A stretch of DNA of 53,429 nt from Nitrospinota bacterium (GTDB taxonomy: Bacteria; Nitrospinota; Nitrospinia; Nitrospinales; VA-1), in NCBI GenBank assembly GCA_009873655.1, contig WAIB01000001.1, forward strand, positions 66,237 to 119,665. Reading direction: 5' to 3'. The position numbers were made by a program, and so were the translations under genes. Shown piece after piece: positions 1 through 53,429 of the stretch. Within the stretch, counting starts at the first letter, position 1; every line of letters begins with the position of its first letter. The notes beneath the pieces were generated by a model. It did not search any database. It had not been told where the DNA came from and saw only the letters and a program-made list of their open reading frames with translations.

Positions 1-2
1 CT

Positions 3-770
3 TCAGGGACAAGCCTCGCAAAAGAGCATTCAAAGAAAAATGGATTTCAGGAACTGATGGATGCAATGCGTTACCTGTTAAAAGAACCGGTGGTGCTTGT
101 TTTGAGCCTGTTAAAATCCGGATTGGCCGTGGCGGGCGGGATAATGACCCTCATCCCCCTGATGGCCAACCAGGTGCTTTCCAAAGCTTCCATGCTTTCC
201 CTGGGTATAGGGGTTCTTTATTCAGCACGTGGGCTGGGGGCCGCCTTGGGTCCTTTGCTGGTTAAAAGGTTTTTCGGTGAAACCGCCAACGTTTTACACT
301 GGTCTATTGCAGCGGCTTTTTTCTTAAAAGCACTTTCCTATTTTTTTATAGCCAGTTCTGAAAATTTATGGACCTTATCCTTTGGAGTCGCCGCAGCCAC
401 ATTTTTCGGTTCAATCATTTGGGTATTCAGCTCGTCCTTAATTCATTTATCCACACCGGATCACTACCTGGGGAGGGTGTTCAGCTTTGAGCTGGCCATT
501 ATGACTTTAGTAATGGGAATCAGTAACTGGGGAGTGGGATTCGCCGTAGATGATTTGGGCATGACCTCCAACGAAGTGGCTTTTTGGATGGCCGGCCTGG
601 TGGCTCTTCCCGGTTTGTCCTGGACGGGCTTTCTTACCTTTATCCGCAAACAACTTCAACAGGGGAAATGTGCAGGGTCGACCTGCCCCATTGACCCGAG
701 CGGGTTCAACCCTCTACCCCTGGTACAGGAAGACCAAATTGAGAAAAAGATTCAATCGGGAGAGAAATAG
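3..770 (+). CDS. MFS transporter, C-terminal part (5' end outside window)
   Basis: The frame is open from the first bases of the window, so the true start lies upstream; the ATG at 57 is internal. The visible 256 residues hold about six hydrophobic segments separated by short loops, then a hydrophilic tail of about 45 residues with a CX4C pair. The segment around GVLYSARGLGAALGPLL is typical of the second half of a major facilitator superfamily permease of the EntS/macrolide-efflux type. It would act in the inner membrane; substrate unknown. Its 3' end overlaps the convergent small gene at 752-1096 by 19 bases. The MFS assignment is fairly secure, the substrate is not. Confidence 0.75.
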   Translation, partial: SGTSLAKEHSKKNGFQELMDAMRYLLKEPVVLVLSLLKSGLAVAGGIMTLIPLMANQVLSKASMLSLGIGVLYSARGLGAALGPLLVKRFFGETANVLHWSIAAAFFLKALSYFFIASSENLWTLSFGVAAATFFGSIIWVFSSSLIHLSTPDHYLGRVFSFELAIMTLVMGISNWGVGFAVDDLGMTSNEVAFWMAGLVALPGLSWTGFLTFIRKQLQQGKCAGSTCPIDPSGFNPLPLVQEDQIEKKIQSGEK

Positions 771-1096
771 TCTGCCACCGACTTACCAATATCGAAATGG
801 CTGATTATCCGTTGAGCATCTTCCTGCGTGTTGGCCCAGCGATAAGCTTCCGCGACTCCTTCTTTTTGTCCCAAAGCGTGCAAAACCCCAACGGAAACAA
901 AAGAGGTGGCAAGGTCGGTAGATTGTGAAAAGTTCAATACCATTTCAATCATCTTCTCCATCCCTGCAGCGTCAAGGCTATGGTACTTTTTTAATAGGTT
1001 GCGAATATTTTCCTCACCATAGGTATTCGTATAGGAGGCGCCAATACCCGGTTCCTGATAAAGGTGCAGTATTTCTTCTTCCATCGTTTTCCCCAT
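752..1096 (-). CDS. Small conserved-looking hypothetical protein downstream of def
   Basis: This 114-residue, probably helical soluble protein has no signal peptide or membrane segment and I do not recognise its family. It begins 12 bases after the def stop codon. Its Shine-Dalgarno AGGAG sits 4 bases before the ATG at 1096; a second ATG four codons in (MEEE) is an alternative start. The SD is buried in a 9-bp hairpin whose loop contains the def stop codon, so translation is probably coupled to def. It overlaps the end of the convergent MFS gene. The gene is likely real because of the operon layout and SD, but no function can be offered. Confidence 0.6.
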   Translation of the reverse strand: MGKTMEEEILHLYQEPGIGASYTNTYGEENIRNLLKKYHSLDAAGMEKMIEMVLNFSQSTDLATSFVSVGVLHALGQKEGVAEAYRWANTQEDAQRIISHFDIGKSVADYFSPD

Positions 1097-1123
1097 GCAA
1101 CTCCTGGTTCAGGAAGGAGTTGC
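1097..1123 (-). promoter_or_regulatory. SD-sequestering hairpin between def and its downstream gene
   Basis: GCAACTCCT at 1097-1105 and AGGAGTTGC at 1115-1123 form a perfect 9-bp inverted repeat with a 9-base loop. On the minus strand one arm contains the AGGAG ribosome-binding site of the gene starting at 1096, and the loop contains the def stop codon (1109-1111). A ribosome finishing def would open the hairpin and expose the SD. The coupling role is inference; the hairpin itself is directly visible. Confidence 0.6.
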
Positions 1124-1666
1124 CCCTTCCTTTTTCACCCAAAACTCTTCAAACTCCGCCTGATAAGATAATTTTGTAAAATCCTTCATGCGATCCAGAA
1201 ACACCAGCCCTTTGAGGTGGTCAATCTCATGCTGTAAAACAACTGCTTCAAAACCGGACACTGTTTTTTGGATTTTCTTTCCCCACCTGTCATAAGCATT
1301 GAGTGTGATGGTGGTTGACCTGGGCACCAGCCCCCTGAAATCCGCCAAACTCAGGCAGCTTTCCCAGCCTTCCTTTGTTTCAGCACTGTAATCGGATAGA
1401 ACAGGGTTGACCAACACCGTTAAAGGAATGGCAATCTCACCTGGATACCTCTCATTCTCGGCATACTCAAGCACCACAATCTGTATCGAACGGTTAACCT
1501 GGGGTGCCGCAAGCCCTACCCCGCCCTCATGATGCATTGTTTCGATCATATCATCTATGAAGGCTTGTATTTCGCTTTCCGGATCCGTCAACTCATTCAA
1601 GTCGACAGGTTTCGCAACCTGCCTTAAAACAGGATTTCCCAGTTTAGCAATTTTTAATAAAGCCAT
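1109..1666 (-). CDS. def: Peptide deformylase
   Basis: Removes the N-formyl group from the initiator methionine of nascent proteins, as a metal-dependent cytosolic enzyme. All three family motifs are present: GVGLAAPQV (motif I), ESCLSL with the metal-binding Cys (motif II) and QHEIDHLKG with the two metal His and catalytic Glu (motif III). With the ATG at 1666 the protein is 185 residues, normal for a type I/II deformylase; a TTG four codons upstream is less likely because GGGGA before the ATG can serve as the SD. Motif II reads ESCLS where EGCLS is commonest, a tolerated variant. fmt is not adjacent; the next gene in the operon is a small unknown. Confidence 0.97.
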   Translation of the reverse strand: MALLKIAKLGNPVLRQVAKPVDLNELTDPESEIQAFIDDMIETMHHEGGVGLAAPQVNRSIQIVVLEYAENERYPGEIAIPLTVLVNPVLSDYSAETKEGWESCLSLADFRGLVPRSTTITLNAYDRWGKKIQKTVSGFEAVVLQHEIDHLKGLVFLDRMKDFTKLSYQAEFEEFWVKKEGATPS

Positions 1667-1801
1667 TATTATCCCCAATTTTCTGATTAAAAAAGCGTCG
1701 GAATCTTAAAAAAACTTTGCGTCCAAAAATTTTTTTCCGGGGTAAAATTCGACAATGCGAACTCCTTATTTTTAAATGTCATTTTATCACATTAAAACCG
1801 G

Positions 1802-1860
1802 GGGAGTCGATATCTCCCGCCACGACTGCTTAAAAGATAGGCAGACTCTTTTTTTGTTCT
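1802..1860 (+). terminator. Possible orphan Rho-independent terminator upstream of the HU promoter
   Basis: GAGTC at 1804-1808 can pair with GACTC at 1844-1848, with a short inner pairing of TATC (1811-1814) and GATA (1836-1839), followed by TTTTTTTGTTC and a second T run. It points rightward, yet no rightward gene lies between the divergent def start and HU, so it may end a small RNA or insulate the HU promoter. The stem is imperfect. Confidence 0.3.
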
Positions 1861-1870
1861 TTTTTTTTGT

Positions 1871-1898
1871 TTGACATTTTTAACGGTTTTCTTATAAT
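1871..1898 (+). promoter_or_regulatory. Consensus sigma-70 promoter for the HU gene
   Basis: A perfect TTGACA (1871-1876) and a perfect TATAAT (1893-1898) are separated by 16 bases. Transcription would start near 1905, leaving a leader of about 33 bases that carries a strong GAGGAGGGGG ribosome-binding site at 1923-1932. Confidence 0.85.
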
Positions 1899-1937
1899 GC
1901 ACCCGCCGATAATCCTTTTACTGAGGAGGGGGAAACA

Positions 1938-2216
1938 TTGACTAAAGACGAACTTATTAATGCAGTGATCAAGAGTTGTAAAGACGACAATCTCACCAAA
2001 AGATTGGCAGGAGACGTGATCGATGCCGCTTTTGAAAATATTTCAAAAGCCATCAAAAAAGAAAAGAGATTTGCATACCCTAGCTTTGGAACATTTACCG
2101 TAAGAACCCGAAAAGCAAGAAAAGGCCGAAACCCACAGACGGGTGAAGAAATTAAAATTAAAGCCAGCAAAACCGTTGGCTTTAAACCGGCTCCTACTCT
2201 GAAAAACTCCTTATAG
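1938..2216 (+). CDS. HU-family histone-like DNA-binding protein
   Basis: A small basic nucleoid protein of 92 residues that binds and bends DNA as a dimer. The order KDELINAV, then AFENISKAIKKEKRFAYPSFGTFTVRTRKARKGRNPQTGEEI, is the standard HU/IHF fold; the arm with RNPQTGEEI is the family signature. The likely start is TTG at 1938, preceded by GAGGAGGGGG at 5-8 bases; no in-frame ATG lies nearby. It is a single-gene unit with a consensus promoter upstream and a strong terminator just after the stop, consistent with high constitutive expression. HU versus IHF subunit cannot be settled, but isolated context favours HU. Confidence 0.95.
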   Translation: MTKDELINAVIKSCKDDNLTKRLAGDVIDAAFENISKAIKKEKRFAYPSFGTFTVRTRKARKGRNPQTGEEIKIKASKTVGFKPAPTLKNSL

Positions 2217-2227
2217 TTTTTCGAATC

Positions 2228-2263
2228 AAAAAACCGCCCACTAAAAGTGGGCGGTTTTTTTTT
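2228..2263 (+). terminator. Rho-independent terminator after HU
   Basis: AAACCGCCCAC and GTGGGCGGTTT form an 11-bp GC-rich stem around a short TAAAA loop, followed by a run of T. An A run precedes it, so it may also stop transcription arriving from the opposite strand. Confidence 0.93.
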
Positions 2264-2285
2264 ACCCTGAGACCCCGCTTAATTC

Positions 2286-4334
2286 TTATGGACGGATTCG
2301 TTTAAAACCGAAGCCCGCCTGTTTCAGTTTTTCCGTCAGCCAAACCGCATTTTCCGGCTTTTTAAATGCCCCCACATAGACTCCCCACCGGGTTCCTTTT
2401 GAAGGCCCATTATTTGAAATAGACAGCAGCCCGGATATCCCGTTTTGTCTCAGTTTTTCAAGAAGTTGCCTCGCCTCCAAAATAGAAGCCACTTTCCCCA
2501 CCTGTAAAGCAAAGGGATAGGGAATAACCGTCGCATGGCCTGCCAGACGACTTTCTCGAAGGATTTTTACGATCCTGTGGGCTTGTTCCCATGCCTTAAA
2601 GCGACCTATATAAACACGATAAATATCGATGCCTTTGGAAATTCGGACAGGTGCAGAATAGGCATCGTATCCATTTTTACGCAATTTATTTGTAGCAGAA
2701 ATGGCCTCAGCCTCTCTGGAGTGACTGGAGACATGAATTACAAAAGGCCGGCTATCTCCCGATTTTTCTTTATATCTTCGAATCGATTGGGTGACCTCCT
2801 GCTTTTCTGTATAAAATTTTTCTTCACCAATTTTCCAGTTCCCATCTACCCATTTCAATTTTACCTCTTTGGTCCCCCTGCTCTCCATCGCCTCCGAATC
2901 AAAATGTTGTTCGAAAACCACCCACCTCCCCCCCAACTTGGATATTAAATTTTGTGATGAAATAGTTAAGGTGGGACTTGGGAATCTTAAAAACAGCTTC
3001 TTTTTCTTTTCTGCAACAGAGCTTTCTTTCTCTGAATTATGATTTTTCTTTCCTGCTGAAACCAGATTATAAAAGGAAATATGTTTACCAATATCATTGT
3101 TTTCCCAAGATGATTTCCACCCTTCAATCCAATCAAAAATGGTGGCAACTTGATCTATTCTTTCCACCGGGAGGGGAACTTCCTTGATGCCAGGCTTTAT
3201 TTCTTTCTCCCCCGCTGCTTTTTCTCTGGTAATTTTCCACTCCTTAGTCTGGCCGTTTAAAATATTTTTTGCGGTTTGAAGATCTATCTTTTCTGCGAGC
3301 GTTTCAATGCCTTCCACTTCCAATTCGGTACCGGCCTGAATTCCATTTATATTTCCATAAATAAACTTTTCAATATTTTTCATCCAAAGAGCCACTGCGA
3401 CCCGGGAAGGATGGATCCCCTTAACTTTAATTTTTCTGGCAACTGAAAATAAGCCTTCCCCCTTATTCAGCCGGATTGACTCAGAACCAGTTACCAACCT
3501 TTCTTCCTTCTTCTCGGCTACCCCCCCTAAATCAGGGGGTATGGTTTCCTGGGGAACCATGCTCTCAACAGGAATAATCTTTTTGGGAACAGCCCAAATG
3601 GCCCCGGAAAGCCTCCGGCGATTTTGCAAACCATTTATTATTGGAGTCGGTTCAATCCCTGAATTATTTCTTTCGGAAGTCTTTTGTGGCTCGGGTTTTT
3701 TAGGAAGTTTTTTTCTTTCCTCCATAGGCAAATCTTTCTCGGGAGCCTTTGAGGGGGCTTTTTTTTCCAAAACCAAAATTTCTGTTTTTGCGAGTGGGGG
3801 TTTAGCCGGAGAAACAGCGGGAATTTCTTTTTTTATGACAGAGTGTTTTTTAACCGAAGGAACAAAAGAATTTTTCTTTTTTTCACCCAAGGCATTGAGG
3901 GCCAAACCTTTTTGAAAATCTGCGGTTACCAGAAAATTTTCCAGCAGGGTTCCTCCATTATGCTTTGCTATTACCACCAGATTAAAAGAGGGAAAAAACA
4001 AGGGAATATTAGAGAAAACACGGATAACCCTCTTCGCTCCCGTTGTTTCAACGGGTTTCTCCAATGCCAAAGAATTAACTAAAGGAGGCCGGGTTAACCC
4101 CAGTTTTTTATAGTCATCCACCTTGCCAATAGTTATCTCATATCCTTGATCATTATCCAGGTGGACTTCAAAAGAAGCTTCAAATTTTTCTCCAAATTGA
4201 CTCTTAACTTCTATGTTGCCCACGAAAAAGGCAATTGCAGGAGAGGCTGTAAAGAAAACTCCTAAAACAACACTTACCAAAAGACTGGTTTTAAATTTTT
4301 CCTTAACCATAAAATTGATAAAGTTTAAAAACAT
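2286..4334 (-). CDS. FimV/HubP-like envelope protein with LysM core, NTF2-like and two SPOR domains
   Basis: A 682-residue exported protein. Residues 1-35 form a signal peptide ending in SPAIA. About 36-145 resembles the FimV/HubP N-terminal domain (IEVKSQFGEKFEASFEV, LGLTRPPLVNSL). A Lys/Pro-rich linker follows, then a FimV-type LysM core near 285-350 (GEGLFSVARKIK, FIYGNINGIQAGTELEV). About 400-510 looks like an NTF2-like domain, and the end carries two SPOR-like repeats (near 530-605 and 615-682). LysM and SPOR parts bind peptidoglycan in known families, so a cell-pole, division-site or pilus-assembly scaffold role is likely. The ATG at 4334 fits the signal peptide; a GTG at 4373 is an alternative. 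This domain order is unusual for FimV, which normally ends in a cytoplasmic TPR motif. Confidence 0.75.
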   Translation of the reverse strand: MFLNFINFMVKEKFKTSLLVSVVLGVFFTASPAIAFFVGNIEVKSQFGEKFEASFEVHLDNDQGYEITIGKVDDYKKLGLTRPPLVNSLALEKPVETTGAKRVIRVFSNIPLFFPSFNLVVIAKHNGGTLLENFLVTADFQKGLALNALGEKKKNSFVPSVKKHSVIKKEIPAVSPAKPPLAKTEILVLEKKAPSKAPEKDLPMEERKKLPKKPEPQKTSERNNSGIEPTPIINGLQNRRRLSGAIWAVPKKIIPVESMVPQETIPPDLGGVAEKKEERLVTGSESIRLNKGEGLFSVARKIKVKGIHPSRVAVALWMKNIEKFIYGNINGIQAGTELEVEGIETLAEKIDLQTAKNILNGQTKEWKITREKAAGEKEIKPGIKEVPLPVERIDQVATIFDWIEGWKSSWENNDIGKHISFYNLVSAGKKNHNSEKESSVAEKKKKLFLRFPSPTLTISSQNLISKLGGRWVVFEQHFDSEAMESRGTKEVKLKWVDGNWKIGEEKFYTEKQEVTQSIRRYKEKSGDSRPFVIHVSSHSREAEAISATNKLRKNGYDAYSAPVRISKGIDIYRVYIGRFKAWEQAHRIVKILRESRLAGHATVIPYPFALQVGKVASILEARQLLEKLRQNGISGLLSISNNGPSKGTRWGVYVGAFKKPENAVWLTEKLKQAGFGFKRIRP

Positions 4335-4485
4335 GAAACAACCTGTTTTTACCCTGCATCTTTTAGTTGCCACTAAATGCTACCTACATAGTAATCCGAC
4401 TGCTTAAATATTCAAAATTGGATTTTAAAATTAAATGGAGGAAGGGGATAGCTCCTTAAAGCTAAGAGCAAAAAATGTGCGAGGC

Positions 4486-4899
4486 TTAACTTTTCCTTAG
4501 ACGGCTTATTTCTTTTTTCTCAAATTTTTTAAACTTTCCACGATTGGCATCTTCCGGCATTCGGGTTTTTCGTTCGTGTTGATTGTTCATCCAGTCCTTT
4601 TCAATATAATGGCAGGACCTGCATTCCCGAGCTTTTCTGAAGACCGTCCTTTTGTAAAGACTGCGTACTTTTGAGACATGAAGAGGGGGATCAAAATCTC
4701 TATGGATGTGGCAGCTTTGGCAATAATCTCCAATGACCTTATTAGCTTTCCCTGGACGCAGGTCACCCTTGAAGGCTTTTTCAACCTCCAATTTAGTGCA
4801 ACCGGATACAACTGCTAACAAAATCCCGAAAAATGCCAAGAACCCGGGCAACCTTAAAGGCCGGGCAAAAGGAACTTGTGCTTTTTGATGGATCTTCAT
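4486..4899 (-). CDS. Dihaem c-type cytochrome lipoprotein
   Basis: A lipoprotein of about 137 residues: a basic N-terminus, a hydrophobic segment and a lipobox ending AVVSGC. After processing it carries two covalent haem sites, CQSCH and CRSCH, about 30 residues apart, and a basic tail. It probably shuttles electrons at the outer face of the inner membrane or the inner face of the outer membrane. AGGAAATGG precedes the ATG at 4899 at good spacing; the ATG at 4905 is too close to any SD. It lies between the transglycosylase and the HubP-like gene on the same strand. I cannot name a specific respiratory partner. Confidence 0.82.
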   Translation of the reverse strand: MKIHQKAQVPFARPLRLPGFLAFFGILLAVVSGCTKLEVEKAFKGDLRPGKANKVIGDYCQSCHIHRDFDPPLHVSKVRSLYKRTVFRKARECRSCHYIEKDWMNNQHERKTRMPEDANRGKFKKFEKKEISRLRKS

Positions 4900-4952
4900 T
4901 TCCATTTCCTGGTTAACGGGTCCTTCTAAAGATTAACAAATGCATGACCCGC

Positions 4953-5624
4953 TCAAATCGGCTGGAAACGTATTTTTCTATAATTTTTCAAGACCTTCTT
5001 GGAATAACGTTTGGGCTGGTAACCCTTTCGAAGGTACCTGCTTAAGCGTGAGGGACCATGATTATAAGCCTCAAGCGCCAATGTCAGGTCTCCGAACCGC
5101 GATACCAGTTTATTCAAGTAGTACGCTCCAAGAGCAATATTCTTTTCCGGGTCAAAAAGGGTACGGGTCCCTCTCCATTTCAGGCGGGTTTCTGAAGCCA
5201 GGGCCACCGCTGTGGCGGGCCTCAATTGCATCAATCCACGAGCTCCCCTGTTGGATTTAGCCCAATTATAAAAAGAACTTTCGGTTATTATCAATGCTGT
5301 CAAAAAAAGCGGATCATAACCGTATTTTTTACTTTCGACCAGGATCCATTCGGGAATACGGACATCATTTTTTTCATCAAGCCCTGTATAATACTTGGAA
5401 ATTACCTTTTCAATTCTATCCCGGACCCGGTCATCATAATCCTGCTCCTGTTCAAGACGAGCCACTTTTGCTTTACTAAATACAACCGCCTCTACCCGAG
5501 CCAGGTCAGAAAAGAAAGGCGATAAACCACTAACGTAATCAGGGGTTTTACCCGTAAAGAACCCAGTAAACGCTATAATTAGAAGTACTGGAATTAGATT
5601 TTTTGTTGTCTTGTTAAGTACCAT
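4953..5624 (-). CDS. SLT-family lytic transglycosylase
   Basis: Cleaves the MurNAc-GlcNAc bond of peptidoglycan, forming 1,6-anhydro-MurNAc. The 223-residue protein starts with a signal peptide or anchor (LIPVLLIIAFTGFFTG). A linker follows, then the SLT fold: ITESSFY with the catalytic Glu, RGARGLMQLRPATA, and ALEAYNHGPSRL near the end. These are the family 1 transglycosylase signatures in the correct order. It is the first of a possible three-gene leftward set with the dihaem cytochrome and the HubP-like protein, suggesting envelope remodelling. Which Slt/MltE/MltC subgroup it belongs to is not clear. Confidence 0.9.
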   Translation of the reverse strand: MVLNKTTKNLIPVLLIIAFTGFFTGKTPDYVSGLSPFFSDLARVEAVVFSKAKVARLEQEQDYDDRVRDRIEKVISKYYTGLDEKNDVRIPEWILVESKKYGYDPLFLTALIITESSFYNWAKSNRGARGLMQLRPATAVALASETRLKWRGTRTLFDPEKNIALGAYYLNKLVSRFGDLTLALEAYNHGPSRLSRYLRKGYQPKRYSKKVLKNYRKIRFQPI

Positions 5625-5955
5625 TATTTCTTATCGGTTTTTTAGCTGGTAAATCTTTAACTTATTTGCCTAAAAGGCTTTATAGATTTTGATCCAACCT
5701 AAATGATAGGGTTGAGTCCTCCTTAAGGAAAGAAAAACCAATTAAGGAGCCTTGGAAGTTTAAATCAGAATCATTATATTAAAACAGAACTTAGCTTGTC
5801 AATTTAGCTTATTCAAAACAGGAAAAAGAAGAGATAATAAAGTAAAAACAATTTACTTTCTGGGATGAAATAAATATAATTTAATTCATAAGTTATTGTT
5901 TTTAAATTAGTTATAATTTTTCCCGATTTAGGGGTCTATCCGGAATTCAAAGGGA
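5625..5955. other. AT-rich intergenic region between divergent genes
   Basis: About 330 bases without a convincing gene. It holds CTCCTTAA (5719-5726) and TTAAGGAG (5742-5749), an 8-bp inverted repeat with a 15-base loop. A TATAAT (5912-5917) lies about 40 bases before the FliL-like gene but has no good -35 partner. It must contain the promoters of both flanking genes; I cannot place them with confidence. Confidence 0.4.
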
Positions 5956-7425
5956 ATGGCTGAGGAAAACGAAAATAAAGACGAGACAGACTCTGATTCT
6001 GAGCTGGATAATATGCTCGATGGCATAATAAGCGGAGAAGGGGCATCCGAGTCCGAGGAAGCCAGCGAAGCCGCAGAAGAGCCGGAACTCGACAATATGC
6101 TCGATGACCTCATCAGCGGGGAAGGGGCATCCGAGTCCGAGGAAGCCATGGAAAACGAAAGTGATGCAGGAGAAGAACTGGATTTAGACAAGGCGGTTGA
6201 CGATCCTAAAGAAGATGCGGAGGGCGAATCGGCAGACGATGATGATGAGGATTTAGATAGCCTCTTAGACGATATCCTGAATGACGATGAGGAAGATGAA
6301 AAAGATGAAAAAAAGGATGAAAGGGAAGAAAAGCAGGAAGAAGATGAACCCATAGCAGAAGAATCCGATGATGAGGAAACAGAAGAAGAGGAATTAACCG
6401 AAACCGCTGAAGAAACCAACACCGAAGAAGAGACCATAGAAGAAAAAGAAGAGCCCGCAGAAGAGATGAGTGATGAGGACATGCGGGCAGCGGCTTTTGC
6501 GGATCAGGAAAGTACGGAAAAAAAGGAGGAAGAAAAAAAAGAAGAGGAAGAGCCTGCTGAAGCCGGTGAGGAAGCCGAAGAACCCGAAGACGAAGAGGAG
6601 GATGAAGACTCTGCGGCGGCTGAATTAGGAATTTCAGAAGACGATTATCCCGATGATGACGACGAGGAATACGAAGACGAGGATGATGAGGACGAATCTT
6701 CTGGTGAAAGAATAAAGATCGGCCCGATTTCGGTTCCCGCTACTCGAACCGGCAAAATGATGCTGGCTGGAGGCGTCCTGGGTATTTTATTGACAGCGGG
6801 CGGGGTGTATTTCGCCATGCAGACTTTTGCTCCCCCTGAACTGGCCGAAGTGGAAAAAGCGGAAACAGAAGTGCCGGAGGGCTTAACACCGAAAAAAGAC
6901 GAAAGCAAAATGCCTGCTCCAAAGGAAGAAGCCGCTCCGCAAAAAACCCCTGCAGAAGAAACCAAGAAACCCGAGGTTCCGGGAGCAACAGGGGAAGATA
7001 CAAAATCTGAAGTAGCTCAGGAACTTAAAAAATCAGAAGCCCTGTCTGAAGCCGCTAAAGCGGTAGAAGTAGTCGAAGAAGATACCGCAGGTCTGGAAGC
7101 CGCCCTGGCACCGGAAGCGAAAATGGTGAAACTGTCAACTATTATGCCTGTCGCATTCGATGTAAACGACATCCGGGTTCTGAGTTTTACATTGGAAATC
7201 ACCTTTGACAACGAAGAAGGTGCAAAAGTTCTGCAAAGCGCGTTGCCATTATTTGAGGAGATTACTGTACAAACCATAGAAAAATTCTTAACGCGAAAGT
7301 TCTATAACGATATTCTTTATGTAAAAGAAAAACTGCAAAAACGTTTACAGACTGCCTACAACAAAAAAATCGAGGGGGAAACCAGGGTAAAGAAAATAAA
7401 ATTCCAGGACTTCTTAATTCAATAA
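5956..7425 (+). CDS. Large acidic FliL-like membrane protein
   Basis: A 489-residue protein in three parts. Residues 1-250 are extremely rich in Glu and Asp with almost no hydrophobic residues. A single membrane span follows near 270-292 (GGVLGILLTAGGVYFAM), then a Glu/Lys/Pro linker. The last 100 residues resemble the FliL periplasmic domain: a strand beginning LSFTLEITF, a helical middle with FLTRKFYNDIL, and a final strand ending KIKFQDFLIQ, matching the VxFxxFxxQ end of FliL. FliL binds the flagellar stator, but no flagellar gene is nearby and the acidic cytoplasmic tail is far longer than usual. The start codon has only a poorly spaced AAGGG. FliL assignment is moderate; the function here is unknown. 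Confidence 0.65.
   Translation: MAEENENKDETDSDSELDNMLDGIISGEGASESEEASEAAEEPELDNMLDDLISGEGASESEEAMENESDAGEELDLDKAVDDPKEDAEGESADDDDEDLDSLLDDILNDDEEDEKDEKKDEREEKQEEDEPIAEESDDEETEEEELTETAEETNTEEETIEEKEEPAEEMSDEDMRAAAFADQESTEKKEEEKKEEEEPAEAGEEAEEPEDEEEDEDSAAAELGISEDDYPDDDDEEYEDEDDEDESSGERIKIGPISVPATRTGKMMLAGGVLGILLTAGGVYFAMQTFAPPELAEVEKAETEVPEGLTPKKDESKMPAPKEEAAPQKTPAEETKKPEVPGATGEDTKSEVAQELKKSEALSEAAKAVEVVEEDTAGLEAALAPEAKMVKLSTIMPVAFDVNDIRVLSFTLEITFDNEEGAKVLQSALPLFEEITVQTIEKFLTRKFYNDILYVKEKLQKRLQTAYNKKIEGETRVKKIKFQDFLIQ
6001..6147 (+). repeat. Internal 63-bp repeat in the acidic region of the FliL-like gene
   Basis: Two near-identical 63-base units, 6001-6063 and 6085-6147, lie 84 bases apart in frame. 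Each encodes ELDNMLDxxISGEGASESEE. A weaker third version, DLDSLLDDILNDDEE, follows about 50 residues later. The 3' half of the units (GGGGCATCCGAGTCCGAGGA) is identical, pointing to a recent duplication. Confidence 0.85.
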
Positions 7426-7447
7426 TTTCTTTTGCTTCCGCCTGGAA

Positions 7448-8539
<1,092 letters not shown>

Positions 8540-8558
8540 TTAAAATGGAAAGACGAAT

Positions 8559-8816
8559 TTAATTTTGCGGGTGGACGCTGATTTTTTGCGTTTTTCGGTC
8601 ACGATATTCAAACTTAACAACACCAGCAATCTTTGAGAAAATCGTATAGTCGCTACCCAATCCTACATTATCCCCAGGATGAAAATGCGTACCTCTCTGG
8701 CGCACCAGAATTTCTCCCGCCTTAACAGACTGACCGCCAAACCTTTTAACACCTAGTCTTTGGCCTCTGCTATCGCGGCCATTGGAGGTGCTTCCTTGTC
8801 CTTTTTTATGTGCCAT
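8559..8816 (-). CDS. rpmA: 50S ribosomal protein L27
   Basis: An 85-residue basic ribosomal protein of the large subunit whose N-terminus reaches towards the peptidyl-transferase centre. The start [20 protein letters not shown] and the motif [21 protein letters not shown] are diagnostic. There is no Firmicutes-type N-terminal cleavage extension; the protein begins directly with MAHKKG. It lies 16 bases after rplU and before obg. Confidence 0.99.
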
Positions 8817-8832
8817 ATTTCACTTTCCCTGG

Positions 8833-9147
8833 TTATCTTGCGTTAATTGCCGTCACTTTTAAACGGGTTAATGACTGTCGATGCCCGTTTTTTCTGCGGT
8901 AATTTTTTCGCCTGTGTTTTTTGAATACAATTATTTTTTTATCTTTATACTGCTCTGTCACTTCACAAACCACAGAACAGCCTTCAAGAAACGGATTTCC
9001 AAACTTTGCGGACTCCCCTTCCCCGCAAACCAGGACCTTGTCTAAATTAATACTATCCCCTACGTTACCATCCAGTTTTTCAACCTGAATTTCATCGCCT
9101 TCGGCCACTTTATATTGTTTACCGCCTGTTTGTACTACTGCAATCAT
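8833..9147 (-). CDS. rplU: 50S ribosomal protein L21
   Basis: A 104-residue large-subunit protein that binds 23S rRNA. It begins MIAVVQTGGKQYKVAEGDEI and has the basic HRRKNYRRKNGHRQ stretch followed by the C-terminal strand LKVTAI typical of L21. It is the first gene of the rplU-rpmA-obg operon; a consensus promoter about 75-100 bases upstream drives the set. The start has AAAGGA directly against the ATG and GGGAG further back. Confidence 0.99.
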   Translation of the reverse strand: MIAVVQTGGKQYKVAEGDEIQVEKLDGNVGDSINLDKVLVCGEGESAKFGNPFLEGCSVVCEVTEQYKDKKIIVFKKHRRKNYRRKNGHRQSLTRLKVTAINAR

Positions 9148-9221
9148 TCCTTTTTACTCCCGAAAAATGCACCGAAGAAAACGGTTATTTCTCCGCCCCT
9201 AGAGTTGCAAATAAAACGCTT

Positions 9222-9250
9222 ATCTTAGAAAAAAATACAATTTATGTCAA
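9222..9250 (-). promoter_or_regulatory. Promoter of the rplU-rpmA-obg operon
   Basis: Read leftward: TTGACA (complement of 9245-9250), 17 bases, TAAGAT (complement of 9222-9227). The predicted start near 9215 gives a leader of roughly 70 bases before rplU, long enough for an autoregulatory leader, though I see no named motif. Confidence 0.8.
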
Positions 9251-9351
9251 GATTTTGCTTGCCCGCGCGCCCAGGGGGTCGTTTTTTCAACTTGCAGCTC
9301 AAATTCCTGAGATTCTTTGGCCTGTACGCAGGATGGATCCATGTGTACGGC

Positions 9352-9380
9352 TTGTTATTGATTTGACACGCAATTATAAT
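9352..9380 (+). promoter_or_regulatory. Promoter of the methyltransferase gene at 9416
   Basis: TTGTTA (9352-9357), a 17-base spacer and a perfect TATAAT (9375-9380). A TTGACA at 9363-9368 lies only 6 bases from this -10 and cannot be its partner. The gene starts at 9416 behind a GAGGAAG ribosome-binding site. Confidence 0.65.
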
Positions 9381-9415
9381 GAGCGCATTCAAAAACACCT
9401 GTAGAGGAAGTTTAT

Positions 9416-9976
9416 ATGTCCTTGAAAGACAAGGAAAAATGGAATGCCAAGTATGCGGGTGACAGTTATATCACCGGCAAAGAACCCTGTGAATGGCTCA
9501 AAACCCAATCAGGGCTTCTGCCTGGGGGAGGAAAGGCTTTGGATATTGCCGCCGGGGAGGGAAGAAATTCGGTTTTTGCCGCATCTCTGGGTTTTGAAGT
9601 GGTTAGCATGGATATTTCAGAAGTGGCCCTGGCAAAAGCACAGAGGCTTGCGGATGAAAAAAACGTAAAGATTACAATACTTTCCACCGATTTAGATAAT
9701 AGTTCCTTACCTGAAAATGAATATGACCTGGTGCTCTGCTTTAATTTTCTCGAACGAAAGCTGTTCCCGGAAATACGCAAGACATTAAAACCAGGCGGAA
9801 TATTATTTTATGAAACATTTAACGTGGATTATCTGAAATACAGTAATTTTAAAAAGGAATGGGTATTGGAGCCGAATGAACTACTAAAGGCTTTTAATGA
9901 TTTTCGGATATTGAGGTATCAGGAAGTGGACGAGGACCCGAAAGCTTTTTCATCTCTTATTGCACGTAAGCTTTAA
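9416..9976 (+). CDS. Class I SAM-dependent methyltransferase (TehB-like)
   Basis: A 186-residue cytosolic enzyme. Motif I is ALDIAAGEGRNSVFAA, followed by the acidic ribose-binding residue in VVSMDIS, and YDLVLCFNFL and LKPGGILFYETF complete the Rossmann methyltransferase core. The N-terminus (WNAKYAG, then the KEPCEWL segment) resembles the TehB/thiopurine-methyltransferase group, which acts on small molecules including metalloids. A clear promoter and GAGGAAG SD precede it. The lipoprotein gene at 9990 follows by 13 bases, so the two are co-transcribed. Substrate unknown. Confidence 0.85.
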   Translation: MSLKDKEKWNAKYAGDSYITGKEPCEWLKTQSGLLPGGGKALDIAAGEGRNSVFAASLGFEVVSMDISEVALAKAQRLADEKNVKITILSTDLDNSSLPENEYDLVLCFNFLERKLFPEIRKTLKPGGILFYETFNVDYLKYSNFKKEWVLEPNELLKAFNDFRILRYQEVDEDPKAFSSLIARKL

Positions 9977-9980
9977 AAGT

Positions 9981-9989
9981 TCTGGAGAA
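9981..9989 (+). promoter_or_regulatory. Ribosome-binding site deciding the start of the SHOCT lipoprotein
   Basis: GGAG just before the ATG at 9990 supports that start over the TTG inside the methyltransferase gene, and it also places the signal peptide at the true N-terminus. Confidence 0.55.
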
Positions 9990-10793
9990 ATGAAACTAAA
10001 CAATTCATTCATCAACTTTTTTCTAGCCTGCGCCCTCTTGTCCGGCGTCACCTCCAGTTGTTCCATGACCCAGGAAAAAAAACTGCGGTCTAAGGGACTG
10101 ACTTTAATGTATAAATCCCGAACCGCTGTGGGACAGGAACTTGCAAATATTCGATTGCGTAAGGTTCAATTGTCTGAAGAACAAGTTGACCAGCATTTAC
10201 GATCTTTAAAATATGAAGACCTTTCTCTTTTTGGAAAAAAGAAACCTGTTTTTTCCCCTGAAGGAATTGATCGTATGGCACGCCTTGTCACAAAGGCTAT
10301 CAATCACGCCCCGGCAAACAAAATTGTTTACTTCGACCTGGACACACCCCGCGGTGCAACCGCAGGAGTTGTTTTCCCGACGAACAAGGTATTGAACTGG
10401 AAGTTTTCATCTATCAGGGGAAGCAGTTTTTCCAGCAGGTCTTTAGTAAGTTGGGGAGGAAACAATTGGAGACTCGTTGCTCAACGTGGACAACAATACC
10501 ATTCAGCTCAAAAACTGCTTAGCAGGGAACCTCAAGAAAACTGGATTAAAATACCGATACCAAAAATATCAGAAAGGCAGCTCCGGGCAGACCCAAACCC
10601 CTCGCCTTCCCGGGCAAAAAGAAAATCAGGCCGGATCAAACCCAAACCAGCCCCGGAAGAAGAATCCACTTCCGTCACGGACCCGGATTTAGAAAAAAAA
10701 TTACAGTTTTTAAAGGATCTTTACGAGAAAAACCTGGTGGACGAGGAAGAATATAACCGAAAAAGAAAAGAATTATTGGATACCTATCTTTAG
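9990..10793 (+). CDS. Putative exported protein or lipoprotein with C-terminal SHOCT-like segment
   Basis: From the ATG at 9990 (GGAG just before it) the protein is 267 residues. It opens with a short hydrophobic signal and a Cys in VTSSC, a weak lipobox. The middle has no family I recognise; a Pro/Lys-rich linker follows, and the last 33 residues (LQFLKDLYEKNLVDEEEYNRKR) match the SHOCT pattern of short helical C-terminal domains. The earlier in-frame start is a TTG overlapping the methyltransferase gene and is unlikely. It converges on the DUF4254 gene with a 5-base gap. Confidence 0.7.
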   Translation: MKLNNSFINFFLACALLSGVTSSCSMTQEKKLRSKGLTLMYKSRTAVGQELANIRLRKVQLSEEQVDQHLRSLKYEDLSLFGKKKPVFSPEGIDRMARLVTKAINHAPANKIVYFDLDTPRGATAGVVFPTNKVLNWKFSSIRGSSFSSRSLVSWGGNNWRLVAQRGQQYHSAQKLLSREPQENWIKIPIPKISERQLRADPNPSPSRAKRKSGRIKPKPAPEEESTSVTDPDLEKKLQFLKDLYEKNLVDEEEYNRKRKELLDTYL

Positions 10794-10798
10794 AGATT

Positions 10799-11263
10799 CT
10801 ATTTTTCCTCAAACCGGTTTTGAAGAATTTCATCTACTTTATCCATCAGGTCATTGCGTTCCTGATTGGTCGAATCAATCTGCCTTTTTATTTTTACAAT
10901 TTCAGAATCTTCGATATCCGTCCTCCTTACCTCATCTTCAAAATGCCATAGCCTTATATTTCTAAAGGCCAGCTCACTTACGGCTTCTCCAAGTTTTTTT
11001 ATACTGTCGGAGGAAGAAACATTGGTATTGGTATACAACTTGATTTTTTCATCACGGATGACGACCTGCCCCTTGAAAGCCGCAACCAGAAAATCATTGA
11101 TTTCATCAACCAGGTTTTCCCTTTGTTTATTCGCCAAATCACGTTTGGCTTTCAATTCTTCGCTTTTGGAACCATTATCCTGCTCCAAGGCTTCATCGAG
11201 ATGCCAGATCCGCAAATTCTTAATTGAGAGTTTATCTACAAGACTGCCTAATGTTTCTGCCAT
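10799..11263 (-). CDS. DUF4254-like protein with an internal duplication
   Basis: A 154-residue helical, charged protein. Two halves repeat: LGSLVDKLSIKNLRIWHLDE ... NKQRENLVDEIN and LGEAVSELAFRNIRLWHFED ... NQERNDLMDKVD. The pattern, a NLRIWHLE-like core then a basic stretch and QRNDLIDEID, is that of DUF4254, whose members often sit near glycosyltransferase genes; here the neighbours are methyltransferases. No signal peptide is present. It appears to be a single gene facing the lipoprotein gene. Family match is good; biochemical role unknown. Confidence 0.75.
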   Translation of the reverse strand: MAETLGSLVDKLSIKNLRIWHLDEALEQDNGSKSEELKAKRDLANKQRENLVDEINDFLVAAFKGQVVIRDEKIKLYTNTNVSSSDSIKKLGEAVSELAFRNIRLWHFEDEVRRTDIEDSEIVKIKRQIDSTNQERNDLMDKVDEILQNRFEEK

Positions 11264-11379
11264 TGAAGTTAAGTTCCTAAAAATTTAATTTGAATTCTTA
11301 TACCGCAAATAATTTTTGTACGCTAGCACAGACCTAAACCAGGATCAATATTCCGCAACCTCTCAGGATTAAATACATT

Positions 11380-12012
11380 CTAATTTTTTATAATACAATT
11401 TAATCCGTCTCGCACTGTAAGCAGTACGGACTCCACCCTTTTATCCCGGATCACTTTTTCATTAAGCTGATGAATCGCTTTGTCGGAATTGTCCCTGGGG
11501 TCCAGCACACGGCCACTCCACAATACATTATCAATAGCCATCAGGCCTCCAGGGCGGATAAGGGGGAAAATGGCATCATAATAATGACTGTAATTTTCCT
11601 TATCCGCATCAATAAAAGCCATATCGAACAAACCTGAAATCTTTTTCAATGAATCCAATGCCGGCCCCTCCATCAATGTAATTTTTTTTCCATGGGGACT
11701 TAATCCAAAATATTTTCTGGCCATTAAAATCGCCTCGGGATCCATCTCACAGGTCACCAGCTCCCCTTCTTCAGGCAAAGCCTCCGCCATGGAAAGGGCG
11801 CTGTACCCTGCAAAAGTACCAATTTCCAATATCCGTTTGGCCCCGACCAGCCGCGCCAGCATTTTCAGCAACCTTGCTTCGATCCTTCCTGTCGTCATTT
11901 GAGGAATTTCCAGTTTTTCATAAGTTTCCTCTTCCAGTTGCTTTAACAGGTCTCCTTCATAACTGGTGTGGTCGAAAGCATATTCTTCAATTTTTTCATC
12001 AATAAAGTCCAT
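11380..12012 (-). CDS. Class I O-methyltransferase (caffeoyl-CoA OMT / COMT type)
   Basis: A 210-residue SAM-dependent O-methyltransferase. Motifs: KRILEIGTFAGYSALSMA (SAM binding), LVTCEMDPEA (ribose-binding acid), FDMAFIDADKENYSHYYD (metal-binding Asp and catalytic region) and GGLMAIDNVLWSGRV. These are the family 3 OMT hallmarks, which use a divalent metal and a catechol-like substrate. A GAGG SD lies 5 bases before the ATG. It is 27 bases downstream of the AlkA-type glycosylase on the same strand. Natural substrate not deducible. Confidence 0.92.
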   Translation of the reverse strand: MDFIDEKIEEYAFDHTSYEGDLLKQLEEETYEKLEIPQMTTGRIEARLLKMLARLVGAKRILEIGTFAGYSALSMAEALPEEGELVTCEMDPEAILMARKYFGLSPHGKKITLMEGPALDSLKKISGLFDMAFIDADKENYSHYYDAIFPLIRPGGLMAIDNVLWSGRVLDPRDNSDKAIHQLNEKVIRDKRVESVLLTVRDGLNCIIKN

Positions 12013-12039
12013 AATCGCCTCAATCCTTTCAAAGAGGGC

Positions 12040-12669
12040 TCAATAAGCTATGATTTCGGCATCTTGTATTCGCCAGGCATACCATGTTCCCACAGTTTCC
12101 ATTGGATGCCACTTTTTTCCCAGGGCAAGCATCTTTTTCGGGGATGGCAAACTCCTCATATTATAAATTTTTTTGATCCCCGCCTGGAGCCCCAGGTCTC
12201 CCAGTGGTAAAACATCTATACGACTTAAAGAAAAAATAAGGAACATTTCCGCAGTCCACCTTCCGATACCATAAACCGAGGTTAATGTTTCAATCACCTC
12301 TTCATTTTTCTGGAAGGTGAGCCGATGGGGCCTGATGGATCCATCTAAAAACCGGGCACCCAGGTCTTTCAGGTATTTCACTTTCTGGCCGGAGAGGCCG
12401 GAGCTTCTAAGCTCCGATACCGGAATTTCAGCTACTTTCTCAGGAGTTGGTTTTTTACCTTCAAACAGGTCCTGAAATCGCAGGGTGATCGATTCGGCTG
12501 CCTTGGTAGAAATTTGTTGCGCAATGATGGCTTTACACAAAACTAAAAAGTAGTTTCGATTGCGACGGAGCCTGAACTCCCCTGTTTCGCGAATGACAGC
12601 CGCCATAACCGGGTCTCTTTCGTCGAAATGGGAAAGGATTCTCTTTTTACCTGGAAACTTTTTAATCAT
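12040..12669 (-). CDS. DNA-3-methyladenine glycosylase II (AlkA-type, HhH-GPD)
   Basis: A base-excision repair enzyme removing alkylated purines. In its 209 residues the HhH-GPD core is clear: AIIAQQISTKAAESI, the helix-hairpin-helix in LTSVYGIGRWTAEMFLIF and the catalytic Asp in VLPLGDLGL. It lacks the AlkA N-terminal TBP-like domain and so resembles the short bacterial/MAG1-like form. Its start lies 9 bases after the stop of the LRR gene, as part of a leftward run aroK - LRR - glycosylase - O-methyltransferase. Confidence 0.93.
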   Translation of the reverse strand: MIKKFPGKKRILSHFDERDPVMAAVIRETGEFRLRRNRNYFLVLCKAIIAQQISTKAAESITLRFQDLFEGKKPTPEKVAEIPVSELRSSGLSGQKVKYLKDLGARFLDGSIRPHRLTFQKNEEVIETLTSVYGIGRWTAEMFLIFSLSRIDVLPLGDLGLQAGIKKIYNMRSLPSPKKMLALGKKWHPMETVGTWYAWRIQDAEIIAY

Positions 12670-12678
12670 ACGGCTTGA

Positions 12679-13491
12679 TTAACTTCGCCAATCAACCTGC
12701 AAAGCGGTCAGTTTAGGGAAATTGGGTGAATTCCTCAGTTGGTCCACCGCATGATCACTGATTTTATTGTTGTACAAATCGAGGGTTTTCAATTCGGGAA
12801 ATGCCATCGAATTATAAATCAGTTCGGCAGCAGTGTCGCCCAATCCGTTCCCTGAAAGTGAAAGAAGTTTTAGATTTTTGAAATTTTCCGATTCACAAAG
12901 AGCCTGCAATCCTTTCTCCCCCAAGCCTGTTTTTTGGAGGTAAAGCTCTTCCAACTGGACCATTTTTCCCGGGCCTCCCAAAACCTCTCCTCCTTCGGTG
13001 CCAATGGGGTTTGAATTGAGATATAAAAGCCGCAAATTTGAAAGAGTATCGGATGCTGCCAGGGCTTTTAATCCCTTTACACCAATTCGGTTCCCCTGCA
13101 GAAACAGTTTTTGCAGATTAACAAGAATTTCTGACGAAGCCAGAGCTTCGACGGCATTATCGGTAAGTTTATTGTGAGCCAGGGAAAGGGTTAATAATTT
13201 TTTTAGGGCCGGAGCCTTTACCAGCAATTCAACGCCTTCATCGAAAAATTCATTTTTATCCAGTCTCAGGTCTTTAACCTTTTGGGTTTTTTTAAAAGCC
13301 ATCAAGTCTTCGATCTCTTCCAGCAAAACCTCTTTGTCATTAAGGTCAAGTTTATAAATGGCCTTCTCACTATTTTCCAGTTCTTCCTTGGTTTCAGCTT
13401 CGTTCAATACCATCGCGGTAGAGTCATCCGGCTCATCGGCGAGAATGGTCAGGTTATTGACAACCAGGCTTTCAAACAAAGGGCTCATCAT
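12679..13491 (-). CDS. Leucine-rich repeat protein, RI-like (LRR protein 1)
   Basis: A 270-residue soluble protein with no signal peptide. After an acidic N-terminal third there are about six repeats of roughly 27 residues of the form LxxLxLxxNxLxDxGxxALA (e.g. LKKLLTLSLAHNKLTDNAVE, LKTLDLYNNKISDHAVDQL), the ribonuclease-inhibitor class of LRR. Such solenoids bind proteins. Its ATG overlaps the aroK stop codon as ATGA, so it is translationally coupled to aroK. Two further proteins of this type lie at 14728 and 16348. Partner unknown. Confidence 0.88.
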   Translation of the reverse strand: MMSPLFESLVVNNLTILADEPDDSTAMVLNEAETKEELENSEKAIYKLDLNDKEVLLEEIEDLMAFKKTQKVKDLRLDKNEFFDEGVELLVKAPALKKLLTLSLAHNKLTDNAVEALASSEILVNLQKLFLQGNRIGVKGLKALAASDTLSNLRLLYLNSNPIGTEGGEVLGGPGKMVQLEELYLQKTGLGEKGLQALCESENFKNLKLLSLSGNGLGDTAAELIYNSMAFPELKTLDLYNNKISDHAVDQLRNSPNFPKLTALQVDWRS

Positions 13492-14015
13492 TTTTCAATC
13501 CACCCTTTTGATCTTAAAAATTCAGTTATTTCCCCGGCCGTCTCTCTGGGGCGGCGCTGAGAAGTATCGCAAATAAAATCAGCAGCAGCGCGATATTTGC
13601 TTTCGCGCTCCGCTAAAATCTTTTTCTGCTCTTCTTCAAAACTCAATCCTTTTTCCAAAGAGGGGCGGTTTTTATCATGGCGGATTCTTTTAATAATGGT
13701 TTCCAGGCTTGCGGTGAGGACAATACACACCCCTTCCTTTTTAAGGTTCACTATATTTGAATCATTTAAAACCACTCCGCCCCCGCAATCTATGATGCTG
13801 TTTTGGGCTTTATTGGAAACTTCAGCCACGATTTCCGATTCCAGTTTTCGAAAACTCTCCCAGCCTTCCTTCTCAACTATTTCTGGAATAGATTTGCCAA
13901 CCGAATCGGAAATCATCTTATCAATTTTATATAGCCTCATTCGAAGCTTTTCGGAAAGTATTTTGGATATCACCGATTTTCCTGTACCCCGATAACCCAA
14001 CATTACAATATTCAC
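13488..14015 (-). CDS. aroK: Shikimate kinase
   Basis: Phosphorylates shikimate at the 3-OH with ATP, the fifth step from DAHP in aromatic amino acid synthesis. The 175-residue P-loop protein has GYRGTGKS (Walker A), KIDKMI (shikimate-binding Asp), the IPEIVEKEGWESFRKLE segment, DCGGGVV and the lid region NRPSL. The first Asp of the usual DxD is Lys here, while the substrate-binding second Asp is kept. Length is normal. It is first in a leftward set with the LRR protein and AlkA-type glycosylase, an unusual partnership. Confidence 0.97.
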   Translation of the reverse strand: MNIVMLGYRGTGKSVISKILSEKLRMRLYKIDKMISDSVGKSIPEIVEKEGWESFRKLESEIVAEVSNKAQNSIIDCGGGVVLNDSNIVNLKKEGVCIVLTASLETIIKRIRHDKNRPSLEKGLSFEEEQKKILAERESKYRAAADFICDTSQRRPRETAGEITEFLRSKGWIEK

Positions 14016-14261
14016 GGATAAATTCCCTGTTCGCCGACAATATGGCAGTGAATGAAATTACAAATAGATCAAAGACTTAAATGTTATGTTTTGAAGATTA
14101 ATAAAATATCGATAATGATGCAAACGAAAGATTTTAAACCCGTCCTCCTGCCAATGGAGCTTTCTCGACTATAAAAAACGATCGTATGATATACTTTTTC
14201 GATGTTGCAGGAAAAACCTTTAGATTCCCCTTTATCAACTTAAAATTGAAAAGAGGCAAAT

Positions 14262-14723
14262 GTGAAATACATTATCAGAGCACTTTTTGTCCTTTTAAGC
14301 ATGGCCGTTTTGGTTCCAGGAGCTTTGGCACAAGAAAACCTGGAAGAAAAAATGAAAGCTCTTTGCCAGGAAGGAAACTCAACAGCCTGCTTTAAAATTG
14401 GTGAACGGTTCAGGACGGTTGAAAGGGATAATAAAAAAGCCCTTACTTATTACGTTAAAGCTTGTGACAAAGGCTACATGACAGCTTGCACCAATGGGGG
14501 CATTCTTCTGGCCATGAAAGGAACGCCTTACAGTAAAGATTTCAAGCAAGCCCGAAAAATGTTTGATAAGGCCTGCGAAGCCGGTGAAGATCAATCTTGC
14601 TTCAATCTGGGAACCCTGAACTATAAAGAGGGCCGACAGAAAAAGGCCATCAATTACTACAAGAAGGCATGCGGAATGGGCAATCAAGCAGGTTGCGCGA
14701 GGGAAAAGAGGCTTAAACGATAG
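14262..14723 (+). CDS. Exported Sel1/HCP-type repeat protein with four CX7C pairs
   Basis: A 153-residue periplasmic protein: a cleavable signal peptide ends at GALA, followed by Sel1-like helical pairs. Each repeat carries two cysteines exactly seven residues apart (CQEGNSTAC, CDKGYMTAC, CEAGEDQSC, CGMGNQAGC), the spacing of Helicobacter cysteine-rich proteins, where each pair forms a disulfide. It therefore likely folds as a disulfide-stapled solenoid outside the cytoplasm. The third unit has the canonical AxxxFDKACEAG form. The LRR gene at 14728 starts 4 bases after its stop, so the two are co-transcribed. Confidence 0.88.
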   Translation: MKYIIRALFVLLSMAVLVPGALAQENLEEKMKALCQEGNSTACFKIGERFRTVERDNKKALTYYVKACDKGYMTACTNGGILLAMKGTPYSKDFKQARKMFDKACEAGEDQSCFNLGTLNYKEGRQKKAINYYKKACGMGNQAGCAREKRLKR

Positions 14724-14727
14724 TCTA

Positions 14728-15387
14728 ATGCCAGAAAAGTTAAAAAACTGGGAAGAGCTGTGTAACGATGGCGAGAATTACGGGGGTGAAGGTGAAAACC
14801 TTTCACCCAAAGAAAAAATCCTTTTTGAAAATATCAAGGACAAAAAAATTCTCAAAATTCAGGACGCCTATCTTTTCTCCAAAACCGGGAAAATAGAAGA
14901 GGATCACGGTCGCGATCTTGCAGAATTAATAGCGAATTTCCCCTTTGTCAAAACCATATCCAGTCTGATAATCACCCATAATCGGTTGGGACCGGAAGGG
15001 CTCCAGATTCTTGTCAAATCGCCTGTCCTGCCAAAAGTAAATTACCTGCATCTGGGCTCCAACGATTTGGGAAATGAAGGCATGGCTATCCTTGCCCAGA
15101 CCCCCCTCTTCTCGGAAGTGACTACACTGAACCTGGAATGCAATGGCATCACAGCCGAGGGAGCCAAGGCCCTGGCGACATCTCCCTATCTTACAAAGGT
15201 GGAACATCTGAACCTGGTGGACAACCGAATTGGAGATGAGGGCGCCCTGGCCATTGCGGATTCGGACAATCTCAGTAACTTAAATTACCTGCATTTAGGG
15301 GGAAACCGGATCAAATCTGAAGAAGCTAAATCTGCCTTAAAGAACTCGTCAAAATTGACGAAGCTTGAAAAGCTGAAAATTTTCTGA
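14728..15387 (+). CDS. Leucine-rich repeat protein, RI-like (LRR protein 2)
   Basis: A 219-residue soluble protein without a signal peptide. The first 60 residues are acidic and mixed; then about five RI-class repeats follow (SSLIITHNRLGPEGLQILVK, VNYLHLGSNDLGNEGMAILA, VTTLNLECNGITAEGAKALA and others). It follows the Sel1 gene by 4 bases without an obvious SD, suggesting coupling. It converges on LRR protein 3 (15404-16348). The conserved xxNxL/IGxEGxxxLA pattern is the same as in its two neighbours, so the three are probably paralogues. Confidence 0.87.
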   Translation: MPEKLKNWEELCNDGENYGGEGENLSPKEKILFENIKDKKILKIQDAYLFSKTGKIEEDHGRDLAELIANFPFVKTISSLIITHNRLGPEGLQILVKSPVLPKVNYLHLGSNDLGNEGMAILAQTPLFSEVTTLNLECNGITAEGAKALATSPYLTKVEHLNLVDNRIGDEGALAIADSDNLSNLNYLHLGGNRIKSEEAKSALKNSSKLTKLEKLKIF

Positions 15388-15403
15388 AAATTGCAGGCCT
15401 GAG

Positions 15404-16348
15404 TTAAATCGCGTTGGGATCATCGGGTCGCAACAGTTCCGGACGCGAATAATTAACCAGGCCCGAGCCCTCGTCAATTTCCTCTTTCATGATCAGAGTT
15501 TTGAGATTTTTCAGGGTTTTGCTCTCATAAATTGCCTGCGCGCCTTCAGCATCAAAATAGTTTCTGCCCACATACAATTGAGTCAAGCCGCTCATAGATT
15601 CAGATTCGCCCAAAAATTTAGCGCCTTCATTTCCAAATCTATTTTGTGAAATCCGAAGCGTTTTCAGGGATTTCCATTTTGGGGCTTCTGCTAAAATTTT
15701 CATAGACGCATCATTAATTTTATTGGCTGAAAGATCCAGCACTTCCAACTGGTCGGCTATATCCCCTTTTACCAGTTCGATAAATCCCTCTTCTTCAATG
15801 TAGCTGCGTTCCATTTCCAGTTTTTTCAATTTTGGAAAAGTGGTTGTGGTGCCCAGAGCTTTCGCGGTTTCGTTTCCCGCCTCATTCCAACCTACATCCA
15901 GAGATTCCAGGTTCTGAAAGTGGGTTGAATTCAAAAACTCCGCAATGGAGGAATCGCTCAAACGGTTATCTGAAAGAACCAGTACTTTTAAATTTTTCAG
16001 TTTTACATTTTCTGATTTGGCGACTTCACTCAATCCATTTCCCGTCAAAAAGTTAATCTGCAAATACAACTCCTCCAAACCACTGAGGTTATCGGACTCA
16101 AAAAGGGACTTTAATGCTTCATCGTTAATCTGGTTGTCGCTTAAATCGAGTGACCGGACCGCCTTGATGGGAGAGTAGTTGCCAATTATATTTATCTCGT
16201 CAGTTGCTATATATTTTCCCGATAGCTTGAGAGAACCCGGGTTCTCTTCAAGCAACGGTTTTATAATCGCTTCAAGCTTTTCAGCTTTTTCTTCATATGA
16301 GGGTTCAAACTCTTCATATTCTGCATCTCCCCCACGAACAATACCCAT
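15404..16348 (-). CDS. Leucine-rich repeat protein, RI-like (LRR protein 3)
   Basis: From the ATG at 16348, which has an AGGAGAG SD, this is a 314-residue soluble protein; the longer frame from a TTG at 16390 is less likely. An N-terminal acidic helical part is followed by about eight RI-type repeats (VRSLDLSDNQINDEALKSLF, LEELYLQINFLTGNGLSEVA, LEVLDLSANKINDASMKILA, LTQLYVGRNYFDAEGAQAIY). It is the longest of the three LRR proteins clustered within 4 kb. It faces LRR protein 2 with a gap of 16 bases. Function unknown; protein binding is the usual role of the fold. Confidence 0.88.
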   Translation of the reverse strand: MGIVRGGDAEYEEFEPSYEEKAEKLEAIIKPLLEENPGSLKLSGKYIATDEINIIGNYSPIKAVRSLDLSDNQINDEALKSLFESDNLSGLEELYLQINFLTGNGLSEVAKSENVKLKNLKVLVLSDNRLSDSSIAEFLNSTHFQNLESLDVGWNEAGNETAKALGTTTTFPKLKKLEMERSYIEEEGFIELVKGDIADQLEVLDLSANKINDASMKILAEAPKWKSLKTLRISQNRFGNEGAKFLGESESMSGLTQLYVGRNYFDAEGAQAIYESKTLKNLKTLIMKEEIDEGSGLVNYSRPELLRPDDPNAI

Positions 16349-16669
16349 TTTTGCTCTCCTGATTACTGATTGGTCTTTAAAAATCGTCAATAATTATAAA
16401 TGATAACTATATATTATCCGTTTCAATATTTATATCCGAATAAATAAAACACCCTGTTTATTGAATTTTACAGACTCCCAGCTGCTCCCTTTAAGAATAA
16501 AAGTTAATTTTTTCAACTATTTGCAGACCCCTGATTCATACCTCTCTAAAAAAATTAAAAAAAATTAATGCGCGATTAACTGCTTTTTAATATTTCAATC
16601 TTAAAATGGCGTTATTGAACTTAGCCAATAGTCTTATAAAGACCGGCTAAAATTAGGGAGGGATTTATT

Positions 16670-16918
16670 ATGGAAATGTTTAGAACGCTGGACATTAGAG
16701 GGCTTTCATTTTTTAAGGCTTTCCAATTGGCCTCAGATGAATTCAGAAGAATAAAGAAAAACGGAATTCTAGAACTGATTGTTGATAAAAAGAAAAATTT
16801 TACGGAAGACTTTTCTAAATGGGCCAAAAGTCAGGGATGCAAAATTTCTGACATTGAAGACGACCACAGAATGGTGCGGCTTTTTATAAGGAAGGGTTCA
16901 AGAGTTGTAAAAGCATAA
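16670..16918 (+). CDS. TusA-like protein lacking the catalytic cysteine
   Basis: An 82-residue protein with the TusA/SirA layout: LDIRGLSFFKAFQLASDEFRR, then a beta strand GILELIVD and an end like VRLFIRKGS. In TusA sulfur carriers the segment reads G-L-x-C-P-x-P; here SFFKA replaces CPxP, so the sulfur-accepting Cys is missing. The only Cys is in SQGCKIS. It therefore cannot be an ordinary sulfurtransferase. A strong GGGAGGG SD lies 7 bases before the ATG, and a structured terminator follows, so it is a single-gene unit. It may act as a binding or regulatory protein. Confidence 0.65.
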   Translation: MEMFRTLDIRGLSFFKAFQLASDEFRRIKKNGILELIVDKKKNFTEDFSKWAKSQGCKISDIEDDHRMVRLFIRKGSRVVKA

Positions 16919-16927
16919 GCATTCCCG

Positions 16928-17009
16928 AACCCCGGTTATTCCAAATTTCATAGTTTTCAGTCTCCTCCTCTAACTGGAAACACTGCATTTGGGAAAGCCG
17001 GGGTTTTTT
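16928..17009 (+). terminator. Long three-stem hairpin terminator after the TusA-like gene
   Basis: Three stacked helices: AACCCCGG/CCGGGGTT (16928-16935 with 16998-17005), CCAAAT/ATTTGG (16941-16946 with 16987-16992) and an inner stem AGTTTTCAGT with ACTGGAAAC (from 16952 and 16973). A T6 run follows. It is about twice the size of a normal intrinsic terminator. There is no U tail in the coaX direction. Confidence 0.75.
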
Positions 17010-17028
17010 ATTAATATTTGATTTTGAA

Positions 17029-17793
17029 TTATTTGTTTTTTTCATAAATTATTCTTAAACCATTCAGAGTCAAAAATGGATCCAGGGTATCGATCACAGA
17101 AGTTTCACTAGTAATCCAATCGATTATACCCCCTGTGGCTACCACATGAGCGTTTTGTCCCAGTTCACTTTTTATCTGTTTTACCAATGCCTCAACCATC
17201 CCGGAAAACCCATAGACGGCACCCGAACGCAGGCTTTCCACGGTGGATTTACCTATCACCTTCTCAGGAAAAGTCATATCAACCCGGGGTAGTTTGGCCG
17301 TATTTTTAAAAAGTGCCTCAAGGGAAATCTGAACCCCCGGAAAAATGGAGCCTCCCAGGTATTCCCCCTTTTCCGAGACAACATCAAATGTGGTGGCGGT
17401 TCCAAAATCAACAATGATCAAAGGTCCGCCATATTTTTCAAAAGCAGCCACAGAATTTACAATTCGGTCCGCACCTACTTCCGACGGATTGCGATACAGA
17501 ATGGAAATTCCCGTTTTGACCCCGGGACCGACTATCAAAGGTTCACAGGAAAAATATTTCCTCGCCATGCCCTGCAAAATGGGAACCAGCGGGGGAACCA
17601 CACAGGCGATCACTATATCGTCGATGGTCTCCGTTTCCACGTTGTTCAGCAAAATGAATTCCTTTATAAGAACCCAATATTCATCCGAGGTCCGGTTCCA
17701 CTCGGTCCGAATTCTCCAGTGAGTGAGAAGTTTTTCTCCAGAAAACAACCCTATTACATTATTTGAATTTCCAACATCAATTACTAGGAGCAT
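17029..17793 (-). CDS. coaX: Type III pantothenate kinase
   Basis: Phosphorylates pantothenate in the first step of coenzyme A synthesis. The 254-residue protein shows the ASKHA-fold phosphate motifs: LLVIDVGNSNNVIGLF at the N-terminus, the substrate region EVGADRIVNSVAAF, LIIVDFGTATTFDVV (phosphate 2) and VVATGGIIDWI. GADR and the Asp of DFGTATT are typical of type III enzymes, which are not feedback-inhibited by CoA. AAGGATT lies directly before the ATG. It stands alone; no birA is beside it, as is often the case elsewhere. Confidence 0.97.
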   Translation of the reverse strand: MLLVIDVGNSNNVIGLFSGEKLLTHWRIRTEWNRTSDEYWVLIKEFILLNNVETETIDDIVIACVVPPLVPILQGMARKYFSCEPLIVGPGVKTGISILYRNPSEVGADRIVNSVAAFEKYGGPLIIVDFGTATTFDVVSEKGEYLGGSIFPGVQISLEALFKNTAKLPRVDMTFPEKVIGKSTVESLRSGAVYGFSGMVEALVKQIKSELGQNAHVVATGGIIDWITSETSVIDTLDPFLTLNGLRIIYEKNK

Positions 17794-17920
17794 AATCCTT
17801 CCATTATTTCAGGTGCGCGAATCCGTAACAAAAAAGGTTTATAATATCCACGAAAAACCATTAGGATAAACAGGATTCTTTAATATAATAAAGCAACTTA
17901 AAAATTACAAATAGCGTTTA

Positions 17921-18136
17921 ATGAAAGACAAAAATAATATTGAAATGGAAGATATCTCTTCTTTCCAACTGGAAAGATCGAGGAACCACAACAATTGGGA
18001 GGAAATTTCCTACCAGGAAGTTGAAGAGCAAATCCTCGAAGGGTTGTCTGAGGATAAAATAAAATGCTTTTTAAGGGTTGTACGTTCTGGAAGCCCGTTC
18101 AAATTGAACGATTATTTTTATCGCATTAAATGCTAG
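17921..18136 (+). CDS. Small acidic hypothetical protein upstream of the trihaem cytochrome
   Basis: A 71-residue, charged soluble protein (EEISYQEVEEQILEGLSEDK, ending in FYRIKC) with no motif I recognise. No clear SD precedes the ATG. A TATAAT-like -10 (17884-17889) lies about 35 bases upstream. It ends about 60 bases before the likely start of the cytochrome gene. The coding call rests on frame length and position only. Confidence 0.45.
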   Translation: MKDKNNIEMEDISSFQLERSRNHNNWEEISYQEVEEQILEGLSEDKIKCFLRVVRSGSPFKLNDYFYRIKC

Positions 18137-18199
18137 GCTTTGCTTTACCGGGTTAACTCACCGCTCCGCCTGAAAAATACGGCTCTGATCTTTAAAAAA

Positions 18200-19090
18200 A
18201 TGGACGTGCTGCATTTAAGTAAAATAAAATTGAAAAAAATAACGGCTCTCGGTTTGGCATTTTTTTTAATTTCCGCCGCACCTGCATTTCCTGACGATTT
18301 TCTCGTCTCTCCACCCCCCAAATCCATGGACAAATATTATGCCGAGCCGGGGACACCTTCAGAGTGGGTTACACAAATGCAAACGTTAAGCACCGCTTTT
18401 TCTTCAGTATTTGTCAACATGGAAAAAAAAAGATGGGACCAGGCAGAAAAAAAAGCCGCTCTTTTTTTAAAATCGTACGAAAAAGCTTCTCAAATGGTTC
18501 CGGAATGGGAAAAAGAGTTTGATTTAAAGTCCGCTGCCGAACTCAAGGAAAGTATTGAAGCAAAAGACATTGAAAAAATTGGAGCCCTCTCCGAGGCCCT
18601 GGGAAAAACCTGTTCACATTGTCATTTAAAAAATAACAGCAGTGTTTGGATCCGATATCATTGGCCCTCCACCGACACTATAAAAGTATTGGACCCTCTT
18701 GAAGACAAAGAGGTCAGCTACCCCGCTTACATGAAAAAACTATCGGATTCCCTGCAAAGGATAAGCGTAAATTTTGAACAAAACGACTTTCAACAAGCAT
18801 GGCAGACACTGGAGATTTTCAAAAAAAGATTAACCAGCCTGAAATCCGTTTGCTCTAAATGCCATGTTTCCGAATGGACAAAAAGTTCAGTGTCGGTGAA
18901 GGATTTCTTCGTAGGTGAGGATATTTTATATTCCCTGCAAAAGATCAAAAAGGATTTTGCGACGGGCGAGCCTTCAGAAAAAATTTTCAGAAAAAATATA
19001 GACTATATTAACAACCGGTCTTGCAAGATGTGTCATCTGGTCCATCAACCCCCGGCATTCATTCAACGGGCCTGGAAACAAAAAAAATAA
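18200..19090 (+). CDS. Periplasmic trihaem c-type cytochrome
   Basis: From the ATG at 18200 the protein is 296 residues, with a signal peptide (LGLAFFLISAAPAFP). Three haem-binding motifs follow: CSHCH, CSKCH and CKMCH. The first two each end a unit of about 100 residues rich in helices with conserved Trp and Tyr (WDQAEKKAALFLKSYEKA; FQQAWQTLEIFKKRL), reminiscent of two cytochrome c'-like four-helix bundles in tandem, plus a short third haem segment. It would carry electrons in the periplasm. The longer frame from TTG at 18140 would hide the signal peptide behind a basic extension. Redox partner unknown. Confidence 0.85.
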   Translation: MDVLHLSKIKLKKITALGLAFFLISAAPAFPDDFLVSPPPKSMDKYYAEPGTPSEWVTQMQTLSTAFSSVFVNMEKKRWDQAEKKAALFLKSYEKASQMVPEWEKEFDLKSAAELKESIEAKDIEKIGALSEALGKTCSHCHLKNNSSVWIRYHWPSTDTIKVLDPLEDKEVSYPAYMKKLSDSLQRISVNFEQNDFQQAWQTLEIFKKRLTSLKSVCSKCHVSEWTKSSVSVKDFFVGEDILYSLQKIKKDFATGEPSEKIFRKNIDYINNRSCKMCHLVHQPPAFIQRAWKQKK

Positions 19091-19119
19091 TCGGTGGACA
19101 AAAGAAAAACCCTGTTATT

Positions 19120-19368
19120 TTAAACGGGTTTTCTGCTCCAACCCTCCAGCTTCATACATCCCAGGTAACCTGTGTCCTGCCCCTCGAATCCAAACTCTCT
19201 ACCTTGGATCTTATTACTAAATTTGTCTTTTTCCTTTTCGCATTTTTCCGAATCGGCCAGGAAGTCTTCTTGGCTTTTTCCCTCATCATTGGAAAATTTT
19301 TCAAAATCAGAAACATCTGCACATCCGCAAAAAATCAATACTATAAAAATACAAAATTTTTTTATCAT
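19120..19368 (-). CDS. Small putative lipoprotein
   Basis: An 82-residue protein starting MIKKFCIFIVLIFCGC, a short signal with a lipidation-type Cys (FCGC, a weak lipobox). The mature part is Asp/Glu/Lys-rich with two more Cys (EKCEK, GYLGC) that may form a disulfide. It converges with the trihaem cytochrome gene. I recognise no family. Confidence 0.6.
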   Translation of the reverse strand: MIKKFCIFIVLIFCGCADVSDFEKFSNDEGKSQEDFLADSEKCEKEKDKFSNKIQGREFGFEGQDTGYLGCMKLEGWSRKPV

Positions 19369-19469
19369 AAAAATTGTTTCCTTGAATTTTTGAAATATTA
19401 AACCATAACAGGGGAAAAGCGAGGAAAAAATTAGCAGGTATTTGGGGAAATCAGAATAATAAAGATGGG

Positions 19470-19673
19470 TTATTCTTTCTCGGTAGAAACGGTTTTAGCC
19501 CTACTTGTTGTGAACTTTTTCATCAGGTTTTCTTGAGAGTTTACATCAAAATACTTTTTTACAATATCATCCTTATCTTTTTGTATCTTCCGGTCCAGAT
19601 AATCCTTTAACATTTTGTAAAAATTTACTTTTTTGTCACTTTTTCCGGATTCTCGATTCATTATGGATTCCAT
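19470..19673 (-). CDS. Small basic hypothetical protein
   Basis: A 67-residue charged, helical protein (NFYKMLKDYLDRKIQKDKDD) with no signal peptide, Cys or known motif. It lies alone in an AT-rich stretch, about 100 bases from the lipoprotein start, and no strong SD is seen. Retained because its composition is protein-like and nothing overlaps it. Confidence 0.4.
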   Translation of the reverse strand: MESIMNRESGKSDKKVNFYKMLKDYLDRKIQKDKDDIVKKYFDVNSQENLMKKFTTSRAKTVSTEKE

Positions 19674-19854
19674 ATTTAAGTTAATTTAATAATGATTTGA
19701 TCCTCTTTACCAAACCTCCTTCCCAAAATTGCAAGCTTTATACCAACTTCACATTCGGCCTTCCAATCGAAAAAACATCAAAAAATTAATAATTTTCCCT
19801 GTTTCCAATTTTTGATTTAAGAAAATTAAGAGAATATCAGACAGTCGAAGTTCA

Positions 19855-19877
19855 ATTTTTCATACTGTATGAAAAAT
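19855..19877. repeat. 23-base near-perfect palindrome after the RND gene
   Basis: ATTTTTCATAC (19855-19865) and GTATGAAAAAT (19867-19877) are exact inverse complements around a single T. It begins about 9 bases after the stop of the RND exporter gene. It has no T run beyond the stem, so it could be an operator, a 3' stabilising stem or a weak terminator. Confidence 0.7.
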
Positions 19878-19886
19878 GAATCGACC

Positions 19887-22277
19887 TTAATGATCCGCCT
19901 GGACAAAGGTAAAGGTTTTCTTTCTAAACTCGAATAAGGCGGGAAGCATAAAGAGGGCACAAACGGTGCAGGTAATGATGCCCAACTCAACCACCGTAGC
20001 AATAGAGTTTATCCCCGCATGATGGGCAATATTCAAACTTATATAGCCTGCAAGGCTGGTTAATGCGGACAAAATGATCGCACTTCCTGTTTCCTGCAAA
20101 GACTTGAGGGATGCTCCTTTGGAATAATCCAGAATATGGTGACTGAGGTAAATACAATGGTCAATCATAATCCCGACGATGGAGGGAAGCATAACAATAT
20201 TTATAAAATTCAGTCGAACATGAAAAACGGACATCAGCGCGCCAGTCAGCGCAAGACCGGTAAAAAGGGGCAAAAATGTGATGATAGCCATCCGAAAACT
20301 TCTTAAATCAATCAAAAGGATTATAAACACCAACCCAAAAGCGACAATCATGGCTTTTGGTCCCTTTTCTTTGACCCAGTCGAGGACCTTTGCGGCGATT
20401 AAATTTTCATTCAAAATTGCAGCCTGAATATTCCTGCTTTTGATTCTTTCCTTCAAAGCCTTAATCTCCGCATCCAGCTGGTAAATATTCTCTACCCGGA
20501 AAAAGTTCTTATCAGCCGGAGAAAAAAGAAGCAGCAGATAATCCTTTCCTGCCATCAATTTTTGCTGGAGTCCTCCGGGAATTCCAGATTCGTCAAAAGG
20601 CTCCACATACAAAAGCTTTCTAAAGCTTTCAAATCTTTCCTCTCCCAATGAAAAACGGATAATATCCTTATTATCTTCAAAGTTTTGCTGAATACGGGCG
20701 ATCACCTCTTTTTTGGATTCATATTCCTTTCTGCTGAACATATTCATGGAATACTGGATCCCAATTACCGTTTTTTCTCCATTTTCCTTTTTTAAATCTT
20801 CTAAAGCTTCATGAATATAAAAAAGGTGATCTTTTTCCGGAGTTAAAATCACCGTGGGTGAAAACGCCAGGCCAAAATCATCTGTTGTTTCCGTCTCGTA
20901 ATCGCTGGCAGGAGATTCTCCTCTTAACTTCTGAAAATCGTATTCAAACTCCACTCCCGGCAAAAGAAACAAACTCAATACCAAAAGAAAAAGGAACAGC
21001 GCAGAAAGATATAAAGGAGTCGTTGAGTAAAAATTAGAAATTTTTAAATTAAATAACCTTGGTTTTGGTTTTCCCAACCAATGTATCTTGTCATAGAAAA
21101 GAGCCTGTGCAGGAAAAAGAAAGTAGTATGTAATGAATGCGCAAATGATCCCCAAAGTCGCTATTTTCCCAAATTCAGAAAACCCCTGAAAGTCAGAAAA
21201 ACTGAGAATAGAAAATACGCTCATGGTTGTAAGCATGGCTATCAACCCTGAACGGCCCACCTGGGTCACAACAACTTCAACAGATTCGGAAATCGTTTTT
21301 TCTTTCAGAAGCTCCTGTTTAAAACGAATATAAAGATGAATTCCATAATCAATTCCCAATCCCATTAAAATGGCGACCAGAAATCCGGAAATTATATTCA
21401 AATGACCTATTAACAGTCGCGCCAGGGCAAAAGTATAGGTCAAGGAAATCAGGAGGGGGAAAATAATAAGAGGAATTGAAAACCATGATCGAGTGTATAT
21501 AAAAATAATTGATATTGCTAAAAACGCTGCTATCACTGCCGCATTTTTTAAATCTCCCTGGATAAAGTTATTTTCCTCAAGACGAACCATCATCGAACCC
21601 GTAAGATTGATCTTGAGCCCTTCATATTTTTCTTCCAGCCCACTCTTTTTAATTTCTTCCTGGACCCTGGAAACAAAATCCTCAGTAAAGTCCGTATTTG
21701 TAACGGTACCCTTTGCTTTTATAAAGATATAATAATTATTTTTCTGTTTTCCTTTATGATACGGCTCGATTTCCTCGAAAATCTGGTAATTCTTCGCCAA
21801 TTTGCGAAGCCTAACAGGATTAAATGTTTCCTCCTCGAGAAACCCCCCGAACTGGCCGCGTGCATAGTCGATGGCTTCAGTCATTAAAGACTCCAACTCC
21901 AATAAATCATTGCGCGGGATTAAAAGGAGCTGTTTGTCCTTCAAAAATTTCTTGGGAATCTTGGAGTCAACAAACTGCGTTCCGGGAATATTTTTAAAGA
22001 CATTTGCCAGTTGATCTATGACTTCAGAAGATTGAATTGGATCCAGGTTTTCCAAAACAACCACCAGCGGTCCTGAGCCACCCGTTTTTCTGACAACTTT
22101 ATTAAACTCCTTAATCAGGGGCAGGTCCTGCGGCAGGAGATTGTCCATCTTGGGATTAAACTTTAAATCAACAGCAAGGTAAACGGAAATTCCACTCAAA
22201 ATCAAAGCAATAAGAAGAACCGTTCCAGGAAATTTTTTAGTGATATTTTTAAAACACCAACCAAGAATTAATTTCAT
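19887..22277 (-). CDS. RND superfamily exporter, MMPL/HpnN type
   Basis: A membrane protein of about 796 residues from the ATG at 22277 (MKLILGWCF); a TTG at 22331 is an alternative. The layout is one N-terminal span, a large periplasmic loop, five spans, a second span-loop-five spans half. Each half carries the RND/sterol-sensing pattern: ILMGLGIDYGIHLYIRF in the first, LPSIVGIMIDHCIYLSHH in the second, with the membrane Asp of the proton relay. Two-fold symmetry and length fit MMPL and hopanoid-exporter-like proteins, which move lipids or hydrophobic molecules. No adaptor or outer-membrane partner is beside it. Substrate unknown. Confidence 0.88.
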   Translation of the reverse strand: MKLILGWCFKNITKKFPGTVLLIALILSGISVYLAVDLKFNPKMDNLLPQDLPLIKEFNKVVRKTGGSGPLVVVLENLDPIQSSEVIDQLANVFKNIPGTQFVDSKIPKKFLKDKQLLLIPRNDLLELESLMTEAIDYARGQFGGFLEEETFNPVRLRKLAKNYQIFEEIEPYHKGKQKNNYYIFIKAKGTVTNTDFTEDFVSRVQEEIKKSGLEEKYEGLKINLTGSMMVRLEENNFIQGDLKNAAVIAAFLAISIIFIYTRSWFSIPLIIFPLLISLTYTFALARLLIGHLNIISGFLVAILMGLGIDYGIHLYIRFKQELLKEKTISESVEVVVTQVGRSGLIAMLTTMSVFSILSFSDFQGFSEFGKIATLGIICAFITYYFLFPAQALFYDKIHWLGKPKPRLFNLKISNFYSTTPLYLSALFLFLLVLSLFLLPGVEFEYDFQKLRGESPASDYETETTDDFGLAFSPTVILTPEKDHLFYIHEALEDLKKENGEKTVIGIQYSMNMFSRKEYESKKEVIARIQQNFEDNKDIIRFSLGEERFESFRKLLYVEPFDESGIPGGLQQKLMAGKDYLLLLFSPADKNFFRVENIYQLDAEIKALKERIKSRNIQAAILNENLIAAKVLDWVKEKGPKAMIVAFGLVFIILLIDLRSFRMAIITFLPLFTGLALTGALMSVFHVRLNFINIVMLPSIVGIMIDHCIYLSHHILDYSKGASLKSLQETGSAIILSALTSLAGYISLNIAHHAGINSIATVVELGIITCTVCALFMLPALFEFRKKTFTFVQADH

Positions 22278-22331
22278 ACGAACTGAAAATTTGGAATGCT
22301 TAATCCAGGAGAGCAAGCCAGGCCAGATCAA

Positions 22332-22729
22332 CCATAGTTGCGCGAATAATCAAACTTTTACCAGATTAACACAGGGTTGGGGTCAGTAGATACCAAACAA
22401 AAAGTTAATCGATTTTTTTTCTTCCTCTACTTCGAGCAATGCCTGTATCCCGGGCCGCATTTACTACGGCCTCAGCAACTTTATTCACCACATTTGCGTC
22501 GAAAACACTGGGAATAATGTGAGTTCAGGTTCAATTATCGTGATCAGGATCTCTATCAACTCCTGATTAAAATGATCAAAAATCAACCTCTGTTCTAGTC
22601 ATGACCCTTAATGAATATTGCAAACGGAAATTAAATGACCTACGATACGGTTGATTTTGTCTCCGAATCAAGGTTTTTCCCCAAAGATAAACGAAATTCC
22701 TATGAAGGAAACCTCTCCATACAGGATAG
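22332..22729. other. Decayed region between the RND exporter and the methyltransferase
   Basis: No intact gene. It holds the malic-enzyme tail described separately. A rightward 35-codon frame from ATG 22635 to 22742 runs into the disrupted 5' end of the methyltransferase, in another frame. Stop codons break every longer frame. The stretch reads as the scar of a deletion that removed most of one gene and the start of the next. Confidence 0.5.
22405..22524 (-). pseudogene. C-terminal remnant of an NAD(P)-dependent malic enzyme
   Basis: Read leftward, 39 codons up to the TAA at 22405-22407 encode HIIPSVFDANVV, then a helix of the VAEAVVNAARDTGIARSR type, and a basic end. IIPS-FD followed by VAxAVAxAAxxxGxAR is the well-known C-terminus of bacterial malic enzymes. 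Upstream in the same frame there are two stop codons within 12 bases and no malic-enzyme sequence, so over 350 residues are missing. The match is from motif memory, not a search. Confidence 0.6.
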
Positions 22730-22861
22730 TCAAAGCTACTAACTGCTTTCGAAGCTTCCCGCGAAAAAAGGACCCCCTGCATATATTGCGGGTCATTAAT
22801 TTTTGTTCCCGTCTGCCTTCGTGAAGACAATACGCTCGTTGTCCATTGCCAGCAGTGCGAC

Positions 22862-23692
22862 TTGGAATTTGTCAATCCCTTACCCTCTCTGGAAACGATG
22901 CAGGCGAATTACCAAAAAGAGATGACCGGCAATGAGACAGATGGCGGACTTCACTCGAATTATATTTTGGAAAGAAAGAAGCGTATTAAATCTTTCTCAA
23001 AGCTTCACAACTCCCGGCTGAGCCTCATTGAAGATTTATACCCTGAAAAAGGAAACCTGCTTGATATTGGATGCGGAGCGGGTTTTTTTCTTAATAGTGC
23101 CAAAGAACGGGGTTGGAATTGTTATGGAATGGAAATCTTGCCCGAATACGTTAAATATGCGCAGGAAAATTTTGCGCTGGAAAACATCCATCAGGAATCC
23201 ATAGACGAATCTCTTAACTTTGAGGCAAACACCTTTGATGTAATCACCCTGTGGGACCTCATTGAGCACCTGAGGAACCCTCTTGAAAGTTTAAAGAAAA
23301 TTCACGAAGTCATGAAGCCGGGAGGACTTCTTGTAATGTGGACTCCAAATGTTAAGAACGCTGTCCTTTTAAGGGAGAAATGGACAGGATACAAAATCTT
23401 GCAACATTTTTATTTTTTTTCAGGAGAGAGCCTGACCCATTTGCTGGAGAAAGCAGGTTTCAAAATTGTTTCATTAAAAACCAACAAGGCCAGAAAAGGA
23501 TTGCTGGAGTCAAAAGGTTTCAAACCCTTCGACAAATCGGAAAAACCGAATAACCTGATAAAAAGGTTCCTTAGATCAGCGAAGAGGGACATAAAAAACA
23601 CCCTGAACCCGCTGACCTATCTGGGACCTTTATTTGATCTTGCAGGGTATGGGTTCAATTTATACATCATTGCATCAAAACCCAGGGAATAA
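22862..23692 (+). CDS. Class I SAM methyltransferase with N-terminal zinc ribbon, 5' end damaged
   Basis: The methyltransferase core is clear: NLLDIGCGAGFFLNSAKERG, YGMEILPEYVKYA, FDVITLWDLIEHLRNPLESL and MKPGGLLVMWTPN, as in methyltransferases acting on sugars or in polysaccharide clusters. The same frame is open back to 22730 and encodes CIYCGS, then CQQCDLEFVNPLP, a CxxC...CxxC ribbon normal for this family. Yet between the TAG at 22727 and the ribbon there is no ATG, GTG or TTG. The TTG at 22862 would cut the ribbon. Either an upstream frameshift has broken the gene or a rare start is used. It ends just before a strong bidirectional hairpin. Confidence 0.7.
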   Translation: MEFVNPLPSLETMQANYQKEMTGNETDGGLHSNYILERKKRIKSFSKLHNSRLSLIEDLYPEKGNLLDIGCGAGFFLNSAKERGWNCYGMEILPEYVKYAQENFALENIHQESIDESLNFEANTFDVITLWDLIEHLRNPLESLKKIHEVMKPGGLLVMWTPNVKNAVLLREKWTGYKILQHFYFFSGESLTHLLEKAGFKIVSLKTNKARKGLLESKGFKPFDKSEKPNNLIKRFLRSAKRDIKNTLNPLTYLGPLFDLAGYGFNLYIIASKPRE

Positions 23693-23721
23693 TGGGAGTT
23701 TTCGGGGTAACTGTTATTTTG

Positions 23722-23762
23722 CAAAAAAAAACCGACAGGGCATGATCGCCCTGTCGGTTTTA
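23722..23762 (-). terminator. Bidirectional Rho-independent terminator between methyltransferase and cold-shock gene
   Basis: AAACCGACAGGGC (23729-23741) and GCCCTGTCGGTTT (23748-23760) form a perfect 13-bp stem with a 6-base loop. Leftward it is followed by eight T, a strong terminator for the cold-shock gene; rightward the T tail is short. Confidence 0.95.
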
Positions 23763-23778
23763 CAGTAAAGCAGAAAAT

Positions 23779-23979
23779 TTATTTTGGAATTACTTTAGAT
23801 GCTTGTGGTCCTTTTTGCCCCATGCTTTTTTCAAATTCCACTTCCTGACCTTCTTTTAATGTTTTAAAACCCTCTCCCTGAATTTCAGAAAAATGTACAA
23901 AACAATCTTCCCCGTCGCTTGACTCGATAAACCCATAACCTTTACTGTCATTAAACCATTTTACTTTTCCTTCAGCCAT
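23779..23979 (-). CDS. Cold-shock domain protein
   Basis: A single-strand RNA/DNA-binding OB-fold protein of 66 residues from the ATG at 23979 (GGAGG 9 bases upstream; the TTG at 23985 is less likely). The RNP1 motif KGYGFIES and RNP2-like CFVHFSEI are intact, as is the start [11 protein letters not shown]. Such proteins melt RNA structure and act as chaperones; members can be cold-induced or constitutive. The gene stands alone, with a strong terminator and an upstream gap of about 300 bases that could hold a long leader. Confidence 0.96.
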
Positions 23980-24295
23980 ACCCAATAACCTCCAACAATA
24001 AATAGGAAAAAATTCTTCCCGTCATCTTCAGGGTCTGGGTCGCCGGCAGAAAGAAACAATGTACCGGAAAAAATTGAAATAAACTTCCCATGCCGTAATT
24101 TTAATTACACCAAGGGCCCGGTTGATTCAATTACTACGACACCCTCCCCCCAATTTCACAGCGAATCTTAACATAAAACGAGTTTCGCGCCTAACTTAAT
24201 TAGGCCAAAAAAACGCCTTTGACAAAATAACAGCCCCGGGGCCAATAAATGTTTAAACTCAAATAAAACATAGGCTTGTGATTTTTACCCGAGGT
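23980..24295. other. Intergenic region upstream of the cold-shock gene
   Basis: About 315 bases with no credible gene. Leftward, TTGTCA and TAATTA separated by 17 bases near 24200-24230 could be a weak promoter for the cold-shock gene, giving a leader over 200 bases long as in cspA-type genes; this is tentative. A C-rich run (near 24145) has no clear role. Confidence 0.3.
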
Positions 24296-25273
24296 TTAAT
24301 CTGGACGTTTCTGCTCTTTGTATTTTCCATTTAATGAGTTCAGGGACTTTACAAAAAGGACCACCCAGCCGGTACCAGCCATAGGTACCAAAAAACAAAT
24401 GTGTTGTAAAAATGCCAGGCTTAGGGCTGTTTCTGGAGATAAACCTGAAAATTTATAAATTAAAAAAGCCGTTGCCTCATAAACCCCAAAGTTACCTGGT
24501 GTTATTGGGAAGATAGTGGCGAGGTTCAGGGCGGCCATAACCAGAATAGTAGTCCAGAATGGAAGCTCCTGACCCAGGCTCTTTTGAGCGGCCCAAATGC
24601 CCAAGGTCTGTAAAGCCATCATCCCCAACGCCAGAACCAACCCCAAACAAAAAACCCGGTAGTCCCTCAGCATCTCCAGGTGCCCCGCCCATTGGGCAAC
24701 AAACTTTTTAACCCTGTCCAACCTTGAGGAAGAAGCTTTCTCATTTAGGGTTTTTATTTCCGGTTTTTTATGGGCCGCGTAAAACATAATCCCTGCGAAT
24801 ATTACGATTAAAACAATAAATATTTGAATCCCTTGTCGCATTTGCCCCGGCAAAGGAGAGAAACTGGCAGCTAAAGTCAAAACGATAACCTTTACGATGC
24901 CCTCCATCATTTGGTCGAGGGCCAGTACCGACAATGCGACGGAATGTTTAACTTCCGCAATCTTTGCCAATAAAACAAGACCCACCGCATGCCCCCCTGG
25001 AAACGGTAAAGTATTGCATGAAGTAGACATCAAACAATTTGACTGGAATAATTTTGGAAAAGAAACAACAATTCCATTAGGAATAAGAAGCGACCATAAC
25101 GAAGTCCACACCACAAGGATCAAAAAATTAAACAAAAAAGCAGAAACCAGCCATCCCGCGCTGGCTTTTTCAAATTCTTTCCATGCGCGCGCGAAATCCA
25201 CGGACTTAAAGAATTCATAAAAAAAATACGCTGCCACAGACCAGATTAGCGCAAAGAGGATTTTCTTTTTCAA
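24296..25273 (-). CDS. Flippase-like integral membrane protein (UPF0104/AglD-MprF transmembrane family)
   Basis: A 325-residue protein with about eight membrane spans. The segments CNTLPFPGGHAVGLVLLAK and, near the end, IFPITPGNFGVYEATAFL are the two hallmark motifs of the lysylphosphatidylglycerol-synthase transmembrane/UPF0104 family, which includes MprF flippase domains and archaeal AglD. There is no C-terminal synthase domain, so it would act as a stand-alone lipid or polyprenol-linked-sugar flippase. No glycosyltransferase is adjacent. Family certain, substrate not. Confidence 0.9.
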   Translation of the reverse strand: MKKKILFALIWSVAAYFFYEFFKSVDFARAWKEFEKASAGWLVSAFLFNFLILVVWTSLWSLLIPNGIVVSFPKLFQSNCLMSTSCNTLPFPGGHAVGLVLLAKIAEVKHSVALSVLALDQMMEGIVKVIVLTLAASFSPLPGQMRQGIQIFIVLIVIFAGIMFYAAHKKPEIKTLNEKASSSRLDRVKKFVAQWAGHLEMLRDYRVFCLGLVLALGMMALQTLGIWAAQKSLGQELPFWTTILVMAALNLATIFPITPGNFGVYEATAFLIYKFSGLSPETALSLAFLQHICFLVPMAGTGWVVLFVKSLNSLNGKYKEQKRPD

Positions 25274-25470
25274 AACAACATCCCTGATATTTTTTGAATG
25301 GACGGGTATGGGGATGAAATATTCGAATTTTTATGGATTTCCCTGCCTCCCAAAAAATCACGACTATATCCTCCCGGTTTTTTGAATTGCTTTGATTTCA
25401 TGTGTTTGCGAACCTGTTAATCAGAGAGGAAATTTTTTCAAGTAGCAAGTTTCATTGGAAATCTTTATTA

Positions 25471-25490
25471 TCAAGGCTGGCAAGCCTTGA
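25471..25490. repeat. 20-base inverted repeat upstream of the CBS gene
   Basis: TCAAGGCT (25471-25478) and AGCCTTGA (25483-25490) are exact inverse complements around GGCA. No T run follows, so it is more likely an operator or a leader hairpin than a terminator. The CBS gene begins about 75 bases downstream. Confidence 0.6.
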
Positions 25491-25565
25491 GGTATCTGCC
25501 TTATAAAATGGTAAAGGATAAATCCCACAAACGGCTTCTTAACCAGCTGCACCGAAGTGATTAAA

Positions 25566-25931
25566 ATGGAGAAAAGAACGATAAAGGAAATCATGTCTCC
25601 CGCATATCATGTGAATTCAGATGTAACCGTCGATAAAGCCATGAACTATATGCTATCAAAAGAAACAGGGGCCATACTCATAAAAAACGAGCAAGGAAAA
25701 TATATAGGAATTTTTACCAGGACGGACCTGATAAAACTTTTAGAAAAAGAACTCAACCCATCTACCCTTACCATTTCTTCTGTAATGTCCAGCCCCATCC
25801 AAAGCCTGGATCAAACTGAATCGCAGGATGAAGCCAGAGCGAAAATGATAAAAAATAATATTCGCCACTATGCTGTAACCGATGCGGAAAATATCATTGG
25901 CATGATATCAAATAATGACCTTAATATTTAA
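25566..25931 (+). CDS. Tandem CBS-domain protein
   Basis: A 121-residue soluble protein consisting of two CBS motifs and nothing else: IKEIMSPAYHVNSDVTVDKA ... GIFTRTDLI and ISSVMSSPIQSLDQTESQDE ... GMISNNDL. Such pairs bind adenosyl ligands (AMP, ATP, SAM) and regulate enzymes or transporters. The ATG at 25566 is preferred; a GTG three codons earlier is possible. Its TAA directly abuts the ATG of the CNT transporter, so translation is coupled. A CBS pair next to a nucleoside transporter suggests, by inference, adenosine-ligand sensing linked to nucleoside uptake. Confidence 0.9.
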   Translation: MEKRTIKEIMSPAYHVNSDVTVDKAMNYMLSKETGAILIKNEQGKYIGIFTRTDLIKLLEKELNPSTLTISSVMSSPIQSLDQTESQDEARAKMIKNNIRHYAVTDAENIIGMISNNDLNI

Positions 25932-27209
25932 ATGGAAGAATCCTCCTATCGTTTGATTTCGTTTTGCGGGTTTTTCCTGCTTTGCGGAATGGGCTGGATA
26001 ACCGGCTCTCGCGCTGAAATAAAAAAGGAAACCTTGTTGGGAAGCTTTTTCCTTGCCTGGGCCTTAGGCGCCTTGACGTTTTGGTTCTCAGGTTCAAGGG
26101 CTGCCCTGCAATGGATTAATGATACCCTTATTTCCCTCTTAAACGCCTCTTTTAAAGGCGCGGTATTTCTATTCGGACCTCTTGCTTTGGGCCCTGGTCA
26201 GACATTGCCTGATGGAACTCCATCCGTGGGATTCATTCTGGCTTTTCAGGTATTTCCTTCCGTGATTTTCTTTTCAGCATTGCTGGGAGGGTTATATTAT
26301 CTTGGGATCATGCAAAAGGTGGTTGGGCTTTTCTCAAGGGTTTTCCACCGCATCCTCTCTCTATCCGGAGCAGAGTCGCTGGCTGCTTCAGTAAACTTAT
26401 TTGTGGGCATTGAATCCGGTTTAACTGTACGACCTTATTTATCTAAAATGACCCGCTCCGAATTACTGACTCTGATGACCTGCATGATGGCTACGGTTGC
26501 CAGCACGGTAATGGGAATTTATGTGATAGCTCTCCAGAAAACTTTCCCGAATATCGCCGGCCATTTGGTTTCCGCATCATTAATATCCATCCCCTGTGCC
26601 ATATTGATCAGCAAACTGTTTTATCCGGAGTTGGATCGCCCGGAAACTTTCGGGAAACCTGCCGAAAACAGCAACGAATCTTCCGAACACAAAGGTTTAA
26701 TGCCGGCCATGGTCGAAGGGGGTACCCAGGGAGTAAAAATGGCCGCAGGAATTGCAACGGTCCTCATAATCGTATTGGGACTGGAAGCCCTGTTTGATCT
26801 TATTCTTGGTATGCTCCCGGAGTTTGATGGTCAGCCCTTTTCTGCGGTGAGATTATCAGGATGGATAACCTACCCTTTTACAATACTTCTTGGTCTGAAA
26901 CCGGAAGAATGGGAAGTGGCTTCAAAAATTCTAGGATCCAGATTCATTGAAACAGAAGTTTCGGCCTATTTCACACTCGCATCCATCCAGGCAACGGAAG
27001 CGGCTATTTCCCTTCGATCCATGACCATCATGACCTATTCCTTATGCGGCTTTGTTCATATTTCTAGTATGGGAATTTTTGTAGGGGGACTTTCGGCATT
27101 GGTCCCTTCACGCGCCAATGAGGTTTCAATAGTTGGGTTGCAGGCCTTGTGGACTTCTTTCCTGGCCACTTTGCTTACCGGCTGCATTGCCGGTTGCCTT
27201 GCAAATTAG
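25932..27209 (+). CDS. CNT-family nucleoside transporter (NupC-like)
   Basis: A 425-residue inner-membrane protein with eight to ten spans. The core motifs of concentrative nucleoside transporters are recognisable: the AASVNLFVGIESGLTVRPYL segment (normally N-FVGQTEAP), LLTLMTCMMATVASTVMG, and near the end LCGFVHISSMGIFVGGLSAL. The EAP of typical members is replaced by ESG, which may alter substrate preference. It couples to a Na+ or H+ gradient in known members. It starts immediately after the CBS gene stop and its stop codon overlaps that of the convergent solute-binding protein. Confidence 0.88.
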   Translation: MEESSYRLISFCGFFLLCGMGWITGSRAEIKKETLLGSFFLAWALGALTFWFSGSRAALQWINDTLISLLNASFKGAVFLFGPLALGPGQTLPDGTPSVGFILAFQVFPSVIFFSALLGGLYYLGIMQKVVGLFSRVFHRILSLSGAESLAASVNLFVGIESGLTVRPYLSKMTRSELLTLMTCMMATVASTVMGIYVIALQKTFPNIAGHLVSASLISIPCAILISKLFYPELDRPETFGKPAENSNESSEHKGLMPAMVEGGTQGVKMAAGIATVLIIVLGLEALFDLILGMLPEFDGQPFSAVRLSGWITYPFTILLGLKPEEWEVASKILGSRFIETEVSAYFTLASIQATEAAISLRSMTIMTYSLCGFVHISSMGIFVGGLSALVPSRANEVSIVGLQALWTSFLATLLTGCIAGCLAN

Positions 27210-28003
27210 GACTGGAGTCTGGGAACGGTTGCAAACTCTCCCAACTGCCACTTTTGGTGCAATTTATCAACCGTTCCATTTTTCAACAGGCGGGCCAGGC
27301 TCGCATCGATTCTGCTTTTAAGTTTCTTGTCCTCTTTTCTAATTACAATTCCGTAATATTCAGATGTCATTCTGGATCCCAGAAACCGGGCCTGCCCCAT
27401 AAGCTCTTTGTTTTCCTTAAAATAATAATTGACCTGAACCGAATCACCCACGACAGCATCGACACCTTTATTCGCTAAATCAATAACCGCATGGCCGAAT
27501 TTCTCAAATGTTTTTATTTTTACTCCCGGGAATTTTTGAAGTAAATAGTAGGAAGTCGTATTAATTTGCGCTCCCACCAATGCTCCCCTTTTTTCCAGAT
27601 CTTCCAATGATTCAACATTTTTTATATCATTTCGCGCCAGAACAGCCGCGCCACTTTGCAAATAAGGGATGCTGAACGCCATTCTTTTCTTTCTCTCTTC
27701 GATAATTCCAACCGAGCTTATAACCAAGTCGAATTTTTTGGTGATCAAACCCCCGAACAGCCCTCCCCACTCTACATTTACCAACTCGTACGACAGGTCT
27801 GCTTCGCGGGCCACTTCTTTAATCAAATCCACCTCAAATCCGTCCAGTTGGTTTTCGCTGTTCATAAAAGACATTGGAATAAAAGTAGCGTCGATCGCCA
27901 CCACCACCCGAGAAATCGATTCCGAATCGGAGGAAGGGCTCTGTTGGCACCCCGCTAAAAAAATGAAAAATAACAATGGAAACTTTGCAAGCCGGAGTCG
28001 CAT
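27206..28003 (-). CDS. Family-3 solute-binding lipoprotein (amino-acid ABC transporter type)
   Basis: A lipoprotein of about 265 residues with lipobox FLAGC and a type II periplasmic binding fold: VVVAIDATFIPMSFMN, LDGFEVDLIKEVAREA, WGGLFGGLITKKFDLVISSV, IIEERKKRMAFSIPYLQSG, and a C-terminal end RLLKNGTVDKLHQKWQ. These are the family-3 (polar amino acid) signatures. No ABC permease or ATPase is adjacent, so it may serve a distant transporter or act as a sensor. The ATG at 28003 fits the signal; the longer start adds 11 residues before it. Its stop overlaps that of the nucleoside transporter by three bases (27207-27208 shared region TTAG). Confidence 0.9.
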   Translation of the reverse strand: MRLRLAKFPLLFFIFLAGCQQSPSSDSESISRVVVAIDATFIPMSFMNSENQLDGFEVDLIKEVAREADLSYELVNVEWGGLFGGLITKKFDLVISSVGIIEERKKRMAFSIPYLQSGAAVLARNDIKNVESLEDLEKRGALVGAQINTTSYYLLQKFPGVKIKTFEKFGHAVIDLANKGVDAVVGDSVQVNYYFKENKELMGQARFLGSRMTSEYYGIVIRKEDKKLKSRIDASLARLLKNGTVDKLHQKWQLGEFATVPRLQS

Positions 28004-28219
28004 GGTATAAACTCTGAGTAGTTGTAAACGTAGCAATGAATAAAATAATCTTAATTTAGAAATCAGTTAAAAAGTGTATTTGAATTAAGATAAAACTGCA
28101 TTAAAAATACGCTTTCTTTAACCGGATTTGCTCATTTTATAAAATTAAAACAAGAAACCTGCTCCCTAAAGCACTTTTTTCTTCCAAAAAATCAATCAAC
28201 CCTAGAGAAAATAATAAAG

Positions 28220-30715
28220 ATGGAAAAAAACCATGACTGGGCAGATCAAACCAGTGTCGAGGCTTTAAAAAAATCTTTCGAGTTCCACCTGAAATACTCA
28301 CTTGCCGATGACCATTTGTCCGCAACCAAAAGGGACCTGTATAACAGCCTTGCCTTGTCAGTCCGGGATCGCCTGATCAAAAAATGGCTCCAATGCCAAC
28401 ATTCTTATTATGAAAATGACGCTAAAAGGGTTTATTACCTTTCAATGGAATTTCTGGTCGGCCGTTTATTGAATAACAGCTTGATCAACCTCGGGTTTTA
28501 CGATGAATTTTGCCAGGCATTGAAAGAACTTGGGTATGACATGGGTGAGCTTGAAGAAATGGAAATCGAAGCGGGCCTTGGCAATGGGGGGCTGGGTCGA
28601 CTGGCATCCTGCTTTATGGAATCGCTGGCAACCTTAGGTGTTCCCGTTTGGGGATATGGGATTCGCTACGAATTCGGTATTTTTTTTCAAAAAATAATAA
28701 ACGGATTCCAAGTAGAAACGGCTGACAACTGGCTTCGAAGCGGCAGTCCCTGGGAAATTCCCCGTCCTCGATTCCTCTATCCCGTCCACTTTGAGGGACG
28801 TGTAGAAACATCTCTAAATCAAAAAGGGGAACCCGAATACAAGTGGGTGGACACTTCACGGGTTGTTGCAATGCCCTTTGATATCCCGGTCCCCGGCTAT
28901 AAAAATCAGACCGTAAACAATTTGCGATTGTGGGGAGCTCGTTCTGATCTTGAGTTGGACCTGAAATTATTCAACAAAGGCGATTATTTCGAAGCAATGA
29001 GAGACAAACATAATACTGAAATAATCTCCAAAGTCCTCTATCCCAGCGATGCCAACAGGAACGGGAAAAAATTGAGGCTAAAACAGGAGTACTTTTTTGT
29101 TTCGGCTTCTTTACAAGACATCATCAGGCGATTTAAAAAAGCGCATTCCGACTTTTCTCTTTTCCCGGAAAAGGTAGCTATCCAAATGAACGACACCCAC
29201 CCTGCCCTGGCCGTGGCGGATTTAATGCGTATCCTCATTGACGAAGAAAGACTGTCCTGGGGCCAGGCATGGGATATAACCGTAAAAACCTTTGGGTTTA
29301 CCAACCATACAATTCTTCCCGAAGCATTGGAAAAATGGCCTCTGGATTTAATGGAAGAGTTACTGCCGCGACATTTGCAAATCATCTTCAAGATCAACGA
29401 CCATCTTTTGAAAGAAGTCCGTGAAAAATTTCCGGATGATATAGAACGAATCAGGCGAATGTCGCTGGTTGAAGAAGGTTTTTCCAAATCCCTTCGGATG
29501 GCGCATTTGGCTATTGTGGGCAGTCACTCGTTAAATGGGGTTGCTGAAATCCATTCAGATATTCTCAAGAAGGATGTTTTCAAAGATTTTTATGATATTT
29601 ATCCAGAGCGTTTCAACAATAAGACCAATGGTATTACTCAGAGAAGATGGCTTAAGGCCTGTAATCCCGGCCTATCTATTTTGATAAATAAAACCATTGG
29701 AGACGGATGGGTCAAGGACCTTACGGAACTCCAATCCCTGAAACAAAAAAAGGACGACCCGGGATTCCGTAATAAATGGCGCCTGGTCAAACGCGAAAAC
29801 AAACAAAAATTAGCCAAATTAATTCAAGATCGAGTCGGCATTACAGTTAATCAGGAATCCATTTTTGATGTCCATATTAAGCGGTTTCATGAATACAAAA
29901 GGCAACTTTTAAATATTCTGCATTGCATCATCCTTCGAAACCGACTCATAAAAAACCCGGAAAGCGTCACCGGTTCATACACGAAAATTTTCGCAGGGAA
30001 AGCGGCCCCGGGTTATGCCATGGCAAAACTGATCATCAAGCTGGCCAATGCCATCGGCGAAAAAGTCAATTATGACCCTGAAATAGGTGACAGACTGAAA
30101 ATAGTTTTTATCCCCAATTATTCCGTCAGCGTGGCTGAGGTCATTATTCCCGGTTCGGATTTGTCAGAACAAATTTCAACCGCCGGCATGGAGGCATCAG
30201 GAACTGGAAACATGAAGCTCGCCTTAAACGGGGCTTTAACCATTGGAACATTGGATGGAGCAAATGTAGAAATTTTAAGGGAAGTTGGCGAAGAAAATAT
30301 TTTTATTTTCGGCCTCACCGCAGAAGAGGTGAAGAAGAAAAAGCAGGAAAATTTTGATCCAAGGGATATTTACCTGAACAATAAGGAGATTAAAGAAGCG
30401 GTCGATCAGATCGGAAATGGTTTTTTCTCCTCCGAATCCCCGGAGTTATTTCAACCCATTACCGATTACTTTTTTATACAGAATGACCCTTATATGGTTC
30501 TTGCTGATTTAGAATCCTACATTCAAAGTCACGAAAAAGCCGCGAAAGAATTTCAGGATGCAGATTCCTGGACTGAAAAGTCTATATTGAATACTGCAAA
30601 TATGGGTTTCTTCTCAAGCGATCGATCTGTTGCAGAATATTCAAAAGATGTTTGGGGAATTGATCCTGCAAATCCCTTATCCAGCACGACCCGACTCGTC
30701 AACCAGGAAAGCTAG
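28220..30715 (+). CDS. glgP: Glycogen/alpha-glucan phosphorylase
   Basis: Releases glucose-1-phosphate from the non-reducing ends of glycogen using phosphate. At 831 residues it has normal length. Visible signatures: YYLSMEFLVGRLLNN and the LGNGGLGRLASCFMESLA block near the N-terminus, MNDTHPALAVADLMRIL, FHEYKRQLLNIL, and EASGTGNMKLALNGALTIGT, where the Lys carries pyridoxal phosphate. It stands divergent from a transport protein gene and converges on malQ with a 39-base overlap of the 3' ends. It forms the breakdown arm of the glycogen module with malQ and glgB. Confidence 0.98.
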   Translation: MEKNHDWADQTSVEALKKSFEFHLKYSLADDHLSATKRDLYNSLALSVRDRLIKKWLQCQHSYYENDAKRVYYLSMEFLVGRLLNNSLINLGFYDEFCQALKELGYDMGELEEMEIEAGLGNGGLGRLASCFMESLATLGVPVWGYGIRYEFGIFFQKIINGFQVETADNWLRSGSPWEIPRPRFLYPVHFEGRVETSLNQKGEPEYKWVDTSRVVAMPFDIPVPGYKNQTVNNLRLWGARSDLELDLKLFNKGDYFEAMRDKHNTEIISKVLYPSDANRNGKKLRLKQEYFFVSASLQDIIRRFKKAHSDFSLFPEKVAIQMNDTHPALAVADLMRILIDEERLSWGQAWDITVKTFGFTNHTILPEALEKWPLDLMEELLPRHLQIIFKINDHLLKEVREKFPDDIERIRRMSLVEEGFSKSLRMAHLAIVGSHSLNGVAEIHSDILKKDVFKDFYDIYPERFNNKTNGITQRRWLKACNPGLSILINKTIGDGWVKDLTELQSLKQKKDDPGFRNKWRLVKRENKQKLAKLIQDRVGITVNQESIFDVHIKRFHEYKRQLLNILHCIILRNRLIKNPESVTGSYTKIFAGKAAPGYAMAKLIIKLANAIGEKVNYDPEIGDRLKIVFIPNYSVSVAEVIIPGSDLSEQISTAGMEASGTGNMKLALNGALTIGTLDGANVEILREVGEENIFIFGLTAEEVKKKKQENFDPRDIYLNNKEIKEAVDQIGNGFFSSESPELFQPITDYFFIQNDPYMVLADLESYIQSHEKAAKEFQDADSWTEKSILNTANMGFFSSDRSVAEYSKDVWGIDPANPLSSTTRLVNQES

Positions 30716-32167
30716 ATTCTGGGCAACCTCTGAAGTCAAACCGGAGGCAGGCATACGCCACTGCCAGTTAGATTCTTTAGTCCCGGGAAAATTAAAACGG
30801 GCAGATCCATCCAACCCTAGAATATCCTGCATGGGTAGAATGGCGTATTGAGCGGGCGACATTAAAGCCAGACGAATCATCTCCCCTGATATTTCATCTG
30901 CAGAAACCTCTTTTCCCAGGTACTCAAAGAAATTTGACCTTTCCCGGGAATTCATATCGTTTTCAAACCACCCTCTTGCCGTATTGCAATCATGGGTTCC
31001 GGTATAAACCACACAATTTTCATTGAAATTATGAGGGAGGTAAGGATGGGTCTTTAAATCAGAGTCAAAGGCAAAAACCAGTATTTTCATTCCGGGGAAT
31101 CCACAATGAGTCATTAACTCGCGGACTTCCTCCGTAATCAAACCCAGATCTTCAGCAACGATAAAAGCACCTGGAAACTCATTCAACACCTGGGTAAAAA
31201 ATTCCCTTCCCGGTACCGAATGCCAGCTCCCATTTTCAGCTGTCTCATCACCTGCGGGAACCTCCCAGGCCGCAATGAAACCCCGGAAATGGTCGATCCG
31301 CATGATATCCATCATACCCATGCCGAACTTCAAACGCTGCATCCACCATTTATAAGAATCTTTTCTTAAAACATCCCAATCATAAACCGGGTTTCCCCAT
31401 AACTGTCCGGTTTCACTAAAATAATCAGGGGGGACCCCTGCAACCACACCAGGGTTTCCATTGGTGTCCAGCTTAAAAATTTCAGGGTTGGCCCAGACAT
31501 CGGAACTGTCGTGAGTGACATAAATAGGCAGATCTCCAAATATTTTGATTCCCTGATCAAGGCAGAAGTTTTTTAAACCCTTCCATTGTTCAAAAAAAAT
31601 GAATTGCGAAAACTTTTCAAAATCAATGGACCTCTGTAATTTACCCTTAAGATCACCCAAGGGGCCTGGCTCCCTCTTCCGGATTCCCAGAGGCCAATCA
31701 ACCCAAACGGAACCACCATAAAACTCTTTCAGGGCAATAAAAAATGAATAGTCTTCCAACCAGAAACTATTTTCATTGCAAAAACTTTCGTAAGCTTCAT
31801 TTAAATTTTCGATACGATTAAAAGCAATTTCCAGGTACCGGCGCTTCAACTTTCCAACTTCTCCATATTCAACCATTTTATTTGATAACACGGGAGGCGA
31901 TTCGATATCGGATGCCTGCAGCCATCCGTCCTCCACCATCTTTTCAGGACTGATCAACAATGAGTTCCCCGCAAAAGCGGAGGGACTGAAATAAGGGGAG
32001 TCACCCACAGTGGTGGGGTTCACAGGAAGAACCTGCCAGATTTTTTGTCCAGCCTGTTTTAGAAACTCAACAAATCTATAAGCATCGGGACCCATATCTC
32101 CTATTCCAAATCGGGAAGGCAGACATGTAATATGCAAAAGTATTCCACTTTGTCTTTGGTTTTTCAT
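30677..32167 (-). CDS. malQ: 4-alpha-glucanotransferase (GH77)
   Basis: Amylomaltase that moves alpha-1,4-glucan segments between chains. The 496-residue protein shows GILLHITCLPSRFGIGDMG, the IFGDLPIYVTHDSSDVWANP segment, MRIDHFRGF (nucleophile Asp region), FIVAEDLGLITEEV (acid/base Glu) and NCVVYTGTHDCNTARGW. This is the short GH77 type without the N-terminal starch-binding modules. It follows the GH57 gene by 19 bases on the minus strand; its 3' end overlaps that of glgP by 39 bases, an unusual antisense overlap of two enzymes in one pathway. Confidence 0.98.
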   Translation of the reverse strand: MKNQRQSGILLHITCLPSRFGIGDMGPDAYRFVEFLKQAGQKIWQVLPVNPTTVGDSPYFSPSAFAGNSLLISPEKMVEDGWLQASDIESPPVLSNKMVEYGEVGKLKRRYLEIAFNRIENLNEAYESFCNENSFWLEDYSFFIALKEFYGGSVWVDWPLGIRKREPGPLGDLKGKLQRSIDFEKFSQFIFFEQWKGLKNFCLDQGIKIFGDLPIYVTHDSSDVWANPEIFKLDTNGNPGVVAGVPPDYFSETGQLWGNPVYDWDVLRKDSYKWWMQRLKFGMGMMDIMRIDHFRGFIAAWEVPAGDETAENGSWHSVPGREFFTQVLNEFPGAFIVAEDLGLITEEVRELMTHCGFPGMKILVFAFDSDLKTHPYLPHNFNENCVVYTGTHDCNTARGWFENDMNSRERSNFFEYLGKEVSADEISGEMIRLALMSPAQYAILPMQDILGLDGSARFNFPGTKESNWQWRMPASGLTSEVAQNLAFLVDESGRAG

Positions 32168-32186
32168 TTTTTAAGGCAGGAAAACT

Positions 32187-34607
32187 TCAACAGGACGCTT
32201 CGGGACTAATATTCAAATAATTTAATGTCTTTTCCATCTCCTCAACCCAATCGCCTGCATTCTTATCCCCCTCCAGTTTGTTATTCTGCATTTCCTGAAA
32301 AAGGGAATTAATAATATCGAACATTTCATTTTGCGCGGTCCACAAATTTACTTTCATGGGAAGGGTATCTAACAAACCCAATAGAAAATTCAAACTGTGG
32401 AGATTTTCGATATTACGAGGAGATTTCTTTATCCTGATTATGGCTTGATTTATTTTCTCATGATAAACAGATTTGAACTCCAGGTTATCCAGAGACTGCC
32501 CGTCAGAAAATTTTAACATGTGCTGGATCTGCTTTCGAGAATTACCCGGGGAGTCTAATATCTCTTTCCACTGTTCAAACAATAAAAGTCTGGACAAGCT
32601 CAATGCATTTGAAGGGAGCGGGGTATCCATTCTGTTATGAAGCAGCAAAAATTTTTTCTGGCTGGAAAGCAATTTTCTGTTCAGGCCATCGTTTTCCGAC
32701 CAAAAGCTACCACCGATATCATCCGCAAGTTTGTCAAAGAAATTATGAAAGACGGCACGACCAGGGTAATTAGGCTGACCCAGGGTTTCTTTAAGTGAAT
32801 CCCGAGTTTTTTCATATCCCTCCCTGCGAAACAGGTTTGAAATTCTATCCTGAACCTCTTTAACATTAGTTAAAGAAGAAGTAACAAAAATCTTAAAATC
32901 GCCATCTCCTTCGTGAAGCGCAAAAAAGGCCATGGAAATTTTTTCCATGAAAATACTCTTTATCACATCGCCTCTTCCATAATACAATTCTGATTTCCCG
33001 AGACTGATTTTTTCCGCCCTGATATTTTCAACCTCACATGACCCCACTGAAACGGCAGTCTCATCTCTACCCAACAAATAGGCCAGCAATCCGCAGGAAA
33101 AAATATGGTTGACTGAAACCCGGTTGGATTCCACCATTTTCTTATAAATAAAATTGCCGTTTTTCCATTTTGGGATATTGCTTTTGGCTTGTCCTAAATT
33201 TTCGACAAAGGGTCCTTCCAGGCTGGTCTCATCCAATTGCGAAAACAACTCCAGTGCGAAGGAGGCATACCGAAGAACCTGCTCTGTTTCAATTCCGGAA
33301 ATATCATTAAAAAACCATCCACAGCTGGTGTACATGAGCATCGCGTGCCGCTGAATTTCCATCCATTTCAGCACATTGATTTTTTGCTCTTCGTTCAGGT
33401 CCGTTACCCCATGATTTTCAAAAAATTTTTTAAAATCTCTGTTCGATTGAAGCAAATGGATATAATCATTCCTCGCTGACCAGGGATCCTTTAATAAAGG
33501 ATCCAGGTATTTCTGAAATTTTTCGTTAAAACAATCACGCAAACCATCAAGAGAATCTCTCAAGGGTTTTCTCCAGGCTTGTGACCAGTCCTCCTGTCCC
33601 CCCGTATGGCAACCACAATCGCTCCGCCAACGCTCGATACCGTGAGCACAACTCCAGGAAGTGTTTTCTATAATCTCCACTTCCCATGCAGTTGGATGGT
33701 CCACCAGAAATTTTGAATAATTAGTTAAAGAATAAGATTCATGGTTCTGCAACCGGTCCAGCACATAAGCCAGAGTCATTTCACCGAATTTGTGATGGTG
33801 GCCATAGCTTTCCCCGTCGGTTGCGGCATGAACCAATTCCGGCTTTCCCGTATCTGTCGAAAACCGGGATGTCAGGCTATTAAAAAACCGGTCTCCATTA
33901 CTTAGAAGGTTTTCAAATGCCACTTGATGGGATACATTTTTATCGTAAAAAAACACGCTGAACTCACGGCCTGAAGGAAGCTGTATTTTATAGGGTCTTG
34001 TTGTATCCAACGAATCTTCTGTTACAGAAACCCAACTTGAGTTTTCACCGCTTCTTATCTTCTTTGCCTGACTGGGGGCAAGGATGGTAAAACGAACTCC
34101 CTCCCCTGCCAGCAGATCCAGGGTTTCAATATCCACGGCAGCCTCTGGCAACCATACGCCCACTGGGTTCCTTTTAAACCGGAGCTTAAAATCTTCGATT
34201 CCCCAGATAATTTGAGTCAATTTATCAGCCGAATTGGCAAGAGGCATGATCATGTGGTTATAAGGTTGCGCCAAAGCAGAACCATGTCCTTCAAACAACC
34301 TCTGGCTTTCCTTGTCTGCTTCCAATATGGCCTGATAGGTTTCCGGGGATTGGGATTCCAGCCAGCTCAACAGAGTTGGACCGAAATTAAAACTCATCCT
34401 GGAATAATTATTTATTATTTTTTTAATTCGCGAATCTTTATCGAGAATCCGTGCGCTTGCGTTGGGGGAATAACATTCTTCGGTGACTCTTTTATTCCAA
34501 TTCTTATAAGGTTCCGCGGATTCCTGGATCTCAATTTCCTGCGTCCAGGGGTTTTCCCGAGGGGGTTGATAAAAATGGGCGTGGATACAGATATATTTAT
34601 TCAGCAT
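32187..34607 (-). CDS. GH57 glycoside hydrolase with DUF3536 domain
   Basis: An 806-residue cytoplasmic enzyme of the GH57/COG1449 group. The N-terminal GH57 barrel starts YICIHAHFYQPPRENPW; the nucleophile Glu is in VGVWLPEAAVDIET and the acid Asp in HAATDGESYGHHHKFGE. After the first 330 residues comes the DUF3536 part, including WSCAHGIERWRSDCGC. Members are annotated as alpha-amylase/alpha-glucanotransferase-like and usually sit in glycogen clusters; exact activity is not established. Its ATG shares one base with the glgB stop codon (TGATG), so it is coupled to glgB and precedes malQ. Confidence 0.9.
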   Translation of the reverse strand: MLNKYICIHAHFYQPPRENPWTQEIEIQESAEPYKNWNKRVTEECYSPNASARILDKDSRIKKIINNYSRMSFNFGPTLLSWLESQSPETYQAILEADKESQRLFEGHGSALAQPYNHMIMPLANSADKLTQIIWGIEDFKLRFKRNPVGVWLPEAAVDIETLDLLAGEGVRFTILAPSQAKKIRSGENSSWVSVTEDSLDTTRPYKIQLPSGREFSVFFYDKNVSHQVAFENLLSNGDRFFNSLTSRFSTDTGKPELVHAATDGESYGHHHKFGEMTLAYVLDRLQNHESYSLTNYSKFLVDHPTAWEVEIIENTSWSCAHGIERWRSDCGCHTGGQEDWSQAWRKPLRDSLDGLRDCFNEKFQKYLDPLLKDPWSARNDYIHLLQSNRDFKKFFENHGVTDLNEEQKINVLKWMEIQRHAMLMYTSCGWFFNDISGIETEQVLRYASFALELFSQLDETSLEGPFVENLGQAKSNIPKWKNGNFIYKKMVESNRVSVNHIFSCGLLAYLLGRDETAVSVGSCEVENIRAEKISLGKSELYYGRGDVIKSIFMEKISMAFFALHEGDGDFKIFVTSSLTNVKEVQDRISNLFRREGYEKTRDSLKETLGQPNYPGRAVFHNFFDKLADDIGGSFWSENDGLNRKLLSSQKKFLLLHNRMDTPLPSNALSLSRLLLFEQWKEILDSPGNSRKQIQHMLKFSDGQSLDNLEFKSVYHEKINQAIIRIKKSPRNIENLHSLNFLLGLLDTLPMKVNLWTAQNEMFDIINSLFQEMQNNKLEGDKNAGDWVEEMEKTLNYLNISPEASC

Positions 34608-36514
34608 CAGCTTCTTGATAAAAAAATGGCCGCTAAAGGCGGAAGACTGATTTTTATTGAAAAGGGTTTACCGTGCAAAGGTTGGGAGATGGCTTCGACA
34701 CCCCCTAAATTTCCGATTCCACTGCCACCGTATTCTTTAGCGTCACTATTCAGCACCTCTTTCCAATGACCCGCTTCGGGAACTCCTATTTCATAATCAA
34801 ACCGGGGTGCAGGGGTGAAGTTCAGAACGATTACCATCTGGTCTTCCGCTCCATCCCCCTTTCGCAAAAAAACGAGAATACTCTCCTCGTGATTTGCACA
34901 ATCAATCCACTCAAAACCCTCTTCATCCAAATCCCTGCAATAAAGGGAAGGATGATTTCGGTACACTCTATTTAAATCTTTTACCCATTTTTGCAAACCG
35001 GAATGGGTTTCCTGATTCAGGAGGTCCCAATCAAGGCTGGAGTCGTGGTTCCATTCATTCCATTGACCAAATTCCCCACCCATAAACATTAATTTTTTGC
35101 CTGGCTGAGCAAACATGCAACCAAATAACAAGCGCAGATTGGCAAACTTCTGCCACTCATCTCCACTCATTTTATTTATTAACGATCCCTTTCCGTGAAC
35201 CATTTCATCGTGGGACAAGGATAAAACAAAGTTTTCATTGAAAGCGTAAAGGGAACGGAAGGTCAACTGGTCGTGATGATATTTTCGGTGAACGGGATCT
35301 TTGCTCATATAAGTAAGAAGATCATGCATCCATCCCATATCCCATTTCAATCCAAACCCCAACCCTCCCAGGTAGGTTGGCCTTGAAACTCCCGGCCATG
35401 CAGTGGACTCTTCTGCTATCGTTTGCACATCGGGGTATTCTTTATAAATTTCTTCATTGAGCCTTTTTAAAAATTCGATGGCTTCCAGGTTTTCATGGCC
35501 ACCCAATTTATTGGGGATCCACTCATTTTCTTTTCGGGAATAATCCAGATACAACATGGAGGCCACGGCATCAACCCGCAACCCGTCAATATGATAATGG
35601 TCAAACCAGAAAAGAGCGCTGCTTATTAAAAAACTTACAACTTCATTCCGCCCGTAGTTAAAAATAAAACTTCCCCAGTCCGGGTGCCAACCCTTTTTTT
35701 CATCTTTATGTTCATAAAGATGCGTGCCGTCGAAAAAAGAAAGGCCATGGCCGTCAACGGCAAAGTGCGAAGGAACCCAATCCAGAATAACCCCTATTCC
35801 ATTTTGATGGAGGGTATCAATGAGAAACATTAAATCCTGGGGGGAACCATAGCGACGGGTTGGAGAAAAATATCCCGTGGTCTGATAACCCCAGGACCCG
35901 TAATAAGGGTGCTCCATAACCGGCATGATTTCCACATGGGTGAATCCCATATCCCGAATATAATCCGACAAGGGTTGAGCCATTTCACGATAGCTTAAAG
36001 ATTTAAACGCATTGTGTTTTTTCCATGACCCGAGATGAAGTTCATAAATGGAGACAGGTTGCGTTTTAACATCATTAAATTTTTTCCTGTTTTGCATCCA
36101 GGTTTGATCATTCCAGGAATAATCCAGGACTTGAACCAGGGAACCCGATTTGGGAGGAACTTCACTCGAAAACGCAAAAGGGTCTGCCTTTTCTACCTCA
36201 TAACCTCCGAAACGGGATCGGATATGGTACTTATAGGTTTCACCTTCTTTTACCTGTGGAATAAACAAGGACCATATTCCGGATTGTTTCAGGGGAAACA
36301 TCAAGTGGGAATCTGCATTCCAGCCATTAAAATCGCCCATCACGGACACCTTCTCAGCATCGGGAGCCCAGACGGAAAACCTTACACCCGGAATACTATT
36401 TTCAACCACCCGATGAGCACCCAGATAGTTGTAGAGCCGAAAATGGCTCCCTTCATTAAACAAATGGAGATCGAAATCGCTCATTTCGTTTTGTATTTTT
36501 TCAACTTTGCTCAT
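34607..36514 (-). CDS. glgB: 1,4-alpha-glucan branching enzyme (GH13)
   Basis: Introduces alpha-1,6 branches into glycogen. In its 635 residues a CBM48 N-terminal module (VRFSVWAPDAEKVSVMGDFN) precedes the GH13 barrel: DWVPSHF, GLRVDAVASMLY (nucleophile Asp), TIAEESTAWP (acid Glu) and LSHDEMVHGKGSL (third carboxylate). The GSWGYQTTGYFSPTRRYG segment is typical of GlgB. It lacks the extra N1 module of enterobacterial forms, which explains the shorter length. First gene of glgB-GH57-malQ; no glgA or glgC lies in the window. Confidence 0.98.
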   Translation of the reverse strand: MSKVEKIQNEMSDFDLHLFNEGSHFRLYNYLGAHRVVENSIPGVRFSVWAPDAEKVSVMGDFNGWNADSHLMFPLKQSGIWSLFIPQVKEGETYKYHIRSRFGGYEVEKADPFAFSSEVPPKSGSLVQVLDYSWNDQTWMQNRKKFNDVKTQPVSIYELHLGSWKKHNAFKSLSYREMAQPLSDYIRDMGFTHVEIMPVMEHPYYGSWGYQTTGYFSPTRRYGSPQDLMFLIDTLHQNGIGVILDWVPSHFAVDGHGLSFFDGTHLYEHKDEKKGWHPDWGSFIFNYGRNEVVSFLISSALFWFDHYHIDGLRVDAVASMLYLDYSRKENEWIPNKLGGHENLEAIEFLKRLNEEIYKEYPDVQTIAEESTAWPGVSRPTYLGGLGFGLKWDMGWMHDLLTYMSKDPVHRKYHHDQLTFRSLYAFNENFVLSLSHDEMVHGKGSLINKMSGDEWQKFANLRLLFGCMFAQPGKKLMFMGGEFGQWNEWNHDSSLDWDLLNQETHSGLQKWVKDLNRVYRNHPSLYCRDLDEEGFEWIDCANHEESILVFLRKGDGAEDQMVIVLNFTPAPRFDYEIGVPEAGHWKEVLNSDAKEYGGSGIGNLGGVEAISQPLHGKPFSIKISLPPLAAIFLSRS

Positions 36515-36543
36515 CGGTTTTGGTAATTTTATCCGGAAAATCT

Positions 36544-37332
36544 ATGCGACAATATATCATGATCAAAGCAGGCATTGTCAGATCCCGGTTTCCTTCCATT
36601 CTTGCCGTTTTTTTTCTGTTTCCCTTTTCATTGATGGGAATGACTCATCCCCCATTAAAGAAAATCGACACGGTATATTTCAATGCAAACTCCATAAAAG
36701 AATTTAAGGAGTCGGAGCAATTGATTATCAATTCGATGAATTCTTTTCCGAACCACACTGGTTTAACCTGGAGGCTGGCGCGGAATTATTTTCGCATCGC
36801 CAAAAGGACCCTCCATGAAGAAGAAAAGATAAAACTATTCAAACAATGTATAAAGAACGCAGAGAAAGGAATTTCTCTCGATAAAAATTCAGCTGAGAAT
36901 ATTTATTTCTTTGGGTTGTGTCTGGGAAATTTAAGCCTGCAAAAAGGAATATTAAGCTCGTTGAGTAACCGCGATACCCTGAGGAAAACCATGGAAAAGG
37001 CCGTTGAAATAGACCCGACCGTGGAGCATGCGGGCCCCCACCGTTTTTTAGGAGTTTTCTATAGTGTGCTGCCATTTTTCCTTGGAGGCGATTCCGAAAA
37101 AGCCATGCACCACCTCGAGTCCGCGACCAATCTGGCGCCCGACCATGCGGATAATTATTTTTATCTTGGAGAGGCTTACTTTAAAAAAGAACTCTATTTA
37201 AAATCCAACCAGGCGCTTGAACGGTTTCTGGAACTGGCAAAAACGGTAAAAAATGACCCGGACTTGCCCGAACAAATTGAAGAAGCCAGCGATCTTCTTC
37301 GGAGAATAAAAATATATCAAAACAACGATTAA
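36544..37332 (+). CDS. Exported TPR protein, TatT-like
   Basis: About 262 residues from the ATG at 36544, with an N-terminal signal (ILAVFFLFPFSLMG). The rest is helical: a possible TPR-like unit around LTWRLARNYFRIAKRTL, then ENIYFFGLCLGN, and the end AMHHLESATNLAPDHADNYFYLGEAYF, a clear TPR. The motif LPFFLGGDSEKAMHHLESA resembles the TatT component of TRAP-associated systems (lipoprotein TPR trimer), but there is no lipobox. It is divergent from glgB with almost no intergenic space, so its promoter must overlap the glgB 5' end. Confidence 0.75.
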   Translation: MRQYIMIKAGIVRSRFPSILAVFFLFPFSLMGMTHPPLKKIDTVYFNANSIKEFKESEQLIINSMNSFPNHTGLTWRLARNYFRIAKRTLHEEEKIKLFKQCIKNAEKGISLDKNSAENIYFFGLCLGNLSLQKGILSSLSNRDTLRKTMEKAVEIDPTVEHAGPHRFLGVFYSVLPFFLGGDSEKAMHHLESATNLAPDHADNYFYLGEAYFKKELYLKSNQALERFLELAKTVKNDPDLPEQIEEASDLLRRIKIYQNND

Positions 37333-37337
37333 AATTT

Positions 37338-37868
37338 CTAGAACCCGTTATTGCGATGCCTTCGAGTCCACTCCCTCGCCAGTTTTCTGGCCTGAGTGAT
37401 TTGTTCCGGGGTCATTCTTTTTTCTACAATATCGATATTTTTTCTACCCGCCTCACTGCCGTTTTCCGCGGAAATCACAAACCATTTCAAAGCATCGACA
37501 AAATTTTGCTCGGTGCCTTCTCCCTTACTGTACATGGCACCCAGATTATTCTGGGCGTCTTTGTGAGACCCCTGTGCAGAAAGCTTGTACCATTTCATCG
37601 CCTTGACATAGTCTTTTGGAACTCCGTTTCCCCATTCATGCATCACACCCAGATTATATTGGGAAGGAGCATGGCCCTTGACAGCGAGGGGCATTAATAT
37701 TTCAAGGGCCTTTTCATAATCCGTCTCGTGAATTGCATCCAGTCCTTCGTCGAAATCATTTGCAAAAGAAGGGGAAGAAAAGCAAAAAACGAGGAACAGG
37801 ATTGAGAGATTAATAATTGAAAAATTTTTTCCTGCCGAATGTCTGCTTCGGATTAAAATCGGGTTCAT
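37338..37868 (-). CDS. Exported Sel1-repeat protein B
   Basis: A protein of about 176 residues from the ATG at 37868, which overlaps the upstream Sel1 gene stop as ATGA; this coupling supports the start. A signal peptide (LSILFLVFCFSSPSFA) is followed by Sel1 repeats: DYEKALEILMPLAVKGHAPS, then the YNLGVMHEWGNGVPKDYVKA unit and NLGAMYSKGEGTEQNFVDAL. The end MTPEQITQARKLAREW closely resembles the end of its upstream neighbour, so the two are tandem paralogues. Periplasmic protein-protein scaffold is the usual role. Confidence 0.88.
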   Translation of the reverse strand: MNPILIRSRHSAGKNFSIINLSILFLVFCFSSPSFANDFDEGLDAIHETDYEKALEILMPLAVKGHAPSQYNLGVMHEWGNGVPKDYVKAMKWYKLSAQGSHKDAQNNLGAMYSKGEGTEQNFVDALKWFVISAENGSEAGRKNIDIVEKRMTPEQITQARKLAREWTRRHRNNGF

Positions 37869-38452
37869 TGGGTTTTCGACACCTTTTTCTTCCACTCCTC
37901 CGCAAATTGTTTCGATTCTTCACGCTGCTCGGGAGTAAGCTTTTTCTCAACGAATTTCCTGTTGCTTGTTGCCTCAACATCCCTGGCTCCTGCAACGGTG
38001 AACCATTTATGGGCCATCGCGAAGTCCCGGGAGGTTCCCAGTCCTATCATGTACAGCACCCCGATGTTGTTTGGCGCATCCCGGTTCCCGTTTTCCGCTG
38101 CCAGCCTGTACCATTTAAAAGCTTCCTTGTAGTTCTTGTGAACGCCTTGCCCCTGGTCGTACATGACCCCGAGGTTATTTTGCGCATCGGCATAACCCTG
38201 CTCCGCCGCGGCCCTGTAATACTCCACGGCCTTTTCGGAACTTTGAGGCACACCCTCTCCAAGGTCATACATGACGGCCAGACCATATTGCCCCCTGGGG
38301 TCCCCTTGGTCGGCAAGAGCTTGAAAGCCCTCAACCGCTTCAGCATAATCTCCCCTGTCAAAAGCGTCCCGGGCACTTTGATAACTTGTACTCGCGCAAC
38401 CCGCCAACATCGCCAATAAAAAAATAATTAAAAGCTTTTTCATTACTCTCAT
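37865..38452 (-). CDS. Sel1-repeat lipoprotein A
   Basis: A protein of about 195 residues from the ATG at 38452 or 38443, with a clear lipobox (LAMLAGC). Four Sel1 repeats follow, e.g. GQYGLAVMYDLGEGVPQSSE, NNLGVMYDQGQGVHKNYKEA and NNIGVLYMIGLGTSRDFAMA, and the family-like tail LTPEQREESKQFAEEW shared with the next gene. It would sit in the inner face of the outer membrane. It forms a coupled pair with Sel1 protein B; the pair lies just before the IS insertion. Confidence 0.9.
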   Translation of the reverse strand: MRVMKKLLIIFLLAMLAGCASTSYQSARDAFDRGDYAEAVEGFQALADQGDPRGQYGLAVMYDLGEGVPQSSEKAVEYYRAAAEQGYADAQNNLGVMYDQGQGVHKNYKEAFKWYRLAAENGNRDAPNNIGVLYMIGLGTSRDFAMAHKWFTVAGARDVEATSNRKFVEKKLTPEQREESKQFAEEWKKKVSKTQ

Positions 38453-38616
38453 CCCAAAATTCCTGGTGAAAATTTTAAATGGCAAACCAAAAGTGAAATC
38501 TCTGAAATATTGATTATAAATTATTTTGCTTCAGTGCTGACCAAATAATTAAAATATCCCTTTTTCGGGAACGGGAAGCCACGCAAATTTCTCATTTAAA
38601 AACAATGCTTTGCTGA

Positions 38617-38690
38617 AATCGAGACAAGGTGCGGCATCCGCAGACCAATGGATCCACTGAACGGCTCAATCAAACCGTCCAGAACGAGTT
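38617..38690 (+). pseudogene. Remnant of an rve-type transposase, truncated by the IS3 element
   Basis: Twenty-five codons in one frame encode RHPQTNGSTERLNQTVQNEF, the conserved end of an integrase-core transposase (the catalytic Glu region P-x-T-N-G-x-x-E-R). A TGA lies directly upstream and the frame runs into the left inverted repeat of the IS3-family element. No matching continuation is visible right of the IS. It resembles IS481-type enzymes rather than the resident IS3 orfB. Confidence 0.7.
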
Positions 38691-38765
38691 TTGCCTGCCC
38701 CCAAAAAACTGATCCATTTGCTATGTTAGGATTTGGGTCAAAAACCTGTTGATTAGGGGGGTAAA

Positions 38766-39044
38766 ATGGCTAGGAAAAGATATTCACCAGAGCAGATTAT
38801 TGGTTATTTGCGTGAGTCAGAGGTTTTGTTGTCTAAGGGCAGTACGGTTCCAGAGGTTTGCCGAAAGATAGGTATTGCGGAACAGACCTATTATCGTTGG
38901 CGCAAGAAGTACGGTAGTTTGAGCGTTGATCAGGCCAAACGTTTGAAGGAGGTTGAGAAAGAAAATACCCGTTTGAGAAAGCTGGTGGCTGATTTGTCAT
39001 TGGACAAAGCGATTCTAAAGGAAGTAGCTGAGGGAAAGTATTAA
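38766..39044 (+). CDS. IS3-family transposase OrfA
   Basis: A 92-residue DNA-binding subunit: a helix-turn-helix of the Tnp_1 type ([12 protein letters not shown] ... [22 protein letters not shown]) followed by a leucine-zipper-like helix ([18 protein letters not shown]). It binds the IS ends and, fused to OrfB by frameshifting, forms the active transposase. It starts 75 bases inside the left end with GGGG upstream of the ATG. Intact. Confidence 0.95.
39032..39038 (+). promoter_or_regulatory. -1 programmed frameshift site (GGGAAAG)
   Basis: G GGA AAG in the orfA frame fits the X XXY YYZ slippery heptamer, two codons before the orfA stop at 39042-39044. Slipping back one base enters the orfB frame, which is open from here to 39886. 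The predicted junction reads GK then [12 protein letters not shown], giving the normal start of an IS407-type OrfB. No stimulatory structure was checked. Confidence 0.7.
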
Positions 39045-39076
39045 GCCCGACAAAAAAACGTCGAGCGGTATTTCGT

Positions 39077-39886
39077 GTGATGGAACAATTCGATGTTTCT
39101 GAGAGAAGGATTTGTCGGGTATTGAATCAGCCCCGCTCTACTCAGCGTTATCTTCCCAGGGTAAGAAATGGTGAAGCGTTGTTGACAGAACGCATGATTG
39201 AACTGGCAACAAAGTATGGTCGGTATGGTTACCGCAGAATAACAGCTTTATTGCAAAGAGAAGGCTTTCAGATAAACCATAAACGTGTAGAACGTCTTTG
39301 GCGGAAGGAAGATTTAAAGGTTCCACAGAAACAACCAAAACGAAAGCGGTTATGGTTTAATGATGGATCGTGTATTCGTTTAAGACCGCAGTTCAAGGAC
39401 CATGTATGGAGTTATGACTTTGTGGCTACCCGGACTGAAGATGGACGGCCTTTACGGATCTTAACGTTGATTGATGAGTATACGAGGGAATGTTTGGTTC
39501 TTAAGGTAGCTCGTCGATTACGATCACCAGATATATTAGAGCAACTTGGTTATCTGTTCATTTATCGTGGGCTGCCAGGATTTATACGTTCTGACAATGG
39601 CCCTGAGTTTACAGCTAAAGCAGTCAGGAACTGGTTGAAACGATTAGGAGTTCAAACGTTATTCATTGAACCAGGTTCTCCTTGGGAAAATGGATACAAC
39701 GAGTCATTTAATGGGAAGCTCAGAGATGAACTATTGAATGGAGAAATCTTTACAACTTTGCTGGAAGCTAAGGTCTTGATAGAAAACTGGAGGAATGAAT
39801 ACAACCAGTTTAGACCGCATAGCTCACTGAACTATCAACCTCCAGCTCCTGTAACGATTAAGCCAAAGGTGGAAATACTAACTTAG
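39077..39886 (+). CDS. IS3-family transposase OrfB (DDE integrase core)
   Basis: The catalytic transposase of 269 residues from the GTG at 39077, but probably made as an OrfAB fusion since the frame is open further upstream. HTH_21 region ([28 protein letters not shown]) precedes the DDE core: Asp in [13 protein letters not shown], Asp in IRSDNGPEF and Glu in [16 protein letters not shown], with the usual 35-residue spacing. The end [18 protein letters not shown] is typical. All three catalytic residues are present, so it looks functional. Confidence 0.95.
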
Positions 39887-40002
39887 GAAGTGGTACAACT
39901 AACAGGGGCAGGCCAGGATCTAACCTTTTAAAACCGGAAAAAGTATACCATATTGAGTTCGTTTTGGAGTTTCTGGGGGACCGCAATGGAAAAATTCAAA
40001 GC

Positions 40003-40485
40003 CTAAGAGGCGGGCAATAAAAACTTAAAAATTGTGGTTATCAAATCCGCTGCCTGTGATACATCGTGGTTTGCCAGATTCATTCCCGAAATCTTTTCAT
40101 CAAAAATAACAGCGGAATATTTTTTGATTAACTCATCATTTTCTGGTTTTTTCATTATGTCGACAAGACCGCCGGCATCGACCCAGAACCCACTGCATTT
40201 GGAACATTGATCCACTTCTATATCATACTGCTTGCTGAAAAAATGGCGATACAATAAAGTCGTTTTGCATTGAGGGCAGGGGTGTTCCGCCCCGCGATAA
40301 AATTTTACCCCTTCCGCTTTTTCCAATAGGAGGAGTTCGGACCCGGCCCCAGGCTTAACCCTTTTTATTTTTTTTATCTGAGACAGGGAAAACCAGAACC
40401 CGCCACAAAAGCCACTGCAGATATGAACCTGAATACCGGAAATTTTTTTTTCGGTAAAGGAATTTTCGCAAGCGGGGCATTTCAT
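40003..40485 (-). CDS. Double zf-TFIIB zinc-ribbon protein
   Basis: A 160-residue soluble protein with two related zinc-ribbon units. The first is MKCPACENSF ... CSGFCGGFWFS, the second HPCPQCKTTLL ... CSKCSGFWVDAGGLVDI. The CPxC...CxxCxGxWxDxGE/G pattern is that of the zf-TFIIB family, small proteins of unknown role in bacteria. Its ATG lies 3 bases after the stop of the LpxL-type acyltransferase gene, so it is last in the tsaC-acpS-lpxL run. Stand-alone function unknown. Confidence 0.85.
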   Translation of the reverse strand: MKCPACENSFTEKKISGIQVHICSGFCGGFWFSLSQIKKIKRVKPGAGSELLLLEKAEGVKFYRGAEHPCPQCKTTLLYRHFFSKQYDIEVDQCSKCSGFWVDAGGLVDIMKKPENDELIKKYSAVIFDEKISGMNLANHDVSQAADLITTIFKFLLPAS

Positions 40486-40488
40486 AGA

Positions 40489-41409
40489 TTAATAAACTGG
40501 TGGAGCCTTTTCATCCGGCGGACGGGTTTTCCATCGGCGATGTCCACACATCCAGGGCGAAGGGTTTTCGCGGATCACCGACTCTATAAAAGTTTCCATC
40601 TTCTGGGTCCAGTTCAGGATGTCTTTTTCTTTGTTTTCTGACTTTTCAAAAATGAGTTCCGGGCCGTATTCAATGTTATAGGTTCCAGTTTCAGTGGGAT
40701 AGGAAAATAACGGAATAACTGGGGTTCCCATCCGATAGCTGAGTTGTGCTACAGCTCTTGGAGTAGCCGCTTTAAGCCCGAAAAAATCAACGAACAGGCC
40801 TCCCTTTGCCGTATTTTGATCCATCATTATGGCAACGCTATTGTTGTTTTTCAGTTCTCGAACTATTTTTATAAGGGAGTCATCCCTGTAAAAAACTTTG
40901 TTGCCGGTGGCTGTTCTCATTTCCGCTACGATTTTGTCCAGGTAAGGGTTGTCCAGTTTCCGAACAATAGAAGATAAAGGGCAAATTCTCATTAAACCAT
41001 GATGTAATCCCATTATTTCCCAATTACCGTAATGTGCGGTAAGAAAAAATATTCCCTTTTGTTTCTCCAGGCATTTTCTTAAGGTGTCTAAGCCGGTGGG
41101 CTCGCCTGGGATTAGCTGACGAACCCTTTCTTCCGTTTTGGTGGTAACCCAGATAGATTGCAAAGCCGAAACCGCAAGAATCTGGAAGGACTTCTTTATT
41201 ATTCGCTTTTTCTCCTCTGCCGATTTGCTGTCGGAGAACATGATATTTAAATTTGTTAATGCAGACTTTTTCCTTCTTTTCGAAAAATGAAACACAAGGG
41301 ACCCAAGGTTTCTTCCAAGAAAGACCACCCCATCATGGGGAAGAGGTCTTACCAGCAGTAAGAGCAAATAAACCAGAATATATTCAAAATAATGCCGGAT
41401 GGATTTCAA
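40489..41409 (-). CDS. Lipid A biosynthesis acyltransferase (LpxL/HtrB family)
   Basis: Transfers a secondary fatty acyl chain to lipid A at the inner membrane. The 306-residue protein has an N-terminal anchor (ILVYLLLLLVRPLP), the catalytic HxxxxE motif in LTAHYGNWEIMG, then the MMDQNTAKGGLFVDFFGLKA segment and MGTPVIPLFSYPTETG, all typical of LpxL/LpxM/LABP acyltransferases. Its presence supports a Gram-negative host. It follows acpS by 15 bases and is followed 3 bases on by the zf-TFIIB gene. Which acyl position it modifies is unclear. Confidence 0.93.
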   Translation of the reverse strand: MKSIRHYFEYILVYLLLLLVRPLPHDGVVFLGRNLGSLVFHFSKRRKKSALTNLNIMFSDSKSAEEKKRIIKKSFQILAVSALQSIWVTTKTEERVRQLIPGEPTGLDTLRKCLEKQKGIFFLTAHYGNWEIMGLHHGLMRICPLSSIVRKLDNPYLDKIVAEMRTATGNKVFYRDDSLIKIVRELKNNNSVAIMMDQNTAKGGLFVDFFGLKAATPRAVAQLSYRMGTPVIPLFSYPTETGTYNIEYGPELIFEKSENKEKDILNWTQKMETFIESVIRENPSPWMCGHRRWKTRPPDEKAPPVY

Positions 41410-41424
41410 GGGTCCTCGTTTTGC

Positions 41425-41802
41425 CTATTGTTCGGCAATGGCATGGGCGATTGCGTGGGTGCGATCGTGAGAGATTGAGATGTGAATGGTTTTGATTTGT
41501 AGTTTTTGAAACAGCTCTTTTCCTTTTCCCGTCATTTTCAAAACAGGTTTCCCGGATTCTTCATGGATCACTTCCATATCCTTAAAACCCAAGGCTCCGC
41601 TGATACCTGTCCCCAGGCATTTTGATACTGCTTCTTTTACAGCAAACCGGGCGGCAAAATGCTTTGCCGGGTCTCCCTGTGATTGGCAATAATTTATTTC
41701 GCCTGAGGAAAAGACTCTTTGTTCAAACCTGGGAGAATATTTTTTTATGGAATTCTTGATTCTCTCAATTTCAATGATGTCCAGTCCGGTTCCAATTATC
41801 AT
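41425..41802 (-). CDS. acpS: Holo-[acyl-carrier-protein] synthase
   Basis: Attaches 4'-phosphopantetheine from CoA to acyl carrier protein. At 125 residues it has the family length and motifs: GTGLDIIEIERI near the start (metal-binding Asp), FAARFAVKEAVSKCLGTG (catalytic Glu and Lys) and the end ISISHDRTHAIAHA. Its ATG overlaps the tsaC stop as ATGA, so it is coupled to tsaC. Together with the LpxL-type gene it links to fatty-acyl metabolism. Confidence 0.97.
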   Translation of the reverse strand: MIIGTGLDIIEIERIKNSIKKYSPRFEQRVFSSGEINYCQSQGDPAKHFAARFAVKEAVSKCLGTGISGALGFKDMEVIHEESGKPVLKMTGKGKELFQKLQIKTIHISISHDRTHAIAHAIAEQ

Positions 41803-42458
41803 GCAGGCTCCTGGGTTTGCAGTTCTCCGTTCAGGGATTCCTGAATGCGTTTAAAGCTGATTGCTCCCTCCCTGATAAGTCGAACAGGTGCTTGGGTGGC
41901 ATCCACCAGGGTCGAGGGTTCTCCTCCTTTACAAACCCCTGCATTTAAAATGAGATCTAACTTGTTTCCGAGATGAAGCTCCACTTGTTCAGCAGTGGTT
42001 GCCGGGTTCTCACCACTGATGTTTGCGCTTGGTGCGGTCAGTGGGTGATCCAGGGCGGATAATAATTTCCTCGTCATTGAATTTCCCGGTTGTCGTATAC
42101 CTATTAAACCCGTTGTAACATTTTGTGGAATGTTTGGTTTAGGCTTAAAGAGAAGGGTCAATGGGCCTGGCCAGAAGGTTTTAATGAGTTTAATACTTTC
42201 TTCTGTAGGTTTTTCCACAAGGCCGTCCAGTTTTTCCGGTGAGTCTATCAGGAGAAGCAGTGGTTTTTTTGAATCACGGCCCTTTATTTCATAAATTTTA
42301 TCAACCGCGGTTTTGTTAAAAGGATCTGCCCCTAAACCGTAAAATGTGTCCGTTGGAAAGGCGATAACCCCTCCACCTTTCAAGACCTCCCGGGTTTTGG
42401 AGAATGAGTTTTCCCACAAACTGGGAATCAAAGGATCAACCTTTAAAATTTGCGGCAT
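41799..42458 (-). CDS. tsaC: L-threonylcarbamoyladenylate synthase (TsaC/Sua5-YciO-YrdC)
   Basis: Makes the threonylcarbamoyl-AMP donor for the t6A modification of ANN-decoding tRNAs. The 219-residue protein has AFPTDTFYGLGADPFN, the KRGRDSKKPLLLLI-like segment (IKGRDSKKPLLLL), PGPLTLLFKP and TAPSANISGENPA. It is the short form without the Sua5 C-terminal domain. There is no good SD before its ATG at 42458; in the parental arrangement it overlapped purE, whose tail still runs into it. Loss of that coupling may lower its translation. Confidence 0.96.
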   Translation of the reverse strand: MPQILKVDPLIPSLWENSFSKTREVLKGGGVIAFPTDTFYGLGADPFNKTAVDKIYEIKGRDSKKPLLLLIDSPEKLDGLVEKPTEESIKLIKTFWPGPLTLLFKPKPNIPQNVTTGLIGIRQPGNSMTRKLLSALDHPLTAPSANISGENPATTAEQVELHLGNKLDLILNAGVCKGGEPSTLVDATQAPVRLIREGAISFKRIQESLNGELQTQEPA

Positions 42459-42597
42459 GAGGTGTTTTTAAATTTTGGCCATTTTGCTCTACAACTTTGG
42501 CCTGTTGTTTTCGATATTTTACCAGTTGGCTGGCAAGTTTTTCATCAGACCATGCCAGAATTTGAACCGCCAGAGGGCCTGCGTTTTTTGTTCCCGG
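42436..42597 (-). pseudogene. purE: C-terminal remnant of purE overlapping the tsaC start
   Basis: Read leftward, after a TAA at 42598-42600 the frame gives GTKNAGPLAVQILAWSDEKL, then a helical tail, ending at TGA 42436-42438 inside tsaC. This matches the end of the AIR carboxylase/N5-CAIR mutase PurE (the x-NAxxLAxQILxxxDxxL pattern). The preceding 110 or so residues are absent, and no start codon remains. Only about 80 bases separate it from the coiled-coil gene, so the deletion or insertion that removed purE coincides with the edge of that gene. Confidence 0.7.
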
Positions 42598-42675
42598 TTA
42601 ACGGGATTAAATTAATCGAAAATTAGAAAAACCCTTATATCAATTTTTGCTAATGGGATCAAGGTTGAGGGAAAA

Positions 42676-45600
42676 CTAGTCTTCACAAACGGTGCGAAAG
42701 CCAAGAAAGGAAGTGCAATAGTTTTTAATGAAAGAAATTCGGCGCCAGGGAGCAATATTTTTAAAATGGGTTATAAAACTTCCCCCTCTTGCTATTTTAT
42801 AAGTCAACCCATTTGAGGGACCGTTTGAATGATTGCTTCTGGGATGATCATCTTCCACCCATTCGAATACATTTCCAAACAGGTCCGTGATGCCGCCAAA
42901 GTATTCATTTTCAGGAAAATGATCAACGGGCAACGTTCCATATATGCCTGTTTCTTCAATATTGCAAAACTCAACGACCCTGTCTTCATCCCAGAAAAAT
43001 TGATCTGGAGTCGCTTTCCCAAAATTGCTGGCAACATATTCCCATTCCTTTTCAAAAGGAAGGCGAATCGTCTGCCCCGTTGTTTCGCTTTTCCACTTGC
43101 AAAATGCTTTAGCATCGTTCCAGGTGACTTGTGTCACGGGATGATTATGTTTTCCATAAAGTGAGTCTGGCTGACTATCAGGGCAAAGCCAGAAAGCGTC
43201 TTTCTCTGGAGTGAGACTGGGATTGGAAAAAGAGGACCTGGGTTCATGGTCGCCATGTAAGGCCAAATTCCCATGATGAAAAACAATGGCGTCAATTAGA
43301 GATTCCGCCTCTGTTTTATATTTGGTTTCGTTTATGAATTTGAAAAATTCTACATTTGTTACCGGATATTTTCTCATTAAAAACGGTTTCTCAATGGTGA
43401 TTTCCCGGTGAGGGGCGGAATCTTTTTTCCGAGGGTGACCCATGATAAATTTTCCGGTGGGTATTTTTACCCATTCATCCCATTTTTCACTGAACTTGTA
43501 TAGATATTCTGTTATATGAGCATTTTTTTCATTGATTGCAGCTGAACCAAGGCGCTGGCGGATCGCCAACGGCCATTCCGCTTTTGCAAGTGCATCGTCA
43601 TATTCCAGGGGTTTCTTTTCATCTTCCTCGGGAACGATTTCTACCTGGCCTTTTTCTTTCTCGACTTGAAAAGCTTCTGAAAGTTCTTCAAAGGCTTTTC
43701 CAAGGTGGGTGAGCTTGTCTTCGTAATGGGAAAGGCTTTCCAGCAATTCTGCCTTTCGCGATTCATCTTCCTCATTCATGGATTTTTTTACGTCAGCCAG
43801 TTCCTGTACAAAATTTTGATATTCTTCCACCCGTCCGCGCAGATCTTTCTCCATTACATCGACCATGGATTCGCGATGTTTTAGTCTTTCCTGTAAAACT
43901 TTTTCTGCGGCTATGGTTTCTTCGGTTATTAGTTTTTCCTTGTCCTTCAGGTTAGAGGTCAGTCGCACAGCCTCTTCTTCCATGGTGGCTATCCGTTTTT
44001 TAAATTCCTCGTATTCCGTTCCTTGTGACTGGAGAATTTGATTGTAGGTTGTTTTGAAATCATCGAGGAAATTTTTTACCTCCACCTGGTGTTGGAGGAC
44101 ATCCGATTTTACAAGTTGAATTTCCTGAAGTTCGGTTCTTATTTCTTCTTCAACTTCCTCAATGCTTTGTCGACTGGTTTTTTCTTCAGCCATCTGCTGC
44201 TGCTGAAGCTCAAGGATTTTTCTTTCTTCCGCTTCTAATTCTTCTTCTTTGTTATCCAGGGCCATTTCCTTTTCGATCTGGCCTACTTCCAGCGAGTTTT
44301 TAAACTCTTCGAACTCCTGGTTCATGATTTTGAGCTCTTCGGTTTCTCTTTCTAAAAGTCCTTTTTCTTTCTCCCGAAGGCGTTTTTGGTCTTCCAGGAG
44401 AGCTTCGTTTTTTTCTGCCAGTTTCTTTTGCTCTTTTTCATGCTCCTCTTCAAGCTCGGCAAGCTTTTCTTTTAATTCTTCCTCGTACTTGGGCCGGCCT
44501 TCGTCCATGGCCTTGTATAGTTTGCGTTTTCTTTTTAAAAGGTTTTCCTGTGTTTTAGCGGCGGTTTTTATCTGGTCGATGGCAAAATTTCCGCCTTCGA
44601 TTCCACTCATTTCCTTGATGAGCGAAGCTTTCTCGAGGTTGTTTTCCTTTTCTTCTTTATTGAGCAGTTTTTGTTTTCTTGAAATTTCCTTTTCCAGTTT
44701 TTCTAATTCAGCGAGCCTTTTTTTAGTTTGTTCATCGGCTTTTCTTTGGGCTTCCAGAGCAAGGCCCTGCTCGCGAATTCGCAGCCTTTCGTTTTCTCTT
44801 CCCAGGCGTTCTTCATCCTCTTCGAACTCTTCGAGTCGGCGAATATGGTATTCCGATCGGCGCTGATATTCTGTTTCCAGCTCTTCTTTTTTTGTGTCGT
44901 AGCTTTCCTTTAATTTGGCTTTAAACAGTTTTTTCTCGTTTTCAAGCGTTTTGGAAAGTTTGAGCAATTGTTGGTTTTTCTTTGCCTGCTGGTTTGCCGT
45001 TCGCTTCAACTGCACTTGTTTTTCTTTGGCCGCCTTGAAAGCTTTCTCTTTGTAATTATGAATCTCCTGTTCTTCCTGGACCAGTTTTTCCATGAGCTCG
45101 GTCATTTCATCAAATTTTGCCCTGAAAATCTGGTCCCTTCGGGTGAAGTCTGTATCCATACGCGTGCGTGTGGATTCATGATCTGTTAAAAGCTGATTTT
45201 TTTCTTCTCGAAGCTCGCTTAACTCTTTTTGGGCTTCTTCCAATTCTGAGCGGATGCGAATGTTTTCTTTTTCCGATTGTTCTTTAGCCTGATCAGTATG
45301 TTTCTGCTCTTCCTCCCGCAATTTTTGAATCTGCGATCTGAATTCGGAATTTTCTTTTTCCATTTTCACCTTGGCTTCTTCAAGGTGTTTTTCTTTTTCC
45401 AGAATTTCCTTCATTTGCTTGTTTGCGAGCTCTTCTTTTTCTTTAAGCCTTTGAAGCTGGTTCTCGAATTCCCCTTTGAGTTCCTCCGGGAGATTGAAAG
45501 TTATTTCCGACTCTTTAAATTTTCGACCCTGATCCGTAGGTTCAATTTTTGCGGGAGGGGTCTCCGTTCCTTCAAATTGGATGAAATTTAAATTGCTATC

Positions 45601-45912
45601 GAGGGATAGAGACGCCGGGTTTCCCCGCTCCGACATCAAGGCGAGCAACTCGTTGTTTAATTTTTCCCGCAGGGAATTTAACCAGGTTCTTTGTTCTTCT
45701 TCGTTATCGGGTAAGGATGAAAAATTTCCCGAATTCCGGATTTTGTCGATTAAAACTTCAAAGGGAACAGGGGGCACGGATTCTGGCGGCTGTCCCGTTG
45801 AATAGAATTCCTGAATGATTTGCAGGAGGGATACAGGTTCGGGGCTCCCTGTTTGGGAATAATGGTCGATGAGCTCCTGGACATCTTTTAGACTGAAATT
45901 TTTCCGGGCCAT
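42676..45912 (-). CDS. Giant coiled-coil protein with C-terminal CLec/FGE-sulfatase domain
   Basis: A 1078-residue protein with no signal peptide or membrane span. After an N-terminal part (about 1-150) comes a very long heptad-rich, Glu/Lys/Gln-dominated coiled coil (about 150-780), then an FGE-sulfatase (DUF323/SUMF1) fold at about 814-1078: KIPTGKFIMG, FLMRKYPVTNVEFFKFI, HPVTQVTWNDAKAFCKW, IRLPFEKEWEYVAS, GITDLFGNVFEWVED and IARGGSFITHF ... LGFRTV. In true formylglycine-generating enzymes two Cys follow RGGS; here FITHFKN replaces the first site, so catalysis is doubtful and a ligand-binding CLec role is likelier. No clear SD. It probably forms a filament or scaffold. Confidence 0.85.
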   Translation of the reverse strand: MARKNFSLKDVQELIDHYSQTGSPEPVSLLQIIQEFYSTGQPPESVPPVPFEVLIDKIRNSGNFSSLPDNEEEQRTWLNSLREKLNNELLALMSERGNPASLSLDSNLNFIQFEGTETPPAKIEPTDQGRKFKESEITFNLPEELKGEFENQLQRLKEKEELANKQMKEILEKEKHLEEAKVKMEKENSEFRSQIQKLREEEQKHTDQAKEQSEKENIRIRSELEEAQKELSELREEKNQLLTDHESTRTRMDTDFTRRDQIFRAKFDEMTELMEKLVQEEQEIHNYKEKAFKAAKEKQVQLKRTANQQAKKNQQLLKLSKTLENEKKLFKAKLKESYDTKKEELETEYQRRSEYHIRRLEEFEEDEERLGRENERLRIREQGLALEAQRKADEQTKKRLAELEKLEKEISRKQKLLNKEEKENNLEKASLIKEMSGIEGGNFAIDQIKTAAKTQENLLKRKRKLYKAMDEGRPKYEEELKEKLAELEEEHEKEQKKLAEKNEALLEDQKRLREKEKGLLERETEELKIMNQEFEEFKNSLEVGQIEKEMALDNKEEELEAEERKILELQQQQMAEEKTSRQSIEEVEEEIRTELQEIQLVKSDVLQHQVEVKNFLDDFKTTYNQILQSQGTEYEEFKKRIATMEEEAVRLTSNLKDKEKLITEETIAAEKVLQERLKHRESMVDVMEKDLRGRVEEYQNFVQELADVKKSMNEEDESRKAELLESLSHYEDKLTHLGKAFEELSEAFQVEKEKGQVEIVPEEDEKKPLEYDDALAKAEWPLAIRQRLGSAAINEKNAHITEYLYKFSEKWDEWVKIPTGKFIMGHPRKKDSAPHREITIEKPFLMRKYPVTNVEFFKFINETKYKTEAESLIDAIVFHHGNLALHGDHEPRSSFSNPSLTPEKDAFWLCPDSQPDSLYGKHNHPVTQVTWNDAKAFCKWKSETTGQTIRLPFEKEWEYVASNFGKATPDQFFWDEDRVVEFCNIEETGIYGTLPVDHFPENEYFGGITDLFGNVFEWVEDDHPRSNHSNGPSNGLTYKIARGGSFITHFKNIAPWRRISFIKNYCTSFLGFRTVCED

Positions 45913-46054
45913 GGAGAAATAAAGGTTCTCTTATAATTTTGGTTTCGAGTAACCTGAAAAATAGAGATACGGTTTATTGGTATTCAACGGAAAAACCGGC
46001 TTAAAACCTTACCATTATTATAACAAACAGACCTTTATTTATAAAGAGTTACCC

Positions 46055-47290
46055 TCAGCTTCCGGGTCGGTGGCCGTGTTTGATTTCCGGAATGAGCATC
46101 AGGGTGGCGAATAGCATCATGGCAAAGGATAAAATGCCAATATTCTGGGCTCCAATCAGGTTGACAGTCCAATATCCCATTATGGGACCGATGGTTCCCC
46201 GGATCCCCGTGAGACTGACATGAACGGACATATAAGCCCCGGTTTTTCCCGGAGGTGCGTATTTGGTCACCCAGAGATTCCACGCAATGCTGCCACCGGC
46301 AAAAGCCGCTCCAATCATGGCCGACCCGAGCCCTATGATCCATGGATTGGAGGTAACAAAAAACAACAAAATCCCAAAACCAAAAAACAGGTTCAAAATC
46401 ATCCGCAAAATGACAAAGTTCATTTTGTCGAAAAGGGAAGCCCAAAAGGGAATAAGCAACATGCGCATCGTTTCCGGGATGATGGTGATTATCATGGCTA
46501 CAAAAATTGCAGACCCTTCAATTCCCCATTGCGGAGCGGTTATATAATCCACTCGAAGAGGCAAAGTCCAGAGATTGGCAAATCCCATTATGAACCAGGT
46601 TAATAGAACATATCCGAAGGATTTGTCATGAATGGCATATTTCATATTGCCAAAGGGGTTCGTGTGGGAACTGTTTAATATGGTTTCCGAGGGCATGGAT
46701 ATAATAGCCATCGCTTTTCCGATGGCACATAATCCCAGAAACGTGAATAACCAATGATAATTGTCGATATCCAACTCCAGGATCCAGGAGCCGATAAATC
46801 CTGAGAGGGCCGCGACTCCTACGGTGAGTAAAAGGGGCCTGGAGAAAAAAGCAGCACGTTTGTCGGGCGGATAATTATCGCTGTAAATTTCTGTAATAAA
46901 GGGAATTAAGGCACTCCGACAAATGTAGCCCGCGATCACCGTACAGGCAAAAAGAGTAAGAGATTGCGTCCAGGCCGCAATAAAAAGGCATCCCCCTGTA
47001 ATGAATGATGGGAGAGCGCCCCAGGTAGACTTCTTCCACTGTGTAAAAGAGGCATAATGCAATAACACCATTGAAAGGAACATTCCCATAAAAGGGGCTG
47101 CCGCGATCAGGGCCTTGGTGGTTTCACCGGCATGGAAAAACCGAATGGCTATGAACAGGCAAAATGTTTGAGCCCCCGAGGAAAGCACTCCCTCAAAACC
47201 CCCGCGCCATAAATCGCCGCGATACGTTTTTTGGGTTTTCTCCTCCAGGTTCTGACCGGTGGACTCCTTCAATTCAATTGACCCCGGCAC
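46055..47290 (-). CDS. MFS transporter
   Basis: An inner-membrane permease of 411 residues with about twelve spans. A GTG start at 47290 is the only option and overlaps the upstream TPR gene by 22 bases. The first half includes PFMGMFLSMVLLHYASFTQW, the second YAPPGKTGAYMSVHVSLTGI, typical of the MFS group of unknown specificity (MFS_1). The overlap with the TPR gene implies co-transcription. It sits between the coiled-coil gene and cinA. Substrate not deducible. Confidence 0.82.
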   Translation of the reverse strand: MPGSIELKESTGQNLEEKTQKTYRGDLWRGGFEGVLSSGAQTFCLFIAIRFFHAGETTKALIAAAPFMGMFLSMVLLHYASFTQWKKSTWGALPSFITGGCLFIAAWTQSLTLFACTVIAGYICRSALIPFITEIYSDNYPPDKRAAFFSRPLLLTVGVAALSGFIGSWILELDIDNYHWLFTFLGLCAIGKAMAIISMPSETILNSSHTNPFGNMKYAIHDKSFGYVLLTWFIMGFANLWTLPLRVDYITAPQWGIEGSAIFVAMIITIIPETMRMLLIPFWASLFDKMNFVILRMILNLFFGFGILLFFVTSNPWIIGLGSAMIGAAFAGGSIAWNLWVTKYAPPGKTGAYMSVHVSLTGIRGTIGPIMGYWTVNLIGAQNIGILSFAMMLFATLMLIPEIKHGHRPGS

Positions 47291-47730
47291 TTAGCGATAT
47301 ACACCTTATTGAATTCGGCAAAGGGTTGAATAGCCAATGCGGTTTTAAAACTTTCGATGGCCACGAGGTAGTTGGCAAGCTGATAATGACAAAGGCCGAG
47401 GCCATTCCAGGCTCCGAAGTGATTGGGATTCATTTCCAGAGTGATTTCGCATTCCTTAATGGATTCGTTATATTTTCTTTGTAAATAGAGAACGGTCGCA
47501 AGTTTATTGTGGGCCTCCGCAAATTCGGGATAATTTGTTACCAGGTTTTCAAATTCCTGTTGTGCTAACCCATACTGGCGCATATCCATTTGCTTTGTTC
47601 CCTCGCGAATTCGAGACTCTGCTTTTTTCCCAGCCTGGCCAAGCCAGAGGTTCCATAATGCGTGGGTTGCGTTTTCCCGTAATTCGGGATTATCGCTCAA
47701 TAAATCTTTTAAAAGTGCTTTCTCTTCCAT
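47269..47730 (-). CDS. TPR protein
   Basis: A 153-residue soluble protein. After an N-terminal helical part (EEKALLKDLLSDNPELRENA) there are three TPR units: AQQEFENLVTNYPEFAEAHN, SIKECEITLEMNPNHFGAWN and AIESFKTALAIQPFAEFNKV. No signal peptide. It is divergent from cinA and overlaps the MFS gene by 22 bases, so the two are made together. The partner is unknown; TPR and MFS fusions or pairs are not a family I can name. Confidence 0.88.
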   Translation of the reverse strand: MEEKALLKDLLSDNPELRENATHALWNLWLGQAGKKAESRIREGTKQMDMRQYGLAQQEFENLVTNYPEFAEAHNKLATVLYLQRKYNESIKECEITLEMNPNHFGAWNGLGLCHYQLANYLVAIESFKTALAIQPFAEFNKVYIAKCRGQLN

Positions 47731-47888
47731 TTCCGCAAATTTTCATTTTTAAAACGAAGGAAGGCCATATTGTAACAGGTAAATCCTGTTTTTGGGTTTA
47801 CAACTCGGGAACGAATTATTTTTCTCGAACCTGACCAAATGTAAGCGTAAAATCGTGAAAAAGAAACTTAACCACTCTGGGGAACCGT

Positions 47889-49181
47889 ATGGGTTTTAAT
47901 AATGCCAATTCGGCGCAGGCGGAAATTCTTGTCATAGGTGATGAAGTTATAAGCGGCTTCATAGTGGATACAAATTCCAAATTCCTGGGACAACGGATTT
48001 TCGAACTGGGAATGCGCGTGTCGCGTATAACGAAAATAGGGGATGATTCTTCAGCGATTCAGGAATGTGTGGAAAACGCCCTGGAGCGTTCTGATTGGAT
48101 TATCCTGACAGGGGGCCTGGGAGCCACTCATGATGATATTACCAAATCCGTGGTAATGAAAGTTTTTGGTTCCAATCTTCGCCGAGATGAAAAAGTTGCG
48201 GCCATGTTGCAGGAGATTTTTAAGAGAAGAAACAGGGATATCCCGGATAGTGTGCAGACTCAATGTGAAGTTCCTGACAACTGCCGGGTTCTTTATAATG
48301 AAGTAGGAACCGCTCCGGGATTTCGATTTGAAAAAAAGGGACATGTTTTATTTTGTCTTCCGGGTGTTCCCCACGAAATGAAACATTTATTCGAACAATA
48401 CATTGCCCCGGAGATCTCCAAACACTCCCACCAGGTTTTCACACAGCGCATTTTAAAAACGACAGGAATTTCAGAAGCGGGTTTGTGGGAAAAAGTGGGC
48501 TCCATTGCTGAATTGCAGAAGAAAGTAAATATCGCCTCTTTGCCGTCTCATCTTGGCGTGCGCATTCGACTGTCCTGTAACGAAGCAACCAAAGAGGAAG
48601 GGGAAGCGGCTATTGACGAGGCCGAACAGGAATTGATGGGAAAAATCGGCCAATACGTTTATGGAAGAAATGAGGAATTGCTGGAAGAAATAGTCGGTCA
48701 ATTACTGACAGAAAAATCCATGACTTTAGCCACTGCCGAATCCTGCACCGGAGGGTTGATAGGGCATCGTGTGACTCAAATCTCAGGAAGTTCAAAATAT
48801 TTTAAGGAAGGGTTTGTTGTATACAGCAATGATGCAAAAGTTTCCCGATTGGGGGTCGATCAAAATACCCTGGAGAAGTATGGTGCGGTGAGTGAACCGG
48901 TGGCCCGTTTGATGGCCGAAGGGGTTTGCCGGGTTTCGAGGGCGGATATTGGGGTTTCCGTAACGGGGATCGCGGGTCCCACCGGGGGCAGCGAAGAAAA
49001 GCCGGTGGGATTAACTTATATAGCAGTCAGCGACTCCAAGGGCACATGGTGTGGAAAATACATTTACACACATGACCGTATTAAAAATAAAGAACGTGTG
49101 GCACAAACAGCTTTAAATTTAGTGCGCTTGAAGTTATTAGGTTTGTTGAGGGAAGAAAATGAAAATGCGAAGCTGCCCTAA
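47889..49181 (+). CDS. cinA: CinA-family nicotinamide-nucleotide amidase
   Basis: Pyridine-nucleotide recycling protein with an N-terminal MoaB/COG1058 domain and a C-terminal CinA amidase. Visible: EILVIGDEVISGFIVDTNSK, the WIILTGGLGATHDDITKSV loop, FCLPGVPHEM, and in the second half TLATAESCTGGLIGHRVTQI (catalytic Ser/Lys region) and VSVTGIAGPTGGSEEKPVGL. Length 430 is normal. The next gene (zinc-ribbon membrane protein) overlaps its end by 23 bases. It is divergent from the TPR-MFS pair. No recA beside it. Confidence 0.95.
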   Translation: MGFNNANSAQAEILVIGDEVISGFIVDTNSKFLGQRIFELGMRVSRITKIGDDSSAIQECVENALERSDWIILTGGLGATHDDITKSVVMKVFGSNLRRDEKVAAMLQEIFKRRNRDIPDSVQTQCEVPDNCRVLYNEVGTAPGFRFEKKGHVLFCLPGVPHEMKHLFEQYIAPEISKHSHQVFTQRILKTTGISEAGLWEKVGSIAELQKKVNIASLPSHLGVRIRLSCNEATKEEGEAAIDEAEQELMGKIGQYVYGRNEELLEEIVGQLLTEKSMTLATAESCTGGLIGHRVTQISGSSKYFKEGFVVYSNDAKVSRLGVDQNTLEKYGAVSEPVARLMAEGVCRVSRADIGVSVTGIAGPTGGSEEKPVGLTYIAVSDSKGTWCGKYIYTHDRIKNKERVAQTALNLVRLKLLGLLREENENAKLP

Positions 49182-49350
49182 TTGCGAGAAAAGTATTTCA
49201 TTAGATATTGAGATTTGTCCTCATTGCAATCAGCAGGTGCCTCCTTTGCCGAATTACCCCAGTGCCAATCCCAAATGGTTTATGGTTTTATGGGGCTTTT
49301 TTGTGATTCTGATTATTGCTTTGCTCATTTCCATGTTCAGTGTCCGTTAA
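49159..49350 (+). CDS. Small zinc-ribbon membrane protein
   Basis: A 63-residue protein with two CxxC pairs (SCPNCEKS, ICPHCNQQ) and one C-terminal membrane span (FMVLWGFFVILIIALLIS). The arrangement is that of a zinc-ribbon domain anchored by a tail, facing the cytoplasm. It overlaps the end of cinA in another frame, so it is likely translated by coupling. The GGAAG-like SD lies inside cinA. Function unknown. Confidence 0.75.
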   Translation: MKMRSCPNCEKSISLDIEICPHCNQQVPPLPNYPSANPKWFMVLWGFFVILIIALLISMFSVR

Positions 49351-49988
49351 TTTTTGGAAAAATTTTTAAAGGGAAGGATGAGTAGAACCCCGGCCACAAA
49401 TCCCCCGATATGAGCGAACCAGGCCGTCCCGCCCGCTTCGGCGGAAACACTGTTCCAGATTTGCAGAATGACCCAAAACAAAAGCAAAAGGATGGCTGGA
49501 ATGCGGGCAATCGTCCAGAAAAAACCCAGAAAGACAAAGGTTCTTATTTTCGCAAAAGGGAATAAAATCAAATACCCTCCCAATATTCCCGATATGGCCC
49601 CGCTTGCACCAACCATGGGTATTTTAGAATCAATATCGGTAGCGATATGCCCGAGGGCGGCGAGGGTGCCACAGACAAAATAAAATAGTACAAAACGTGC
49701 TTTACCCAGTACGTCTTCGATATTGTTTCCGAAAATCCAAAGATAAAGCATGTTTCCACCCAGATGCCAGATTCCGGCATGAAGAAACATGGATGTATAA
49801 ACTGTGGGATAAACGGATAGGGGATTATTGATAAGTTGAGCGGGGATCAAGGCGTATTCGGCATAAAGTACGCTGGGATGAACGGGTAAATTGACACCAT
49901 AAACAAAAACACCCATGTTTAAAATAATAAAGAGCAGGGTTAAGAATGGAAAATTACGTGTGGGGTTTTCATCTTTAAGGGGAATCAT
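49347..49988 (-). CDS. Rhomboid-family intramembrane serine protease
   Basis: A 213-residue inner-membrane protein with six or seven spans. The catalytic dyad is visible: Ser in MVGASGAISGILGGY and His in WFAHIGGFVAG; the oxyanion-region HLGGNMLYLWIFG is typical. It cleaves membrane-spanning substrates within the bilayer. Its end overlaps the zinc-ribbon gene by 4 bases. The NACHT gene begins about 100 bases away on the opposite strand, so the two are divergent and may share a regulatory region. A link between rhomboid and NACHT is speculation. Confidence 0.94.
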   Translation of the reverse strand: MIPLKDENPTRNFPFLTLLFIILNMGVFVYGVNLPVHPSVLYAEYALIPAQLINNPLSVYPTVYTSMFLHAGIWHLGGNMLYLWIFGNNIEDVLGKARFVLFYFVCGTLAALGHIATDIDSKIPMVGASGAISGILGGYLILFPFAKIRTFVFLGFFWTIARIPAILLLLFWVILQIWNSVSAEAGGTAWFAHIGGFVAGVLLILPFKNFSKN

Positions 49989-50088
49989 CGGTTACTTTTA
50001 CGCAATATGATAGTATTAGAAAAGAGAGTTGAGTATAGATTGGAAATTGACATTCCAGGACATTATAAGCGATTAAATTTATTTGACC

Positions 50089-52494
50089 ATGGATGATATT
50101 GAAGGACTGGTTCCATTATCAGAAGGAGAAGATCTTCCCGTCGCTCCGGAACGACCGGAAGAATCATTGGATTGGGTGATCGAAACTTACCGCAAGCACC
50201 AGTTGAACAGGGTGACCGAGTGGTTAAACGAAAACCTTGGAAAGGGCAGAGGAAAAAAAACCCTCATTCCGCGAATTTTGCTAGACGTTAATCCGATTGA
50301 TCACAGGCAAAGTTTGCTTGAAGTGGTCTTCCCCGCACCTCGGCGCATCAATGAAAAACTGCTCGATGTGAATAGATTGAAATTTATGCTGGATGCAGAC
50401 TCGGGAATGGGTAAAACCACTTTCCTCATGCATTATCTTGAAGAGCTTCTGGATGAACCTTCCCACTCGATTTATTCCCTGCCTGTCTACTTCCATTTGG
50501 GAAACGTTCCTGAAGGGGGAGGGTTTCAGCAATTCCGCGAAACCGTAAATCAGGAAATTATTGAAGTGATACTCCTTGAAAAAGAAGAGAACCCCGATTT
50601 GATTCTGGATGAAGAATTGCTGCAGGGAACCCTCAACTCCATTTTTGGGTACAGCAAATTCATGTTTTTGCTTGATGGTTTTGACCAGCTTCATCCCCAG
50701 GACAGGTTCCGGTTTTTTGTTGATTCTTTTTTAGAAGACAATGCCTTCCGCAGCAATTTTGTATTGCTGGCAAGCCGAAAATTTGAGTTTGGTTCTTTAG
50801 CCACCGATGCCGTGGTCAAACGGGGTGAAAGCACCGCCTTTCAAATGACGTTTCAGCCCCTTTCATCAGAGGAAACCAGCGTTTACCTGGCCGACGCGGC
50901 AAAAAATAATGTCATCAAAGAGCTTGCGGCCTATACCCCGGAACTTTTGGTAACCCCTGTTTTGCTGAAGATGATTCGCGGACTCTCTGAAAACGAACAA
51001 CTGGAAGGGTTGAGTAACAGGGCCGAAATTTATGAGCAATGGTTCAAACATTTAATATTGCTTGTAGATCCGAAAGAGGAAAACGAAGTTTTGGAGAACG
51101 GCATGAATCAGCTTGCTGAAATTTCGTTTCAGCAAATGCTGGATGGAAAAATTCAACGCTATCAGAAGGAAGAGCCCGGCTACGAAAAATCTCATATCGA
51201 CAAGGAAAAATTTGATCGGGTCATTCAGGAAAATGAAATCGCCCCCAGATGGAAAGGGATCATCCAGCAAACACCGCGCAGGTGGGAGTTTTGCCATCCT
51301 TCCTTCCAGGAGTTTCTGGCCGCAAGGCACATTGCGAAAATCGCTGATTGGAAAAAAATAGTGAGGGAAAATTGTGGAAACGAAAAATGGCACGAGGCTT
51401 TTAAAATTTTAGCGGGTTTCGTTTCGGGAAAAGAGCTGTTCGATATTTTTATTGAAGAGGGAGCGGTTATGTTGGCGGGGAACTCCCTCGCAGAGGTAAA
51501 GGAACTTCCCGAAGGACAAAGCCTGTTGATTCGCCAGTTATTAAAGTATCAATGCCATGAATCTCTCCCGCAATTCAAACCCTGTCGGCTGGTTCGCGTT
51601 GATGATGTGTGGAAAACAAATGAAGAGGATTATCTGCATGCCTTGTTGAACAGATTGTTGATGCGTGAACATCGCGACAGCAGAATATTGTTCAGTGTTT
51701 TTGAGCTTGTTCTGAAAAAGGAAGGGTTAAACATCCATGAATTGCTGGATTCTTTCGACTTAGAGCCGATTAGAAAACTCGAAAGGTTTCAGGAATTTTT
51801 CAGTGAATCAAAGGATGGAGGCCAGGTGGCTCTTTCCAGGATTAAAAAATTTGGAGAAATGGTAACCGTTCCAAAAGGAAAATTTATATATCAGGAAGAA
51901 GAGGATGAAGAGGACAAGGTAAATTTAGAAGAATTTTCGATCATGAAATTTCCTGTTACCAATGCCCTGTACATGGAATTCGATCCACAGCATAAATCCC
52001 GTTACCCATTATATTCGTGGGAGGAGGATCAACCCGTAATAGGAATTAACTATTATGAGGCCGTTATTTTTTCCCTTTGGCTGGGGCTCCGGTTGCCGAC
52101 CGAAAAGGAATGGGAAAAAGCGGCAAGAGGAACCGACGGCAGGATTTACCCCTGGGGAGAAGCCATGGGATATGAAAAGGGTTTTGCCAATACATGTGAT
52201 TTTATGGAATGTAAAACCAACCCGGTTACCGAGATGGAACCGGGAATGTCGCCCTATGGGTGTTTTGATATGGCGGGAAACGTATGGGAATGGTGCATGC
52301 AGTGGAATTCCTCCAAACATTCAACTCAACGGATTGTCAGGGGGGGATCCTGGATGAATTATCTTGTGCATGCGAAGTGTATTTTCAGGAACTCTTTTGA
52401 TCCGGCTGAAAGGTACCTGGCTGTGGGCCTGCGATGTGTTTCAGGTCCCCGTTTTACGGAAATCGAGGAAGAAGATATGGATGAGGATGAATAA
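50089..52494 (+). CDS. NACHT (STAND) NTPase with C-terminal CLec/FGE-sulfatase domain
   Basis: An 801-residue soluble protein from the ATG at 50089. N-terminal 100 residues: no recognised effector domain. NACHT module: Walker A ADSGMGKTTFL (about 102-112), Walker B FMFLLDGFDQL (about 191-201), sensor region LLASRKF. Helical regulatory region to about 580, including the NACHT-typical FCHPSFQEFLAARHIA. From about 590 a CLec/FGE-sulfatase fold: VPKGKFI, MKFPVTNALYM, LRLPTEKEWEKAARGTDGR, YPWGEAMG, FDMAGNVWEW, IVRGGSWMNY. The first FGE Cys after RGGS is replaced. STAND proteins act as ligand-triggered switches in defence or signalling; a role of this kind is inferred, not shown. Confidence 0.88.
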   Translation: MDDIEGLVPLSEGEDLPVAPERPEESLDWVIETYRKHQLNRVTEWLNENLGKGRGKKTLIPRILLDVNPIDHRQSLLEVVFPAPRRINEKLLDVNRLKFMLDADSGMGKTTFLMHYLEELLDEPSHSIYSLPVYFHLGNVPEGGGFQQFRETVNQEIIEVILLEKEENPDLILDEELLQGTLNSIFGYSKFMFLLDGFDQLHPQDRFRFFVDSFLEDNAFRSNFVLLASRKFEFGSLATDAVVKRGESTAFQMTFQPLSSEETSVYLADAAKNNVIKELAAYTPELLVTPVLLKMIRGLSENEQLEGLSNRAEIYEQWFKHLILLVDPKEENEVLENGMNQLAEISFQQMLDGKIQRYQKEEPGYEKSHIDKEKFDRVIQENEIAPRWKGIIQQTPRRWEFCHPSFQEFLAARHIAKIADWKKIVRENCGNEKWHEAFKILAGFVSGKELFDIFIEEGAVMLAGNSLAEVKELPEGQSLLIRQLLKYQCHESLPQFKPCRLVRVDDVWKTNEEDYLHALLNRLLMREHRDSRILFSVFELVLKKEGLNIHELLDSFDLEPIRKLERFQEFFSESKDGGQVALSRIKKFGEMVTVPKGKFIYQEEEDEEDKVNLEEFSIMKFPVTNALYMEFDPQHKSRYPLYSWEEDQPVIGINYYEAVIFSLWLGLRLPTEKEWEKAARGTDGRIYPWGEAMGYEKGFANTCDFMECKTNPVTEMEPGMSPYGCFDMAGNVWEWCMQWNSSKHSTQRIVRGGSWMNYLVHAKCIFRNSFDPAERYLAVGLRCVSGPRFTEIEEEDMDEDE

Positions 52495-52711
52495 GAATAC
52501 CCTGGATTCAGCGAATAAGCTTTATTTCCAAAGGGATATTTAAAACTATTTTATATTCAATAAGTTAATTGATAGAATAGTTCAAAAAATCCAGTTGGAA
52601 ACCAAAAGTAAATTATTGGCAGGCAATTTGAAGTTTTTTTTGCAAAAATAGGTTAAAATTGGCATTTTTCACTTAAGGGCATGATTTTCCGAAAAATTTG
52701 AGATTTTACTT

Positions 52712-53429
52712 ATGAACAAACACGCGAAGAAATTTCTCAGTATTGACGATGACAGGACTTTGCAGATGATCGTCAAACAGATTTTGAGTAAATCGTTTGG
52801 CCCCCAGGTGCTCGAAGTTTTTCAGGTAGGTACCGGAGAAGAAGGGTTGAAAATGATGCGCGAAATTCAACCCGATATTATTCTTTGCGATATCCATATG
52901 CCGGGGATGAGCGGTTTTGAAGTTTGTCAAAAGGTGAGGGAATTGAAACTGCGATCTGCCGTAATCCTCATGTCCGCTTATGATTCTGAGCAGGACAATG
53001 CAATCAAAGCCAGTGAAACAGGTGCCGACGCATATCTATCCAAACCATTAAAAAAAGGCGAATTGCTGTTTGTTGTTAATTTTGTCATGCGCGTCGCCCA
53101 TTTAAACGATGCCGTTTTCGCAAAAAATAAGCAGTTGGAAGCCTCTTTGGATCAATTGAAGCAATTTCACCAGAAACTGGCGGCCTTGAATGAGGAACTT
53201 CGAAATGACAAAAGGCGTCTGGGCGCCAGCCTGAAAGAAATGACAGAATTGAACGATCAGCTGGAAAGTAAAAACCAGCAGATTTCTTCCATGGTGGACG
53301 AACTGGCCAGCCGTTTTGACTCCACAGAAGGGTTGCTCGCGACCATCATCGAGTTGCACCAGACCGAACACCGCGGGCATTCGGAAAGGGTTACTGAGAT
53401 TGCCATATATATTGCGGAAAAACTGGGCC
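52712..53429 (+). CDS. Response regulator with coiled coil and start of an HD-GYP-like domain (3' end outside window)
   Basis: Residues 1-125 are a receiver domain: acidic pocket LSIDDDRT, phospho-accepting Asp in IILCDIHMPGMSG, switch Ser in LMSAYD and Lys in LSKPL. A coiled coil (KNKQLEASLDQLKQF ... LNDQLESKNQQ) follows. The visible end, HQTEHRGHSERVTEIAIYIA, matches the start of an HD-GYP domain, a c-di-GMP phosphodiesterase in known members. The frame is open to the window end. It lies about 220 bases after the NACHT gene with an intervening AT-rich stretch, so co-transcription is uncertain. A histidine kinase is not in the window. Confidence 0.85.
   Translation, partial: MNKHAKKFLSIDDDRTLQMIVKQILSKSFGPQVLEVFQVGTGEEGLKMMREIQPDIILCDIHMPGMSGFEVCQKVRELKLRSAVILMSAYDSEQDNAIKASETGADAYLSKPLKKGELLFVVNFVMRVAHLNDAVFAKNKQLEASLDQLKQFHQKLAALNEELRNDKRRLGASLKEMTELNDQLESKNQQISSMVDELASRFDSTEGLLATIIELHQTEHRGHSERVTEIAIYIAEKLG

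Follow-up and report, generated by a model that had tools for sequence, protein, structure and literature searches.

The window (the whole stretch of DNA that was analysed, 53,429 nucleotides from a Nitrospinota bacterium) is part of contig 11 in a 2.53-Mb draft genome. Within it lie the genes for three LRR proteins, here called A, B and C. LRR protein A (12679..13491, minus strand) has 270 aa and about 8 repeats, with a kept N-terminal P-x-F-x-S-L, and its gene overlaps through ATGA (13488-13491) with the conserved neighbour aroK, which encodes shikimate kinase (13488..14015, minus strand; PF01202). A Sel1-repeat protein with CX7C pairs (14262..14723, plus strand; PF08238), which judged by eye carries a signal sequence, is conserved directly upstream of LRR protein B (14728..15387, plus strand; 219 aa), which has 5 clear repeats and a kept N-terminal segment, WExLxNDGxxY. 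LRR protein C (15404..16348, minus strand) has 8 clear repeats and keeps its low-confidence ends, MGIxRGGxxEY and VNYSRPELLRP; its 314 aa are counted from the ATG common to the orthologues, the TTG start of the ORF list giving 328 aa. Further conserved neighbours are an alkA-type HhH-GPD base-excision DNA glycosylase beside A (12040..12669, minus strand; PF00730) and, past C, a TusA-domain protein (16670..16918, plus strand; PF01206) and the type III pantothenate kinase coaX (17029..17793, minus strand; PF03309).

All three LRR proteins match LRR_6 (E-values 6.2e-19 for A, 7.5e-22 for B and 3.7e-19 for C) and belong to one family, as the original prediction from this sequence had assumed. A, B and C contain 7, 4 and 6 spacings of 27 residues, compared to a maximum of 3, 2 and 2 in 500 shuffles of each. 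Together with the ORFs, these results confirm the three predicted solenoids, and the PF01202 and PF08238 matches confirm the aroK (with its ATGA overlap) and Sel1 genes interleaved with them. None of the three was thought to have a signal peptide. Judged by the N-terminal hydrophobicity score alone, this holds for B (-0.2) and C (0.8, scored from the upstream TTG start), both of which are low, but less clearly for A, which is intermediate (1.8).

Repeat type and predicted fold

Across 116 proteins, 645 of 764 repeat spacings equal 27 residues, and the 170 repeats called in genome G009 have the consensus LktLdLsgNrIGDEGAkALAeSptLgn. The repeat caller reports 4.4 repeats per shuffled protein compared to 7.6 per real protein, so that the position classes of the repeat are blurred.

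RI-class LRRs have 28/29-residue alternating repeats. The RI-class label, which A, B and C had been given, was therefore rejected on repeat length, and the repeat motif is GALA-like. The fold behind the label stands for B and C: their AlphaFold2 models (mean pLDDT 89.9 and 87.3) are confident strand-helix repeat solenoids by DSSP, a feature of the RI class. The kept stretches of both proteins fall inside segments with pLDDT <50 (residues ~8-19 of B; residues 1-11 and 298-308 of C).

RipG4/GALA, LegL1, ribonuclease inhibitor, RanGAP and NLR LRRs come up in profile and fold searches. Of these, mammalian ribonuclease inhibitor and RanGAP are strand-helix solenoids and cytosolic binders, as most of the set described here is predicted to be, but the query TM-scores of the ribonuclease inhibitor entries reach only 0.39-0.66 and their repeats have 28/29 residues compared to 27 here. 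The best bacterial matches are the Ralstonia GALA-LRR RipG4 and the Legionella protein LegL1 (9j7j, 4xa9). According to PMC2244805, GALA-LRRs have 24-residue repeats mislabelled as RI in databases, and they share with the G009 consensus Ile-Gly-Asp followed by Gly/Ala-Ala. GALA proteins are, however, secreted effectors with an F-box; the repeats here have 27 residues, not 24, and A, B and C have no F-box domain at E<=1e-3, one F-box-protein model matching the LRR repeats below the cut-off. With a GALA-like motif but an unlike length, the repeats are assigned here to neither the RI nor the GALA class.

A, B and C are single-domain proteins, in which no STAND NTPase or effector domain was found and for which PADLOC gives zero matches. 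From the shared motif and differing length of the repeats, we call them a putative new variant of single-domain LRR binders. As GALA/RipG and LegL1 are the best bacterial structure matches and the repeat motif is alike, the proteins might be effector-like and aimed at eukaryotes. We consider this highly improbable, given that A, B and C lack an F-box domain and a clear signal sequence, and that LRR_6 is found in every genome of the order, with orthologues in conserved places.

Conservation of the block across the order

LRR_6 is present in 64/64 genomes of this Nitrospinota order and in 0/13 from the rest of the phylum. Outside the phylum, where the distribution rests on 14 control genomes and one contig scan with B, LRR_6 is found in 0/14 controls. 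Such proteins had been called uncommon in free-living bacteria, which agrees with the controls but not with this order.

B is matched at E<=1e-50 in 54/64 order genomes and in 0/13 others of the phylum. It is present in all 28 order genomes that are >=90% complete and <=5% contaminated (31 genomes pass these thresholds, 3 of them outside the order). A has a near-full-length match at E<=6e-46 in 53/64 genomes and a partial one in G049, the weaker matches being the paralogue group of L014, and for C 55 order genomes were searched, of which 49 give a match at E<=1e-40. At the strict cut-offs B and C have a single match per genome, except in G030, where the block is doubled with aroK included, and in G066 and G054, where the extra matches are pieces. 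In 27/27 loci containing both (the window's own locus excluded), conservation is higher for B than for AroK.

The block glycosylase / A / aroK, Sel1 / B, C / TusA / pantothenate kinase is kept in most loci read. Of the 49 genomes matched by C, 43 have it <=10 kb from aroK, 4 have it on another contig and 2 are without an aroK match. In G013 (L044), A is missing between aroK and the glycosylase gene, with zero match there at E<=1e-30, which indicates that A can be lost. G016 gives no match to either A or aroK, and in G038 C lies ~8.5 kb and B ~11 kb from aroK. The contig scan with B returned 15 loci, of which 13 have Nitrospina/Nitrospinota-type titles (the closest, at 89%, a Nitrospinaceae MAG), one (L058), which keeps the block, has a Nitrospirae title, and one is a weak Poribacteria match. 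The alignment of C was made without L052, L054, L055 and L059, in which C is truncated, has a disrupted frame or lies elsewhere than in the locus, and that of A without L058; L061 was excluded throughout.

Relationship of A, B and C

The differences in repeat number between A, B and C had been taken as a sign of expansion by local duplication. We found instead that each of them has a near-fixed length and repeat number across four families, and that they are not each other's nearest paralogues. Among the 21 other LRR ORFs of the genome, the mutual ranks are 10/7 for A-B, 11/9 for A-C and 18/14 for B-C. When the repeats were aligned, as the original prediction had proposed, identity inside the trio (0.238-0.249) was not above that to the genome's other LRRs (0.245-0.284). 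With similarity judged against the other LRRs within this genome and order, these ranks (7th-18th of 21) and identities do not support a recent local duplication.

Each of A, B and C forms a complete five-way reciprocal-best clique in five genomes from four families. In the tree, which left out two contig-end pieces of L001, each groups with its own orthologues, beside different groups (support 88-94). This tree covers three genomes, and in it every one of the 23 groups with two or three rows stays together at 97-100 SH-aLRT. The deep branching order is unsettled and the AU test does not reject a clade of A+B+C (p-AU 0.51), so an old tandem origin is possible.

An order-wide set of LRR proteins

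The five genomes contain 22, 23, 23, 25 and 24 LRR ORFs, 22 being the number in the source genome. B served as the query, at E<=1e-3, for collecting the LRR loci of G009, G037, G038 and G039, and distant LRRs may escape at this threshold; these counts include one LRR of G039 (L158) that the motif filter passed over, and G015 was also searched with B but left out of the collected loci. Reciprocal-best cliques of these ORFs are complete across five genomes in 19 groups and across four genomes in 4 groups; there are also 1 pair and 4 single entries, two of which are pieces of one cut gene. Within orthogroups, length and called repeat number are near-constant. G000 is without two groups that are present in the other four genomes, perhaps because its assembly is 92% complete.

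Synteny across the set is uneven: at least one neighbour gene is shared by 20/20 orthologue pairs between G000 and G037 and by 16/19 between G000 and G009. For 20 LRR pairs, the median identity to the orthologue in G037 is 53.7%, compared to 59.8% for 105 syntenic neighbour comparisons. By this measure, evolution is slightly faster in the LRR set than in the genes around it; B, in contrast, evolves slower than AroK. GGDEF proteins served as a control, compared by copy number only: two single-contig genomes, each with 23 LRRs, have 5 and 13 of them, and the smaller genome is rated 86% complete.

An N-terminal hydrophobic stretch with a score of 2.3-3.0 occurs in 17/19 members of four LRR groups. 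By this sequence feature, the four groups look exported, and most others look cytosolic.

The genes beside the LRRs vary from group to group. They include conserved accA, lpxD, polyA-polymerase-type, hisI, algH and nuoB genes, as well as GGDEF-PilZ, FGE-sulfatase-domain, ATE and AAA/MgsA-type genes. Respiratory neighbours are nuoB, a NADH-dehydrogenase 51-kDa type protein, and a cytochrome c with a cytochrome-bd-like subunit. Such conserved adjacency, and the overlap of A with aroK, would be expected if each LRR bound and tuned the product of the adjoining gene, for example A that of aroK. Nonetheless we regard this as unlikely: aroK is kept without A in G013, B and C lie far from aroK in G038, and several conserved neighbours are on the opposite strand. 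In addition, B looks cytosolic and its operon neighbour Sel1 exported, so that neighbours are not obviously partners.

Conservation of the concave face

Repeat positions 3, 5, 7 and 8 are those that we take to be concave from general knowledge of the LRR fold. At these positions identity is 0.568 among orthologues of different families and 0.086 among paralogues, compared to 0.383 and 0.159 at convex positions. The concave positions are thus the most variable ones among paralogues. There, orthologues show an identity excess of 0.53 over paralogues, compared to 0.40 at core and 0.27 at convex positions. Concave identity exceeds convex identity in 23/23 orthogroups (Wilcoxon p 2.4e-7), and in 21/22, 19/20 and 18/19 groups for single genome pairs.

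The concave face also varies less than the convex face within A, B and C (p 2e-4, 3e-6 and 1e-5), based on 36, 42 and 34 non-redundant rows after dropping those <90% of the reference length or >=97% identical to a kept row. In B it is near-invariant, with an entropy below that of its own core (0.32 vs 0.51); the concave residues of B include the row T83/H84, H108, E137, D165 and H189. The concave excess in pairwise identity is small for C (0.34 vs 0.29) and for the 450-aa group (0.35 vs 0.34). Among single positions, the excess is small at concave position 3 and fair at convex positions 12-13. For GALA, PMC2244805 reports the convex face as more prone to positive selection; here, it is the concave face that is conserved.

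Concave side chains that are particular to a member and constant within it suggest that each member is fitted to its own constant partner. Generic solenoids acting as assembly chaperones or structural filler would need no member-specific partners, and the single-domain architecture and the weak concave excess of some members are compatible with such a role. It is nevertheless very unlikely in our view, with member-specific concave conservation in all 23 groups and a face in B that is less variable than the core.

LRR proteins are often fast-evolving recognition parts, for example in receptors and effectors. The LRRs of NOD2, NLRP and NLRX1 are among the profile and fold matches, and immune or anti-phage sensing, in which the LRRs recognise foreign molecules, was accordingly considered. 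We give it hardly any weight: A, B and C have no NTPase or effector domain and no PADLOC match, the repertoire shows little turnover, and the concave face is conserved, not diversified.

Possible roles of the LRR set

Based on the repertoire, its orthology and block synteny, the concave-face pattern and the predicted fold of B and C, we consider it rather probable that these proteins are an ancient, frozen set of ~23 mostly cytosolic LRR binding modules, every one of which fits a single constant partner. About 23 LRR proteins would already have been distinct in the ancestor of the Nitrospinota order, with their duplication presumably placed in the stem lineage. Afterwards nearly every member would have been passed on vertically, single-copy and at near-constant length. 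The curved solenoid would offer a concave face with side chains particular to the member and constant within it, by which each LRR may bind its partner, the likeliest candidate being a single conserved protein. Alternatively, the concave residues might be conserved for binding a small ligand or a metal, or for self-association.

The original prediction had offered decoys, inhibitors or scaffolds. We favour binding or scaffolding as the role. The models suggest that the kept segments of pLDDT <50 in B (N-terminus) and C (both ends) probably give a second contact, which would make B and C adaptors or scaffolds rather than plain inhibitors. A bolder version, possible but doubtful, is that ~23 dedicated LRR adaptors are each tied to a housekeeping or respiratory partner of their own and form an organising layer of the cell which the phylum's other orders lack.

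In the literature on Nitrospina, Nitrospinota or Nitrospinae and leucine-rich repeats, most subscription journals being outside the scope, such a set was not found reported. The nearest topics are death-like domains and LRR gene fractions over sponge MAGs; the accessible parts of these sources, the latter with 7 Nitrospinota in its MAG set, do not describe such a set. The order including Nitrospina, a marine nitrite oxidiser, keeps ~23 LRR proteins single-copy, and with 64 genomes the binding face of every member can be read from conservation. This makes the search for partners a tractable experiment, and the set a natural collection of recognition surfaces.

Many LRR paralogues in one bacterium are also known from other lineages. 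The planctomycete Gemmata has large LRR paralogue families with a TIGR02996 domain, which resemble the set here as large paralogue sets in free-living bacteria; TIGR02996 is absent from A, B and C at E<=0.1. Leptospira likewise has many LRR paralogues, which by their general description differ in being largely exported and in having shorter repeats.

Gene context of the LRR proteins

In G013, another genome of the same Nitrospinota order, the aroK and glycosylase genes (locus L044) are found without the 270-aa LRR protein A between them. This absence is a natural loss, and co-loss of other genes with A could help to identify its partner. The Sel1 protein (window 14262-14723, + strand), whose position directly upstream of the LRR protein B is conserved, contains CX7C pairs together with a signal-like N-terminus and resembles cysteine-rich Hcp-type proteins.

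Members of a short LRR group (L125 3997-4479; L158 1985-2464) adjoin a cytochrome c gene in both G037 and G039, and in G037 a cytochrome-bd-like subunit is also adjacent. At L001 4868-5761, an LRR gene is truncated by the end of contig C59. Its two ORF pieces both match a single LRR protein of 490-519 aa in relatives, and the gene looks frame-broken.

The 1078-aa protein encoded at window 42676-45912 (- strand) combines a very long charged region, coiled-coil-like as judged by eye, with an FGE-sulfatase domain at its C-terminal end. Its gene coincides with a strong AT skew at 43-46 kb. Outside this locus, FGE-sulfatase-domain genes adjoin two LRR groups.

Follow-up and report, generated by a model that had tools for sequence, protein, structure and literature searches.

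The 53,429-nucleotide stretch of Nitrospinota DNA analysed here (the window), positions 66237-119665 of contig C11 in a 2.5 Mb genome (G000), encodes a STAND NTPase of the NACHT type that is fused to a C-terminal FGE-sulfatase domain (NACHT-FGE) and that is a single-copy, vertically inherited and strongly constrained core gene of its order. Its known bacterial counterparts behave as rapidly changing genes for defence against phages. Since this gene is fixed, slowly evolving and order-wide, the signal sensed by its product is probably a constant one and not the changing phages. The coding sequence (50089 to 52494, plus strand) is a single frame of 801 amino acids with an ATG at 50089 and a stop codon ending at 52494. 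The mechanically called open reading frame begins at an in-frame TTG at 50083; M1 of the ATG start is near-invariant in the orthologue alignment. The preliminary description of this DNA had read the protein as a NACHT/STAND switch ending in a C-type-lectin (CLec) or FGE-sulfatase fold, and domain matches, motifs, two AF2 models and Foldseek comparisons all agree with it on this point. A search of window positions 46000-53429 revealed no known RNAs, riboswitches included, and terminators and promoters around the gene are as numerous as in shuffled sequence.

In the survey of the phylum, in which counts were tallied by hand and most genomes are draft assemblies, the orthologue is present, whole or cut by contig ends, in 59 of the 64 genomes of the order. 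The assignment of these genomes to the order (Nitrospina and relatives) is judged from the relatives in the named collection, which are Nitrospina and Nitrospinaceae MAGs. The gene is carried by all 28 order genomes with a completeness of 90% or more and a contamination of 5% or less, and the five without it (G003, G005, G034, G052 and G067) are 57-78% complete. The 13 genomes from other families of the same class are without it, and a search of 291 genomes with a profile of residues 1-589 gave no match at 1e-60 in the 214 genomes from beyond the phylum. Each genome holds one NACHT part when the query is this part without FGE, and G000 has no second NACHT domain at E <= 0.001. A contig scan with a single-protein query, which detects close relatives only, returned Nitrospinota relatives only.

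The protein belongs to the NACHT clade of STAND NTPases, as its Walker motifs, winged-helix histidine motif and NLR-like fold are all present. The nucleotide-binding domain (residues 96-240; 50374 to 50808, plus strand) gives a Pfam NACHT match at residues 104-236 (1.8e-6, 28.3 bits, cut-off 26.7), and both the NACHT and the FGE domain are matched in all 36 aligned orthologues. In the Walker A motif GMGKTT (residues 106-111; 50404 to 50421) G106, G108 and K109 are invariant in these 36, and in the Walker B motif FLLDGFDQ (residues 193-200; 50665 to 50688) D196 is invariant and D199 is found in 35. A second acidic residue after the Walker B aspartate is usual in NACHT proteins. Here the corresponding residue 200 (50686-50688) is Q in 22, R in six, L in four and E in only four of the 36 orthologues, so that Walker B, first reported as intact along with Walker A, mostly lacks this acidic residue. 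This substitution hints at slow or weakened hydrolysis. The region between the two domains (residues 241-586; 50809 to 51846) is HD1-WHD-HD2-like according to AF2 and Foldseek. It includes the NACHT winged-helix motif FCHPSFQEFLAARHIA (residues 401-416; 51289 to 51336), with Q407 and E408 in all 36 orthologues and H403 in 35, and weak Pfam matches to NLRC4_HD2 occur in this helical middle in five of the 36 members. The full-length AF2 model built from the 36 orthologues (mean pLDDT 79.5, pTM 0.81) matches NLRC4 (5.6e-10), NOD2 (9.3e-10) and NLRP3 (1.7e-8) over 550-616 columns, which cover most of the first 590 residues. The TM scores to the NLRs are modest (about 0.3 globally, about 0.34 for NLRC4), which shows that the domain arrangement differs. 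Like these animal NLRs, NACHT-FGE has a NACHT-HD1-WHD-HD2 fold, but where they carry an LRR sensor and a death-fold N-terminus it has an FGE domain and a short helix.

The N-terminal segment (residues 1-95; 50089 to 50373, plus strand) consists in the AF2 model of a disordered stretch (1-17) and one long helix (27-50) ahead of the nucleotide-binding domain, and the orthologue alignment reveals a conserved patch comprising W29, L65-D66, N68, R73-Q74-S75 and R85. No effector, adaptor or EAD domain occurs among the 25 most frequent of the 29 Pfam families matched at E <= 0.5 in the 36 members, and a bDLD1 match (E = 0.092) is limited to a single member. The absence of a recognised killing domain from the N-terminus, noted from the outset, is thus borne out by both Pfam and the model.

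The FGE-sulfatase, or C-type-lectin-fold, domain at the other end (residues 590-784; 51856 to 52440, plus strand) is matched by Pfam at 2.5e-40. It came out poorly in the full-length run, where pLDDT falls below 50 at residues 684-732 and 745-769, and was remodelled alone, together with paralogues. The resulting model (pTM 0.84) matches human FGE (5e-14, TMq 0.74), and CalU17, PvdO and Treponema variable protein 1 are further structural matches. Together with the strong conservation of the domain, the resemblance to human FGE, CalU17 and PvdO could be taken to mean that this end is a working enzyme under the control of the NACHT switch, one that generates formylglycine or performs an EgtB/PvdO-like oxidation. 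Active FGEs have a Cys-X4-Cys segment following GGS (C336 and C341 in the human enzyme). In all 36 orthologues this segment is replaced, after GGSW and in a shorter loop, by an invariant N757-Y758, and C703 and C708 lie at another place in the fold and occur in only part of the orthologues. Nor is there, in this domain, an invariant His across the orthologues that might serve as an iron ligand, or a fused DinB-type domain detectable by Pfam. The protein thus shares the fold of formylglycine-generating enzymes but not their active site; an active FGE is rejected on the missing catalytic pair, and an enzymatic role of this kind is improbable. As both the Cys pair and an invariant His are lacking, the fold probably serves for binding and not for FGE or EgtB catalysis, and chemistry of some other type is conceivable. 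The fold itself is unusually expanded in G000, where FGE-sulfatase-like matches are found in at least 27 places. The window also encodes a long coiled-coil protein of 1078 residues (42676-45912, minus strand) whose C-terminal domain is FGE-sulfatase (9e-41). This second FGE fusion is syntenic too, recurring in this neighbourhood in about 11 loci.

NACHT-FGE co-evolves with RibD and RibBA. Pairwise protein distances correlate with those of RibD and RibBA (r = 0.91 each), and the overall rate is close to that of RibD (slope 1.10). By part, the slopes against RibD are 1.32 for the helical middle, the fastest-evolving part, 1.13 for the NACHT core, 1.02 for the N-terminus and 0.70 for FGE. A single-gene FastTree tree of NACHT-FGE recovers f1 and f2 as monophyletic families but not f4; the corresponding trees of RibD and CinA likewise fail to recover some families. 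In 16 close pairs, dN/dS (Nei-Gojobori) is 0.05-0.11 for the whole gene and 0.02-0.08 for FGE, and 60 of 199 positions are invariant in FGE compared to 12 of 145 in the NACHT core. In an arms race the sensor is expected to be the fast-evolving part. The putative sensor of NACHT-FGE is instead the slow part, the opposite of that expectation.

The locus is part of the housekeeping chromosome and not a defence island. Gene order was read from the loci of 40 genomes, where these are long enough, and is commonly CinA, a zinc-ribbon protein, a divergently oriented rhomboid, NACHT-FGE, a response regulator-HD-GYP protein, MotA, MotB, RibD, RibE, RibBA, RibH and NusB, with PurE, YrdC, AcpS and a lipid A acyltransferase on the other side. 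The window further carries a glycogen metabolism cluster (28220-36514) encoding a phosphorylase, GH77, GH57/DUF3536 and an alpha-amylase/CBM48 branching-enzyme-like protein. The motAB loci fetched from outgroups are without cinA or rib neighbours, and an ancestral 'empty site' is not reconstructable from them. The HD-GYP gene (52712 to 53429 in the window, plus strand), the first of the HD-GYP-motA-motB-rib operon, lies directly downstream of NACHT-FGE in 34 of the 40 loci; four lack it at this place and two end at a contig edge. The gap between the two genes is mostly about 150-490 bp, compared to some 20 bp at most between HD-GYP, MotA and MotB in the majority of loci, which makes it probable that NACHT-FGE forms a transcription unit of its own. 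In two genomes (G045, L085:5054-7279; G047, same place in L086) a lineage-specific open reading frame of 741 amino acids, membrane glycosyltransferase-like with TPR, is placed between NACHT-FGE and HD-GYP and overlaps the former by 11 bases. Homologues lying consistently inside a housekeeping operon had been named in the preliminary description as evidence that would speak against a defence system. The constant site between cinA and the HD-GYP-motAB-rib operon comes close to this, and only the apparently separate unit departs from it.

The constant position upstream of HD-GYP, motA and motB might suggest that NACHT-FGE specifically regulates motility or c-di-GMP through these genes. The wide gap does not favour this, and the gene survives when they erode. 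In G000 itself, just past the window end (L127:4948-6504), HD-GYP is broken up into two frames that overlap, no motA is present and a remnant is all that is left of motB, although an assembly error is possible; NACHT-FGE is intact. Taken at face value, the stator operon is apparently being lost in this genome. The neighbouring HD-GYP and/or mot genes are also gone or remnant in seven genomes that retain NACHT-FGE (G004, G013, G015, G016, G021, G060 and G061), and no flagellar rod-family protein is found in three of these, G013, G016 and G021, which are 91-97% complete. Two of them are small (G016, 1.6 Mb; G021, 1.7 Mb), and G021 is also without the rhomboid. A dedicated role in motility is accordingly quite improbable.

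The rhomboid protease encoded head-to-head with NACHT-FGE (49347 to 49988, minus strand; Pfam Rhomboid 2.4e-34), across a short intergenic gap in most loci, had been put forward as an effector acting in trans, and a receptor signalling through this protease would fit the arrangement. No rhomboid homologue is found, however, in five genomes that all keep NACHT-FGE, four of them 96-97% complete (G010, G018, G021 and G039) and one 87% complete (G022). That proposal is thus abandoned, and signalling through the rhomboid is highly improbable. As NACHT-FGE outlives the loss of the rhomboid as well as that of MotAB and the flagellum, neither is an obligate partner.

The usual view of bacterial NACHT and STAND proteins is that they serve in defence, and STAND-FGE fusions are regarded as antigen sensors that diversify. 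No report on this Nitrospinota gene was found in the open-licence literature. The architecture as such is not new, contrary to the first suggestion of an undescribed system, as STAND NTPase-FGS fusions are reported to be widespread and predicted to counter invaders, often with EADs or effectors and DGRs, and a bDLD3 form is known from certain proteobacteria and nitrospinae (PMC8195603). NACHT-FGE shares with them the order of a central NTPase (NACHT, MNS or nSTAND1 in theirs) and a C-terminal FGS/FGE domain, but they often have an N-terminal EAD, bDLD3 or effector and are often multi-copy and often DGR-linked, whereas it has none of these N-terminal domains and occupies a fixed single-copy locus. 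Nor is a cognate effector encoded alongside, the conserved neighbours being CinA, rhomboid, HD-GYP, MotAB and Rib proteins. NACHT/nSTAND1-CLec proteins are also DGR targets in multicellular bacteria, where the CLec ends are without experimental characterisation (PMC10907252). They too combine NACHT with a C-terminal CLec/FGE domain, and many have N-terminal extensions of no known domain, but their CLec end is hypermutated by a reverse transcriptase, whereas the FGE domain is here the most constrained part. DGR diversification of NACHT-FGE is rejected, as G000 has no reverse transcriptase (RVT_1) and dN/dS of its FGE domain is low, with no hypervariable end. A Nostoc plasmid match is itself a DGR conflict locus, with a trypsin-like peptidase, an AAA ATPase, two FGE proteins, Avd and a reverse transcriptase. 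The nearest protein of the same architecture found outside the order is a 925-residue DUF4062-NACHT-FGE protein from another family of the class (G059, L095:345-3122). The succession of NACHT and FGE is shared (23% identity over some 849 aligned positions), but this protein has an additional N-terminal DUF4062 and a different neighbourhood, and it looks like a conflict protein. This relative makes an ancestry in a defence system plausible, and suggests that NACHT-FGE descends from a protein of the conflict type whose N-terminal effector was lost or had never been there. The fixed, non-diversifying and order-wide core form appears to be undescribed in the literature searched.

These relationships bring in the main alternative, a domesticated and fixed innate immune receptor of the bNACHT type whose FGE domain would recognise a conserved phage feature and whose partner would halt the cell. 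It draws on the likeness to the predicted NTPase-FGS conflict proteins and DGR sensors and on the DUF4062 relative, and Nitrospinae have been hypothesised to be under extensive predation by phages (PMC8026999). In addition, the bNACHT proteins tested in one study are anti-phage, and those of clade 14 protect although they have no discernible effector domain (PMC12169576), so that defence is compatible with a missing effector; what a conserved sensor recognises could also be a phage fold that is itself conserved. NACHT-FGE has the NACHT module in common with these proteins (bNACHT02/12 of clade 14 and bNACHT25 of clade 6) and, with clade 14, the lack of a discernible effector. The bNACHT proteins have C-terminal SNaCT or NCH1, however, and a demonstrated anti-phage function, whereas NACHT-FGE ends in FGE and has no defence context. 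It is also not patchy, mobile or found in defence islands, but single, fixed and vertically inherited at one syntenic site throughout the order, and shows no turnover. None of its neighbours is a defence gene, PADLOC gives no match up to E = 0.1, its NACHT part has no match in phage records, and every plasmid match covers less than 80% of the protein, the best-listed ones falling in the C-terminal part. Together with the slow sensor and the lack of a reverse transcriptase in G000, this runs counter to the phage-defence setting first envisaged. Anti-phage defence is possible but not favoured, and an immune receptor of this kind is unlikely, if still to be reckoned with.

We lean slightly towards NACHT-FGE being a fixed STAND switch of ordinary physiology, with a dead FGE pocket for sensing an invariant ligand and with its output in trans. 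In the resting state the NACHT module would hold ADP and be closed by the winged-helix domain (H403, Q407 and E408). The catalytically dead FGE/C-lectin end would bind a constant ligand through its invariant pocket, presumably not a phage antigen that diversifies but an endogenous or environmental one (e.g. a peptide, a glycan or an envelope component). This binding would lift the autoinhibition and permit ATP exchange and oligomerisation, with hydrolysis perhaps slow, given the absent second acidic Walker B residue. As no effector domain is fused, the output is expected in trans, the assembled helix 27-50 and the conserved patch from W29 to R85 putatively recruiting a partner encoded elsewhere. 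The ligand, the oligomerisation, the partner and the physiological rather than immune role are inferences. Sequence by itself does not separate the physiological from the immune reading, and the rhomboid, motility and enzyme readings are weak. That a bacterial NLR-type receptor has gone from conflict to being a core physiological sensor in this order of nitrite oxidisers is, in our view, an evenly balanced proposition.

If NACHT-FGE is indeed a core physiological sensor, it would be one of the first bacterial NACHT proteins to serve in housekeeping and not in immunity. The presence of such a constrained core gene, kept even in small genomes, suggests that NLR-like switches may act in ordinary bacterial physiology, or else that an immune receptor has become fixed throughout an order, and cautions against calling every bacterial NACHT gene phage defence. 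Either answer matters for the origins of NLRs and for the biology of the main nitrite oxidisers in the ocean.
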